Shown: positions 1 to 64,000 of the stretch, piece by piece
Layout of the letters: each line of letters begins with the position of its first letter
Numbering within the stretch: the first letter of the stretch is position 1
Assembly: GCA_963921825.1 (NCBI GenBank)
Contig: OY997588.1
Location: 121,529,329 to 121,593,328 of the forward strand
DNA: 64,000 bases
Source of the DNA: Erodium maritimum
Taxonomy: Eukaryota > Streptophyta > Magnoliopsida > Geraniales > Geraniaceae
Reading direction: 5' to 3'
Translations under genes and position numbers: made by a program
The notes under the pieces: generated by a model
What the model was told of the DNA's origin: nothing
The model's database searches: none
Seen by the model: only the letters and a program-made list of their open reading frames with translations

Positions 1-49
1 ACACGTCCCGTACAACAATCTCCGACGTCACCGGCTTCCACAGCCCAAC

Positions 50-330
50 TCAACCATATTGTATCGGACCACGCAACATCGGTTCACGATATCTTCTTGG
101 ACCACACAACATCGGCCTCGATGTCTTCCCGGACCACACAACATTGGGGCACGAATCACACCATCCTCGGCCTGGATACCCTACACCGGCATACCCCCTC
201 GATGTAGGTATCGTATCGGAACCTCAACTCGTGGGACCGCGTATGTGGGACACATTCTCGGCATTGATACCCTACACCGGAACCTCCCTCGATGTACGTA
301 TCACACCGGGATACCTCGTCTTGGAACATA
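50..330. repeat. Degenerate tandem repeats inside the LTR
   Basis: Blocks such as cttcccggaccacacaacat and ataccctacaccgg recur with variations. They are diverged relatives of the regular 69-bp repeat at 29700-30115 in a related LTR. The array is too degenerate here for a clean period. Confidence 0.5.
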
Positions 331-1017
331 CATCAAAAGAGTCTCACACATCACAATGCCATAGTTCAACTACAACATACCAACCAACAATCTTACCGAG
401 TACATCACATCGGTCTATTACTCACCCGATCATATCACAAGGCATCGGTTCACATCATACCAAACATATCACACTCATCATAACAACATACTACATCGAG
501 CATACCATGGTCCTCAATTTAACGACGGATAAACCACATATCACGCATCACAATTATCGATCATGGTATTAAAATCAACACACAAACCTAAGGGCTTGAC
601 ATGACCCATATGCATTTCTACAGCACGACAATTCCCAAACTTACGGCTCGACATGGCTCGTAAGTTATCCCTCATTTCACTCGTTCCTCACATCATGCAT
701 GCAATTCTATCAAGTATTCGCATCCTATATGCATACTAGTAACTTTCTGTAATTAAACCGGTATTCGCTACTTTCCTTACCTCGATCGCTTTCCAAACGC
801 TTAGTCACTTCAAGATGCCCAAAAGCCTCCTCCGCCGAGCTCGGGTCCAACGTCTAAGATCACAAGGCAATCCGAGAATTAAAGCTAATTCAAAAGCGGT
901 TTTAGAGAGAAAACATTCCCAATTAACCCCAAAAAGGCTCGGTTATATATAACCTTCTCAATTCCTCGACAAAACACCAAAATGGGCCCCAAAAGCCCAA
1001 TCTGATCTACCACGGTT

Positions 1018-1175
1018 CGGGTCACGGAGCCTTGACGGACTCCGTGACGGTTCGGGTCATGGAACCGTGAGGTTCCCCGTCACGGGTAACGTCACGGAAC
1101 CGTGACGTGTGCCGTCACGGCCTCCGTCACGGAGCCGTGACACATTACGTCATGGTGCCCGTCACGGATCCGTGA
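1018..1175. repeat. GC-rich dyad-rich repeat (GTCACGG / CCGTGAC)
   Basis: Short blocks gtcacgg and ccgtgac alternate many times over about 160 bp, for example gtcacggaaccgtgac and gtcacggagccgtgac. Each block can pair with its neighbours, so a transcript could fold into several competing hairpins. It sits where related LTRs carry other GC-rich repeats (28380-28620). Confidence 0.65.
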
Positions 1176-2077
1176 TGGGTTTGACTGTTCCGCTTTCTTC
1201 TTCCTCCAGCTTCTTCTTCCCCGAAAACAAACTCTCCAAACTCCATTTTTATCCATCAAAAACCTCCAAATAGTCCCATAAACCTCAACACTTCAATAAT
1301 CCAAATGGGTTTCATCAAAACCATATAAACCCAAGAGATTTCATCATCCAAACCTAATTTTAAGCATCAATCATCGACTTCAACCTTAAAAGCTGAACAT
1401 CCATGGAAACCCAACTAGTTTCAAGCTTTTTCTAGCAAACCCACTAAGTAGAATTCAACCAAAACGAATGTAGATAGAGGATTTACCTTAAGAATGGAAA
1501 TGGCATGAAGAAAAACTAGTTTTGGAGGAGATTTGGGAAGAAAAACCACTAAAGGAGCTCCCTTTCTCCTTGCTTCTTCTTCAAGCTTAAATGGAAGCTC
1601 TCTCTCTCCTTCTCCCTTGTAAATTTCGGCCAACTAGAGAAAATGAGGTGAATTTGTGTTCCAAATTGCCTTAAAACCTAACCTAGAAAAGTCTAAAATG
1701 CCCTTTTTAGTTTCTTCCTTCTCCTTGTCTCAAGTGGGGGCAAATGGGTCTTTCTAGACCCATTTCTTCTCCTCCAAACCTCCATGGACACATCTCCATG
1801 TGGGGACCACCTCTATTCTTAAGAAAATTCATCACATTAATTTAAATCCTTAAGACTCTTGATTTGACCGAAATTGACCCCGTGTTGACTTTTTCACCAT
1901 TACAGTCGTTTGAAAGGAAACGACCCAACTAAGCTAACCGTAATGACGGCTAAGCTTTTTGGGTCCCGGAAAGATCACGAATGACTCCCGGAGTCATCGG
2001 TTGACTTTTCCGGCGGAAAGTCAACTTTCGCCAAAAATCACCGATTCGACCGGGATCGACCAGGGGCGGTTCTTACA

Positions 2078-3060
2078 ATTGTGGTCTTCAAAGACCCCTT
2101 GGAAGGACACTCTCCTGCGTATCATTACGAATGCATGGGGGAAGGCGGCTAAAGGGCTTGTGAATAAGGACATAAGGCCGAGACTCTTTGGCTTCTACTT
2201 CCGGTCCTCTAAGGCTCGGGCGTGGGTACGAGGAAACGAGCCCTGATGCTTAGACGAACGGGCTCTACTGCTCGGGTATCTAGATTCGTGCGCTAGGGAG
2301 ATGTCGTTCCTTGACCAAGTGCAATTATGGGCACATGCCAAGGGTTTGCCTCCTCTGGTAAGGACAAGAGAGACGAGTACCTCTATCGGGGACGCTCTAC
2401 GGGCATGTGTGGAGGTCCCATGTGATAAGTGGGGCATGTGCTGGGGGTGCACGGTAAAGGTTCGCTTCTGTCATCTCATTGAGAGGCCGCTCTGGAGCGG
2501 ACTAATACTTCGGCTCAAGGAATTCCCTGGGCTAATCCACATTGAACTCACTTACTCCAAGCTTCCAAGCTTCTGCTACAACTGTGGTAGACTCGGCCAT
2601 GACTTGAAGGAGTGCACATGGGCAGTCAAAGCCACCCCCCCAAGATTTGGCTCCTCTATGCTAGAGTGTCAGAGGGACAAGAAGATCAAGGGGCATCTTA
2701 ACCCTAGATGGAGCCCCTCAGGTTACTCCAAGCTCCGTGCCTCCTGGTCTGGAGACTCGAGGTATAACCAGCTTGGAAGCTGTTCAGTCCCATGCCGGCT
2801 CGATATTGGGGGCCCCACCATCGTTCTCAGATAAGGTAGTTGGTGCACCTTTTGGAGGTCTGGAGAGAAAGGAGGCTACAGTCCCGACACCCTCTACGGT
2901 AACTAGATAGGGAACTGGAATACTCAAGAGGTCAGCTGCTGGAGCACCTCGGGAGGAACATGTTAGGGCGGGGAAGCAGCCCCGCCAGAAGGAATGAGAG
3001 GCAAGAGAAGCATCAGGGACTGGCCCTAGGAGGGGTCCCATGTAGATGCTTTGCCTCCCA
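2078..3060 (+). pseudogene. LINE (L1-type) ORF1 fragment with CCHC knuckle
   Basis: The frame at 2301-2834 reads as the C-terminal half of a plant LINE ORF1 protein. It has a WVQVHGLP-like segment (LWAHAKGLPPL), then an IERPLWSGLILRLKEFPGL segment, then the zinc knuckle CYNCGRLGHDLKEC. ORF1 proteins bind LINE RNA. An upstream part of the same domain is visible at about 2110-2246 in another frame, and an in-frame stop separates them, so the gene is broken. The LTR ending at 2077 interrupts its 5' side. No endonuclease or reverse transcriptase follows. Confidence 0.7.
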
Positions 3061-4219
3061 CCATCACCGTTGTTGAGATCCTAGATTTTCGGTACTCCTT
3101 CCCCCTCTTCGTATTCTGTCCTTGCCTATATGGCTTTCAAAAACCGTCTGCGACGGTTATATTGGTAAAAGGTTCAGCGAGCCATTGCTCATTCCATCTG
3201 ACCTTATTAGTGGCATGGGAGCATGTTCCTAGGCGCACATGAATGTCATGATATAAAATTAATACAATTGCACCTTTCACTAAAAAAAACATGTGAGAAT
3301 AAGTGAAATATCGTTAGGTTTAGTTAACATAACCTTAAACCACCCGACAACAATCTTCCCTGTGAGCATTTAACTTATGGTACTAAACAAGTATAACCTC
3401 TGTTAGGGTTTTTTTGTAAAGTTTTTTTTGGGCCGTCATTAACTACTGTCTCGTTAGCTCACTCCCGCCAATAACGATGCGTCTTCCTATTATGTTCGGG
3501 TCCCTCTCTGCACTTTCAATGGTTGTCGACTAGCCTACCTCGGTATCAATCGACCTCACCGCCTCGGAATCCCGCGACCTTCCTATATCGGTCCATCTCT
3601 CATGATCGATCCTCGCCGTCTCTAATGTCGCCACCGACGCGTCCTTCTCCCTGGCCTCCACCACCGCACCCTCCTCGACTCCTCTCTCGATTTTGGATCT
3701 GGCTAATCGAGTGAGTCTTTTTTACTTTATCTAATTTTGACTTTGCAGGGTCAATGACTAATGAGTAGAGAATAAAAGATTTTTCTAAGGAGAGAACCCT
3801 GGTTCACGTATATCCACCCAATACAATTGTCGAGTTCAGGTTCGGCCGCGCATCACAATATATGCAGCATTTAGGCAATGCCTTGAGCAGTACTCTCAAT
3901 TCCGTTTTCCAACCCCACCCCTCTTCCTGCCTGTCTATATGACGATTTCAATACTATCTGTAACGATTATATTGTCTTAGAATTATGTATTTTGATCTCT
4001 CCCAAATTTCTTTACTTTTAGTAAAAAAAAACCTTAAACCACCCACAAAAATGCACAACAAAACAAAGAAATATCGAGTCGACTTGTCACTAATAAATTA
4101 ATAATAATATTGGACAATGAAATAAACAAATAAGAGAAGAACCCAACAGCTCACACAAATCCATAAATTATATCCACAAATGAAAAGAAAGATAAATGGT
4201 GGGGTCACTTGAGTAGTAT
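3061..4219. other. Intergenic, no gene seen
   Basis: No supported coding region. The stretches at 3120-3165 and 3925-3975 resemble each other (cctatatgg / ctatatgacg, then a variable part, then cggttatattg / cgattatattg), possibly two old copies of one transposon end. The short frames here have no recognisable motif. The last few hundred bases are AT-rich and probably include the promoter of the WD40 gene. Confidence 0.5.
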
Positions 4220-4244
4220 ATGACATTTCAGGACCAAAAGTGTG

Positions 4245-4254
4245 TATACATATT
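4245..4254 (+). promoter_or_regulatory. Possible TATA box of the WD40 gene
   Basis: TATACATATT lies about 190 bp before the chosen ATG and is followed by a C-rich start region with a pyrimidine-rich leader (4330-4440). Position and composition fit a plant core promoter, but this rests on one short motif. Confidence 0.3.
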
Positions 4255-4441
4255 TCAAAGTAGCCGTTGCACCAACACTCAATCTTCATTTCATCATACA
4301 AAAACTCATTCGATAACTCTTTTCCACAAGCAAGCCGTCTCTCCATCCCCGCTCCTCTCTCTCTTCCCTCTCATATCCGTTTCTTGGCCCTCAATCTTTC
4401 TTCTTTTCACAAAAGGTCGACTTTTTTTTTTCACAGAACCA

Positions 4442-5737
4442 ATGGTTCATCAAATTAATCTCTCCGTCCCGGAACCCATCCTCAAAATCCAATCAATCCC
4501 TTTACTGTTCGCAACCACCACGAGCAGTAGCAGTACCAGCAGCGATTCCGGCGAGAGTCCACCGGAGTCTGGCCGATTCGAGCTGATCCCAGATGAAAAG
4601 TTTAGTTTTTTCCGCTTACCGTCATCTGGGTCCCGCTCATACAGGTCGCTGGCGGTCCTCTCCGGCCACGTGGGGTCGGTTTCTTGCCTGGCCTTGTGCG
4701 GCGAGTTCGTCCTGAGCGCCTCCCAGGGAAAGGACATAATCGTGTGGCAACAGCCGGATTTGAGGCAATTCACCAAGTTCGGACAAGGCGACGGCTCGGT
4801 GAAGGCGCTGGTGACGGTCGGGAACAAGGTTTTCACTGCTCATCAGGACAGCAGGATCCGAGTCTGGAAGGTTTCGAGGCGATCGGAGAACGTGTTTAGG
4901 CTCGTGGACACTCTCCCGACCACAAAAGACTATTTGGGGAAGTTCATGAAGCAGAGCAACTATGTGCAAACCCGGAGGCACCACAAGAAGCTCTGGATTG
5001 AGCACGCGGATAGCATCTCCTGCTTGACGGTCTGTAACGGGTTGATCTATTCGGGGTCTTGGGACAAGACCCTCAAAGTGTGGAGGGTCTCCGATCTCAA
5101 GTGCTTGGAATCAATCAAGGCTCATGATGATGCCATCAATGGGCTGGTTTCAAGCAAAGGGATCGTGTATTCAGCTTCTGCGGATGGGAAGATCAAGGCT
5201 TGGGGCAAGGACGAGAAGCAAAGCTCCCATCTTTTGAAGGCCATTTTGGAAGGTCACAAGGATGTTTCCATCAATTCTGTGATTGTTTCTGAGGATGGGA
5301 GGTGGGTCTATGGAGGAGGCTCAGATGGGTTTGTGGTGGGCTGGGAAGGGAAAGCAGATTGTGAGAGGTGGAGGCTTGTTTCTGAGACAAAAGCACACCA
5401 AATGGCTGTGCTGTGCATGTGCTTGTGCTTGAAAGGTGAGTTCTTGTGCACTGGGTCAGCTGATAAGAGTATTGGTGTGTGGAAGAGGGAGGCTTTTGGG
5501 GTGCTGAGCAAGCTCTGGGTCATAACAGGCCATCAAGGGCCAGTCAAGTGCTTGCAGGCATCACCCATGAGGAGTGTTGATGGTGGGTTCATGCTCTATA
5601 GTGGAAGCCTTGATAAGAGCCTAAGGGTCTGGTGGGTTCCCAGTAAAGGAGATTGTGGTGATGATGAATCTGATATTGGTACCTCTAAAATGGAATCTAG
5701 GATACAAGGTTCTGTCATGTTGAGGGAAATTTCTTGA
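4442..5737 (+). CDS. JINGUBANG-like WD40-repeat protein
   Basis: Single exon, 431 residues, intact. I chose the ATG at 4442 (MVHQINLSVPEP); the frame is open upstream to 4220, but that part reads like leader sequence. After a Ser-rich region (about residues 28-44) come seven WD units, around residues 71-102, 115-142, 185-214, 224-254, 268-301, 317-347 and 361-397. Typical blocks are LSGHVGSVSCLA, YSGSWDKTLKVW and TGSADKSIGVW. The long insert between units 2 and 3 (LPTTKDYLGKFMKQSNYVQ) and the IEHADSISCL start of unit 3 are hallmarks of the JINGUBANG family. In Arabidopsis JINGUBANG is a negative regulator of pollen germination; the exact role of this copy is inferred. A seven-bladed propeller would act as a protein-binding scaffold. 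The acidic tail is short. This is the best-supported host gene in the window. Confidence 0.93.
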   Translation: MVHQINLSVPEPILKIQSIPLLFATTTSSSSTSSDSGESPPESGRFELIPDEKFSFFRLPSSGSRSYRSLAVLSGHVGSVSCLALCGEFVLSASQGKDIIVWQQPDLRQFTKFGQGDGSVKALVTVGNKVFTAHQDSRIRVWKVSRRSENVFRLVDTLPTTKDYLGKFMKQSNYVQTRRHHKKLWIEHADSISCLTVCNGLIYSGSWDKTLKVWRVSDLKCLESIKAHDDAINGLVSSKGIVYSASADGKIKAWGKDEKQSSHLLKAILEGHKDVSINSVIVSEDGRWVYGGGSDGFVVGWEGKADCERWRLVSETKAHQMAVLCMCLCLKGEFLCTGSADKSIGVWKREAFGVLSKLWVITGHQGPVKCLQASPMRSVDGGFMLYSGSLDKSLRVWWVPSKGDCGDDESDIGTSKMESRIQGSVMLREIS

Positions 5738-7583
5738 AGCTCTGTGATCAACAAGTACAGTAGCGAAGAACCCGATTTGGTTTTTGATTATCAGGGTTGT
5801 GACTTTTGTGAGATTTGATTTTTGATTTGGCTTTCACTTTTTCATTGTTTGGTTGTTGCATACAGGATTAGAAACTAGAAGTAAACCATAGTGACTGAGG
5901 AACATGAGGGAGTTGTTTTGTCTTTCTTACACATTGTTGCATACTATTTTTGAATTTCTTATCATCAATTGTAACTAAGGTTTGCAGAGTGAAAAATACA
6001 CATACATTTGTTTGGTTGTTCCATCATTGTGCTGCAGCTTTACTATTGTTTAATCCCGGGTTTTCTTCGGACAGAACATGCCATTGCTTCCCTTGAGCCC
6101 CACATAAATATTTTAGTTCAACGAGAACACAAACCGACGGTTTGGTTACCGATTATCTGGTTAATCTCTACCTTAATCACATGGTTAAGTTTGGCTTCTT
6201 CCATCCACCCTCAATATAATACTTCCCACTCTCAGACAAGAGTCCCAAGGTTAAGTGCTCATAATTGTGGCAGCCTCATCAAGAAGTGGGTGAGTCGCTC
6301 TCCTAAGCATTTAACGGAATTCTATACTATGATGTGTAAACCAAATGTCTTGGATCGGAAAACATCAGGAAATAGGTCGAACAAGTCCGAAATGGAAAAA
6401 TTCAAGTCATAGCTTCGTCACATGGTACCGACGCATGGACTACACTTCGTGAGTTGGTTGCCAAAAAGAAATATGCGACGACTCAACGTTGACATCGGGG
6501 GCAAGGATTGACGGGTTTTTTTGTTTATGTTTTTGATCCTTGTTTCTTTCTAAAAAAAAGTTTGGCCTTTTGGCTCTTTTTGCTGGGAGTCCCTTTGCAA
6601 TCGTTGGTAGCCATTTGTTTCTTAAATCAGGGTATCCTAATTTATTTTTGGAATCGGTCTTATTAATAAATTTTCGAGCTTGCAAAAAAATAATAATTGT
6701 GGCAGCCAGAACAAGAACCTTGTTAACTTGTTGCATATTCCATATTATTTTTCCTTGTTCACAAACAAGGAATAAACTTTCGATTGTGCTATCGAACTGT
6801 AAAGTGAGAGAGCCAGCCACTCCCTTTTCTCGGTTGTCCGCCGACCATTAAATAATCTCATATCGAAAAGATCGCGTACTAAAGCTTGCAAAAAGTAGGA
6901 GTTACCAAACAAGGCAAGTGTACTAAAGCAACGATTCAACTTGGTAAAGCAGCAAAATAGTGAACCAACAAGCCCTTTCTCTTTACTCATCTTGAGAGTG
7001 AGACCCAACAGTGGACCACAAAAAAAGAGCAAAGACTCAACACCAGAACAAGTCCAACGATTCTTGGGGAAGCCGGCAAGCTAACCATTGCAAGCAAGAT
7101 CCTGGTCGGTCGGCCGAACAATCATTAAGAAACTGTTATTACAGGACATTCTAGGAACTGTCGTTGGATCAACACACTTGCTTCCACCGCCAACGCCTTC
7201 AAGCCGTCTCTTTTAGAAACTTCTGAAAAAGTTGAAGCAACTCCGTCGTTTGCTAGAAAGTAACAGTATAAAATTAAGCAGAAATATATTGAGGATCTCA
7301 GTGGCAACTGCCATATGTTCAACAAGGATGAAAGTGGGGGATAATAGTATAATGAAGATGAATAAACATAATTAATACACAGCTTATCATGTTTAAGAAA
7401 AAGAAACCATTAAATAATTAGTAAGATGCACTTTTGACTTCTCTTTTATACGGCACAAACAATGCAATAAACATTCTAGACTTGCAATGAATAAGTAAAT
7501 ATTTTAACACATTTGTTGAAAAGGAGTACACGGGCGCAAACAATGGTAAATAACTTGAGTTTTTGTCTTGCCAAAAAGACAAA
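5738..7583. other. Intergenic with a LINE-like 3' tail
   Basis: The first 250 bp are AT-rich and probably hold the WD40 gene's 3' UTR. At about 6500-6695 a T-rich stretch ends in ttattaataaattttcgagcttgc followed by a run of seven A. This looks like the 3' UTR and poly(A) end of a plant LINE, but no coding part is attached. Small frames at 6008-6412 and 6540-7032 have no recognisable domain and are crossed by frames on the other strand. I see no gene here. Confidence 0.45.
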
Positions 7584-7908
7584 CAGTAGATGCCTAATTG
7601 ACTACGTGTGACATCAAGTCAATGTACTAATGCTATCCTTGTTTGTGTTTTTTTACATATTTACTCCAGATTATTGACTACAAGACATATGGGACTCTCC
7701 ATTATTTGATCATAAGCAAGAACTTGTGCCATGTACTACAATACTAAGAGCGAAGGTGCGGATTCAACTCTAACGGGTTTTTGAAAAATCTAATTAAGTT
7801 TTTATTTCCTGGATAGAGGTGTCTTTTATGTAATGTGAATGGTATGACAATGGTCCATAAACCCAGAGAATCCATATTAAATTATCAAAATACCATTCAT
7901 TGAGTAGA
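7584..7908 (+). repeat. Dispersed 320-bp repeat, copy 1
   Basis: From cagtagatgcc to gagtaga this segment matches 20276-20595 in the same orientation with scattered substitutions and small indels (for example gtgtcttttatgtaat is present only here). Shared blocks include ttgactacgtgtg, aagaacttgtgccatgtacta and ccataaacccagagaatcc. No reading frame or transposon terminus is visible. Confidence 0.85.
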
Positions 7909-8060
7909 CGAGGTAAGAGAAGTCATCAATTCCCCAGCACAACCTACCTCAACCGCAACCTCTTTCCATGTCTCCAGCCCCAACGTTAGCCGACTAACGC
8001 CCCACCTCCCTCACCTGCCATCAATTCTAACACAACTCTTGAAAATATATAATACATATT

Positions 8061-9549
8061 AGGGTAATTTTTACCTCAATACATATTGGCCTTTTCTGAG
8101 GGAAAATTGTGATTGCAGATGGTTCTGTTGTTTAATATCTCTCTAAGTAGAGTTGGGTTCAGTTCATATCTTTTGTGGAGCCTGTAAAGGCATTTTTAAG
8201 GTACTGAATCAAAGTTTTCAGTCCCTGCATTAATAGATCTGTGGGTTTTCTACCCTTTAAAATTTCTTATGCAATTTTGTGATCTAAGAGTCCCTTATGT
8301 TGATAAACAATACTTTGCCCGAGGGAAAATGAGAAACTCACACAATAACAAAACTAGTATAGGTTATCACATTACGGAAATATTAGCCTTTTATAGGTCA
8401 TAATTCAGCACCTAATCTTAACTTCACTTGCAAGTACCAGTACGATCTTAATTCCCCTGGTGCAGCTTCTCAGTTACGGCTTAACTCAACAAGGGATCTG
8501 AACTTGAATGTCTCTGCATCTAATGCTAACATGATAATTCAAGCGTATGCAAATTGGAGCAGTCTCAGTCAGGTCCATGACCTTTATAAGAATGGAGTAA
8601 ATCAAGTCCTCTTGTTGTATCACTAATTAAGTTGGTATATTTAAAATTAATATTTACCTTTCCTTTTCAATTCCATTTATTGTAGAGAATGTTATTTGGG
8701 TAATTAACTAATTAAGCCATAAGAGAGAAATGAAGTTGTTCATGTTATTGAATGAGTTGATAACTATTGATTTGTTCTTGAATGAGTTGAATTGAAAATT
8801 TTCATGTTATTCATCTGTTCATAGCTAAAATTTTGGGATGTTGATGGGTATGAACATGATGAATTTGATGGGTATGAAAATAAAAATAAAAACAGATTTT
8901 TGAAAATAAAATATGATTTTTATAAATAAAAACAGATGTTTAAAAATAAAAACTGATTTTTTAAAAATAAAAACTTATTTTTGAAAATAAAATATGATTT
9001 TTAAAATAAAAACAGATTTTTTTTAAAACTGATTTTTTTAAAATAAAAACTGATTTTTGAAAATAAAAACTGATTTTTATAAATAAAAACTGATTTAAAA
9101 ACTGATTTATAAAAAATAAAAACTGATTTTTGAAAATAAAATATGATTTTTATAAATAAAAATAGATTTTGAAAAATAAAATATGATTTTTAAAAATAAA
9201 ATATGATTGTTTTTATATAATATATGATTTTTTGAAATAAAATATGTTTTTTTGAAATAAAAAAAAATATATTTTTAAATATAAACTGATTTTATAAAAT
9301 AAAAAATTAATATTTTTAAAAAAAATTCTAATTTTTATAAAAAAATGGCATATTTTGAAAATTTGACTGTTAGTGAGGGGTATTTTGGACTTTTCATGCA
9401 TTTTCGATCCAAAATGGATGGAAAGTTGACGACGGGTATTAAAGTGACGGAAAATGCCATTTTAGGGTACTGAGGTGCCACGAAAAATAGTTAGGGTATT
9501 AAGGTGAAAAAAAAAACGATAGTTAGGGAATTGAGGTGAAAATTACCCT
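8061..9549. mobile_element. Mutator-like or other TIR element, non-autonomous
   Basis: The left end AGGGTAATTTTTACCTCAA and the right end TTGAGGTGAAAATTACCCT are inverted copies with one mismatch. Both are flanked by ACATATT (8054-8060 and 9550-9556), possibly 8 bp if the adjacent T is counted. The right end carries a longer terminal region (agggtactgaggtgcc, agttagggtattaaggtg) not seen on the left. There is no transposase, so this is a non-autonomous or decayed copy. The target-site length leaves the superfamily open between hAT and Mutator-like. Confidence 0.65.
8870..9360. repeat. AT-rich minisatellite
   Basis: Many variants of aaaataaaaactgatttttg and aaaataaaatatgattttt follow each other for about 490 bp. 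It is internal to the TIR element at 8061-9549 and not coding; a frame at 9213-9401 is only low-complexity sequence. Confidence 0.85.
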
Positions 9550-9598
9550 ACATATTATGCCATTATTGTTCAGACAAAAGCAATGCACATATATTTGT

Positions 9599-10980
9599 GG
9601 GGACACTATCCACTAAAAACCAATAGTTTAATACAAACTAAGGACTAATTATGACCATAAGATTTTAACAAGTGGATGGATGAGATTTAAACATCTCATT
9701 AATGTCATAAATGTAAATAAATGAAACTTTAAATGTAATTAAGACATTTTAAATGGAAAGATTCAATCTGATTTTTTACTGTAGCGTTATTGTAATCCAG
9801 AAAATGTTTCATCTGTTGTACGGTTACTATAACGCGAAAATTGTTTCATCTGATTAAACAGAATGTTTCATTTCCTGTGTTCATATCTGAAAAAGTTTTA
9901 ATTTTGCTAAACTTAGTATTTTTTTTCGTTGAACTGATTGTTTCATTTTGTTAAACTGTTTGTTTCATTTCGCTGAACTGATTGTTTCATTTCGTTGAAT
10001 TGATTGTTTCATTTTGTTAAACTGTTTGTTTCATTTCGCTTAACTAATTGTTTCATTTCGTTGAACTGATTATTTCATTTGATCTGAGTATTTCATTTCG
10101 CTGAACTTATTGTGTCATTTCTCTGAACTGATTGTTTTATTTGATATGAGTATTTCATTTCGTGGAACTCAATTTTTTCAGTTCTATAATGTTTCATCTT
10201 ACTAAAACTTGATCATACATTTCGTTGAACCTTGATCATATTTTAAATCAATTCTCAACCCCCAAGCAAAAGCTGAAAAAATGCTCATATTACCAATCAT
10301 GTTTTAATCACCCATTTTAGATCAATCCAACCTAAGGCCAGTGGAGAAGCTAGAAGATACAAACTACATTTGTTTTCCCATACCACCAGTGAAGAACAGT
10401 GGCTGTAGAAATTCAATCAATCTCGGAATCGCCAACAAACCGATTCTTTTCACCTCCACTACCACCGGTGAAGCTCGAACCAGTCAGAACGAAGTTGGCC
10501 GATCGGAAATCACGAACCCGATGACACCAGTAACAACTGGCAAAATCACAAACTCGAACCTTAGATCGGCGATGTGTTTTGGGCGTTTGATTTGAACTTG
10601 CACCCTAGATCGACCCGGTGATTGGTGCAAATCAGCTACTGTGGCGAGGGGCGAGCAATGTTGGCAAGGCACTAGTGGCAATGGCAAGGTGCGAGCAGCT
10701 GTGGCAAGCGAGGTGGGGAGGGGAGGAGATGCACGAGAGCAATAAAAGTGGAGGATTAGAAAGGTTAAAACTGATTTAGGGTTAAGTTAAAGTTTAGAGA
10801 GAATGACGATAATATCCCTATTTATGTGCAAAATGTCTAAAAAATAAGTCAGTTTGATATAAATTACGTACATGCCATTGGTTGTTCTTTTAATCTTCAC
10901 CATCTAATTTTCCTAATCCAACAATCAACATTAGTCCTTAGTTTGTATTAAACTATATAGTTTGTAGTGGATAGTAAGTT
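9599..10980. mobile_element. Mutator-like non-autonomous element (MULE)
   Basis: The ends are inverted repeats of about 45 bp: actatccacta at 9605 and, in reverse, tagtggatagt at 10965-10975, both continuing into agtttaatacaaactaagga. The flanks share the 9-bp duplication TATATTTGT (9590-9598 and 10981-10989), the length typical of Mutator-like elements. The outermost 5-6 bases of the two ends do not match. There is no transposase. The interior holds the repeat at 9850-10190 and a more GC-rich, gene-like stretch (10330-10740) that could be captured host sequence; the frame at 10341-10595 has no domain I recognise. Confidence 0.75.
9850..10190. repeat. TGTTTCATTTCG tandem repeat, about 22 bp
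   Basis: The core tgtttcatttcgctgaactg recurs about a dozen times with a period near 22 bp and frequent substitutions. It is internal to the MULE at 9599-10980. Confidence 0.8.
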
Positions 10981-10989
10981 TATATTTGT

Positions 10990-11612
10990 AAATGTCATTG
11001 TTTTATATAGTGACATACAACTGATCCTGATTTCAACCTCTGTGTTGTTGGGATCCAGGGTGACAGTTAACCAATCAATTAACCCGTATTATCAAAACCC
11101 TTCCGATCTCTTACAATCAAACACAAGATTAAACAAAACAACAAAATGCTGAAAATAAAAGGGAAATGTTCTAATATTAGTTTAAACCATGATTAAAAGA
11201 GCACTTGTAACACCCAACATTATAGAACCATTACTGCACTTGTGATGTCTTCCTCTTCCTCTCCTTTTTTTCTTTCTTTCTTTCTCCATCTCCTTTCTTT
11301 CTTTATTTTCCTCCCACTTTTTTTATCTTCTTCTCCCACTTTCTTTCTTTCTTCCTCTGCTTCTTCCGTTCTTCCTTTACCTGCACTTTGATTGGGTTGT
11401 TAGTAAAGAATATCCTGGCACTTTAATGTAATAATTAAATCTACAAGATGGAATTTGGTGAACATTAATAATTGGAGACACTTGATGTATTTAATGAAAC
11501 CAGCACTTACATTACTAGACAATCTAATTAAGATTCTAAGCAAATTGATTTCAATTATTAAAAGTATAATCATGAAACAGACAGAGTTAACTTAAGTTGT
11601 AAGATCCTACTA
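10990..11612. other. Intergenic, pyrimidine-rich stretch
   Basis: No gene seen. Positions 11250-11375 are a C/T-rich low-complexity run (cttcctctcc, tttctttctttc). A last exon of the kelch-like gene could lie in this region if the splice site near 11666 is used. Confidence 0.5.
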
Positions 11613-12825
11613 TCATGCAAGAAAGGGGATCATATATGAAAAGCAATATAATATTATACTACTTACCCAAGATACGAAATATAATGATTTGCTTCTGTAT
11701 TCGTCATCAACTCCCTTGAGCTCGAAATCAATTTCGTGTGACTTGATTGCCCCCACTACCATAGGCACCTGGAGTTTTTGAACCGTAAGATAGTGAGCTG
11801 GAGCCTCGCCCTCGGGGTCTGGCCGGGAATCGTAACCTGCCCGAGCAATAAAGAGACTATCGCCCATTATGCCAATTTCGCTTTGTTGCAGCCAACGTAC
11901 TTTTTCCGGAAACTTTTGGATGTCAGAAACTTTAACTTGTTCCACCTTAGAACTTAAGGGAATACGAAAGCAGCACACTAAATTTTCCGGGTTGTTGTCA
12001 CAAGGGTACCTATATGCATGATACACATTGTCGAAACAAACACCTTTACCATAAAAGAGATGACTCTTGCAATCAGATTCCACAATTCTCCACTTGTGGG
12101 TGTGAAGGTCCAGACTGAATACACCATTAAAAGCCTCACCACTTATCCATATGACGATGGCAGTCTGATTTGTAACTACATGAGATGTTATCTCCAAATT
12201 GAGAAAGTCCCTATCACTCGGAAGCCCTGAGAAAGGTGGTTGATGCAGGGTAATCCACTTTTCATCCTTCGTATCCAAATACTCAAAATTCGGTGCTTTT
12301 TCTGAGCAGAACAAGCAGCGCGAAAAAACATAAATCCTATTTTTAACCACGATGACAATAGGATGCTGCTTCTTAGCACGTAACTGTGGGCCCTCTTGGA
12401 CAAGATTACGAGGAAGGGACTGGTTAGGGAACCGGGAAATGTTGTTCAAATCAACCTTGTAAGTAACTAGGTTTGGAACAGGTGTGTAGGCGGCCGAGAA
12501 AGTGTCTCCCCCTATCATATAGAGGGTGGGACCTACCGCACCAAAACCACAATCGAAAGGCAAACCTGTGGCACCCAAGTCAATAGTGAAACAAGAACCT
12601 TGGATCACTTCACCGCTTCTTTTAAATGCCTTGACTTCGTATCCAGATATGTTTCCATATACAAAGAACATGATGTCCTGCAAAAGTTAAGTTATGTGTT
12701 GATAATTTTTAATTATAAAACAAACGATAATGATTTGTTCACAAAAGATTTTCCAATTCTAGGAGCAAAATCCACACCTCATGTGAAGATGAAGCCACCG
12801 CAGATGAACCCGATTGGACCTCCAT
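11613..12825 (-). CDS. Kelch-like beta-propeller protein, at least two exons
   Basis: The main exon runs leftwards from 12677 and encodes about 350 residues. A small upstream exon (12825-12778, MEVQSGSSAVASSSHE) joins it in phase 0 across an intron, 12777-12678, that starts GTGTGG and ends TTTTGCAG. The protein has kelch/galactose-oxidase-like units: LYMIGGD, NRIYVFSRC followed by YLDTKDEKWITLHQPPF, and FSLDLHTHKWRIVE. Such proteins fold as beta-propellers; in plants many pair with an F-box, which I do not see here. The frame stops at 11613, but a good donor (TTGG|GTAAGT at 11666) just before it suggests the last exon is elsewhere and the final residues are read-through. The 5' end is also uncertain. 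A chromovirus inserted 0.75 kb upstream may have split its promoter or leader. The function is unknown. Confidence 0.7.
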
Positions 12826-13582
12826 ACCAATACCAGACAGAGAAATGCTCCTAGAGGAAGAATGCAAATACTTACACATAAGTTGTCCACAAACAAACAG
12901 ATAAACTATAAGCAAGGTTTTAAAATGCGGAAACAGAAACCAAGACAACTTCCTTCCGCTTCAATTTGTAGATGATAGCACCAATTTTCAAATGTGAATG
13001 TGCATTGCATCAATTATAAAAAACCAACTGTTGAAAAATAAGACATCAATTGCACTTGCTGGAATGTAAATCATCTCTGCAAGTTTATGAGCCAAGAACA
13101 CTACACCACACGGAGGCACTATAAATTCAACCCATGACGAAGGCACAAGCCACAATTCTCAATAATTAGCCAGCTGATCAAATTATAATCTATGCTAGAA
13201 ATAATATATATAGAAGACATGTTTTTAAGCCTTGAGAGAACATCCAAATGATATATAATGGGAATATCCCAACTCTCCACCTTGAGCATAACCCAGAAAT
13301 CAAGAAAGCAGATTCAAATTGAAAAAAGAAGGAAAAATCCTTGTTAAACATTTCGTTTTCCTACCGAGAATCTCAGGACAAAATACTTGAAAACAAAGCA
13401 CACAGATAGAACATCTTTTGAAACAAAAAAAAACCTAGATCCGCAGCTACATCAGATGATCAACGACAAGGCAGGGTTGATAGGTTGACGGAAAAACCCT
13501 ATATCTTTTGCACTAAACAGATCTACAAAACCAACGAAGAATGGTTGAATAGAATAGAAGAGATTATACCTAACAGTGAGGA
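12826..13582. other. Upstream region of the kelch-like gene
   Basis: No separate gene. It probably holds the leader and perhaps leader introns of the minus-strand kelch-like gene. On the minus strand, ACTGTTAG|GTATAAT at about 13577-13563 resembles a splice donor right next to the retrotransposon insertion point. Confidence 0.4.
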
Positions 13583-13856
13583 TGATATGGGCTTAGTAGT
13601 TATAGACCTATATGGGCTTTTATTATGCTTTCAATTAGTGGTTGAATGTAGGCCTTACCCACGGGCCCAATCCAGTACTGTTTTATCGCCTTCCTCTTAT
13701 ATATGTTGACAGAACAGAGCATGCTTTGTGGCTGGACATTATGTCCTACAATCTTCTCTCCCTCTTTTCTCTCCCTCCTCATTCTTCTCCTTCCTTCTAC
13801 ACCCTCTTAATTCCTTATCAAACCCTAGAAATCGCCGCATAGAAGTGTCATTACCA
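13583..13856 (+). repeat. 5' LTR of the chromovirus
   Basis: 274 bp, matching 18328-18627. It lacks about a dozen bases (acagtccaattg region) and part of the CT-rich run found in the 3' copy. It contains a possible TATA motif, ttatatatgttga, at about 13696. Confidence 0.93.
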
Positions 13857-13857
13857 C

Positions 13858-13870
13858 TGGTATCAGAGCC
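13858..13870 (+). promoter_or_regulatory. Primer binding site (tRNA-iMet)
   Basis: TGGTATCAGAGCC lies one base after the 5' LTR and is complementary to the 3' end of plant initiator tRNA-Met, the usual primer for minus-strand DNA synthesis in this clade. Confidence 0.95.
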
Positions 13871-13883
13871 ACTTTCCTCAACC

Positions 13884-15418
13884 ATGACCAATCCACCACG
13901 CCAAGTTCATGATGATCTCGCAGCCACCAACGCTGAGGTCTCCCAACTCAAAGAAACCATCGGAAATATGGATGCTAAGCTCACCGAGTTGTCGGCCTTG
14001 ATCGACGCCTTGGTGATGAAGATCCCAGATACCCCACACCGTCCGTACACCACAGTTCCACCATCTCCGCCACCTGGGTCGTCAGCTACGACCTCCCATG
14101 CTCAACCGAGCATCTTGGGCACCCCACCTGAAGATGTACCTCCTGGTAAACGAGACCAGCGTCACCGGAAACCACCCAAGTTCGACGACGCTGATTTCTC
14201 TGGATGGGAGCTCAAGTTCGAGCAATACTGCATCGCAGAGGGCATTGCAGAAGAAGAAAAGGTATGTGAGGCCATGCTGGGCTTCGAGGATGCTGCATTA
14301 CGCCATCACCTCCATTTCTCTCAACGCATGAAAGCACAAGGTTTGGACACGGTTCCTTGGCACGATTATCTGGAGGCTCTTCGTCGTCGCTTCACGGATG
14401 GTGAGTATACGAACTATATGTCCGAGCTTACTCACTTGCGCCACACTGGCACCGTGGACGACTACTTCCAGGGGATTGTTACTCAGCTGAGCCTCTCGGA
14501 CAAGGATTCCCTGAGATTGAAGATGGTGTCCGGATGCATTTTCCAAAAGACATTGGCCAAGCCTTGCTCATGGCAAAGAGATTGGAGAAAAAATTCGATC
14601 TTGGATCGAAACCCATGTATTTTGCTTCTTCCTCTACAGTAGCATCTCAGAGATTTAGTCCTACTATACCAGCTACTAAACCAAGCTTTTCTCCATACTC
14701 ATCCAAACAAGTTCCTGCATCACCTAAACCCCAATTTCAACCTCAATCTCGTGGGCCTTCCCAATACAAGAGATAGTTGAAGGATGAATGGTATAAAAAA
14801 GGCCTTTGTGTTTGGTGCGGTGATAAGTTTTCTCACGACCATAAGTGAACTAAGTCACATCTATTTCACATGCTGGTGGAAGATGATTCTGGTCACCAAA
14901 CCGCTGGGGAAGAATTTTTCGATTGCCTAGCGACATTGGACCCTGTTTATAAGGAAGATACCATGGTTTTCTCGGGTGATCCAGTCATATCATTACATGC
15001 CTTTCTCGGCATTGCAGGGTTTCAAACCATGAAAATTCTAGGGTTCGTTGGTCGCCAAGCTATTGTTATTTTGGTTGATTCTGGTAGTACACACAACTTC
15101 ATTCATGCTTCAATAGCAAAGCGTTTGAATTATAAGCCTCGTCCTACTTTGGGCATTAAGGTGAGCGTTGCCAATGGGGATACACTGACTTCGTTCTCCC
15201 AATGCCAAGGCCTCTCTTGGTCGATGCAAGATACTGACTTCTCTGCAGATTTTCTGGTATTACCCATCCATGGTTGCGATATGGTTTTGGGGATTCAATG
15301 GCTTATTACACTTGGGCCAATATTATGGGACTTTGGAGCTCTAACTATGGACTTCACTTGGAAGAATGCTATGCTTCGTTTGCAAGGGCTAGGCGTTGGA
15401 GATGTAAGTTGGGAGTAA
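13884..15418 (+). pseudogene. Chromovirus gag and protease, broken
   Basis: Gag starts at the ATG at 13884. A coiled-coil-like N-terminus (LKETIGNMDAKLTEL) and a Pro-rich linker are followed by the capsid region (FSGWELKFEQYC ... LEALRRRFTD). Near 14530 the reading frame shifts: the rest of gag continues in another frame (PKDIGQALLMAKRLE) to a TAG at 14774. The zinc knuckle that follows (CVWCGDKFSHDHK) ends in TGA at 14846, where the fourth Cys is expected. The protease (14870-15418) has the active-site motif LVDSGSTHNFI and the later GCDMVLGIQWL block. Gag would package the RNA and protease would process the polyprotein; these lesions prevent a continuous product. Confidence 0.88.
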
Positions 15419-15478
15419 GCCAAACGCTGCCATAAGCTTGCCTCTGTTTCTTGCCAAGGCCAGCTTATCTCGGCAGCA

Positions 15479-17050
15479 ATGTTAATGACCTCCCCATCGC
15501 CTGCTCTGACATCCGAAGAATCTCAAACCCTTCTTGTGGAAATTGAGGACTTGCAGTTGGAATTCTCTTCCTTATTTGCCTTGCCACTAAGTCTTCCTCC
15601 TCAGCGATCACACTATCATGCAATCTCCTTACTTCCTGAGGCAAAGGCAGTCAAGATAAGGCCATACCATTATTCTGCAATGCAAAAGACTGTGATTGAG
15701 CCTATGGTTAATGAAATGCTACTCTCCGGTATAATTCGTAATAGCACTAGTTCTTTTGCTTTTCCTGTGATATTGATTGGGAAGAAAGACAACTCGTGGA
15801 GGTTATGTGTGGATTATAGACGCTTGAATGCGATGACACTGAGGGACAAATTTCCAATGCCTCTGGTGGATGAACTGCTAGATGAATTGCAAGGGGCTTC
15901 ATATTTTTCTAAACTGGATCTTCGATCAGGGTATTATCAGATTAGAATGAAAGAGGAGGACATTTCCAAGACATCGTTTTGTACCCACTCCGGTCATTAC
16001 GAGTTCTTGGTCATGCCCTTCGTGTTAACCAATGCACCCTCGACCTTCCAATCACTGATGAACGCAATTTTCAAGCCATTGTTGCGTGTGTTTGTTTTAG
16101 TCTTCTTCGATGACATCTTGGTCTACTCTTGCAGCTTATCCGATCATATCACTCACTTAAGGTTGGTCTTTCAAATTCTGGCCGACGAACAACTCTTTCT
16201 CAAGCGATCAAAGTGTGTGTTTGCTCGTAGAGATATCGAGTACATTGGCCATGTAATATCTGAGAATGGAGTTGCTATGGACGCCAATAAGGTAGATTGT
16301 GTATTGCAATGGCCGGTACCGACAACCTTGAAGCAACTGCGTGGTTATTTGGGGCTTACAGGTTACTATAGGAAATTCATTCAGAATTATGGCATCCTCG
16401 CTCGGCCTCTGAAAAATCTTCTGAAGAAGAACTCATTTGAATGGGGAGCCGAGGCATCCCAGGCCTTTCAACATCTCAAGGATGCAATCTCTTCTGCCCT
16501 TGTTTTGGCCCTCCCAGATTTCTCGATCCCATTTTTAGTGGAAGCAGACGCGTCGAGTTATGGCGTCGGGGCTGTTCTCTCGCAGCAAGGTAGGCCCGTG
16601 GCATTCTTCAGTAAAGCCTTAGGGTCAAGGCATCAAACACTGTCTGTTTATGACAAGGAAATGCTTACCATTTTATGATCAAAACCGACCATCAAAGCCT
16701 GCGATTTCTTCTGGATCAGAGAACATCCACACCAGCTCAGATGAATTGGGTAATCAAGATGATGGGATACGATTTTGAGGTTCAATACAGGAATGGAAAT
16801 TCAAATGTTGTTGCAGATTCATTATCGCGTCAGTCACAGGATTGTTGTACCTTGGCTATCTCTTCACCTTCGTCTGCTACGATGAAGAGGATCATTGTTT
16901 CATGGTCCACTGATTCCAAACTGAGTTCTTTAATGGAGTCTCTCAGAGCTCATCCAACTGGTGTCAAAGGTCACTACTTGCTACATAATGACCATTTATT
17001 TCGCAAAGGCAAGATTGTGGTGGGCTCTGACATGGAATTGAGGCGCGACA
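15479..17050 (+). pseudogene. Chromovirus reverse transcriptase and RNase H, broken
   Basis: RT motifs appear in order: [42 protein letters not shown] and the catalytic FFDDILVY. The motif VDADAS of RNase H is present as VEADAS, followed by YDKEMLTIL and a stop at 16676. The next frame resumes at KTDHQSLRFLL. About 15 residues normally found between these two blocks are missing, so RNase H carries a deletion plus frameshift. The domain ends with the linker NSNVVADSLSRQ. Confidence 0.9.
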
Positions 17051-17063
17051 TTATAGTTCTGCA

Positions 17064-18246
17064 GTGGGAGGACACTCGGGGGCTCATGCTACCTATAAAC
17101 GCATTGCCACGTACCTATATTGGCGGAAGTTAAAAACAGAGGTCAAGAAATTTGTGGCGGCCTATGTCATTTGCCAGAGGAGCAAACCGGACTTGAATGC
17201 TTCCCTCGACCTGATTCAACCTCTTCCTATTCCTACCAAACCCTGGGTGGACATCTCAATGGATTTTGTGGAAGGCTTACCTAAATCTCATGGGTTCGAG
17301 GTAATTTTTGTGGTTGTTGATCGATTAACCAAATCTGCCCATTTTCTTCCTCTGAAACATCCATACACAGCCATCTCTGTTGCTCAATCCTTCTTAGACA
17401 ATATTTTCAAGCTTCATGGCATCCCTCAAACTATAGTCAGTGATCGGGACAAGGTTTTTATAAGCACTTTCTGGAAGGAGTTGTGCCGCCTGTAGCGTAT
17501 CAAACAGAATGTCTCTACTGCTTATCATCCTCAGAGGGATGGAAAAACAGAGGTTGTAAATCGTTTTCTGGAAACCTATCTGCGATGTATGTGTGGTGAT
17601 TCACAAAGAGACTGGGTTAAATGGCTACCCCTGGCCGAGTGGTGGTATAATTCCACCTTTCATTCATCGATCCAAACTTTTCCATACAAGGATTTATATG
17701 GTCAAGACCCTCCAACCCTCATTCCATACATCACGGGTTCCTCTGAAGTGGCCACTGTGGATCGTAGCTTGGCAGCGAGAGAAGAGGCTCTGAAACTCCT
17801 TCCATTCCATCTCTCTAGAGCTCAGGATCGTATGCGTTCTCAAGCCAACCGTCACTATTCAGACAGATCATTTGAGGTTGGAGATATGGTGTATGTCAAA
17901 CTCCATCCCTACCGACAAATCATCCTTGTCTATGTGATCGAATCAGAAGTTGAGTCCGAAATTCTATGGCCCATTTCTAGTGGTGGCTCGAATTGGTAAG
18001 GTGGCCTATCGCCTGAGATTACCAGCGACATTCAAAATACATCCCACGTTTCATGTATCACTCTTGAAGAAGCATATTGGGTCGCATGTCGCTCATACCT
18101 CCTTGCCGGAATCAATGGCCGATGGGTCCCTCGTGAAGACACCAGTGGCGGTCCTGGACCGTCGTATCGTGCTGAGAGGCAACAAGGCAGTCACTCAGGT
18201 CCTGGTTCATTGGAATGATTCCTTCCCAGAAGACGCCACTTGGTAG
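17064..18246 (+). pseudogene. Chromovirus integrase with C-terminal chromodomain, broken
   Basis: The zinc-binding N-terminus is present (GGHSGAHATYKRI), but the first Cys of the CxxC pair appears as Tyr (AAYVICQRSK). The catalytic D,D-35-E residues are visible in WVDISMDF, IVSDRDKVF and GKTEVVNRF. A TAG at 17493 interrupts the core between the second D and the E. The C-terminal part (EVGDMVYVKLHPY) shifts frame near 17930. The end is a chromodomain (AVLDRRIVLRGNKAVTQV, then LVHWNDSFPEDATW), which in this clade directs integration to chromatin marks. Confidence 0.9.
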
Positions 18247-18313
18247 TTCTTGTACGGTATGGAGAGCAAGTTTCCCGCATTTGAGTTTTGTTCGTGAGGA
18301 CACGAATAATCTT

Positions 18314-18325
18314 TGAGGGCGGGGT
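18314..18325 (+). promoter_or_regulatory. Polypurine tract of the chromovirus
   Basis: TGAGGGCGGGGT lies directly before the 3' LTR. It is the expected primer position for plus-strand DNA synthesis. One C interrupts the purine run. Confidence 0.75.
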
Positions 18326-18327
18326 GA

Positions 18328-18627
18328 TGATATGGGCTTAGTAGTTATAGACCCTATATGGGATTTTATTATGCTTTCAATTAGTGGGTTGAATGTAGGC
18401 CTTAACCACGGGCCTAATCCAGTACTGTTTTATCGTCTTCCTCTTATATATGTTGAAAGAACAGAGCATGCTCTATGGTTGGACATTACAGTCCAATTGT
18501 ATCCTACAATCCTCTCTCCCTCTCTCTCTCTCTCCCTCCTCATTCTCCTCTCTTCTCCCTCCTTCTACACTCTCTCAATTCCTTATCAAACCCTATAAAT
18601 CGCCGCCACACAGAAGTGCCATTACCA
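18328..18627 (+). repeat. 3' LTR of the chromovirus
   Basis: 300 bp, with the same termini as the 5' LTR. It is followed by the GAGGA target duplication. Confidence 0.93.
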
Positions 18628-18632
18628 GAGGA

Positions 18633-19205
18633 GGGTGCGCGTGTCGACGCTGGCGAAACGTAAACAGAAACGTCTGTGGAGGATGGGATCGATGGCCTTT
18701 GATCTCCGCGGAAAGATTTGCTGAAGGCTATCAGAGGGAGAGAGGGTAGGGTTGAGGGGTGTATTGGGCTTAAATTATAAGGCCTGAAGTGGATACATCA
18801 AATTGCTGTTGGACTTTGTTACACAGATGATGTAACTGGAGCTTAAGAAAACATAATTAGACTAGGAATCGAAAGGATTTGGATTTATGTTTTTACCAGA
18901 GAGAAAATAATGCATTAAAAAGTATAGTATTTTGATTGAATTCACTAGGAAAGGATTACGGATGCTGAAAAATGAAGAACATAAATGTAAACCCTATTTT
19001 CTAATAAAAACAAAATAACGATTTCCAAATATGAGATAACTACAAAATGGCAAGAACAACCATGAAATAACATTCCTCTTCCGACATAATCGTTGACGGA
19101 GTTGGGACCACTGGCTTGCGTGCCTCCCACGCAACGCTGAGCTCGCGAAGGAAGAAGAAGGAGGCACGTGAAATCATGCGTGACTCTAGCCTCTAAACGC
19201 ACCAT
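18633..19205. other. Intergenic, possible upstream part of the kelch-like gene
   Basis: No gene seen. It is the sequence that was continuous with 13582 before the chromovirus inserted, so it may contain the promoter of the minus-strand kelch-like gene. Confidence 0.4.
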
Positions 19206-20275
19206 TTAACTTAAAGAACACAACAGAAGAAATGGGTAAGGTCTGATGCCTTGAGCTATAAGGAATTCTGACAAATGCCCCTCCCTTAAGGTAGCCTTGA
19301 ATTCAAGCCAATGCTGAAGCCACCCACTTTGGAAATTGATTGCAGATGGTGGCAGCATCCTCCCAAGTTGCACCCTCAGGACTAGAACGATCCCATTGGA
19401 TGAGGTATTGAATAGTTGCAACATTGTTTCTCTTAATAATTCTTGTTTGGAGCAAGGCCAATGGGTGGAGCTTGAGATGTCCCTCTGTAGTAATGTCAGG
19501 AAGATGAGATAGAAGCCTGTTCTTGGTTCCCAATTTCCTCTTGAGCATATATACATGAAAAACAATGTATTTGGGAAGAAGCATGCAATTGTAACTTATA
19601 AGAAACATTACCAACCTTTTCAATCACCTAAAATGGGCCATAGAACCTTGGTGACAATTTCAGATTAATTTATGAGGTTTACTGAATTTTGTCTGTAAGA
19701 TTGGAGCCTTAAGTAAACCCAATCACCAACATCAAAACTCCTCTATGATCTGTGCTTGTCAGCATATAACTTCATCTTGGACTGTGCTTGTACTAAATTG
19801 TCCTTTAGTAACTTTTACAGCTCCTCCCTTGATCTGATAAATTCTTCCACTGTATCCAATGGAGAGTAAACTGTCCCAAAATTAACAACGGTAGCTGGAA
19901 ATCCATATAATGTTTCAAAGGGGGACATTTGGATTGCAGAATGAAAACTGGTATTATACCAAAATTCAGCAAAAGACAGTCATTTGCACCACTTCTTGGG
20001 GAATTAATGTGTTATAGCCCTCAAGAACAACTCTAAACATTGGTTGACCCTTTTTGTTTTCCCATCTTTTTGAGGATGATATGTAGTTGAACATCCACAT
20101 TCTTAAATAATTCTTTCCAAAAAATGTTCAAAAAGAGATGATCTATGTCAGAAATGATTGTAGAGGGCAATCTATGAAGCTTAAATATGTTACCAAAGAA
20201 TATTTGAGCCACTTGAGCAACAAAAAATGGATGAGCAATAGACATGAAATGTGAATACTTACTAAATTTGTCCAC
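19206..20275 (-). pseudogene. Chromovirus pol fragment: integrase core to chromodomain
   Basis: Read on the minus strand from 20275: integrase core (LVDKFSKYSHFMSIAHP, NIFKLHRLPSTIISD), a post-catalytic block (LSFAEFWYNTSFHSAIQ), an SFDVGDWVYLRLQSYRQ block, and a chromodomain near 19320-19450 (ATIQYLIQWDRSSPEGATWE). Frames are broken by several stops. The fragment starts abruptly at the repeat at 20276 and has no LTR. It is related to, but clearly diverged from, the element at 13583. Confidence 0.85.
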
Positions 20276-20595
20276 CAGTAGATGCCCAATTGACTACGTG
20301 TGGCATCAAGTCAATGTACTAATGTTATTCTTGTTTGTGTTTTTTTACATATTTACTCCAGGTTATTGACAAGAAGACATATGTGACTCTCCATTATTCG
20401 ATCATAAACAAGAACTTGTGCCATGTACTATAACACTAAGAGCAAAGGTGCGGATTCAACTCTAATGGGTTTTTGAAGAATCTAATTAAGTTTTTTTTCC
20501 CCTGGATAGATGTGAATGGTATGCCAATAAATCAATATGGTCCATAAACCCAGAGAATCCATATTAAATTACTAAAATACTGTTCACCGAGTAGA
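20276..20595 (+). repeat. Dispersed 320-bp repeat, copy 2
   Basis: Direct-orientation partner of 7584-7908. Its left edge coincides exactly with the point where the chromovirus integrase homology stops. Confidence 0.85.
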
Positions 20596-23039
20596 AAATT
20601 ATTTAACGCGGATAATTTCAGCGACAACTAGGGTTAAGCTTTAATGCTTGTCCACTATGATCGCTCCAATTGCTTGTCTTTCAAAAAATCGTTTGATCAT
20701 GGGATCTCTGCTAGTGTGTTTTGGCTTGCTTTCAAGTGTAGTGGTATGGAATGAGGGGGAGGGACAAGGGCAGGCGGTCCAACTCCATGTTTCATGGTCT
20801 CTGGTGATGCTGTTTGGAGGCAGTATAAGGTTCGTTTTGGTCTCATAGGCGGACGCAGTGGCAAGGGATGAAGGGAAAGGCACGAGGATTTGGACGGAGA
20901 CGGGTCTTATTGGGACAACCTCTAACCTGAGTACAGGTGGTGCTCTGTTGGGCGAGAGACAAGTGATTTAGGATGTTGGCCTGGGTGGTTCGTGGCGATG
21001 CCGAAAATGCCCGACCAAGCACGAGGTATTGAATGTCTGTTTGTTCAAGGGAACCAGACAGGTTTTGACCGGCGAAAAAAATAGGGGTATATGGGGTCAA
21101 GGGGTGGCGGGCCATGGCAGCCGCGCGAGGAGATGTGAGGCTTTTCCTGAAAGGTCTATCATGACGACCCAACCTCAACATCGGTTGGGATGATGAGGTG
21201 TTCGGATGGACAACCATTAGTGGTGGCAGGCACTAGCAAATATTGAGACGTTGTTGATAACGACAACGTCGGGGTGATCTCGGGTGGCCAAGAAAACGAC
21301 GTTAGTAGTGGCGGAGGATAGAGTGGGGACATCGGGAGTAGTCAGTCGGTGTTTCGATCCATAATTATCGACCGTTTGACTATAGAGTGGACATGTACTG
21401 TAGGGACCTTGTACTTAGTCGGTGACAGGATGTACCTATATGCTGTTAGTGCTCGGATGGTATATGGTCTGATGCAAATCCCGAGAAATGGCTTAGAGGG
21501 GCCTGCGGGGTCCAGTAGATTGACAGTCCAACCAGCAAGAGGCAGAATGCACCCCACCTCAAACAATGAGGACTTCGTGGTCCAATGGGGGGTCTATCGG
21601 TAATACCGACTCACTGGACGTTGGGTGGAAATGGTTCCATCAAGTACCAGGGCGACATTCTCCTACCAGATCGGGAACCAACAACTTTATGTTTTTAAAG
21701 GCCCTCATTATCATCAGCGAGGGAACGAGTCAGCTGGTTTCGCGGGAGGATGCATAGTCCAATCGAGCCATTCCAGTCCCTATTTACAAGATTGTCCACA
21801 CCATCACTCTCGAGCTTCATCGATTGTTTTGGTAGTCTCGACCACTAACGCATTTTATTTCTGGAGCACTTTCCAAAGGTTTGGTGTCATTCATCCGGAA
21901 AGGGGCCCACTCTGTCCTACCTTCCCTTTTGGTCTATCCATATTGATCGATCTATCTATAGATATCTAAACGCTTTTCCATAAGCGATGGTGCCCAAGTC
22001 TCTAGTGTGATATAATTTCTCAATCACGCTTCAACAGTTGAAGTTGGATTCATTATTTCCAATATAGAGGTATGTCTTTTAGATACAACAATATATACGA
22101 TCGTGCTCCCACTAACCTCCTTATCACTTACAAGGTTTATTCTTGTTCTTGATAACATCAAACATTTTGACTTCTTTATCAAAACGAGAATTCCCAAACT
22201 CCGTGAACACTTGATTCAATCCATGAATGAATCATTCAATCTAGCATAACTATCCATAATCTAATCAACAAATTCGTGTTGTATCTTATATACGTTTGTT
22301 GAATGGAAGTTTTGTTTAAGAAATTTGTCTTGTTGTCAAATTTTCATCATCTCAATATGAAAATTTAGGATAAGAATACTTCTTTATTAATTAGAATACG
22401 GTTACTAGTGAAATCATCACTATAACCTTAGTTCTTCTTATGGATGCACCTTTGTCCTTTTGTCTTGTTTGGGTGACTATGTACATTTGAATTATGTACA
22501 TAACTCTCAAAGCGTTGATGAATAAACTGGTGGTATCAAAGCTTTAATCCATGGTGTTCTGGCTTGAACGACCATTTTTACCCTTATGGTTCCTTAACCA
22601 TATGTTAGGTCAATCGAAGTCCTTACTTGATTGTTGTGTGGATTGAATCTCTCTTCATGGTTCCTATCCATTTGATAGAGTTTAGTTCTATCATCGGATG
22701 AGGGCTACTATAGTCCTTCTTAACTCATTATTCTCGGAAGTGAGAAACCCTTATCAGATATGGGTTTGACTTCGTCCTATTAACATCTTTGATCAGATGG
22801 TACATTGTGAATTTCCTTGGGTAGTAATTTACCTCCTCTAGTTTGTGGTACATTGTTGATTCTCTATACAATTATAATGTTATTCCATGACTTTTGAATT
22901 GCTTTGTGTAGTACTTTACTCCCTCTAGCTCTTTTGGAAATGCATAGTTCATTTCCAAATGACTCTATTTTGAGAAAAACACTTTGCTCTTTATAACACT
23001 TATAAAAGTAATCTTATATTTTTATAAAAATATAATTCT
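20596..23039. other. Unassigned sequence, partly copia-derived at its right end
   Basis: Frames at 20641-21217 and 21349-21969 overlap on both strands and show no domain I know. From about 22000 the sequence is AT-rich and may be decayed copia sequence on the minus strand, continuing from the integrase fragment at 23040, but I could not match it. No gene is supported. Confidence 0.4.
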
Positions 23040-23555
23040 ACTATATGACATTTGAATTTCCTTTGGGTTCTAATGTACTTTCACTAGTTCCTTTGGAAAC
23101 GTACTTTCCGAATGGTACCATTTCAAGAAACAAAACTATTTTGTTCTATATAATATTATAAAAAGTTATGTCCTTAGTTACCTTAGGATATAATGAGATA
23201 GAGTACTTATTTGATTTTGGGTGTTTAACTTATCAGGAAATCGGAGTTCCATATAAGTCTCATACCCTTAAATCTTTTAAGAAAAGACAACTTGTAATTC
23301 CTCCCCTCCATATCCTATATGGTGTCTTCACACTATCTTCAATGGAGCTTTGTTTGAAATGAATGGTTTTATGATCTTTCAATTCTTCGTTCAAATATTT
23401 ACCACATCGATCAAATCGTAGTACTTTAATATTTTGACCAAGTGATTGTCGTACTTCATTTTTGAAAATCTTAAACTTTTCAAAAGATTTCAATTTCATT
23501 AAATAAATACAACATTATCTATTGAAATCAAATGTTATGGAGTGTTAGTCTTTTA
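23040..23555 (-). pseudogene. Ty1/copia integrase fragment (downstream piece)
   Basis: Read on the minus strand from about 23550: ITFDFNR, CCIYLMKLKSFEKFKIF and KNEVRQSLGQNIKVLRFDR, matching the copia integrase core (the family has DDFSRYGYVYLM ... FKNEV ... VLRSDRGGEY). Next comes SVKTPYRIWRGGITSC, the post-core block of the family. Stops and small indels are frequent, so it is an old copy. Its upstream continuation is at 31195-31448, on the far side of the LINE. Confidence 0.8.
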
Positions 23556-23579
23556 GTCATTAGAATTGACTGATGAATG

Positions 23580-26329
23580 ACGATCTGGAGGCGAGCTGAA
23601 GAGTGTTCTTCGAGTTCTGGGCCCTGATTCCACAATTAGCTTGCAATCACAAGAGTGTCATTTCCTGGATGGTATCCGACCAGTTTGTCCTCTGTTACAG
23701 GTACTGGAGGAAAGTTTTGATCAATTATTGATACTTGTGATCGAGGTGATACATATCAGTTTACCCTCTTGTGTAGTGCAACACTCGGGGCTCTCTTACC
23801 TTGGTGATTGATTTGAAGTTGGGCAAGGAAAATTTTAAGGTCGAGGTTCGACTGGTTTTGATGGAGTATGTTTCGAGTCTCCTACTACGTGGTGTTGTTT
23901 CAGATTTATCTAGTCCCATTTCAGGAGCTAAGGTAGAGTCGGGGCCGTTTAGAAAGCTCGATGGTGTTTTTTGGGGGGATAGAGCTTCCCAAGAGGATTT
24001 AGAATTAGATGAAGATGTTGATAATTGCAGGTACCCTTCTCCATCTGCAGGATAGGATTTGGAAGGCTCAGAGGAGCTGGGAAATCCTAGGGAAAACAGT
24101 TTGGAGGAATCCCAAACATGAGACACAAGTCATTATGTCCTGCGAATTCAGGGGAGGATTATGGTTTTGACAATTCTTTTCAAGACAAATAGGAGTGTGG
24201 TGCCCTTGAGGATATCACTCTGTTTCATACTCATATTGACTCTAGAGAAAAGTTGGATAAGGATAAGGATGAATGGGGTATTAATTTTGATTTAGAACTC
24301 TTTCCTCTACTAGGTAGTCCTGATGTGGCGAAGACTGTTAAGGGTGCCAATTTAGACGTTTTTTTTGAGTAAAAACGATGAAGCTGTTTCTGATGGGTCA
24401 AACAAATGACTCTTAGACAAAATAAATGTCTAGGATGTTCTGACAAGGTGCCACGAAGGCTAAATAAGACATAAACGGGATGCCACAGAGGCTACTTAGA
24501 ACTAAAACTAGAACCCAAATAAAAACTAAGAAAAACTGACGAACACTGCTTAAGGTATGGCCTTTAAACTACTGGGTCCCCCGAAGGTGACACTTTTATT
24601 CTGATGTAAAATCGAACCTATGGTTGTAAGTGGTGAGGGAAGGACATGCTTGTCTCAGGGATCCATTCCGGGCATCCCTGAAGCCTGTAGGAGGGCGGTG
24701 CGGTGGTGGAGGCCAGGGAGGAGTAAGAAGAAACTAGTAGAATCTGAGGCCAAGTTAGACGTTGATAACGCAGGTAAAAAAAGAAGATAGGCCAGAGTAA
24801 GAAGAAACTAGTAGAGTCTGAGGTCTTTTATCAAACACGGGTGAGAATAGTCGTGACCGTAATTCAGTCCAATCTCCTGTGGTGGTAATCAACAAGAAGG
24901 GAAAGAACGCCACAAGTGAATGGGTTCATTGTAAGAGAGGAGGAAAATTGGTTTTTTGGTTGAATCCGGCTGGTTCTGTAAAAACCGGTGACAATGACAC
25001 GCCAAAGCATTTGTTGAATGAGGGAATTGAATAGGTGAGAATTTCTGGTGCAACACCAGTGGCTAGGTTATGGCCGTTCACTAACTTTGTGAAAGAAGTT
25101 CGTCACGTGGAACATGAGGGGACTGAACTCTGACCACAAACGGAGGGTGGTTCGATTGTTGGCGGTGAAGGAGTGTTCGAATTTTGTTATGTTGCAAGAA
25201 ACCAAGATAGAGGTAATGAGCTCAATTATTGTACGTACATGTGGTTTTGGGGCTGATTTGGTTTGGGAGTAACAGGAGGGGTTTTGTTGTTATGGAAACT
25301 AAATGTTTCTTGTGAGGAGTTAGTGGACATTGGAGTTAATTTGATCATTTGGAGGGGATATTTGATGGCTACACATGTTTGATATCAATGTATGTTTCGT
25401 TGATTGTTGTAGAGCGGTTGGCTTTATAGGATTGGTTGGGTAACCGTTGCTCTGTTTTACATGAAGCTTTAGTAATTAGAGGGAACTTCAGTTCTGTTTT
25501 GGAGGCCCATGAATGGCGTGGAGGTAAATTCTCTAGATGAGATGGTTTAACTTTCGATGACTTCGTTCAATCGGCTATAGTTATGGACTTGGTGTTGGTT
25601 GGGGCTAAATTTACTTGGTATGGCCCAGGGTCGTAAGCTTCCAGGTTGGATCGTTTTTTGATCAACTCGGAATCTCTTTGTGTGTTTTGTATCTTAGTGC
25701 AAAAATGTTGATCAAGGGTTATCTTCTATCATCGACCTTTTTTTTACGAATTTAAAGAATAAAGACCTTTGTTGGAACGTCGTAGCTTTTTTCCTACTAT
25801 GAAGTCGTTATGAGAGTCGTATGATGACGTGGGTGATCCTAATTATGTTTTATGGAGAAAATTTAAAAGGTTATGCAATGACTTGTAAGTGTGGAACAAT
25901 GAGATTTTTTGAAGAGTAAATGCGGAAGTGGCGAACATATTGTCAGGAATTGATGAATTGGACAAGATTTTGGATGATAAGGACCTTTCTGGGGCGGAAG
26001 TAAATAGACGGGTTTTCTTGCCGAGCTTTGCTGATTCAAAAACAAAGATTGTTTGCAAAGCTTTGGTGTCAGAAATCGAGAGTTAAATGGTTTTATGGGG
26101 GAGATAAATGAACTCTATTTTTTCATCGGATTGGAAATTTCAGATCAGCTCGAAATCGCATTACTTAAATTCGGGTTGACTAAAACATTATTATCAAACC
26201 ACGGGACGTGAAAGTGCAGGAAGATCAACATTTTGCATCCCTCTTTATGGTGAATACGGAGGTCAGGGTGAACGTGCCTGACCTCTAGTTTAGGCGTCTT
26301 TTGGTGGCTCAGGCTTGGTGGTTTGAATT
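23580..26329 (+). pseudogene. L1-type LINE, ORF1 end and endonuclease (part 1)
   Basis: The endonuclease domain starts near 25104 with TWNMRGLN and continues with FVMLQETKIEV. Later blocks of the same domain are RGNFSSVLEAHEWRGG (about 25480) and KFTWYGPGS followed by SRLDRFLINSES (about 25608-25675). The linker to the reverse transcriptase, CQKSRVKWFYGGDK, is near 26070. These give an APE-type endonuclease that would nick target DNA. Many stops and frameshifts are present. The 23580-25080 part is presumed ORF1 and leader, with weak evidence. The element is cut at 26329 by an LTR. Confidence 0.8.
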
Positions 26330-26603
26330 TGTCACGCCCCAAATCCGGTTTTGACCGGACTCGGGACGTGAACTAAAAACATAACTAAAGAATAATAAAA
26401 GCAAATTAAGTAATAAGAATCTCTAAATAAAAGTCTGATAATACGAGTTCAAAATCCAAATAACTAAGGACAAAGTTTAATACGAAAATAGAAAGTACGT
26501 CGCAACTACAAGTAATCTCTCGGACCCTCAATGAGCTCCCGAGCCCTGAGACGTCCTCTAAGTCTACTCACCAACGAAACATGTAAAACAGTAAAACAGA
26601 GGG

Positions 26604-29487
26604 TGTCACGCCCCAAATCCGGTTTTGACCGGACTCGAGACGTGACCTGAGTTGATAATAGAAAATAATAAACAATTAAGAAAACCTTTAAAAGTTCAGA
26701 TAAAACTCCATCAAATCCTCATAATAAAATAATCCAGAATCTCAAATATGAGTCAAAGCTCAACATGAAGTGCGAGATAAATAATGTTTAGTACAAAAGA
26801 ACAACACGTCTCTAGAATAACCCTCAAAACATCCAGAAGCTCCCGAGCCTCGAACCCCCTAAACATCAGGTACGCCTGTATAAACAGTAAGAAAACAAAT
26901 AAGGGTGAGCTTGCGCTCGGTAGGGAAAATCGTAATAGGTGGAACCTCCAATTGACAACTACCACTTCATTAGTCCGACGACACATAAATATACTTAAAA
27001 ATTTCAATTCAATTACTGCAGTAAATAGAAAAGGACTAAGAATAACATCACATTCTTAAGAATAATGGTAGCTTTCAGGAAGATAAATGAAAAAAAACTG
27101 AGAACAGTGGAAAACTACTAGTATGGGAACAGGAAATATCACACCAACCCCTTGCTTTCTCCAGCCTCCGATCCACGGATAGATTCTGGTGTCACATCGG
27201 GTCCTATACTCCGATCCACCAGAGTATCCATGTCATATCAGATTTTCCCTCGGTCCAGAGGATGCACATGCATCGGGGCACCGGAAACAATCCCAAAGGG
27301 ACGCTTATCATCGGGATTCTCGGAAATGCCTCCAAAGGACCATATGTCATAGGGAACCAAGGTAGTGCTCCCGCAGGACGCATACACTTGGGTGAAACCA
27401 CAAGTAACCATTCCCTGCATGGTAAACCGTCCAATTTCCCCGAAGGGTCCACCTCCAATTCCCGCAGGCTCCGATAATCAATGCCCCGCAGGGTCCAATA
27501 ACCAATGCCCGCAGGCTCCAATAAATATCCCGTAGGATCAACCAACCAACGCTTATCGAATCACACTTTCACCACAACACACCAAAGACATCCATTTACC
27601 CTTTACACTTACCGTATACTTACCAGTCACGATCCACCGGTCCATCGATCACCTGATCGTACCGTTTGGTACAATCAGTCATACTCGATCATCCGTTCAA
27701 ACATTCAATCAATCAGACATTCGTTCAATCATCCAATCATTCAAACGTTCAATCAATCAATCATTCAATCATGCGGTTTAGCTAGTTTCATTAGACTCTT
27801 AAATTAACTTATAAATAAGCAAGCAAGCATGTGAGGCAAACACAACTAATCCGACGGCTCATCACGGCCTCTCTACCAGTAAAGCAATTCCCAAGTATTG
27901 AAAGCGAGTTACAGTAGTTATTCACCTCCTACACATGCTTACTAGACACGTCCGGTTATTAGTAATTGAAAAACGATTATTCTAGTTATTCGCATCCTAT
28001 ATGCAATTCTAGGACATTTCCGATTTTATTAACCTAATAGGCATACTAGTATTGAAATAATCGAGGAGTTAGAACTTTCCCTACCTTGTGGTCTTCCTCT
28101 AATAATACTCTGCTGTAAAGTCGGTTAGCCTCTCCTCCGTTCTTCACACGGGTTCCAGAATGTTCTTGGTCTCTCTAGCTCGGGTCCAAGGCCTTTCCTC
28201 CTTTCGAGCTCGGTCTCACGGTCTTGAACCACAACAATACCAAAATTAGTAACCCAACGGAGTGTTCCTCAACCAAAAATACATAACAATCCTCAAGAAT
28301 AGAAACAAAGTCAAAGGAATGATCTAGGAATCGAAATGGACTCAAAAAGAAGGGTTTTGGTTCTAGAAATCTGATCCGGAATGCAATCCGGACCCTGTCA
28401 CTGGCCGTGCCGGAACCTGGCACAGACCGTATCACAGACTGGCCCGGTAACCAGCACGGACCGCGCGACACACCGGTCCGGAGTCTGACACGAACCGTGT
28501 GAGGTACCGTGCCGGACTCTCGTCCGTTCCGCGCCGCGTACCGCGCCGGTACCAGACCCGTTCCGTGCGGCCTGCCGTGCCGACACACGGCCCGGTCCGG
28601 GTCACGTTCCGTGCCAGACCAGACCAGAGCCTTCACCTTTCTTCCCCAACTCGGATTCCACGAAAATCACTCCCAAAACTCCATTTCCAGCTCTAACAAC
28701 TCCAAAACAACCATCAAAAGCCTCCAATCATCAACACTCTCAATGGGTTCATCAAAGCTTCAACTAAAACACAATCCAAACAACCTGACTTGACTAATTA
28801 TTCTCCAACAACAATCAAAATAGCTAGTTCTTCAACTTCAAGCCAAATGCCCACAAACCCAAAACTTGAAAGTGGATGAAATGGAAAGTTAAGAGCATCC
28901 ATACCTCTAGGAAGATGAGATGATGAAGATGGAAGGGAAATGAAGAAGAAATAGTCAAGAATAAGTCCTAAAATGCTAGCTTTCCTCTCTTTCTTCTTCC
29001 TCAAGAAATGGAATTCTCCCTTGGTGATTTTCGGCTGCCACAACAAATGATGAGCTGAATTGTGTGCTCCCTTTGCTTTAAATGACCTATTGTGTCAATT
29101 TACTTAAAGGCCCTTAAGGTCTTATCCCTTAAAAGATAAGTTGGGAGGGTATAAGGGTCAATGGAAGCTCCTTTTTCATCCTCCAAGCCAAAAATGCCAA
29201 GTGTCATGTGGGGTCACTTTCACTTAATTAAATTTCCAGCCTTCCAAGATTATATCGGAAAATAACCGATAAAAAGTCCAAGTTTGACTGAAAGTTGACT
29301 TAACCAATATTACAGTCAAACTGAAGGAAACGGCCCAACTAAGCTAACCGTGATGACGGATAAGATTTTTGGGCCCCAGAAAGATCCCAAATGACTTCTT
29401 GAGTCAACGGTTGACTTTTCCGACCGAAAGTCAAATTTGTCTAGAATTCACCGGTTCGACCGGGATCGAACGGGGGCGGTTCTTACA
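26604..29487 (-). mobile_element. Inner solo LTR with target duplication GAGGG
   Basis: 2884 bp, starting TGTCACGCCCC and ending GGCGGTTCTTACA. The 5-bp duplication GAGGG lies at 26599-26603 and 29488-29492. It was inserted into a related LTR. There is no internal region, so it is a solo LTR left by recombination between the two LTRs of a former element. The GC-rich repeat at 28380-28620 and the frames at 27152-28793 fall within it; none looks like a host gene. Confidence 0.92.
28380..28620. repeat. GC-rich degenerate repeat in the inner LTR
   Basis: Variants of ccgtgccgg, ggcacggaccg and ccggtaccag recur without a strict period. Frames on both strands here (28175-28696) are by-products of this base composition. 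Confidence 0.6.
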
Positions 29488-29699
29488 GAGGGGGTGAGCT
29501 TACGCTCAGTAGGAAAAAGTAGTAAAGGGAAAAAGGACTCCCGCTCCGTCACCAAATTTCTCGATTAGTAATACTTACTAAAAAGACAACACAAATGGAG
29601 ATCAAACGGAATACACTTATTCGCCAACAGAAACAAACTAAAGAACACCCGAATACCGAAATATAAGATAATTAAACCCCGAGAACCGATCCACACACA

Positions 29700-30115
29700 A
29701 GCTCAACATATCGTATCGGGACGCACATCGGCCTAGATATCTTCCCGGACCACAGAGCATCGGGGTGAAACAACATACATCATACCAGAATACCCCTCGG
29801 TCTCGATGTCTTCCCGGAACACAAAGCATCAGGGTGAAACAATATACATCATACCGGAATATCCCTTGGTCTAGATGTCTTCCCAGAACACAGAGCATCG
29901 GGGTGAAACAATATACATCATACCGGAATACCCCTCGGTCTAGATGTCTTCCCGGAACACAGAGCATCGGGGTGAAACAATATACATCATACCGGAATAC
30001 CCCTCGGTCTAGATGCCTTCCCGGAACACAGAGCATCGGGGTGAAACAATATACATCATACCGGAATATCCCTCAGCTAGATGTCTTCCCGGAACACAGA
30101 GCATCGGGGTGAACA
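29700..30115. repeat. 69-bp tandem repeat, about six copies
   Basis: The block GGGTGAAAC recurs at 29763, 29832, 29901, 29970 and 30039, exactly 69 bp apart, then at 30107 (68 bp). The unit includes ataccggaatacccctcgg and gatgtcttcccggaacac. Because 69 is divisible by three, frames stay open on both strands (29638-30112) and give 23-residue peptide repeats, which I regard as artefacts. It belongs to the outer LTR. Confidence 0.95.
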
Positions 30116-30483
30116 ATAGCACAAACATACCGGACCGGCACACACCTCGGTAGGGTATCTTCCCGTCGCATGGGGTACAAGTCACACCGCACAATACCAT
30201 ATTAAACATGTTCATCGAACTTATCATACCATCAAAGCTTACCGACACAACTTACTAAGCACACCACATCGGTCTATCATTCACCCGATCATATCACAAG
30301 ACAACAATTCATAATGCATTCATCACATTCATTCATTCAATCATATCACGAGACCACAATCCATAGCACAAACAAGCTTTTGGGTCCCGGAAAGGTCCTG
30401 AATGACCCCCGGAGTCATCGGTTGACTTTTTCGGCCGAAAGTCAACTTTCGCCAGAATTTACCGGTTCGACCGGGATCGGGCT

Positions 30484-31180
30484 TGTAGGGGTTAAAAGGC
30501 ACTAGGCCCCGATGGTTTTTCATTGCATTTCTTCCAAGTTTGTTTGGAGGTAGTGAGCAAGGACGTATTGCTATTCATGGAGGATTTTTTTTTGAAACAT
30601 GTGGTATTGGAAAAGGGTTGAGTTCCGCTTTCTCACTTTATTTCCAAAGGTGGATACTGCTGAAAGCTTGGATGGTTTTTTTCCCATTAGTCTCATATCT
30701 ACTCCTTATAAAACTTAAGCAAAAGTTTTGGCTTCGAGACTTAAGGCGTGTTTGCCTGATTTGATTAGTGATAATCAGAGTGGATTTGTGGCAACTCGTT
30801 AGCTAGTGGACGAGTTTTAATTGCCGGGGAGATAATATAGTTATTAAAGAGGACGAATGAGGAAGTGGTGGTTTTAAAGCTTTATTTTGAGAATGGTATG
30901 ATAAAGTTCATTGGGGTTACCCGCCGAAGGTTATGAGGGATAGGGGATTTGAGCGAAGGTGGAGGAAGTAGATGTCTGGGTGTTTCAAGAATTTTATGTC
31001 GGTTCTTATTAATAGTTATCCCTCGTAGGATTTTCAAGTTTTGAATGGAATGCAACAAGGTTTTCCATTATCCCCCCCTTTTTTTTATTGGCTGTAGAGG
31101 GGTTACTTTAGATGATCCATCGTTTTGGGGTGCCTCTCTTTCCGATGATTTTCTTTCTCAGAAGTCCATTTGATGAATAC
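30484..31180 (+). pseudogene. L1-type LINE reverse transcriptase (part 2)
   Basis: This resumes the LINE after the LTR insertion. It shows KALGPDGF, then PISLISTPYKT followed by KVLASRLKACLPDLISDNQ and SGFVATR, then VVLKLYFEN, and GMQQGFPLSPP near 31050. These are successive L1 reverse-transcriptase motifs. It stops at FFAD near 31190, just where the catalytic FADD motif is expected, in an A-rich run, so the catalytic core and 3' end are missing. Several stops and frameshifts are present. Confidence 0.85.
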
Positions 31181-31194
31181 ATTTTTTCGCTGAT

Positions 31195-31448
31195 AAAAAA
31201 AATAAAGCGCAAGATTCCTTCTTCAGTACTTGTATTTTAAAGGACTACGTACATTAAAATGTATAAGGTCTAATCAACTACAAGTTACTTCACCTATTTC
31301 ATACATATGTTCTTTTTTTCATTTTTCCCACTAAACAAGATTCACATGTCTCAAATATCACATGAATTAAAAAATTCATTAGAGTTTTGATTATGTGTTT
31401 CTCATTCATGTGCCCTATATGACGATAGTAGAGAAGCGTAGATTTCAT
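31195..31448 (-). pseudogene. Ty1/copia pre-integrase fragment (upstream piece)
   Basis: Minus-strand reading from about 31440: STLLYYRHIGHMNEKHIIK, then FETCESCLVGKMKKRTYV, then LDLIHFNVRSPLKY. This is the copia GAG-pre-integrase zinc region (family pattern RLGHxNEK ... TCESCLLGKM) running into the integrase start. It stops where the piece at 23040-23555 would take up after a gap of about 15 residues. It is therefore the same copia element, split by the LINE. Its own upstream side is cut by the gypsy LTR at 31449. Confidence 0.85.
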
Positions 31449-32900
31449 TAACTTGACGCCCTGAAAATTAAGTCACAAAAGGGGCGCGACAAGCGCGTTG
31501 CTCGTCAAGTAGTAAATCGTTTTAAGTCCGGTTATCGTACCCAGGAGAGCGGTAAAGCAAGTACTCGATTTTAAATCCGTTACTTAGGCTGTTTTTGAAA
31601 AGAGTTGATTTTGGTTTTAGAAAATTTAAATGACAGTTTGTAATGTCAAATAAAAGAAATTGCGATCAAGTAAGAGAAAAAATACCAGGTGTTGTGAAAT
31701 TCAGAGGAAAAGAGGATCTAGGACTTTAACAGGGTTAAAATATAACAATTAATTAGCAGGGATTCGTGTTTACATGTGTAGACAAGTTCAGTTTAATGGC
31801 ACCAGAAGTTTCCTTAACTAGTACCAAACATATCACGATCGAATTAAGACCCTATTATAATTTAACCGCCTATTTATTCCTAATCTAGGTGTAGAGAGGT
31901 ATAAAACATTAAGATTTGAAAACTTCTCTAGCTTTTGGGGTTGTAATTCTATAGCTATCATACTCGTGTTAATCTAACTATATTAGAGATTAGATTTAAA
32001 CCCGAGTTGCATAATCTGTAGTCCTTTCTCATTTCACAATTATTGAATGCTAAACCTAATCATCTATCAAGTGATCAATTTGACAATTTTTTTAGTGTAA
32101 ATCGTGCAAACGTTAACCTAAACACAAATTACACAGAGTAAACACGAACCCATCGAATTAAACTATCATATTGCTTCACCTAGCCTTAGGTCAATAGAGA
32201 TTTAGCTCAAGAAGAAGAAGAAGAAGAAGAAGAAGAAGAAGAAGAAGAAGAAGAAGAAGAAGAAGAAGAAGAAGGGATAACCATGATTCACAATATAAAA
32301 TCGATACAAATACCAATGTGTCGATGAAAAGGTTCAAGTATCGTTTCAATTCTTTCAATCCTACACTTCTCTCTCCTCAAATATCAAGCCCTAACTCTCA
32401 CTCTATCTGATTTTTCTCTGAAAACTCGTCTCCTAAAAAACCCTTTCTTATAAATAATGACTAACTTATAATTTATAGATCATGAAAAATGCAGGTTTAG
32501 AACAGAGCTGATGTGTGCGGCCCAGAACGAGCCTGATTACGGCCCTCTAAACTACCCTCAAAGGGTCAGAAAACGACCCTCTAAGTGGCCCTCCAAGGGC
32601 CATAAAACGGCCCTTTTAAGTGGCCATCCAAGGGTCAGAAAATGACCCTATAATATTCATTCCAAGGGTTAGTTTAGGGGCCAAAACATAGAGACTCTTA
32701 ATGTTCTTGTTTTGCTCCAAATGTCCGCAAACTCCTAAATCAAGGCCAATTGTATGCAAGGAGAAAGAAATGCATTAAAAAAATACTAACCCAAGATCGA
32801 AAAGCTCAAGATGTTGGCTTAAAAACATCTAAAAATAATGCATTTTACGTCCAAATCAACACTCCACACTAAAGATTTTCTCACCCGAGAAAATAAAAAC
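31449..32900 (-). mobile_element. 3' LTR of an Athila/Tat-like gypsy element (right end approximate)
   Basis: From taacttgacg at 31449 the sequence matches 60650-61295 in the same orientation (acaaaaggggcgcgacaagc, aagtccggttatcgtacc, gggattcgtgtttacatgtg). Shared identity can be followed to about 32130, where the other copy is truncated. The rest, including diverged repeats of ccctccaagggcc at 32520-32680, is assigned by continuity. The upper boundary is a guess. Confidence 0.65.
32207..32274. repeat. (GAA)n microsatellite
   Basis: About 22 uninterrupted AGA/GAA units inside the LTR at 31449. It is absent from the partner LTR, which is truncated before this point. Confidence 0.97.
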
Positions 32901-34179
32901 AAATAAAACATGAAAGATATCACCCGGTTAAACCGCTAGGTTCACCTTGATAGGAGGATTCTGAGACTCCTTTATTAAATCACAAAACAATAAAGATGCA
33001 GCATGCAAAAGGTTACGAAAATTGGTGATTGCTAAGTCAAAGTGTATATTGATCAATAGGGCTTTCTCAGAGTTAACACGCACTACAAAATCGAACAAGG
33101 TTCAAGAAAACACATAAACATATGAATGTAGCTAATCAGGCTGCTACTCACATTAAATACCGACTCTTCCTACTAGCGCCCCCTCGTTCACTCTACTAGC
33201 GTGTTTCCTCTTTAACCTATGCATGAATCTTAGAGATTCATATGCTACATGCTAACCCCATCTCTACTAATCGCAAAGAATCATGAAAATTCATAATAAA
33301 CAAAGACTTGTATTCGGCTTGTAATGTATGGCTAGGAAAAGGGTATGAAAATGATTTAAAAATAGAATCTCATAATATATAACTTGTCAAACATGCTTCG
33401 TCTCACACCCCTAAACACTTTTCACACATCCCGCTTATTTTTACCACAAGTCTCAACCAAACCGTTTCTTACTCTCTTTTTGTGTCTAGCTTTGGGCTCA
33501 ATTGGATATTCTTTTTCCCCCTCATCTCATCTTTTCGTTTCCATTCTCTTGTTTCTTTTATTTTTGTTTCCCACTCTATTTATTGGGTAAAAGAGGTATT
33601 TCCTTCTCTCCTTTTCTTTTTTCCCCACAAACCAAATGGTTCATCAAAGTTCAAAGTAACTTCGTTTTCCATGTTTTTACTATACTCAAAATTGATTTCC
33701 CCACTACCCCACTCATGAAACACATAAGACAAGAAATATGGGTTAAAATATAACATGAGGATATATACCAAAATTCAAGGACACATAGGGTTGTAATGTA
33801 AGAGTTAGAATCAAAAGGCTATAGGCTCAAAATAGGTGACTAAGAAATAATGTAAGGTGAGATATTTGGCTCAAACATTATAAGGATGACCTAAGATCAT
33901 CTTCTAAATCAACCAAGTTCCTTATTCTATTTCCCCTCGAATGGGATCTACAAGTAATTCTAGACTCAACTTACAATGCATAGGAATCATAGGAACCAAT
34001 AGCTAATCTAGCAAACACTCAGAGCGCTAATGAAAGAGCAATCTTAATGCATGTGCTTATGCTACATAGTTGATTCATGCATATCTATGTATTAATTTTA
34101 ATAGTGAAAGAATCTAGCATGTGAAACAGTTCAATCATCAAGTCTTAAGATCTTGCACTCGTTACTTAATATATCACCA

Positions 34180-34215
<36 letters not shown>

Positions 34216-34441
34216 TCATAAAAATTTTCACATAATGCAAACATACTAAGATCTATGATCTCCCACCCCACACTTAAAACATTGCATTGTACCTAGTGCA
34301 ACTCAATCCTTAGCACGATCCTAACCATCTACAAGAAAGCCCATACTTATGTAAACCAATCATGCAATTTAGAGAACTAAGATGCATAACTTATCATCAC
34401 AACAAGTTGGGTGCTCAACACCTACTAGAAAACATCACAGT
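32901..34441. other. Interior of the Athila/Tat-like element, noncoding
   Basis: AT-rich sequence with no supported gene. It lies between the 3' LTR and the solo LTR at 34442 and is presumably the 3' internal part of the minus-strand element. Blocks such as cccaccccacacttaaaac (34263) are typical of noncoding parts of such elements. The frames at 33384-33753 are T-rich and have no motif. Confidence 0.5.
34182..34211. repeat. (AT)n microsatellite
   Basis: An uninterrupted run of AT dinucleotides of about 30 bp. Confidence 0.95.
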
Positions 34442-36629
34442 TGTAAAGACCGGCTAAATTAAAAGAAGCAAAATATTAAATTTTATCGTCTTGAAACGTC
34501 GAGGTGGGAAAATCGAGTTGAAATTGGTGATCGTTTGCTAAGGGGAAAGAAAAGAAAAGAAAAGAAAAGGAAAAAAAAAAGGAATTGGACCGGGCAGACC
34601 CGACCAGACCCGCGGACCCGGTCAGGCCAACCCGGCCCTGTTGGTCGCGGTTGGGCCGTGCGGCCCGTCTCTCCTCAATGGCCCAAGAAGCCAGGCCCGC
34701 CCACCTGCCAGCTCCCATATAAAACAAAAAATTAGGGTTTAGAAACCCTAATTTCTTCTCCTCCTCCTTCGTTTCTGCCGACCCTCTCCCGAGTTCCCCT
34801 TCTTCTTCGTCGAATCCTCATCTCCCTCCTCCTCACGCCGTCGCCGGCGAGGTACCCGGCCAGCTCTCGCCCTCGCCGTCCCGTCACCCCCACATCGACC
34901 TTCCTCTTCCCTCACGTCCCCACGCCGCCCCCGTCTCCCTTCCCTCTCCGTCCGACCACCAGCCGCCACCATCTCCTCCTTATCTGTCCGGCCACCGCCC
35001 TCCCACACCCGTAACCACCGCCGTCGAGCCCCTCTTCCACCTCCCTCTCAGATCCCGTCCCTCACTGAGCCGCCGCCGTCCTTTCCCTCCACGCCCGTGA
35101 CCGCCGAAGCCACCGCCGTGGGCGAGGTCACCGAGGGCGTTGTGCTCGGCCCCGAGACCGAGAACGTGGAGGCCGCCGTGAAGAAGGCCGTGCACCGCCG
35201 GTGCCATCCCGGCCGTCTCCGTCGCCGGCCGTCTTCTTCCGTCGCCGTCCCACCACCGGAAGGCTCAGCCGAGCCACCACCGCCGTGCACCGCCCTTCCC
35301 TCCACAGTGAGGTTCGTTCCTGGGGGTTTAGTCGCCGGCGACGTCTTCGCTGGCGGCCGGTTTAATTTCTGTACCGTTCGTTTTCGTTGTTGTTTGTTTT
35401 GTCCCGAGCTTGTAACTCCAGATTTGGAAATGGAAATAAAACGATTTCGGATTCAAAGTGTTGTTGTGAATGGAACTTTTGAAAATCAATCCCAAAAAGG
35501 AAAACACAAAAGATGTCGGTTTTGTGATTAAAAAGGAAAATCAGTTTTAAAATAAAAATCGGAATTAAAACAAAAGGGCGATCTGTGTAATTTGGACGTA
35601 AAACGCTTCTTGATAAAAACTAGATCGGTTAAGTTTAACGGGTTTTAAAACGAAAGTCGATAGTTAAGATTAAATCGAAAAAGGGAAACGAAGCCGATCG
35701 GCTTTATAAGGGTTTTGGACCAAAAATCTCGAGTTTGGAAACGAGCAGAAGGAAACCGTTTGTTTTAAAATCAAAGACGGAATTAATTAAAGCAAGGGAG
35801 TTCGACGACGGTTTTAAGTTAAAAAGGGGGCTTAAACTGGGTTTAGATCAAACCTGGGTTCGGTGCGCAGGTGCTCGAACCCGATCCGTCGTAACCCGAC
35901 TTTTATCCCGCTCGAGTGTAAACGACAACTGTCGAATCTAAACTGGACAAACTGTAGCCGTTAACTTAACGGCGGAACCGTTATTAATTTGGGGCTTCGT
36001 GTTGAATTTAGAGTCCGGCTCCGATCGAGGGGGAGCCCGGAAAGCAATTTACAAAACCCGGGCAGATTCGCCATGTCGGGCGAATCGGGCCTTTAAGGGT
36101 CCTTTTATCGACGTTTTCGGGGTTACGTTTGGGCGTTGAGTTTATTTAAGTTTGGCCTGTTCGTACTAGTTTAAAAGTGAGTTGAATCTGTGTTCTTTTA
36201 GATCGTGCTGCGGACCGAGGCAAAGGGAGGCTCGGCGAGTGACTGCGATCATCTCGGGTTTAGTGGAGCGCTTTTGGAGTTGCTTACGAGGTGGGGAAAA
36301 GTAGCCGGATCTCGGCCCTGACTAGGGAAAGTTAACAGTAGAACTGCATGTGACACCGGGGTGTCGTGGGTCGAATAGGTTTATTTGAATATTAGAAAGG
36401 CATGCTACGGGAACTTGGTAGTTACTGGAAATGCATGTGCCACTTAGTAGTGTCGTAGGAGCAGAGAACTTAGCGTAATTGATTTAATGGAGGCATATGA
36501 CCATGCCTGGAGGTTGTTTGTGAACTTATCGATATTAGGAGTACTGGAGGCATATGACCATGCCCGGAGGTTGTTTGTGAAACTAGCGATCTTAGGACTG
36601 TTGGAGGCATAGTTTATGCCGGAGGTTGT

Positions 36630-36960
36630 TGTGCGTTATTTTGTTGTTGGATTTGGGTGGCCTTTAGAGCCCGTGTTAACTGTTGTCGAGTTTGGGTGGC
36701 CTTGAGAGCCCGTGTTGTTTATTGTCGAGTTTGGGTGGCCTTGAGAGCCGTGTTGGTTATTGCTGAGTCTTGGGTGGCCATGAGAGCCCGTATTGTCATT
36801 TTGGTGTCTTGGGAGGCCGTGAGTGCCTGTGGGACTGTTGAGTCCGAGGTTTACTGTTGAGGTGTCTTGAGTGGCCTTGAGTGCCTGTTTGTTGAACCCG
36901 TGTTTGGTTGTCGGTGTTTTGTTGGCCTTGAGTGCCTGTGGAGCTGTCACCGGTGTCGTT
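36630..36960. repeat. GGTGGCCTTGAGAGCC repeats in the solo LTR
   Basis: Units of about 40-45 bp built on ttgggtggccttgagagcc recur about seven times. The equivalent, fewer copies are at 44540-44665 in the array LTR. The minus-strand frame across it (36636-36950) is a repeat artefact. Confidence 0.8.
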
Positions 36961-37024
36961 ACTGTCTGTTTGAACTTGTTTGTGATTGTGATTGGTTACT
37001 GGTTACTGGCGGAGGTTGTGTGGT

Positions 37025-37225
37025 GTAGCTAGCCTCCCGACTGGGATCGGGAGAAGTGGAGGGGTTGTGGGCTAGCTCCCCGACTGGGATCGGGGGAAGG
37101 ACGCGCGGGTGTGGCTAACCACCCGACTGGGATCGGGTGAAGCGGAGAGGTTGTGGGTTAGCCCCCCGACTGGGATCGGGGGAAGTTGCGCGACAGGTCG
37201 ACCGCCTGTACCGACTGGGATCGGA
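37025..37225. repeat. CCCGACTGGGATCGGG repeats in the solo LTR
   Basis: The near-palindrome cccgactgggatcggg occurs five times at spacings of about 50-60 bp. It corresponds in position to the 48-bp repeats of the array LTR (44224-44415). Confidence 0.8.
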
Positions 37226-37755
37226 AAGGGCAGGATACAGAGTTTTGGTTACTGAGCAGCTGGTTTGCGATCCTTTGTGATCTTGTTTGGTATTGCGATC
37301 CTTGGAGGAGGTCGTCGATCGTAGTGTGGGGTCTACTTAACGTATCCGAGTGTTGAGTCAGTTGAGGAAAGTACTGGTCGTGTGTGTGTCTTTGAGTCGT
37401 TGTTGGTGTCATCGGCTTTGTCTACTAATTATGCCATAGTCAGTATGTTATCTGTGGTGGTGAGCGAACGCTCACCCCTAGCTGCTTTTCCTACAGGTAC
37501 CGTTCGTAGTCTGGACTAGGTGAGCTTCTGAAGCTTGAAGAGCCTGAAGCGGGTTGCTGGGTGTTTTGAGTCTAGAGACGTGTATCTCGTTTTGTCCACG
37601 TGTGGGACTTTTATTTTTTGAGATGTAAATAATATTCTTTTGTGGAACTAAACTGACTTTTAAAATGATTTAACGAAAACAGGTTTCAGTTTTGTAACTT
37701 CTTAAACGTTCGCGTCCCTAGTTTCGGTTCGCTGAAATTGGGGCGTGACAACAGT

Positions 37756-38415
37756 TCACAAGTAGATACTAATAATAATAAACAAAAGCGAGATAGAGTT
37801 ACCGCCCCTTCATCGGTGTTACTTGATCTTGAATAGTGGAAATTGCCTCTATGCATGGTGGATGGAACACTACTTCACCCAAGTGAGTTCACAAGAACTC
37901 GACGCCAATGGATACAACTATAATTGTCAAGCTTCCATCTTGTATCACCAACTTGCACAAATAGTTAGAACATAAAAGCAAGACATAAAATGTACAAAAC
38001 AATGAGGGGTAGGAATATTTGGTTGCCTCCCAACAAGCGTCTTTTTTAATGTCGTTAGCTTGACAGGTAGGAGGCTGATCAATCAGGAGGCTTGTCCAAA
38101 ATCTCATACTTACATTTCATTCTTATCTTTAAATGTAAGTGCAAAAGTGAGAGAAAAAAACGTAATGTAGCACAAGATTCTTTTCTCTGATTTTTGTAAA
38201 AGTTTCAAACTCAAAGGCTAACTTCTTCAAGCTTGCCTTAAAAAGATAATTATGATTTGGCTCATCTTGATAGGGATATGAATCCCATGAAGCGAAATTT
38301 TTTCATGACAACAAGGGTCAAGAGCATCTACCACAATAGAGTAACAACTCACAAATAAGGAATAAGGACTAGCAAATGTATCACAAAAATTATGTTTAAT
38401 ATTAACAACTTTATG
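37756..38415. other. Interior of the Athila/Tat-like element, noncoding
   Basis: AT-rich, with no supported gene. It continues the minus-strand host element between the solo LTR and the protease fragment. Confidence 0.45.
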
Positions 38416-38715
38416 CTAAATATTAAATTTAAACATCAATGGGATGGGTTGAACATATAGAGTTGATTTACTAGAATTCAAAAATGAATCTCCCACACTA
38501 AAGGGAATTTCGACATCATGCTCGATGTCTAGTAAAATAAAATCAATGGGAGATTCAAATACAACCCCTATCTTGAGAGCATCTTCCATAGAACACCTTA
38601 AATATCTAATAGATTTGTCAGCCAACTCTAAAAATACTATGGGAGGATTCGGCTAAACAAGAGTTTGTGAACTATTTTCTATAATTATACAATCATTATT
38701 TACATCTAACGAATT
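38416..38715 (-). pseudogene. Protease fragment of the Athila/Tat-like element
   Basis: The minus-strand frame reads ADKSIRYLRCSMEDALKIG, then ESPIDFILLDIEHDVEIPF. This matches the C-terminal half of the aspartic protease region of Athila/Tat elements (family pattern ADRSIKYPRGIVEDVLV ... PVDFVVLDME ... IPLILGRPFL). The active-site half expected upstream is missing: sequence on that side ends at 38715, where the tandem array begins. This places the array inside the element, between gag and protease. Confidence 0.8.
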
Positions 38716-39546
38716 TCACCGGAAAACGTGAAATTTCTCTCCCAAACACCTCTAAAACGTCTCCACCACCTCTCTAATCTCTACACAACCCTAAACCAAA
38801 TTTTATAACCAAACTCTAGCTCTTGAAAATAATCGAAACGAGAATCGGTTCGGGTATTACCGTAGAGGAGAATGAGGGGAACGTGATTGCTCTTTGCTTC
38901 AAGACGATCCAAAGGTTTGATTTTCCTCCAAACCCTAACTTCCCTCTCTTCCTTCTTCTTCTTCTTCTCCTTCTCTCTCTAAACTCTCTCTTCTTCTTTT
39001 CTAATTAAAATAACTAACACAAAACACAACTTTCCCCCCTTTAACCATGTGTTTCGGCCAACACACCACAACCATCCATTTTCCCCCCAAAACTAACTCC
39101 ACCAAGTAGTTGACATGTGTCAAGGTGGGTCCCACACCTTTTGGAAAATATCTAGTTGATATTTTCCAATCAGATTCGCGAAACAGGGACGTTTCGGGCC
39201 CCGAACGGGCACTTTTCCCAAGAAAATTTTAAACTGGACGGGCTTCAAGGAAACGGCCCAACTAAGACCGCTACGACGACGGCTAAGCTTTTTGGGTCCA
39301 AAACGGTCCTCGAATGGACCAAAACGTCGCTCGGGTGACTTTTCCAACGAAAAATCAATCTTTCCCAAATTGACCAGAAAGTTGCCCTGAGTCCCCCGTA
39401 ACTCATTTTAGTCGATAACGGGGTCAACTTAAGTCCGGTATGACCCTCGGGGTCAATTTAAGTTAAGTTAAGTGTCTGTCTTAAAAATTTTAAATTTTCC
39501 TGTTTTTCGCAGGTTTGACTGAGAGTGACCGGGAGTGGTTATTACA
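38716..39546 (-). repeat. Array LTR a (truncated, 831 bp)
   Basis: Matches 45638-46468 almost exactly. One private base is visible: C at 39184, where the other copies have A. It is truncated at the 3' end of the LTR in element orientation. Confidence 0.95.
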
Positions 39547-39596
39547 ATCTACCCCCCTTAAAGGAATTTCGTCCGCGAAATTTAGAACAACGCACG

Positions 39597-41640
39597 TCAG
39601 GAGTCGAACCGGTCGGGGTACTTCGCGCGAACCTCGTCCTCGCGTTCCCAATTCGACTCGGCCTCGTGGTGTCGCCACAACACCAGCTCTAAGCGGATAA
39701 CCTTTCCGCGCAGGACCTGCTCTCGTGGATCCCTTTCCCGCATCGGTTTCTCCTTACACGGGACATCACCCGTTACCTCGACATCTGCCCATTTAATGAC
39801 GTACTCAAGACCTCGAAAGGCCCGATACACTGCGGGGCTAACCCGCCTCTGCCGCGGTTGAAACGCATTAGTCCATCTTTCGGGCTCACCTCCTGGGATA
39901 CATGATCACTGAATGCTGGCTCGAGAGGTCGGCGCCGTCAGTCAGCATAGCTCCTGCTGACTCTGCGCGGTCTTCAACCGCTCACGCCTTGGCACGACCA
40001 ACTTAGCTGTCTCTCGATCCAGTTCTAGACCCAGTAACCTCTTATTTCTCACTTCTGCCCAGCACACGGGCGACCGACACGGCCTATCACACAACGCTTC
40101 AAACGGTGCCATCATGATACTGGCCTGAAAGCTGTTGTTGTAGGCGAACTCGGCCAATCACTCACGAAACCCATCGTGACGTGCCCCCACTTCCGCCGTG
40201 CAACCGGCGGTGGCTGCAATAATCCAGCGGGACGCTGTTGTTCGGCTCTCACCTACCGACGGGCGAGGCATCGCGATACTAACTCCGCGACCGCTCTCCG
40301 CATCCCGCTCCACTAGACATGCCACCTGATGTCGCGCTCCTCTTAGTGCTATTCACATGCATTGTTAGACGCGAATGCTGCGACTTTCGTAGCTCATCGC
40401 CTCTGCCGTCACGCGGTATGTACAAACCTCCACGATACTGTAACTCCCAATTAGTACAACGATCCCAGCCCTCGGCATCCGTACCGCCGGCAACCAACTC
40501 CCGGATCCTGGTCGTCCACAAAACACCATCACAAACTGATTTAAGAACAGCCGGGCTATACTGTTCATCAGGTCCAAGAACGTTGCAGGTGCGTTCGGTA
40601 GTTCAAAGTCATCACCCAGAACTCGTAATGTTCATAGCATGTCCGGAATGCAGTCCTTGCGACGTCCCCCTCTCGGACTCGCAACTGGTAGTATCCGGAT
40701 CGCAGGTCGATCTTCGAGAAAAACGTCGACCCTCTCAACTGGTAGAACAGGTCATCAATTTTCGGCATCGGGCATCGGTCATTCACCGTAATCCAGTTCA
40801 GTTTCCGGTAGTCCATGCACATCCGAAGCTCTCCACTCTTCTTCTTCACGAAGAGTGATGGCGCTCCCCACGGCGATGTGCTCGGACGAATAAGCCCCTT
40901 CTCCCGAAGTTCCTCGAGCTGACCCTTCAGCTCGGTCAACTCGGCTGGCGCGAACCTGTAAGGCGCCATCGATATCGCTGCCGTTCCCGACACCAGGTCA
41001 ATCCTGAAATCCACCTCACGAACTGGTGGCAACCTGCTCAATTCCTTAGGGAAGACCTCGGGGAACTCGCACACCACTCGTGGTAATCCTCGGCTCTGCT
41101 CGGCCGATACTTCCTTTACTACAGACAAGCCGACAGGAGAAACTCCGATCCTACTGCCAAGAATACACGAACCTTTTGTGTTGCCTGTTGACACCGCCAC
41201 TCGTCGCCTGTAATAGGCGATAATGACTTGGTACTTCGCTCGCCAATCCATTCCCAGGATCACGTCAAGGCGGTCATTTCGTGTGTATCCTTCCCACGGA
41301 TACACGCACAAGCTCAGTCGCTGCTAAAACTCACGGACCCTCGCGGTCTCTCTAAGACCTCGCTCCACTATCGTCGTCGTGCCTACCAACTCCCAACATA
41401 CCCGATCCTCGGGTTGAGGAGCCCTCTCTCGAACCTCTTGTACCGGTTCGCTTCTCTAACTCCGCAGGCACGACAGACCCTAGTTATCACCACCTCACCA
41501 CCAACCGACGTGTCACGACGCAGGGGTGGACTCAACGGCTCTAAACTCAGCCCCAACCTCTCAGCACAACTCGACGAACAAACGAGTGTGATAACCCGAC
41601 ATCCAATGAAACTGACGCCCAAAACGGAAACCGAACACCC
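39597..41640 (-). pseudogene. Deleted pol: protease, partial RT, partial integrase (copy 1)
   Basis: In minus-strand order: protease in shifted frames (LGLSLEPLSPPL and VGGEVVITRVCR, 41383-41622; [15 protein letters not shown], about 41265); RT from 41100 ([52 protein letters not shown]); a further RT piece ending LNQFVMVF at about 40520. There the catalytic F(V/I)DD motif should follow, but the sequence jumps to integrase linker and zinc-region blocks (GGLYIPRDGRGDELRKSQHS). The RT active site, RNase H and most of the integrase core are absent. After an integrase tail (LAEFAYNNSFQASIMMAPF) comes a chromodomain-like end (REQVLRGKVIRLELVLWRHH). It cannot make a working polymerase. Confidence 0.9.
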
Positions 41641-42479
41641 ACTCCATTAGTTACCCTGGTAAGGTCTAGTGTAACCCTCACACGGTCCTCTAGGCATTAC
41701 TTGTAACTTTCCGCAACCAAACCAGTGTTCGCTACTCGTCCCTTGCGGGAAAAGTAGTAAAGGGGATGAGCGTTATGCTCACCTCCACAGACACCCGTTC
41801 GATTATGGCATACTAGTAAAGCACTAAAGACTTACCGATCTAACCAGGGCAGACCACTACCTCAAAACCTGATGCAAAACGTCACACTGCTCACGCTATC
41901 AACACCTCAAGTACTCGCTTACGTAAGATAAAACTCGACACGGGGAACACTTCCTCAATTCAGTAATCACTATTGTTCACAACCTCAATACCCCAAAGAC
42001 CCGATCACGTAGGGAAACCTCAAACGGGGATCATGTTCTCAACTAAGCCAACATTGTTGCTCACCATATCGATACCCCAGTTACTCGATCGTGTAGGGAA
42101 CCTCAATTAACCCACTCGCGTGAAGGAAACCTCAATCACCCGTTCACGCGAGGGAAAACTCGAACACTCGTTTACATAGGGAAAACCTGGTTCGCATGGC
42201 ACCGCAGCGCACCAACCCTAACCTCTCTCCGTGGTGAGACTCTCACACCGAGGCATTGTACTACTACCGTACGTTATCGATGAATCTCGAACCCAAGCCC
42301 TCATAACTTAACACCGAGCCTACGGCCTCTACAACCCACAACCGCGAACACAGTCACGTAAAACCAACGCTCAAACCGCACGAACGTGAACCGAGTCACA
42401 CAACCCCGAACCTAAACGCACAACGAAACAACGAATTTTTTTTTTTTTTGAAGATAACCGGCTGGACCGATCCGGCACA

Positions 42480-42735
42480 CGACCCGGGCCGTGCCACCTT
42501 CCGGGCCGGTAACCAAGCCGGGCCGTTCCCCATACCGGGCCGGCACCAAGGCCCTGTCGCGCCCCCTACCGGGCCGGCACCTAACCCGTGTCGTGCCCCT
42601 TACCGGGCCGACAACCAAACCGTGCCGGGCCGCTTACCGGGCCGGCGTCCGAACTCTGCCGCGCCCCTTACCGGGCCGGCGTACAAACCGTTCCGTCTCA
42701 CCTACCGGGCCGGTACTCCGTCCTGCCCATTTCAC
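42480..42735. repeat. GC-rich 34-bp repeat, copy 1
   Basis: Seven units built on taccgggccggcacc at about 34-35 bp spacing. It lies just after a run of T (42437-42450). Frames across it (42412-42813, both strands) are composition artefacts. Confidence 0.9.
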
Positions 42736-42947
42736 CTCCTGGGCCAAACCAGTGACCCCGATTTCCTAGCGGTGATAATTTCGCACTACTTACACCCGCT
42801 ATGTCTACCCTAGGGTATTCGTAACTTTCCCGGCTAATAGCGACCCGTACACTAGTACGTCGCAAACAACGACCACCAAACACATAACACAGTTACGGCA
42901 ACTCAAGACTGACGTCAAACACAAGCCAACACGGCCGAGTAACAACA

Positions 42948-43325
42948 ATACACGCCCACCGGGCCAACCAACACCGAACCACGCCCACCGGGCCAAGCAC
43001 AATCAAACACACACGCCCACAGCGTCAAACAAAATCAAAACACGCTCACCGGACCAACCAGTCTTACACACACGCCCACAGGGCTGGTCAAAATCAAATA
43101 CGCCCACCGGGCCAACCAACTTACACACACGCCCACAGGGCCAACCAACTTACACACACGCCCACAGGGCCAACCAAAATCAAAACACGCTCACCGGACC
43201 AACCAGTCTTACACACACGCCCACAGGGCCGGTCAAAATCAAATACGCCCACCGGGCCAACCAACTTACACACACGCCCACAGGGCCAACCAACTTACAC
43301 ACACGCCCACAGGGCCAACCATTTT
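42948..43325. repeat. 29-bp repeat CACACACGCCCACAGGGCC, copy 1
   Basis: Units of about 29 bp (ccaaccaacttacacacacg, then cccacaggg), with some variants tacgcccaccgggcc. They fill the space between the GC-rich repeat and the primer-site region. Confidence 0.9.
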
Positions 43326-43645
43326 TAAAACTTTCTCCGCTTCATTTTTAAAACCTCATACTTGACATCACGCAGTTACAACCCGGTCCAGGCGTCCCCG
43401 ACTACGTTGTACCGACTTGATATCAGCACCGTCACGTTCGACTACAGGAGCGCTCCTGAGTCGACCCGCGACAGCTTAAAAACTTTTCACGCAGCAATAC
43501 ACAAACAGTATGCCAGTAACACCGTACTGCACATACACACAAACACAAGCAGGACTCACAACACTACGGGTCTACACTGACTCGACCCTCCCCACCTAAT
43601 TGACGGACAGTCCGAGGTGTGAAACCTCGAGCTCTGATACCAAGC

Positions 43646-46468
43646 TGTCACGCCCCAATTTCAGTAAACCGAACTAGGGACGCGAACGTTTAAAAACATG
43701 AACACTTGAAACCTGTTTTCAATAAAAGCTTTGACATTTCCATTTACTTCTCAAAATAATAGTATTTACAATACAAAAACGTCCCAACAAGTGGACAAGG
43801 TACAACATCCATTACTAGACTCAACAAAAAGTAAAGACCAGACTCCGCTCCAAGCTCCATGAACTTCAAGAGCTAACCTAGTCCGTCCGGTGATCAGTAC
43901 CTGTAGGAAAAGCAGCTAGGGGTGAGCGTTCGCTCACCTCCACGGATAACAGACTGACTATGGCATAATTAGCAGAAAAAGCCAGTAACACTAAAACCAA
44001 ACCCAACGCCGGGACTACAGTCCCCAACTCAAGTACTCAACTGACCCACAACCCGTCACCTTCCTCAACAGACTCGACACTCGATAAAAACAGTGTAGAC
44101 CCAATACAACTATCGACGACCTCCTCAAGGACTCGAACGAAACGACACAACACCAAACAAGATCACAAAGGATCGCACACCAGCTGCTCAGTAACCAATC
44201 TCAATCAGGTCAGGGTTCGACCTATCGCAATTCCTCGACACGAAGTCGGATCAGGCTGTCGACCTTTCAAACTCGCAATTCCTCGACACTAAGTCGGATC
44301 AGGCTGTCGACCTTTAAAACTCGCAATTCATCGACACTAAGTCGGATCAGGCTGTCGACCTTTAGAACTCGCAATTCATCGACACTAAGTCGGATCAGGC
44401 TGTCGACCTTTAGAACTCACCACCCCAGGTAACCACAATCACAATCACAGGAAAGTTCAATCACACAGGCACTCAAGGCCACTCAAGACACCTCAACAGT
44501 CAAGACTCGGGTTCAACAACCCCACGGGCACTCGCTGCCACTCAAGACACCAAATTAAATACACGGCTCTCATGGCCACCCCGACTCAACAATTAAATAC
44601 GGGCTCTCAAGGCCACCCAAACTCAACAATTAAATACGGGCTCTCAAGGCCACCCAAACTCAACAATTAAATAAAACGCACGACAACCTCCGGCATACTC
44701 GATGCCTCCAACGGTCCTAAAATCACTAGTTTCACAAACAACCTCCGGGCATGGTCATATGCCTCCAGTAATTCAATTATCGCTAAGTTCTCTGTTCCTA
44801 CGACACTACTAAGTGTCACATGCTTTTCTCTTGAACGCTACAATCCCGTATCATGCTTTTCTAATATTTAAATAATTCTACTCAACCCACGACACCCCGG
44901 TGTCACATGCAATTCTACTATTAACTTTCCCTAATCAGGGCCGAGATCCGGCTACTTTTCCCTACCTCGTATATAGATCCAAAAGCGGTCCAACAAAACC
45001 CGAAGTACACCCAGTCACTCGCCGAGCTTCCCTTTGTCTCGGTCCGTAGCACGATCTAACAGAACACAAATTTAAAGTACCTTTAAACTAGTACGAATAA
45101 ACCGAAAAATAACATACTTAACGCCCAAACGTAACCCCGACAATGCCGATCACTCCCAAACTTCCCCATTACTCGATATTGCCGAAAAAGGACCCGTAAG
45201 GGCCAGATTCGCCCGACATGGCGAATCTGCCCGGTTTTGGTTAATTGCCTTCCGGGGCTCCAAAAGCCCCCGTTTTCGTTTCCACGGTCTTAGAATAAAT
45301 CAAGGAACTCAACGCACTTGACGGAATCGAATTCCGACTTCTAAATCAATTAATTAACGTTTAAAGTTTCCCAAAACCTGTTAATTACAACTTCTCCAAT
45401 TTAATTCCAAAATTCGATTCGGTTTGGGATAAATGGTCCGGGGAACGTTTTAAACTACCCGAGTAATTAAAACACGAACAACCGAGCACGTGGGCCCCAC
45501 CCAAAGGGCTTGGCCGTGCCCTAGGGTTTGAGGGAGGGGCTCGGCCACCAAGTGGTGGCTGCTTCCACCTCCGGCCAGCCACCACATGGCCGGCCGGCCA
45601 CCACCCACGGTGGCCGGAGCTCCTCCCGAGCCTCCGGTCACCGGAAAACGTGAAATTTCTCTCCCAAACACCTCTAAAACGTCTCCACCACCTCTCTAAT
45701 CTCTACACAACCCTAAACCAAATTTTATAACCAAACTCTAGCTCTTGAAAATAATCGAAACGAGAATCGGTTCGGGTATTACCGTAGAGGAGAATGAGGG
45801 GAACGTGATTGCTCTTTGCTTCAAGACGATCCAAAGGTTTGATTTTCCTCCAAACCCTAACTTCCCTCTCTTCCTTCTTCTTCTTCTTCTCCTTCTCTCT
45901 CTAAACTCTCTCTTCTTCTTTTCTAATTAAAATAACTAACACAAAACACAACTTTCCCCCCTTTAACCATGTGTTTCGGCCAACACACCACAACCATCCA
46001 TTTTCCCCCCAAAACTAACTCCACCAAGTAGTTGACATGTGTCAAGGTGGGTCCCACACCTTTTGGAAAATATCTAGTTGATATTTTCCAATCAGATTCG
46101 CGAAAAAGGGACGTTTCGGGCCCCGAACGGGCACTTTTCCCAAGAAAATTTTAAACTGGACGGGCTTCAAGGAAACGGCCCAACTAAGACCGCTACGACG
46201 ACGGCTAAGCTTTTTGGGTCCAAAACGGTCCTTGAATGGACCAAAACGTCGCTCGGGTGACTTTTCCAACGAAAAATCAATCTTTCCCAAATTGACCAGA
46301 AAGTTGCCCTGAGTCCCCCGTAACTCATTTTAGTCGATAACGGGGTCAACTTAAGTCCGGTATGACCCTCGGGGTCAATTTAAGTTAAGTTAAGTGTCTG
46401 TCTTAAAAATTTTAAATTTTCCTGTTTTTCGCAGGTTTGACTGAGAGTGACCGGGAGAGGTTATTACA
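43646..46468 (-). repeat. Array LTR b (2823 bp)
   Basis: Starts TGTCACGCCCC and ends GGTTATTACA in plus orientation. It has two private bases, T at 46233 and A at 46458. It includes the conserved dyad at 43921-43938 and 48-bp repeats at 44224-44415. Confidence 0.95.
44224..44415. repeat. 48-bp tandem repeat in LTR b, four copies
   Basis: AAGTCGGATCAGGCTGTCG recurs at 44243, 44291, 44339 and 44387, exactly 48 bp apart. The same array is in LTR c (about 51146-51337) and LTR d (about 58069-58260). Confidence 0.95.
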
Positions 46469-49400
46469 ATCTACCCCCCTTAAAGGAATTTCGTCCGCGA
46501 AATTTAGAACAACGCACGTCAGGAGTCGAACCGGTCGGGGTACTTCGCGCGAACCTCGTCCTCGCGTTCCCAATTCGACTCGGCCTCGTGGTGTCGCCAC
46601 AACACCAGCTCTAAGCGGATAACCTTTCCGCGCAGGACCTGCTCTCGTGGATCCCTTTCCCGCATCGGTTTCTCCTTACACGGGACATCACCCGTTACCT
46701 CGACATCTGCCCATTTAATGACGTACTCAAGACCTCGAAAGGCCCGATACACTGCGGGGCTAACCCGCCTCTGCCGCGGTTGAAACGCATTAGTCCATCT
46801 TTCGGGCTCACCTCCTGGGATACATGATCACTGAATGCTGGCTCGAGAGGTCGGCGCCGTCAGTCAGCATAGCTCCTGCTGACTCTGCGCGGTCTTCAAC
46901 CGCTCACGCCTTGGCACGACCAACTTAGCTGTCTCTCGATCCAGTTCTAGACCCAGTAACCTCTTATTTCTCACTTCTGCCCAGCACACGGGCGACCGAC
47001 ACGGCCTATCACACAACGCTTCAAACGGTGCCATCATGATACTGGCCTGAAAGCTGTTGTTGTAGGCGAACTCGGCCAATCACTCACGAAACCCATCGTG
47101 ACGTGCCCCCACTTCCGCCGTGCAACCGGCGGTGGCTGCAATAATCCAGCGGGACGCTGTTGTTCGGCTCTCACCTACCGACGGGCGAGGCATCGCGATA
47201 CTAACTCCGCGACTGCTCTCCGCATCCCGCTCCACTAGACATGCCACCTGATGTCGCGCTCCTCTTAGTGCTATTCACATGCATTGTTAGACGCGAATGC
47301 TGCGACTTTCGTAGCTCATCGCCTCTGCCGTCACGCGGTATGTACAAACCTCCACGATACTGTAACTCCCAATTAGTACAACGATCCCAGCCCTCGGCAT
47401 CCGTACCGCCGGCAACCAACTCCCGGATCCTGGTCGTCCACAAAACACCATCACAAACTGATTTAAGAACAGCCGGGCTATACTGTTCATCAGGTCCAAG
47501 AACGTTGCAGGTGCGTTCGGTAGTTCAAAGTCATCACCCAGAACTCGTAATGTTCATAGCATGTCCGGAATGCAGTCCTTGCGACGTCCCCCTCTCGGAC
47601 TCGCAACTGGTAGTATCCGGATCGCAGGTCGATCTTCGAGAAAAACGTCGACCCTCTCAACTGGTAGAACAGGTCATCAATTTTCGGCATCGGGCATCGG
47701 TCATTCACCGTAATCCAGTTCAGTTTCCGGTAGTCCATGCACATCCGAAGCTCTCCACTCTTCTTCTTCACGAAGAGTGATGGCGCTCCCCACGGCGATG
47801 TGCTCGGACGAATAAGCCCCTTCTCCCGAAGTTCCTCGAGCTGACCCTTCAGCTCGGTCAACTCGGCTGGCGCGAACCTGTAAGGCGCCATCGATATCGC
47901 TGCCGTTCCCGGCACCAGGTCAATCCTGAAATCCACCTCACGAACTGGTGGCAACCTGCTCAATTCCTTAGGGAAGACCTCGGGGAACTCGCACACCACT
48001 CGTGGTAATCCTCGGCTCTGCTCGGCCGATACTTCCTTTACTACAGACAAGCCGACAGGAGAAACTCCGATCCTACTGCCAAGAATACACGAACCTTTCG
48101 TGTTGCCTGTTGACACCGCCACTCGTCGCCTGTAATAGGCGATAATGACTTGGTACTTCGCTCGCCAATCCATTCCCAGGATCACGTCAAGGCGGTCATT
48201 TCGTGTGTATCCTTCCCACGGATACACGCACAAGCTCAGTCGCTGCTAAAACTCACGGACCCTCGCGGTCTCTCTAAGACCTCGCTCCACTATCGTCGTC
48301 GTGCCTACCAACTCCCAACATACCCGATCCTCGGGTTGAGGAGCCCTCTCTCGAACCTCTTGTACCGGTTCGCTTCTCTAACTCCGCAGGCACGACAGAC
48401 CCTAGTTAACACCACCTCACCACCAACCGACGTGTCACGACGCAGGGGTGGACTCAACGGCTCTAAACTCAGCCCCAACCTCTCAGCACAACTCGACGAA
48501 CAAACGAGTGTGATAACCCGACATCCAATGAAACTGACGCCCAAAACGGAAACCGAACACCCACTCCATTAGTTACCCTGGTAAGGTCTAGTGTAACCCT
48601 CACACGGTCCTCTAGGCATTACTTGTAACTTTCCGCAACCAAACCAGTGTTCGCTACTCGTCCCTTGCGGGAAAAGTAGTAAAGGGGATGAGCGTTATGC
48701 TCACCTCCACGGACACCCGTTCGATTATGGCATACTAGTAAAGCACTAAAGACTTACCGATCTAACCAGGGCAGACCACTACCTCAAAACCTGATGCAAA
48801 ACGTCACACTGCTCACGCTATCAACACCTCAAGTACTCGCTTACGTAAGATAAAACTCGACACGGGGAACACTTCCTCAATTCAGTAATCACTATTGTTC
48901 ACAACCTCAATACCCCAAAGACCCGATCACGTAGGGAAACCTCAAACGGGGATCATGTTCTCAACTAAGCCAACATTGTTGCTCACCATATCGATACCCC
49001 AGTTACTCGATCGTGTAGGGAACCTCAATTAACCCACTCGCGTGAAGGAAACCTCAATCACCCGTTCACGCGAGGGAAAACTCGAACACTCGTTTACATA
49101 GGGAAAACCTGGTTCGCATGGCACCGCAGCGCACCAACCCTAACCTCTCTCCGTGGTGAGACTCTCACACCGAGGCATTGTACTACTACCGTACGTTATC
49201 GATGAATCTCGAACCCAAGCCCTCATAACTTAACACCGAGCCTACGGCCTCTACAACCCACAACCGCGAACACAGTCACGTAAAACCAACGCTCAAACCG
49301 CACGAACGTGAACCGAGTCACACAACCCCGAACCTAAACGCACAACGAAACAACGAATTTTTTTTTTTTTTGAAGATAACCGGCTGGACCGATCCGGCAC

Positions 49401-50567
49401 ACGACCCGGGCCGTGCCACCTTCCGGGCCGGTAACCAAGCCGGGCCGTTCCCCATACCGGGCCGGCACCAAGGCCCTGTCGCGCCCCCTACCGGGCCGGC
49501 ACCTAACCCGTGTCGTGCCCCTTACCGGGCCGACAACCAAACCGTGCCGGGCCGCTTACCGGGCCGGCGTCCGAACTCTGCCGCGCCCCTTACCGGGCCG
49601 GCGTACAAACCGTTCCGTCTCACCTACCGGGCCGGTACTCCGTCCTGCCCATTTCACCTCCTGGGCCAAACCAGTGACCCCGATTTCCTAGCGGTGATAA
49701 TTTCGCACTACTTACACCCGCTATGTCTACCCTAGGGTATTCGTAACTTTCCCGGCTAATAGCGACCCGTACACTAGTACGTCGCAAACAACGACCACCA
49801 AACACATAACACAGTTACGGCAACTCAAGACTGACGTCAAACACAAGCCAACACGGCCGAGTAACAACAATACACGCCCACCGGGCCAACCAACACCGAA
49901 CCACGCCCACCGGGCCAAGCACAATCAAACACACACGCCCACAGCGTCAAACAAAATCAAAACACGCTCACCGGACCAACCAGTCTTACACACACGCCCA
50001 CAGGGCTGGTCAAAATCAAATACGCCCACCGGGCCAACCAACTTACACACACGCCCACAGGGCCAACCAACTTACACACACGCCCACAGGGCCAACCAAA
50101 ATCAAAACACGCTCACCGGACCAACCAGTCTTACACACACGCCCACAGGGCCGGTCAAAATCAAATACGCCCACCGGGCCAACCAACTTACACACACGCC
50201 CACAGGGCCAACCAACTTACACACACGCCCACAGGGCCAACCATTTTTAAAACTTTCTCCGCTTCATTTTTAAAACCTCATACTTGACATCACGCAGTTA
50301 CAACCCGGTCCAGGCGTCCCCGACTACGTTGTACCGACTTGATATCAGCACCGTCACGTTCGACTACAGGAGCGCTCCTGAGTCGACCCGCGACAGCTTA
50401 AAAACTTTTCACGCAGCAATACACAAACAGTATGCCAGTAACACCGTACTGCACATACACACAAACACAAGCAGGACTCACAACACTACGGGTCTACACT
50501 GACTCGACCCTCCCCACCTAATTGACGGACAGTCCGAGGTGTGAAACCTCGAGCTCTGATACCAAGC
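46469..50567 (-). mobile_element. Array internal region 2
   Basis: 4099 bp, the same layout as internal 1: purine tract at 46469-46482, primer site at 50551-50564, T-run at about 49359, GC-rich repeat at 49402-49657, 29-bp repeat at 49870-50247. Private bases are T at 47214 and G at 48711. Confidence 0.93.
46519..48562 (-). pseudogene. Deleted pol (copy 2)
   Basis: The same domain remnants and the same deletion as 39597-41640. It shares G at 47912, C at 48099 and A at 48409 with copy 3 against copy 1. Confidence 0.9.
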
Positions 50568-53390
50568 TGTCACGCCCCAATTTCAGTAAACCGAACTAGG
50601 GACGCGAACGTTTAAAAACATGAACACTTGAAACCTGTTTTCAATAAAAGCTTTGACATTTCCATTTACTTCTCAAAATAATAGTATTTACAATACAAAA
50701 ACGTCCCAACAAGTGGACAAGGTACAACATCCATTACTAGACTCAACAAAAAGTAAAGACCAGACTCCGCTCCAAGCTCCATGAACTTCAAGAGCTAACC
50801 TAGTCCGTCCGGTGATCAGTACCTGTAGGAAAAGCAGCTAGGGGTGAGCGTTCGCTCACCTCCACGGATAACAGACTGACTATGGCATAATTAGCAGAAA
50901 AAGCCAGTAACACTAAAACCAAACCCAACGCCGGGACTACAGTCCCCAACTCAAGTACTCAACTGACCCACAACCCGTCACCTTCCTCAACAGACTCGAC
51001 ACTCGATAAAAACAGTGTAGACCCAATACAACTATCGACGACCTCCTCAAGGACTCGAACGAAACGACACAACACCAAACAAGATCACAAAGGATCGCAC
51101 ACCAGCTGCTCAGTAACCAATCTCAATCAGGTCAGGGTTCGACCTATCGCAATTCCTCGACACGAAGTCGGATCAGGCTGTCGACCTTTCAAACTCGCAA
51201 TTCCTCGACACTAAGTCGGATCAGGCTGTCGACCTTTAAAACTCGCAATTCATCGACACTAAGTCGGATCAGGCTGTCGACCTTTAGAACTCGCAATTCA
51301 TCGACACTAAGTCGGATCAGGCTGTCGACCTTTAGAACTCACCACCCCAGGTAACCACAATCACAATCACAGGAAAGTTCAATCACACAGGCACTCAAGG
51401 CCACTCAAGACACCTCAACAGTCAAGACTCGGGTTCAACAACCCCACGGGCACTCGCTGCCACTCAAGACACCAAATTAAATACACGGCTCTCATGGCCA
51501 CCCCGACTCAACAATTAAATACGGGCTCTCAAGGCCACCCAAACTCAACAATTAAATACGGGCTCTCAAGGCCACCCAAACTCAACAATTAAATAAAACG
51601 CACGACAACCTCCGGCATACTCGATGCCTCCAACGGTCCTAAAATCACTAGTTTCACAAACAACCTCCGGGCATGGTCATATGCCTCCAGTAATTCAATT
51701 ATCGCTAAGTTCTCTGTTCCTACGACACTACTAAGTGTCACATGCTTTTCTCTTGAACGCTACAATCCCGTATCATGCTTTTCTAATATTTAAATAATTC
51801 TACTCAACCCACGACACCCCGGTGTCACATGCAATTCTACTATTAACTTTCCCTAATCAGGGCCGAGATCCGGCTACTTTTCCCTACCTCGTATATAGAT
51901 CCAAAAGCGGTCCAACAAAACCCGAAGTACACCCAGTCACTCGCCGAGCTTCCCTTTGTCTCGGTCCGTAGCACGATCTAACAGAACACAAATTTAAAGT
52001 ACCTTTAAACTAGTACGAATAAACCGAAAAATAACATACTTAACGCCCAAACGTAACCCCGACAATGCCGATCACTCCCAAACTTCCCCATTACTCGATA
52101 TTGCCGAAAAAGGACCCGTAAGGGCCAGATTCGCCCGACATGGCGAATCTGCCCGGTTTTGGTTAATTGCCTTCCGGGGCTCCAAAAGCCCCCGTTTTCG
52201 TTTCCACGGTCTTAGAATAAATCAAGGAACTCAACGCACTTGACGGAATCGAATTCCGACTTCTAAATCAATTAATTAACGTTTAAAGTTTCCCAAAACC
52301 TGTTAATTACAACTTCTCCAATTTAATTCCAAAATTCGATTCGGTTTGGGATAAATGGTCCGGGGAACGTTTTAAACTACCCGAGTAATTAAAACACGAA
52401 CAACCGAGCACGTGGGCCCCACCCAAAGGGCTTGGCCGTGCCCTAGGGTTTGAGGGAGGGGCTCGGCCACCAAGTGGTGGCTGCTTCCACCTCCGGCCAG
52501 CCACCACATGGCCGGCCGGCCACCACCCACGGTGGCCGGAGCTCCTCCCGAGCCTCCGGTCACCGGAAAACGTGAAATTTCTCTCCCAAACACCTCTAAA
52601 ACGTCTCCACCACCTCTCTAATCTCTACACAACCCTAAACCAAATTTTATAACCAAACTCTAGCTCTTGAAAATAATCGAAACGAGAATCGGTTCGGGTA
52701 TTACCGTAGAGGAGAATGAGGGGAACGTGATTGCTCTTTGCTTCAAGACGATCCAAAGGTTTGATTTTCCTCCAAACCCTAACTTCCCTCTCTTCCTTCT
52801 TCTTCTTCTTCTCCTTCTCTCTCTAAACTCTCTCTTCTTCTTTTCTAATTAAAATAACTAACACAAAACACAACTTTCCCCCCTTTAACCATGTGTTTCG
52901 GCCAACACACCACAACCATCCATTTTCCCCCCAAAACTAACTCCACCAAGTAGTTGACATGTGTCAAGGTGGGTCCCACACCTTTTGGAAAATATCTAGT
53001 TGATATTTTCCAATCAGATTCGCGAAAAAGGGACGTTTCGGGCCCCGAACGGGCACTTTTCCCAAGAAAATTTTAAACTGGACGGGCTTCAAGGAAACGG
53101 CCCAACTAAGACCGCTACGACGACGGCTAAGCTTTTTGGGTCCAAAACGGTCCTCGAATGGACCAAAACGTCGCTCGGGTGACTTTTCCAACGAAAAATC
53201 AATCTTTCCCAAATTGACCAGAAAGTTGCCCTGAGTCCCCCGTAACTCATTTTAGTCGATAACGGGGTCAACTTAAGTCCGGTATGACCCTCGGGGTCAA
53301 TTTAAGTTAAGTTAAGTGTCTGTCTTAAAAATTTTAAATTTTCCTGTTTTTCGCAGGTTTGACTGAGAGTGACCGGGAGTGGTTATTACA
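50568..53390 (-). repeat. Array LTR c (2823 bp)
   Basis: Same termini as LTR b. The conserved dyad is at 50843-50860 and the 48-bp repeats are at about 51146-51337. Confidence 0.95.
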
Positions 53391-56300
53391 ATCTACCCCC
53401 CTTAAAGGAATTTCGTCCGCGAAATTTAGAACAACGCACGTCAGGAGTCGAACCGGTCGGGGTACTTCGCGCGAACCTCGTCCTCGCGTTCCCAATTCGA
53501 CTCGGCCTCGTGGTGTCGCCACAACACCAGCTCTAAGCGGATAACCTTTCCGCGCAGGACCTGCTCTCGTGGATCCCTTTCCCGCATCGGTTTCTCCTTA
53601 CACGGGACATCACCCGTTACCTCGACATCTGCCCATTTAATGACGTACTCAAGACCTCGAAAGGCCCGATACACTGCGGGGCTAACCCGCCTCTGCCGCG
53701 GTTGAAACGCATTAGTCCATCTTTCGGGCTCACCTCCTGGGATACATGATCACTGAATGCTGGCTCGAGAGGTCGGCGCCGTCAGTCAGCATAGCTCCTG
53801 CTGACTCTGCGCGGTCTTCAACCGCTCACGCCTTGGCACGACCAACTTAGCTGTCTCTCGATCCAGTTCTAGACCCAGTAACCTCTTATTTCTCACTTCT
53901 GCCCAGCACACGGGCGACCGACACGGCCTATCACACAACGCTTCAAACGGTGCCATCATGATACTGGCCTGAAAGCTGTTGCTGTAGGCGAACTCGGCCA
54001 ATCACTCACGAAACCCATCGTGACGTGCCCCCACTTCCGCCGTGCAACCGGCGGTGGCTGCAATAATCCAGCGGGACGCTGTTGTTCGGCTCTCACCTAC
54101 CGACGGGCGAGGCATCGCGATACTAACTCCGCGACCGCTCTCCGCATCCCGCTCCACTAGACATGCCACCTGATGTCGCGCTCCTCTTAGTGCTATTCAC
54201 ATGCATTGTTAGACGCGAATGCTGCGACTTTCGTAGCTCATCGCCTCTGCCGTCACGCGGTATGTACAAACCTCCACGATACTGTAACTCCCAATTAGTA
54301 CAACGATCCCAGCCCTCGGCATCCGTACCGCCGGCAACCAACTCCCGGATCCTGGTCGTCCACAAAACACCATCACAAACTGATTTAAGAACAGCCGGGC
54401 TATACTGTTCATCAGGTCCAAGAACGTTGCAGGTGCGTTCGGTAGTTCAAAGTCATCACCCAGAACTCGTAATGTTCATAGCATGTCCGGAATGCAGTCC
54501 TTGCGACGTCCCCCTCTCGGACTCGCAACTGGTAGTATCCGGATCGCAGGTCGATCTTCGAGAAAAACGTCGACCCTCTCAACTGGTAGAACAGGTCATC
54601 AATTTTCGGCATCGGGCATCGGTCATTCACCGTAATCCAGTTCAGTTTCCGGTAGTCCATGCACATCCGAAGCTCTCCACTCTTCTTCTTCACGAAGAGT
54701 GATGGCGCTCCCCACGGCGATGTGCTCGGACGAATAAGCCCCTTCTCCCGAAGTTCCTCGAGCTGACCCTTCAGCTCGGTCAACTCGGCTGGCGCGAACC
54801 TGTAAGGCGCCATCGATATCGCTGCCGTTCCCGGCACCAGGTCAATCCTGAAATCCACCTCACGAACTGGTGGCAACCTGCTCAATTCCTTAGGGAAGAC
54901 CTCGGGGAACTCGCACACCACTCGTGGTAATCCTCGGCTCTGCTCGGCCGATACTTCCTTTACTACAGACAAGCCGACAGGAGAAACTCCGATCCTACTG
55001 CCAAGAATACACGAACCTTTCGTGTTGCCTGTTGACACCGCCACTCGTCGCCTGTAATAGGCGATAATGACTTGGTACTTCGCTCGCCAATCCATTCCCA
55101 GGATCACGTCAAGGCGGTCATTTCGTGTGTATCCTTCCCACGGATACACGCACAAGCTCAGTCGCTGCTAAAACTCACGGACCCTCGCGGTCTCTCTAAG
55201 ACCTCGCTCCACTATCGTCGTCGTGCCTACCAACTCCCAACATACCCGATCCTCGGGTTGAGGAGCCCTCTCTCGAACCTCTTGTACCGGTTCGCTTCTC
55301 TAACTCCGCAGGCACGACAGACCCTAGTTAACACCACCTCACCACCAACCGACGTGTCACGACGCAGGGGTGGACTCAACGGCTCTAAACTCAGCCCCAA
55401 CCTCTCAGCACAACTCGACGAACAAACGAGTGTGATAACCCGACATCCAATGAAACTGACGCCCAAAACGGAAACCGAACACCCACTCCATTAGTTACCC
55501 TGGTAAGGTCTAGTGTAACCCTCACACGGTCCTCTAGGCATTACTTGTAACTTTCCGCAACCAAACCAGTGTTCGCTACTCGTCCCTTGCGGGAAAAGTA
55601 GTAAAGGGGATGAGCGTTATGCTCACCTCCACAGACACCCGTTCGATTATGGCATACTAGTAAAGCACTAAAGACTTACCGATCTAACCAGGGCAGACCA
55701 CTACCTCAAAACCTGATGCAAAACGTCACACTGCTCACGCTATCAACACCTCAAGTACTCGCTTACGTAAGATAAAACTCGACACGGGGAACACTTCCTC
55801 AATTCAGTAATCACTATTGTTCACAACCTCAATACCCCAAAGACCCGATCACGTAGGGAAACCTCAAACGGGGATCATGTTCTCAACTAAGCCAACATTG
55901 TTGCTCACCATATCGATACCCCAGTTACTCGATCGTGTAGGGAACCTCAATTAACCCACTCGCGTGAAGGAAACCTCAATCACCCGTTCACGCGAGGGAA
56001 AACTCGAACACTCGTTTACATAGGGAAAACCTGGTTCGCATGGCACCGCAGCGCACCAACCCTAACCTCTCTCCGTGGTGAGACTCTCACACCGAGGCAT
56101 TGTACTACTACCGTACGTTATCGATGAATCTCGAACCCAAGCCCTCATAACTTAACACCGAGCCTACGGCCTCTACAACCCACAACCGCGAACACAGTCA
56201 CGTAAAACCAACGCTCAAACCGCACGAACGTGAACCGAGTCACACAACCCCGAACCTAAACGCACAACGAAACAACGAATTTTTTTTTTTTTTTGAAGAT

Positions 56301-57490
56301 AACCGGCTGGACCGATCCGGCACACGACCCGGGCCGTGCCACCTTCCGGGCCGGTAACCAAGCCGGGCCGTTCCCCATACCGGGCCGGCACCAAGGCCCT
56401 GTCGCGCCCCCTACCGGGCCGGCACCTAACCCGTGTCGTGCCCCTTACCGGGCCGACAACCAAACCGTGCCGGGCCGCTTACCGGGCCGGCGTCCGAACT
56501 CTGCCGCGCCCCTTACCGGGCCGGCGTACAAACCGTTCCGTCTCACCTACCGGGCCGGTACTCCGTCCTGCCCATTTCACCTCCTGGGCCAAACCAGTGA
56601 CCCCGATTTCCTAGCGGTGATAATTTCGCACTACTTACACCCGCTATGTCTACCCTAGGGTATTCGTAACTTTCCCGGCTAATAGCGACCCGTACACTAG
56701 TACGTCGCAAACAACGACCACCAAACACATAACACAGTTACGGCAACTCAAGACTGACGTCAAACACAAGCCAACACGGCCGAGTAACAACAATACACGC
56801 CCACCGGGCCAACCAACACCGAACCACGCCCACCGGGCCAAGCACAATCAAACACACACGCCCACAGCGTCAAACAAAATCAAAACACGCTCACCGGACC
56901 AACCAGTCTTACACACACGCCCACAGGGCTGGTCAAAATCAAATACGCCCACCGGGCCAACCAACTTACACACACGCCCACAGGGCCAACCAACTTACAC
57001 ACACGCCCACAGGGCCAACCAAAATCAAAACACGCTCACCGGACCAACCAGTCTTACACACACGCCCACAGGGCCGGTCAAAATCAAATACGCCCACCGG
57101 GCCAACCAACTTACACACACGCCCACAGGGCCAACCAACTTACACACACGCCCACAGGGCCAACCATTTTTAAAACTTTCTCCGCTTCATTTTTAAAACC
57201 TCATACTTGACATCACGCAGTTACAACCCGGTCCAGGCGTCCCCGACTACGTTGTACCGACTTGATATCAGCACCGTCACGTTCGACTACAGGAGCGCTC
57301 CTGAGTCGACCCGCGACAGCTTAAAAACTTTTCACGCAGCAATACACAAACAGTATGCCAGTAACACCGTACTGCACATACACACAAACACAAGCAGGAC
57401 TCACAACACTACGGGTCTACACTGACTCGACCCTCCCCACCTAATTGACGGACAGTCCGAGGTGTGAAACCTCGAGCTCTGATACCAAGC
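53391..57490 (-). mobile_element. Array internal region 3
   Basis: 4100 bp, the same layout, with one extra T in the T-run at about 56280-56294. The primer site is at 57474-57487. The GC-rich repeat is at 56325-56580 and the 29-bp repeat at 56793-57170. Private base C at 53982. Confidence 0.93.
53441..55484 (-). pseudogene. Deleted pol (copy 3)
   Basis: The same remnants and deletion as copies 1 and 2. It agrees with copy 2 at 54834, 55021 and 55331, and with copy 1 at 54136 and 55633. Confidence 0.9.
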
Positions 57491-60313
57491 TGTCACGCCC
57501 CAATTTCAGTAAACCGAACTAGGGACGCGAACGTTTAAAAACATGAACACTTGAAACCTGTTTTCAATAAAAGCTTTGACATTTCCATTTACTTCTCAAA
57601 ATAATAGTATTTACAATACAAAAACGTCCCAACAAGTGGACAAGGTACAACATCCATTACTAGACTCAACAAAAAGTAAAGACCAGACTCCGCTCCAAGC
57701 TCCATGAACTTCAAGAGCTAACCTAGTCCGTCCGGTGATCAGTACCTGTAGGAAAAGCAGCTAGGGGTGAGCGTTCGCTCACCTCCACGGATAACAGACT
57801 GACTATGGCATAATTAGCAGAAAAAGCCAGTAACACTAAAACCAAACCCAACGCCGGGACTACAGTCCCCAACTCAAGTACTCAACTGACCCACAACCCG
57901 TCACCTTCCTCAACAGACTCGACACTCGATAAAAACAGTGTAGACCCAATACAACTATCGACGACCTCCTCAAGGACTCGAACGAAACGACACAACACCA
58001 AACAAGATCACAAAGGATCGCACACCAGCTGCTCAGTAACCAATCTCAATCAGGTCAGGGTTCGACCTATCGCAATTCCTCGACACGAAGTCGGATCAGG
58101 CTGTCGACCTTTCAAACTCGCAATTCCTCGACACTAAGTCGGATCAGGCTGTCGACCTTTAAAACTCGCAATTCATCGACACTAAGTCGGATCAGGCTGT
58201 CGACCTTTAGAACTCGCAATTCATCGACACTAAGTCGGATCAGGCTGTCGACCTTTAGAACTCACCACCCCAGGTAACCACAATCACAATCACAGGAAAG
58301 TTCAATCACACAGGCACTCAAGGCCACTCAAGACACCTCAACAGTCAAGACTCGGGTTCAACAACCCCACGGGCACTCGCTGCCACTCAAGACACCAAAT
58401 TAAATACACGGCTCTCATGGCCACCCCGACTCAACAATTAAATACGGGCTCTCAAGGCCACCCAAACTCAACAATTAAATACGGGCTCTCAAGGCCACCC
58501 AAACTCAACAATTAAATAAAACGCACGACAACCTCCGGCATACTCGATGCCTCCAACGGTCCTAAAATCACTAGTTTCACAAACAACCTCCGGGCATGGT
58601 CATATGCCTCCAGTAATTCAATTATCGCTAAGTTCTCTGTTCCTACGACACTACTAAGTGTCACATGCTTTTCTCTTGAACGCTACAATCCCGTATCATG
58701 CTTTTCTAATATTTAAATAATTCTACTCAACCCACGACACCCCGGTGTCACATGCAATTCTACTATTAACTTTCCCTAATCAGGGCCGAGATCCGGCTAC
58801 TTTTCCCTACCTCGTATATAGATCCAAAAGCGGTCCAACAAAACCCGAAGTACACCCAGTCACTCGCCGAGCTTCCCTTTGTCTCGGTCCGTAGCACGAT
58901 CTAACAGAACACAAATTTAAAGTACCTTTAAACTAGTACGAATAAACCGAAAAATAACATACTTAACGCCCAAACGTAACCCCGACAATGCCGATCACTC
59001 CCAAACTTCCCCATTACTCGATATTGCCGAAAAAGGACCCGTAAGGGCCAGATTCGCCCGACATGGCGAATCTGCCCGGTTTTGGTTAATTGCCTTCCGG
59101 GGCTCCAAAAGCCCCCGTTTTCGTTTCCACGGTCTTAGAATAAATCAAGGAACTCAACGCACTTGACGGAATCGAATTCCGACTTCTAAATCAATTAATT
59201 AACGTTTAAAGTTTCCCAAAACCTGTTAATTACAACTTCTCCAATTTAATTCCAAAATTCGATTCGGTTTGGGATAAATGGTCCGGGGAACGTTTTAAAC
59301 TACCCGAGTAATTAAAACACGAACAACCGAGCACGTGGGCCCCACCCAAAGGGCTTGGCCGTGCCCTAGGGTTTGAGGGAGGGGCTCGGCCACCAAGTGG
59401 TGGCTGCTTCCACCTCCGGCCAGCCACCACATGGCCGGCCGGCCACCACCCACGGTGGCCGGAGCTCCTCCCGAGCCTCCGGTCACCGGAAAACGTGAAA
59501 TTTCTCTCCCAAACACCTCTAAAACGTCTCCACCACCTCTCTAATCTCTACACAACCCTAAACCAAATTTTATAACCAAACTCTAGCTCTTGAAAATAAT
59601 CGAAACGAGAATCGGTTCGGGTATTACCGTAGAGGAGAATGAGGGGAACGTGATTGCTCTTTGCTTCAAGACGATCCAAAGGTTTGATTTTCCTCCAAAC
59701 CCTAACTTCCCTCTCTTCCTTCTTCTTCTTCTTCTCCTTCTCTCTCTAAACTCTCTCTTCTTCTTTTCTAATTAAAATAACTAACACAAAACACAACTTT
59801 CCCCCCTTTAACCATGTGTTTCGGCCAACACACCACAACCATCCATTTTCCCCCCAAAACTAACTCCACCAAGTAGTTGACATGTGTCAAGGTGGGTCCC
59901 ACACCTTTTGGAAAATATCTAGTTGATATTTTCCAATCAGATTCGCGAAAAAGGGACGTTTCGGGCCCCGAACGGGCACTTTTCCCAAGAAAATTTTAAA
60001 CTGGACGGGCTTCAAGGAAACGGCCCAACTAAGACCGCTACGACGACGGCTAAGCTTTTTGGGTCCAAAACGGTCCTCGAATGGACCAAAACGTCGCTCG
60101 GGTGACTTTTCCAACGAAAAATCAATCTTTCCCAAATTGACCAGAAAGTTGCCCTGAGTCCCCCGTAACTCATTTTAGTCGATAACGGGGTCAACTTAAG
60201 TCCGGTATGACCCTCGGGGTCAATTTAAGTTAAGTTAAGTGTCTGTCTTAAAAATTTTAAATTTTCCTGTTTTTCGCAGGTTTGACTGAGAGTGACCGGG
60301 AGTGGTTATTACA
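57491..60313 (-). repeat. Array LTR d (2823 bp), right end of the array
   Basis: Same termini. In element orientation this is the 5'-most LTR. Its outer edge TGTAATAACC at 60313 directly abuts the gag remnant of the host element. The conserved dyad is at 57766-57783. Confidence 0.95.
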
Positions 60314-60535
60314 TTTTATATCCTTCTCTAACATTTGGTTCATGAAAGCAAGACACAATTTTTCAAGTGATGACTCCTCATCTTGAGATAATTGTGGTTC
60401 AACTTAATAACCTTGATCAAAAGTAGAAGCGTCCTCCCAATATTGATTATAGGAAATTGAATTCACAAAATACTCACAATCATAGTTAGCTCCACACAAA
60501 TCACAATACACATTATTATCATACAAATTCTCCAT
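60314..60535 (-). pseudogene. Gag C-terminal fragment of the Athila/Tat-like element
   Basis: From an ATG at 60535 the minus strand reads NNVYCDLCGANYDCEYF, then YNQYWEDASTFDQGY, a stop, then SSLEKLCLAFMNQMLEKD. The Cys-rich start and the SLExLxxxFM block resemble the gag end of Athila/Tat elements. It lies only about 100 bp from the primer site, so most of gag is already deleted. The array starts right after it. Confidence 0.65.
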
Positions 60536-60628
60536 AAAATCTATGGTGCAATGAATTAACTAAAATTATATATACAAAAGTGATGAAACATACTCAACAC
60601 ATATTAAAAATATAAATGTTGCATTAGT

Positions 60629-60648
60629 TGCTGCCCGACAACGCGCCA
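60629..60648 (-). promoter_or_regulatory. Primer binding site of the Athila/Tat-like element
   Basis: On the minus strand TGGCGCGTTGTCGGGCAGC directly follows the LTR end. It resembles the TGGCGCCGTTGCCGGGG-type sites of Athila/Tat elements, which use a tRNA other than iMet, with changes. Confidence 0.6.
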
Positions 60649-60649
60649 A

Positions 60650-61295
60650 TAACTTGACGTCCTGAGAATTAACTCACAAAAGGGGCGCGACAAGCGCACC
60701 CGTCGTCAAGTAGTAAATCGGTTTAAGTCCGGTTATCGTACCCCAGAGAGTAGTTAAGCAAGCACTCGATTGAAAATCCGTTACTTAAGCTGTTTCTGAA
60801 AAGAGTTGATTTTGGTTTTGGAGAATTTAAATGACAGTTTGTAATTTAAAATAAAAGAAATTGCAATCAAGTAATAGAAAAAATATTAGGTGTTGTGAAA
60901 TTCAGGAACTCGGACTTTAATGGGATTAAAATATGATAATTAATTCACAGGGATTCGTGTTTACATGTGTAGACAAGGTCAGTTTAATGGCAACGGAATC
61001 TCTCAACTAGTCCTAAACATTAACCTACTCACCTAGTTATTCCTAACTAGGTGTAGAGAGATATAAAACATTAAGATTTGTGAACTTCTCAAGCTTTCGA
61101 GTTTGTAATCCTATAACTATACACTCGTGTTAACCTAACTGTATTAGATATTAGATTTAAACCCGAGTTGCATAATTCGTAGTCCTTTTAGCAATTCTCA
61201 TTCCACGATTGTTGAATGCTAAAACCTAATCATCTATCAAGTGATGACAAATCTTTCAGTGTATATCATGCAAACATTAACCTAAACACAAATTG
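60650..61295 (-). mobile_element. 5' LTR of the Athila/Tat-like element, truncated
   Basis: Matches 31449 to about 32130 with scattered differences. It breaks off near 61295 after cctaaacacaaattgcac and is followed by unrelated sequence leading to a copia LTR. Only about 646 bp remain. Confidence 0.8.
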
Positions 61296-61433
61296 CACGA
61301 GGTTATGGGTAACTCACATCAAGGCCCATAACTACCCAAGGTCCAAATTGCACAAAGTTATGAGGATCGAAGCTTTTAAGCCGAAGTTATTATTTTGTAG
61401 TCTTTAACTGTATTAAAGATTAGATTTAAACTC

Positions 61434-61620
61434 TGTTAGAGTTTAGTTTATTTCCAGTTACAAGTATTTCCTATTCCTAGTTAAGTTAGGTTTCCTATGT
61501 TGTTTAGTATTAGTATTTCCAATTTAGAATAAAGTTAATCCCTATATAAAGGGATGCTCTCATTGTATTGAAATACCAAGAATATCACGTATCATCAATA
61601 ATAATTTCAGAATTTTTACA
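61434..61620 (+). mobile_element. Short Ty1/copia LTR
   Basis: 187 bp, starting TGTTAGAG and ending TTTTTACA, with a likely TATA box (ctatataaaggg at about 61542). It is followed at once by the primer site TGGTATCAGAACC (61621-61633), complementary to tRNA-iMet with one change. No copia coding sequence or matching 3' LTR follows in this orientation. Confidence 0.85.
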
Positions 61621-61957
61621 TGGTATCAGAACCTATTCGATCCTAGGTTAGATCTTCGTGGGTTATTGCTTTGCCCACTCATTAATATATGATTTAGAGG
61701 GTAGTATTGTTCGGGATTTCTACTATTCATCCACGAGTACTGTTCATCCGAGACACTGTTCACGGCGGTTACTGTTCATCCGAGACACTGTTCACTGGAT
61801 ACTATTCATACAGTCACTGTTCACCGTTGACATTGTTCATAAATTGAAAATTTGCGGGCATTTTCTCTTCCATCCCAGTTCTTCTAGTTTTAGGGTTTTT
61901 TGTGATTTTAATGAAACTAAAAATCACACATTCTCACGTGTCCGTAAAATCAGCATA
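61621..61957 (+). repeat. Copia leader, left arm of an inverted repeat
   Basis: Contains gatcctaggttagatct, repeated actgttcatccgagacactg blocks, and ends taaaatcagcat. It pairs with 62528-62835 in reverse orientation. Confidence 0.8.
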
Positions 61958-61984
61958 GTTTACACCATCGTCGTGCTTACTTGA

Positions 61985-62270
61985 AGATGTTTCGCTCCGT
62001 CGTTACACGACGTAGTTGCTCAAATTTTTTCCGCACCGTCGACGTAGTTGCTTGAAGTTGTTTCGCACCGTTGACGTAGTTGCTTGAAGTTGTTTCACAC
62101 CGTCGACGTAGTTTCTTGAAGTTCTTTCGCGCCGTCCTTATGAGGCGAGGTTGCTTGAAAACTTTTGCACCGTCATGTGACGTAGTTGCTTAAATTTGTT
62201 TCACATTATCGTTATGCGACTTTCGTGAAGATGTTTTGCTCCCACGTGGTGTAATTGCTCGAAGCTGAAT
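61985..62270. repeat. About 45-bp degenerate tandem repeat
   Basis: Variants of gacgtagttgcttgaagttg and tttcgcaccgtcgacg recur about seven times. They lie in the spacer between the inverted arms. Confidence 0.8.
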
Positions 62271-62527
62271 CGTGCGTCCGTAATATCAAGGCTCATCTAC
62301 ATGTGTAACATAGTAGTGGACATCTGCATTTTGGCCATAGTTGGAATGTACATATGCTTATGGGATGAAAAGTTAATATAGGGTGGAGGTGAAAAATGTG
62401 ACAATACCAAATTAGATCTTTTAAAAGCCTAATAAGATCTAGAGCCATTGCCTCATACCCCGATTTCATGAATACACGATTAATACGATACAAAACATCT
62501 TCAAGTATGAAAGACGATGGTTCCAAC

Positions 62528-62997
62528 CATGCTGATTTTATGGACGCACAAGTATATGTATAATTTTAAGGAAAATCACAAAAACCATGAAATCAGAAGA
62601 AATAAAGCAAAATGAAATTGTTGGGTCTAATATGCTAGTGTGTGAATAACATTGATGAACAATACCAGATGAATGGTAACGACGATGAAAGACTCCTCGT
62701 GAACAATATTTGATGTGATGAAAAAGGAAATTCGGAACAATAACGTTTTCCCCGCCCGTTAAATGATATATTAACGAGAGGACCAATCAACAACTCATTA
62801 AATTTAACCTAGGATCAAACTCGGGTCTAATACCAAGTTCAATACTAGACCATAGAACTAACATTGATATTGAGTTATTAACTTATAATAGATGTTCCCT
62901 TCATACATGGGAGAAACCTAAACAATTTAGGAAATAAACTAACATCGGTAATCCCACTAGAAATAGGAAACTTTCTAAATATGTCCTTCTTCTAACA
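62528..62997 (-). mobile_element. Inverted copia LTR and leader, right arm
   Basis: On the minus strand an LTR-like segment starts TGTTAGAAG at 62997 and ends at 62836, followed by TGGTATTAGACCC (62835-62823), a decayed primer site, and the leader (gatcctaggttaaattt, cgttaatatatcatttaacg) down to taaaatcagcat at about 62528. It is a diverged relative of 61434-61957 in opposite orientation. Confidence 0.75.
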
Positions 62998-63297
62998 ATG
63001 TGGAAGGCACAAGATCTGGAGGTTCGACCTCCTAAGTGATGCAGTGTTGGGATTTTTCTTCTGATCGACGGGAGACAAGGCCATGGTGCTGGTAAAAAAA
63101 CCCTAGTCATTCCATCGGGCCCTCCTAGTCCTGACGGAATTATAACCATGATGCGGCAGCATGATGTCTCTTTCACCCACACCTCGGTTTGTATTTAGGC
63201 AAGAACCTTCGGTAAGGGGCCAACACCTTATCGATAGCCTTATGGGTACATGTATGGATGTAGAGGATGATGTGGACTACATAATTTGGGGGTACTT
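62998..63297. other. Unassigned, ending in a purine-tract-like stretch
   Basis: No gene seen. The last bases, aatttgggggtactt, resemble a polypurine tract directly before the LTR that starts at 63298, so this may be the 3' internal end of an element. I could not match coding sequence. Confidence 0.4.
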
Positions 63298-64000
63298 TGT
63301 AATAACCACTCCCGGTCAACGCCAGTCAAACCTGCGAAAAACAGGAAAATTTAAATTTTTTTAAGCAGACACTTAATTGAACCTAAAATTGACCCCGAGT
63401 GTCATACCGAACTTAAGTTGACCCCGATATCGACCAAAGTGAGTTCAGGGGGACTCAGGGCAACTTTTTGACCGATTTGGGAAATGTTGACTTTTTGCTG
63501 GAAAAGTCAACCGAGCGACGTTTTGGTCCATTCGAGGACCGTTTCGGATCCAAAAAGCTTAGCCGTCGTCGCAACGGTCTTAGTTGAGCCGTTTCCTTGT
63601 AGCCCGTGAAGTTTCGTAATTTCTTGGAAAAAGTGCCCGTTCGGGGCCCGAAACGTCCGAATTTCGCGAATCTGATTGGAAAATATCTAGGAGATATTTT
63701 TCAAAAGGTGTGGAACCCACTTGCCACATGTCAATTATGTGGTGGTGTTAGGTTTCTTGAACAAAACAAAGATGAGACTTGGAGTGTTAGTTTTGTAATT
63801 TAAAAGGTTGGTTTTGATTTTTAAAACAAAACAAAAAGGGAAAGACTTGAAGTGTTCGGCCACACATGTAAAAAGGGGGAAGTTTTTAGAGAGAGAAAGG
63901 GAGTTAGAAATAAGAGAGAAGGAGGAGAGAAAAGAGAAGAAACTTTTGGAGTTTTGCCATTTCTCGATCATCCGTCTGGTGGATCGTCTCAACGATAAAA
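63298..64000 (+). mobile_element. LTR of the array family, opposite orientation, cut by window end
   Basis: Starts TGTAATAACCACTCCCGG and is clearly homologous to the reverse of the right ends of the array LTRs (for example, reverse of 59887-60313). Shared blocks include cgttcggggcccgaaacgtc, aagcttagccgtcgtcg and ggaaaatatctag. It has many substitutions and indels relative to the nearly identical array copies, so it is an older or different copy. It runs out of the window. Confidence 0.9.

What the first reader, a model, noticed from the sequence alone, without database searches (positions are those of the whole stretch)
38716..60313. Head-to-tail tandem array of a whole LTR retrotransposon sharing single LTRs
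LTR-internal-LTR-internal-LTR-internal-LTR with a constant 6922-6923 bp period is directly visible. Ordinary retrotransposition gives one internal region flanked by two LTRs and a target duplication. Shared LTRs instead point to unequal recombination between LTRs, or insertion of a multimeric extrachromosomal circle. Such an array could be an early step towards a retrotransposon-derived satellite. Near identity means recent expansion, ongoing homogenisation, or an assembly error.
Basis: partly seen in the sequence, partly recalled or inferred. Interest (0 to 1): 0.88.

Follow-up and report, generated by a model that had tools for sequence, protein, structure and literature searches.

The report
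Three-unit tandem LTR retrotransposon array
A plant chromosome carries three nearly identical copies of a disabled jumping element joined head to tail with shared end repeats, a recently described and fairly common kind of structure that most likely arose when the element's long end repeats recombined with each other after one insertion.

Summary
In detail: 38716-60313 is a head-to-tail array of units of 6922, 6922 and 6923 bp plus 831 bp, differing at 9 substitutions and 1 indel. The anatomy needs correcting. The element is on the minus strand, its true LTR is 2823 bp and its internal region 4.1 kb, with a PBS and polypurine tract. The leftmost LTR is truncated to its first 831 bp. The right end is an exact LTR terminus; on the left about 0.3 kb of host DNA present in copies without the array is missing, so a deletion took the 3' end and target duplication. 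In the own genome 4 of 34 other junctions fetched, at 3 loci, are also shared LTRs; one dimer has a perfect TSD. At a C6 array LTRs differ ten times more than internals (9/3009 versus 1/3340, P 0.0085), favouring recombination after insertion; the window array itself does not discriminate. Such arrays are described as common in plants (PMC11899658). New member of a known kind; copy number needs spanning reads.

The parts
57491..60313 (-). 5' LTR (L1), complete, 2823 bp, begins TG at 60313, ends ACA at 57491
   Evidence: LTR end motif confirmed in other genome copies
53391..57490 (-). internal region 3 (4100 bp), PBS TGGTATCAGAGC at 57476-57487, polypurine tract next to 53391
50568..53390 (-). 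shared LTR L2, 2823 bp, identical to L1
46469..50567 (-). internal region 2 (4099 bp), PBS at 50553-50564
43646..46468 (-). shared LTR L3, 2823 bp, 2 private substitutions (LTR positions 11 and 236)
39547..43645 (-). internal region 1 (4099 bp), PBS at 43631-43642
38716..39546 (-). truncated 3' LTR (L4): LTR positions 1-831 only, 1 private substitution (position 363)
38715..38716 (.). inferred deletion junction: LTR positions 832-2823, the 3' target duplication and about 0.3 kb of host sequence are missing
60313..60314 (.). exact 5' LTR terminus against host sequence (insertion point)
54415..55167 (-). 251 aa open piece: protease tail (RVP_2) and N-terminal half of reverse transcriptase (RVT_1 profile 1-98 of 205); its counterparts in the other two units are at 40568-41323 and 47490-48245 (stop codon included)
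53444..53749 (-). 102 aa piece with 4 unnamed relatives (38-68% identical); reads like the C-terminal end of plant Ty3 Pol, chromodomain-like label recalled, no Pfam hit
34442..37750 (+). neighbouring solo LTR of a related, divergent subfamily, with 5 bp duplication ACAGT on both sides (not part of the array)
63298..64000 (+). start of another related LTR (88% over its first 458 bp), cut by the window end; used as outgroup (not part of the array)

Best explanation
One copy of a non-autonomous Ty3-type element with 2.8 kb LTRs inserted on the minus strand into an older, high-copy repeat. Its exact 5' LTR terminus is still there. Afterwards, recombination between its near-identical LTRs on sister chromatids or homologues (unequal exchange or break repair, reciprocal to solo-LTR formation) added whole LTR+internal units, giving three internal regions that share LTRs. 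A separate deletion removed LTR positions 832-2823 of the 3' terminal LTR, the target duplication and about 0.3 kb of host. Shown: anatomy, near-identity, common origin of the three units, missing host DNA, and similar arrays elsewhere in the genome. Inferred: the recombination step at this locus, and the order of deletion versus expansion.
For: The three units form one clade in a tree of the 1185 bp junction region (local support 0.955): they differ by 1-3 bases from each other, and the nearest of 29 other rows is 6 from unit 3 (five of the 34 fetched junction copies, L029, L033, L034, L041 and L042, were dropped beforehand because their match was too short). The three variable sites in that region are derived: 29 of 29 other rows carry the majority base. 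Five changes mark the three units off from 15 close copies that I picked from the 29 (one is shared with L017); the four in the LTR part are also in L1, so they predate insertion: one element inserted, not several. Only 1 difference separates L1 from L4 in 831 bp. A solo LTR, the reciprocal product, exists in the family (L044, TSD ACATA). In the same family, the C6 array has LTRs differing at 9/3009 but internals at 1/3340 (Fisher P 0.0085), as expected if internals were duplicated after the LTRs had diverged; by 21-mer look-up in 34 loci, 4 of the 9 changes are private to one LTR, 3 to the other and 2 undecided. At the C1 array all 5 LTR differences lie in positions 2054-2735 of 3053 (P 0.004; 0.010 for such a cluster anywhere), as expected if the middle LTR is a crossover chimera. 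C6 and C1 pooled give P 0.010. The C5 dimer has one perfect TSD, ACATC, so a dimer can derive from a single insertion.
Against: At this locus LTRs and internals diverge equally (L1-L4 1/831 against about 4/4099, Fisher P 1.0), so insertion as a ready-made trimer fits equally well; the data only bound the age of insertion to less than about 6 times the age of triplication. C5 does not discriminate either (LTRs identical over 3060, internals 1/3119). The C1 LTR-versus-internal contrast alone is not significant (5/3053 against 1/1545 plus 9 gapped positions, P 0.67), and at one of its 5 LTR differences both alleles occur in nearly all other loci (33 and 34 of 34), probably because it lies in short repeats. 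At C6 the two junction regions are no closer to each other (3 differences) than to some other copies (2-3). Gene conversion of internals could mimic the C6 pattern. The C6 and C1 arrays are truncated at their ends, so their full LTR sets are not seen.
Confidence: 0.62

Rival explanations
1. The element inserted as a ready-made concatemer: a tandem transcript (for example read-through from a one-LTR circle) or recombined cDNA was integrated in one event by integrase supplied in trans.
For: LTRs and internals of this array are equally young. The C5 dimer is likewise uniform and has a single TSD. PMC11899658 proposes this route and could not exclude it.
Against: The C6 array contradicts it for that locus (9/3009 versus 1/3340), and the C1 LTR differences are clustered as in a crossover. 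It needs a packaged genome of 20 kb or more (inference).
Confidence: 0.22
2. Assembly error: a single or double element was expanded, or the copy number is wrong.
For: No read data. Units are 99.9% identical and the array (21.6 kb) exceeds a typical accurate long read (recalled).
Against: Private differences in all three complete units (4, 4, and 1 plus an indel). 4 of 4 C-to-T-type changes, polarised by majority, are in CG/CHG contexts (P 0.037), like natural decay of methylated DNA; the other 5 substitutions are of other types. Anchors are at most 6.3 kb apart, so 10-20 kb accurate reads could chain them. The 3' host deletion is an edge not seen in the 11 host copies. Similar arrays occur at three other loci, though in the same assembly.
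Confidence: 0.1
3. Homologous recombination of cDNA or a one-LTR circle from other family members into the LTR of a resident element, as described for yeast Ty elements (cited in PMC11899658).
For: The family has many near-identical copies (28 of the 40 scored matches at 97% or more, the window's own four included), so donors existed recently.
Against: Donors from other loci should bring in differences of the between-locus kind (nearest copy 6 per 1185). The units differ by 1-3 and form a clade.
Confidence: 0.06

Closest known systems
Tandem LTR-RT structures of plants (Morales-Diaz et al. 2025, PMC11899658; text parts 1-4 of 6 read)
   Same: Head-to-tail LTR-RTs sharing internal LTRs; mostly Ty3/gypsy, in rice enriched in Tekay; 80% with LTRs more than 95% identical; one of the two detailed loci lies inside a MULE transposon; 10 of 28 clean Nipponbare cases have perfect 5 nt TSDs.
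   Different: Here three internal regions (the two loci they describe in detail have two) and one truncated end with loss of the TSD. This unit keeps only a protease tail and half an RT above Pfam cut-offs; all 28 of theirs contain regions encoding conserved retrotransposon domains.
TRIM/Cassandra tandem arrays (PMC7215508, abstract and outline only; pear 'complex' elements in PMC4668562, passages only)
   Same: Non-autonomous elements in arrays sharing LTRs; recombination proposed.
   Different: Cassandra is a miniature element with 5S-type LTRs and arrays of at least 12 repeated LTRs; here LTRs are 2.8 kb and remnants of pol remain.
Solo-LTR formation by LTR-LTR recombination
   Same: The reciprocal deletion product; one solo LTR of this family has TSD ACATA (L044), and a divergent related one with TSD ACAGT lies at 34442-37750.
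   Different: Here units were gained, not lost.

Membership tests
Tandem LTR-retrotransposon array (shared internal LTRs) | Alternating LTR and internal regions with one LTR between neighbours | tested here: met
Tandem LTR-retrotransposon array (shared internal LTRs) | Starts and ends with an LTR | tested here: inconclusive
   5' LTR complete; 3' LTR present but only 831 of 2823 bp
Tandem LTR-retrotransposon array (shared internal LTRs) | One target duplication around the whole array (not required; 10 of 28 in rice) | tested here: not met
   no duplication at the window edges; 3' side lacks about 0.3 kb of host. Met by the sister array C5 (ACATC)
Tandem LTR-retrotransposon array (shared internal LTRs) | Confirmed by reads spanning the array | not testable with these tools
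   no reads held
LTR retrotransposon | TG...CA LTR ends, PBS after the 5' LTR, polypurine tract before the 3' LTR, 5 bp TSD in single copies | tested here: met
   (TSD GGTTG at the one single copy with both ends fetched, L010/L043)
Ty3/gypsy, Tekay (Del) chromovirus lineage | Ty3-type protease and reverse transcriptase | tested here: met
   RVP_2 and RVT_1 above cut-off; some of the 120 listed relatives are named Ty3 Gag-Pol
Ty3/gypsy, Tekay (Del) chromovirus lineage | C-terminal chromodomain | tested here: inconclusive
   no Pfam hit at E 0.1; a C-terminal piece with 4 unnamed relatives; label recalled
Ty3/gypsy, Tekay (Del) chromovirus lineage | RT phylogeny within Tekay | not tested
   no reference lineage library at hand
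Autonomous element | gag, RNase H and integrase core | tested here: not met
   no match above cut-off in 23 of 23 stop-to-stop pieces (45 aa or more) of unit 3; shorter pieces not scanned

The most novel reading that the evidence does not exclude
This genome holds a natural series of young arrays from one non-autonomous family (window trimer, C5 dimer with TSD, C1 and C6 truncated arrays) in which LTR-versus-internal divergence tells whether an array was made after insertion or inserted as such. At C6 and possibly C1 the internals were duplicated after the LTRs had diverged, so LTR-LTR recombination makes tandem arrays in situ, a point left open in PMC11899658.
Probability: 0.45. Interest if true: 0.45.

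Novelty: new member of a known kind. Interest (0 to 1): 0.3.

Why it matters
Tandem LTR elements add and remove DNA in steps of one unit and may seed satellites, but how they form is unsettled. A family with several arrays and many single copies in one genome makes the two main models testable with simple counts of LTR and internal differences. By itself this array is an ordinary example.

Tried and rejected
All-singleton variants as evidence for a simultaneous star-like origin: rejected, because with three sequences every biallelic site is 2:1. Host reading frame across the joined flanks: one frame stays open across the join, but Pfam found nothing convincing in the flank pieces tried (one match at E 0.17, otherwise none), so the host is named only as a high-copy repeat; its Athila/Tat-like look is recalled, not tested. 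Microhomology at the deletion junction: none clear by eye in the alignment. eccDNA integration for the C6 array, whose ends lie 256 bp apart in internal coordinates: not adopted, because LTRs of units from one circle should be identical, but they differ at 9/3009; its flanks could not be searched. Organism: the named relatives of the WD40 protein among the 120 listed are eudicots as far as I recall; the species was not identified.
Full report
1. What is there. Self-comparison of the window finds a direct repeat with period 6922-6923 from 38716 to 60313. Aligning the units gives 6922, 6922, 6923 and a partial 831 bp, with 10 variable columns: 9 substitutions (4 private to unit 1, 4 to unit 2, 1 to unit 3) and a one-base homopolymer difference in unit 3.

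2. Corrected anatomy. The element is on the minus strand. A PBS-type 12-mer, TGGTATCAGAGC, occurs once per unit (43631-43642, 50553-50564, 57476-57487). Three bases before it the LTR ends in GGGGCGTGACA, and the inner LTRs start with TGTAATAACC right after a polypurine tract. The LTR is therefore 2823 bp and the internal region 4099-4100 bp. The repeat edge at 38716 lies inside the LTR: the leftmost copy is LTR positions 1-831. In the own genome, 34 of 34 fetched internal-LTR junction copies outside the window (L009-L042) carry the LTR end motif with at most one mismatch; in 30 the LTR is followed by flanking DNA and in 4 by the PBS. The structure is LTR-int-LTR-int-LTR-int-partial LTR.

3. 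Coding content. One search lists 23 stop-to-stop pieces of 45 aa or more on the coding strand of unit 3's internal region; all 23 were scanned against Pfam. One, at 54415-55167, scores above cut-offs, for RVT_1 (profile 1-98 of 205) and for the end of RVP_2. Two others give weak Ty3-like matches below cut-off (SH3_Tf2-1 0.0047, RVP_2 0.011). DUF4266 (0.0052) and Zn_ribbon_IS1595 (0.096) are taken as chance. No gag, RNase H or integrase core was found. The C-terminal piece 53444-53749 has 4 unnamed relatives and reads like the end of plant Ty3 Pol; its chromodomain label is recalled and Pfam gives no hit. The three internals are nearly identical and carry nearly the same number of stop codons over three frames (187, 187, 188), so decay predates triplication and the element was probably moved in trans. 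With an initiator-Met-type PBS (recalled) and long LTRs it is probably Tekay-like; that is a lead, not a test.

4. Site. The 5' end is an exact LTR terminus against host DNA. The left flank (37756-38715) belongs to a high-copy repeat (637 candidates, 40 scored, 42 matches; all but the window itself at 80-85% identity). In 11 of 11 fetched copies without the array (L058-L068) host DNA lies between the places that match the two flanks: 300-321 bp in 10 and 207 bp in one. In 8 of the 11 the first 78 bases of the right flank do not align, so the figure is extrapolated; in L067, which aligns to within 3 bases of both edges, it is 309 bp. The window lacks that stretch, a 3' target duplication and LTR positions 832-2823. 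The simplest reading is one deletion of about 2.3 kb over the 3' edge; an aberrant 3' end at insertion is not excluded. Next to it is a solo LTR of a related, divergent subfamily (34442-37750, TSD ACAGT).

5. Is it real? No reads are held. Private differences in all three complete units, 4 of 4 C-to-T-type changes in CG or CHG contexts (expected 44% each, P 0.037; the other 5 substitutions are of other types), and anchors at most 6.3 kb apart speak against a duplicated assembly. Similar arrays elsewhere in this assembly also do. The number three remains to be checked.

6. Relatives in the same genome. The genome holds 763 Mb in 40 contigs; the window is C1:121529329-121593328. Of 8240 candidates for a probe of the internal-LTR junction only 40 were scored, so counts are lower bounds and lean to close relatives. 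Four matches lie in the window. Of the other 36, 34 contain the junction (three of them, L033, L034 and L041, with a divergent internal end) and 2 only the LTR start (a 5' LTR, L043, and a solo LTR, L044). Four of the 34 junction LTRs (L013, L014, L027, L031) have internal sequence on both sides, at 3 loci. C5:46.30 Mb is a dimer with TSD ACATC on both sides, three identical 3060 bp LTRs and internals differing at 1/3119 compared. C1:28.53 Mb has two internals, the outer one truncated, and a 3' end flanked by GGATA. C6:25.06-25.08 Mb is [int 2624-end]-LTR-[int]-LTR-[int 1-2368]. The one single copy with both ends fetched (L010/L043) has TSD GGTTG and LTRs differing at 2/3148.

7. Origin. In a tree of 32 rows over the 1185 bp junction region (three window units and 29 of the 34 fetched copies; five with too short a match, L029, L033, L034, L041 and L042, were dropped) the window units form one clade (local support 0.955). 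They differ by 1-3 bases, with the nearest other row 6 from unit 3, and the three variable sites are derived against 29 of 29 other rows. Of five changes marking the array off from 15 close copies that I picked from the 29 (one shared with L017), four are in the LTR part and all four are also in L1; because the 5' and 3' LTRs mutate separately after insertion, these predate insertion unless gene conversion spread them. So one element inserted. L1 and L2 are identical, L3 has 2 and L4 1 private change. The outgroup LTR at 63298 confirms the two L3 changes as derived and is uninformative for the third. Nine substitutions in 21.6 kb correspond to about 32 thousand years at a recalled rate of 1.3e-8 (95% range 15-61) and 167 thousand at 2.5e-9.

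8. How it formed. If units are duplicated after insertion, LTRs can be older than the differences between internals; if a concatemer inserts, both are equally old. At C6 LTRs differ at 9/3009 and internals at 1/3340 (Fisher P 0.0085), and both LTRs carry private changes (4 and 3, two undecided). At C1 the 5 LTR differences all fall in positions 2054-2735 of 3053 (P 0.004, or 0.010 for such a cluster anywhere), but one of them lies where both alleles are common in nearly all loci, and the LTR/internal contrast there is not significant (5/3053 against 1/1545 plus 9 gapped positions, P 0.67). Pooled, C6 and C1 give P 0.010. The window and C5 do not discriminate: L1-L4 1/831 against about 4/4099 (P 1.0), which only bounds the age of insertion to under about six times that of triplication. 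I therefore prefer LTR-LTR recombination after insertion (0.62), with insertion as a concatemer the main rival (0.22).

9. Literature. Tandem LTR elements sharing LTRs are described as common and polymorphic in plants: 266 in a rice pangenome, 28 clean cases in Nipponbare, 82% of the gypsy ones Tekay, 10 of 28 with perfect 5 nt TSDs, mechanism left open (PMC11899658, text parts 1-4 of 6). Pear has 257 'complex' elements with multiple LTRs, nearly all Cassandra (PMC4668562, passages). Cassandra forms arrays with at least 12 LTRs (PMC7215508, abstract). [quoted passage not shown] The finding is a new member of a known kind.

Noticed in passing
L051, L014, L054, L013, L046 (C6:25063229-25076886): Array whose two outer internal fragments end at internal positions 2624 and 2368, almost a circularly permuted dimer missing 256 bp. 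Could be a truncated longer array or insertion of an opened circle. Flank searches did not complete.
   Followed up: partly
window 34442-37750: Solo LTR of a related divergent subfamily with TSD ACAGT, about 1 kb from the array and in opposite orientation.
   Followed up: partly
window 31446-32138 and 60647-61301: Direct repeat of 693 and 655 bp (82%) flanking both the solo LTR and the array; may be the LTRs of the old host element, with a PBS-like stretch (recalled) next to the right copy.
   Followed up: partly
window 42941-43321, 49863-50243, 56786-57166: Each internal region contains short tandem repeats (29 bp and 145 bp periods) where gag might be expected.
   Followed up: no
window 13710-17999: Another Ty3-type element on the plus strand with RT/RNase H and integrase pieces and a gag match just below cut-off.
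   Followed up: no
window 4217-5737: WD40 gene; many of the 120 listed relatives are named JINGUBANG (68-84% identical over the aligned part).
   Followed up: no
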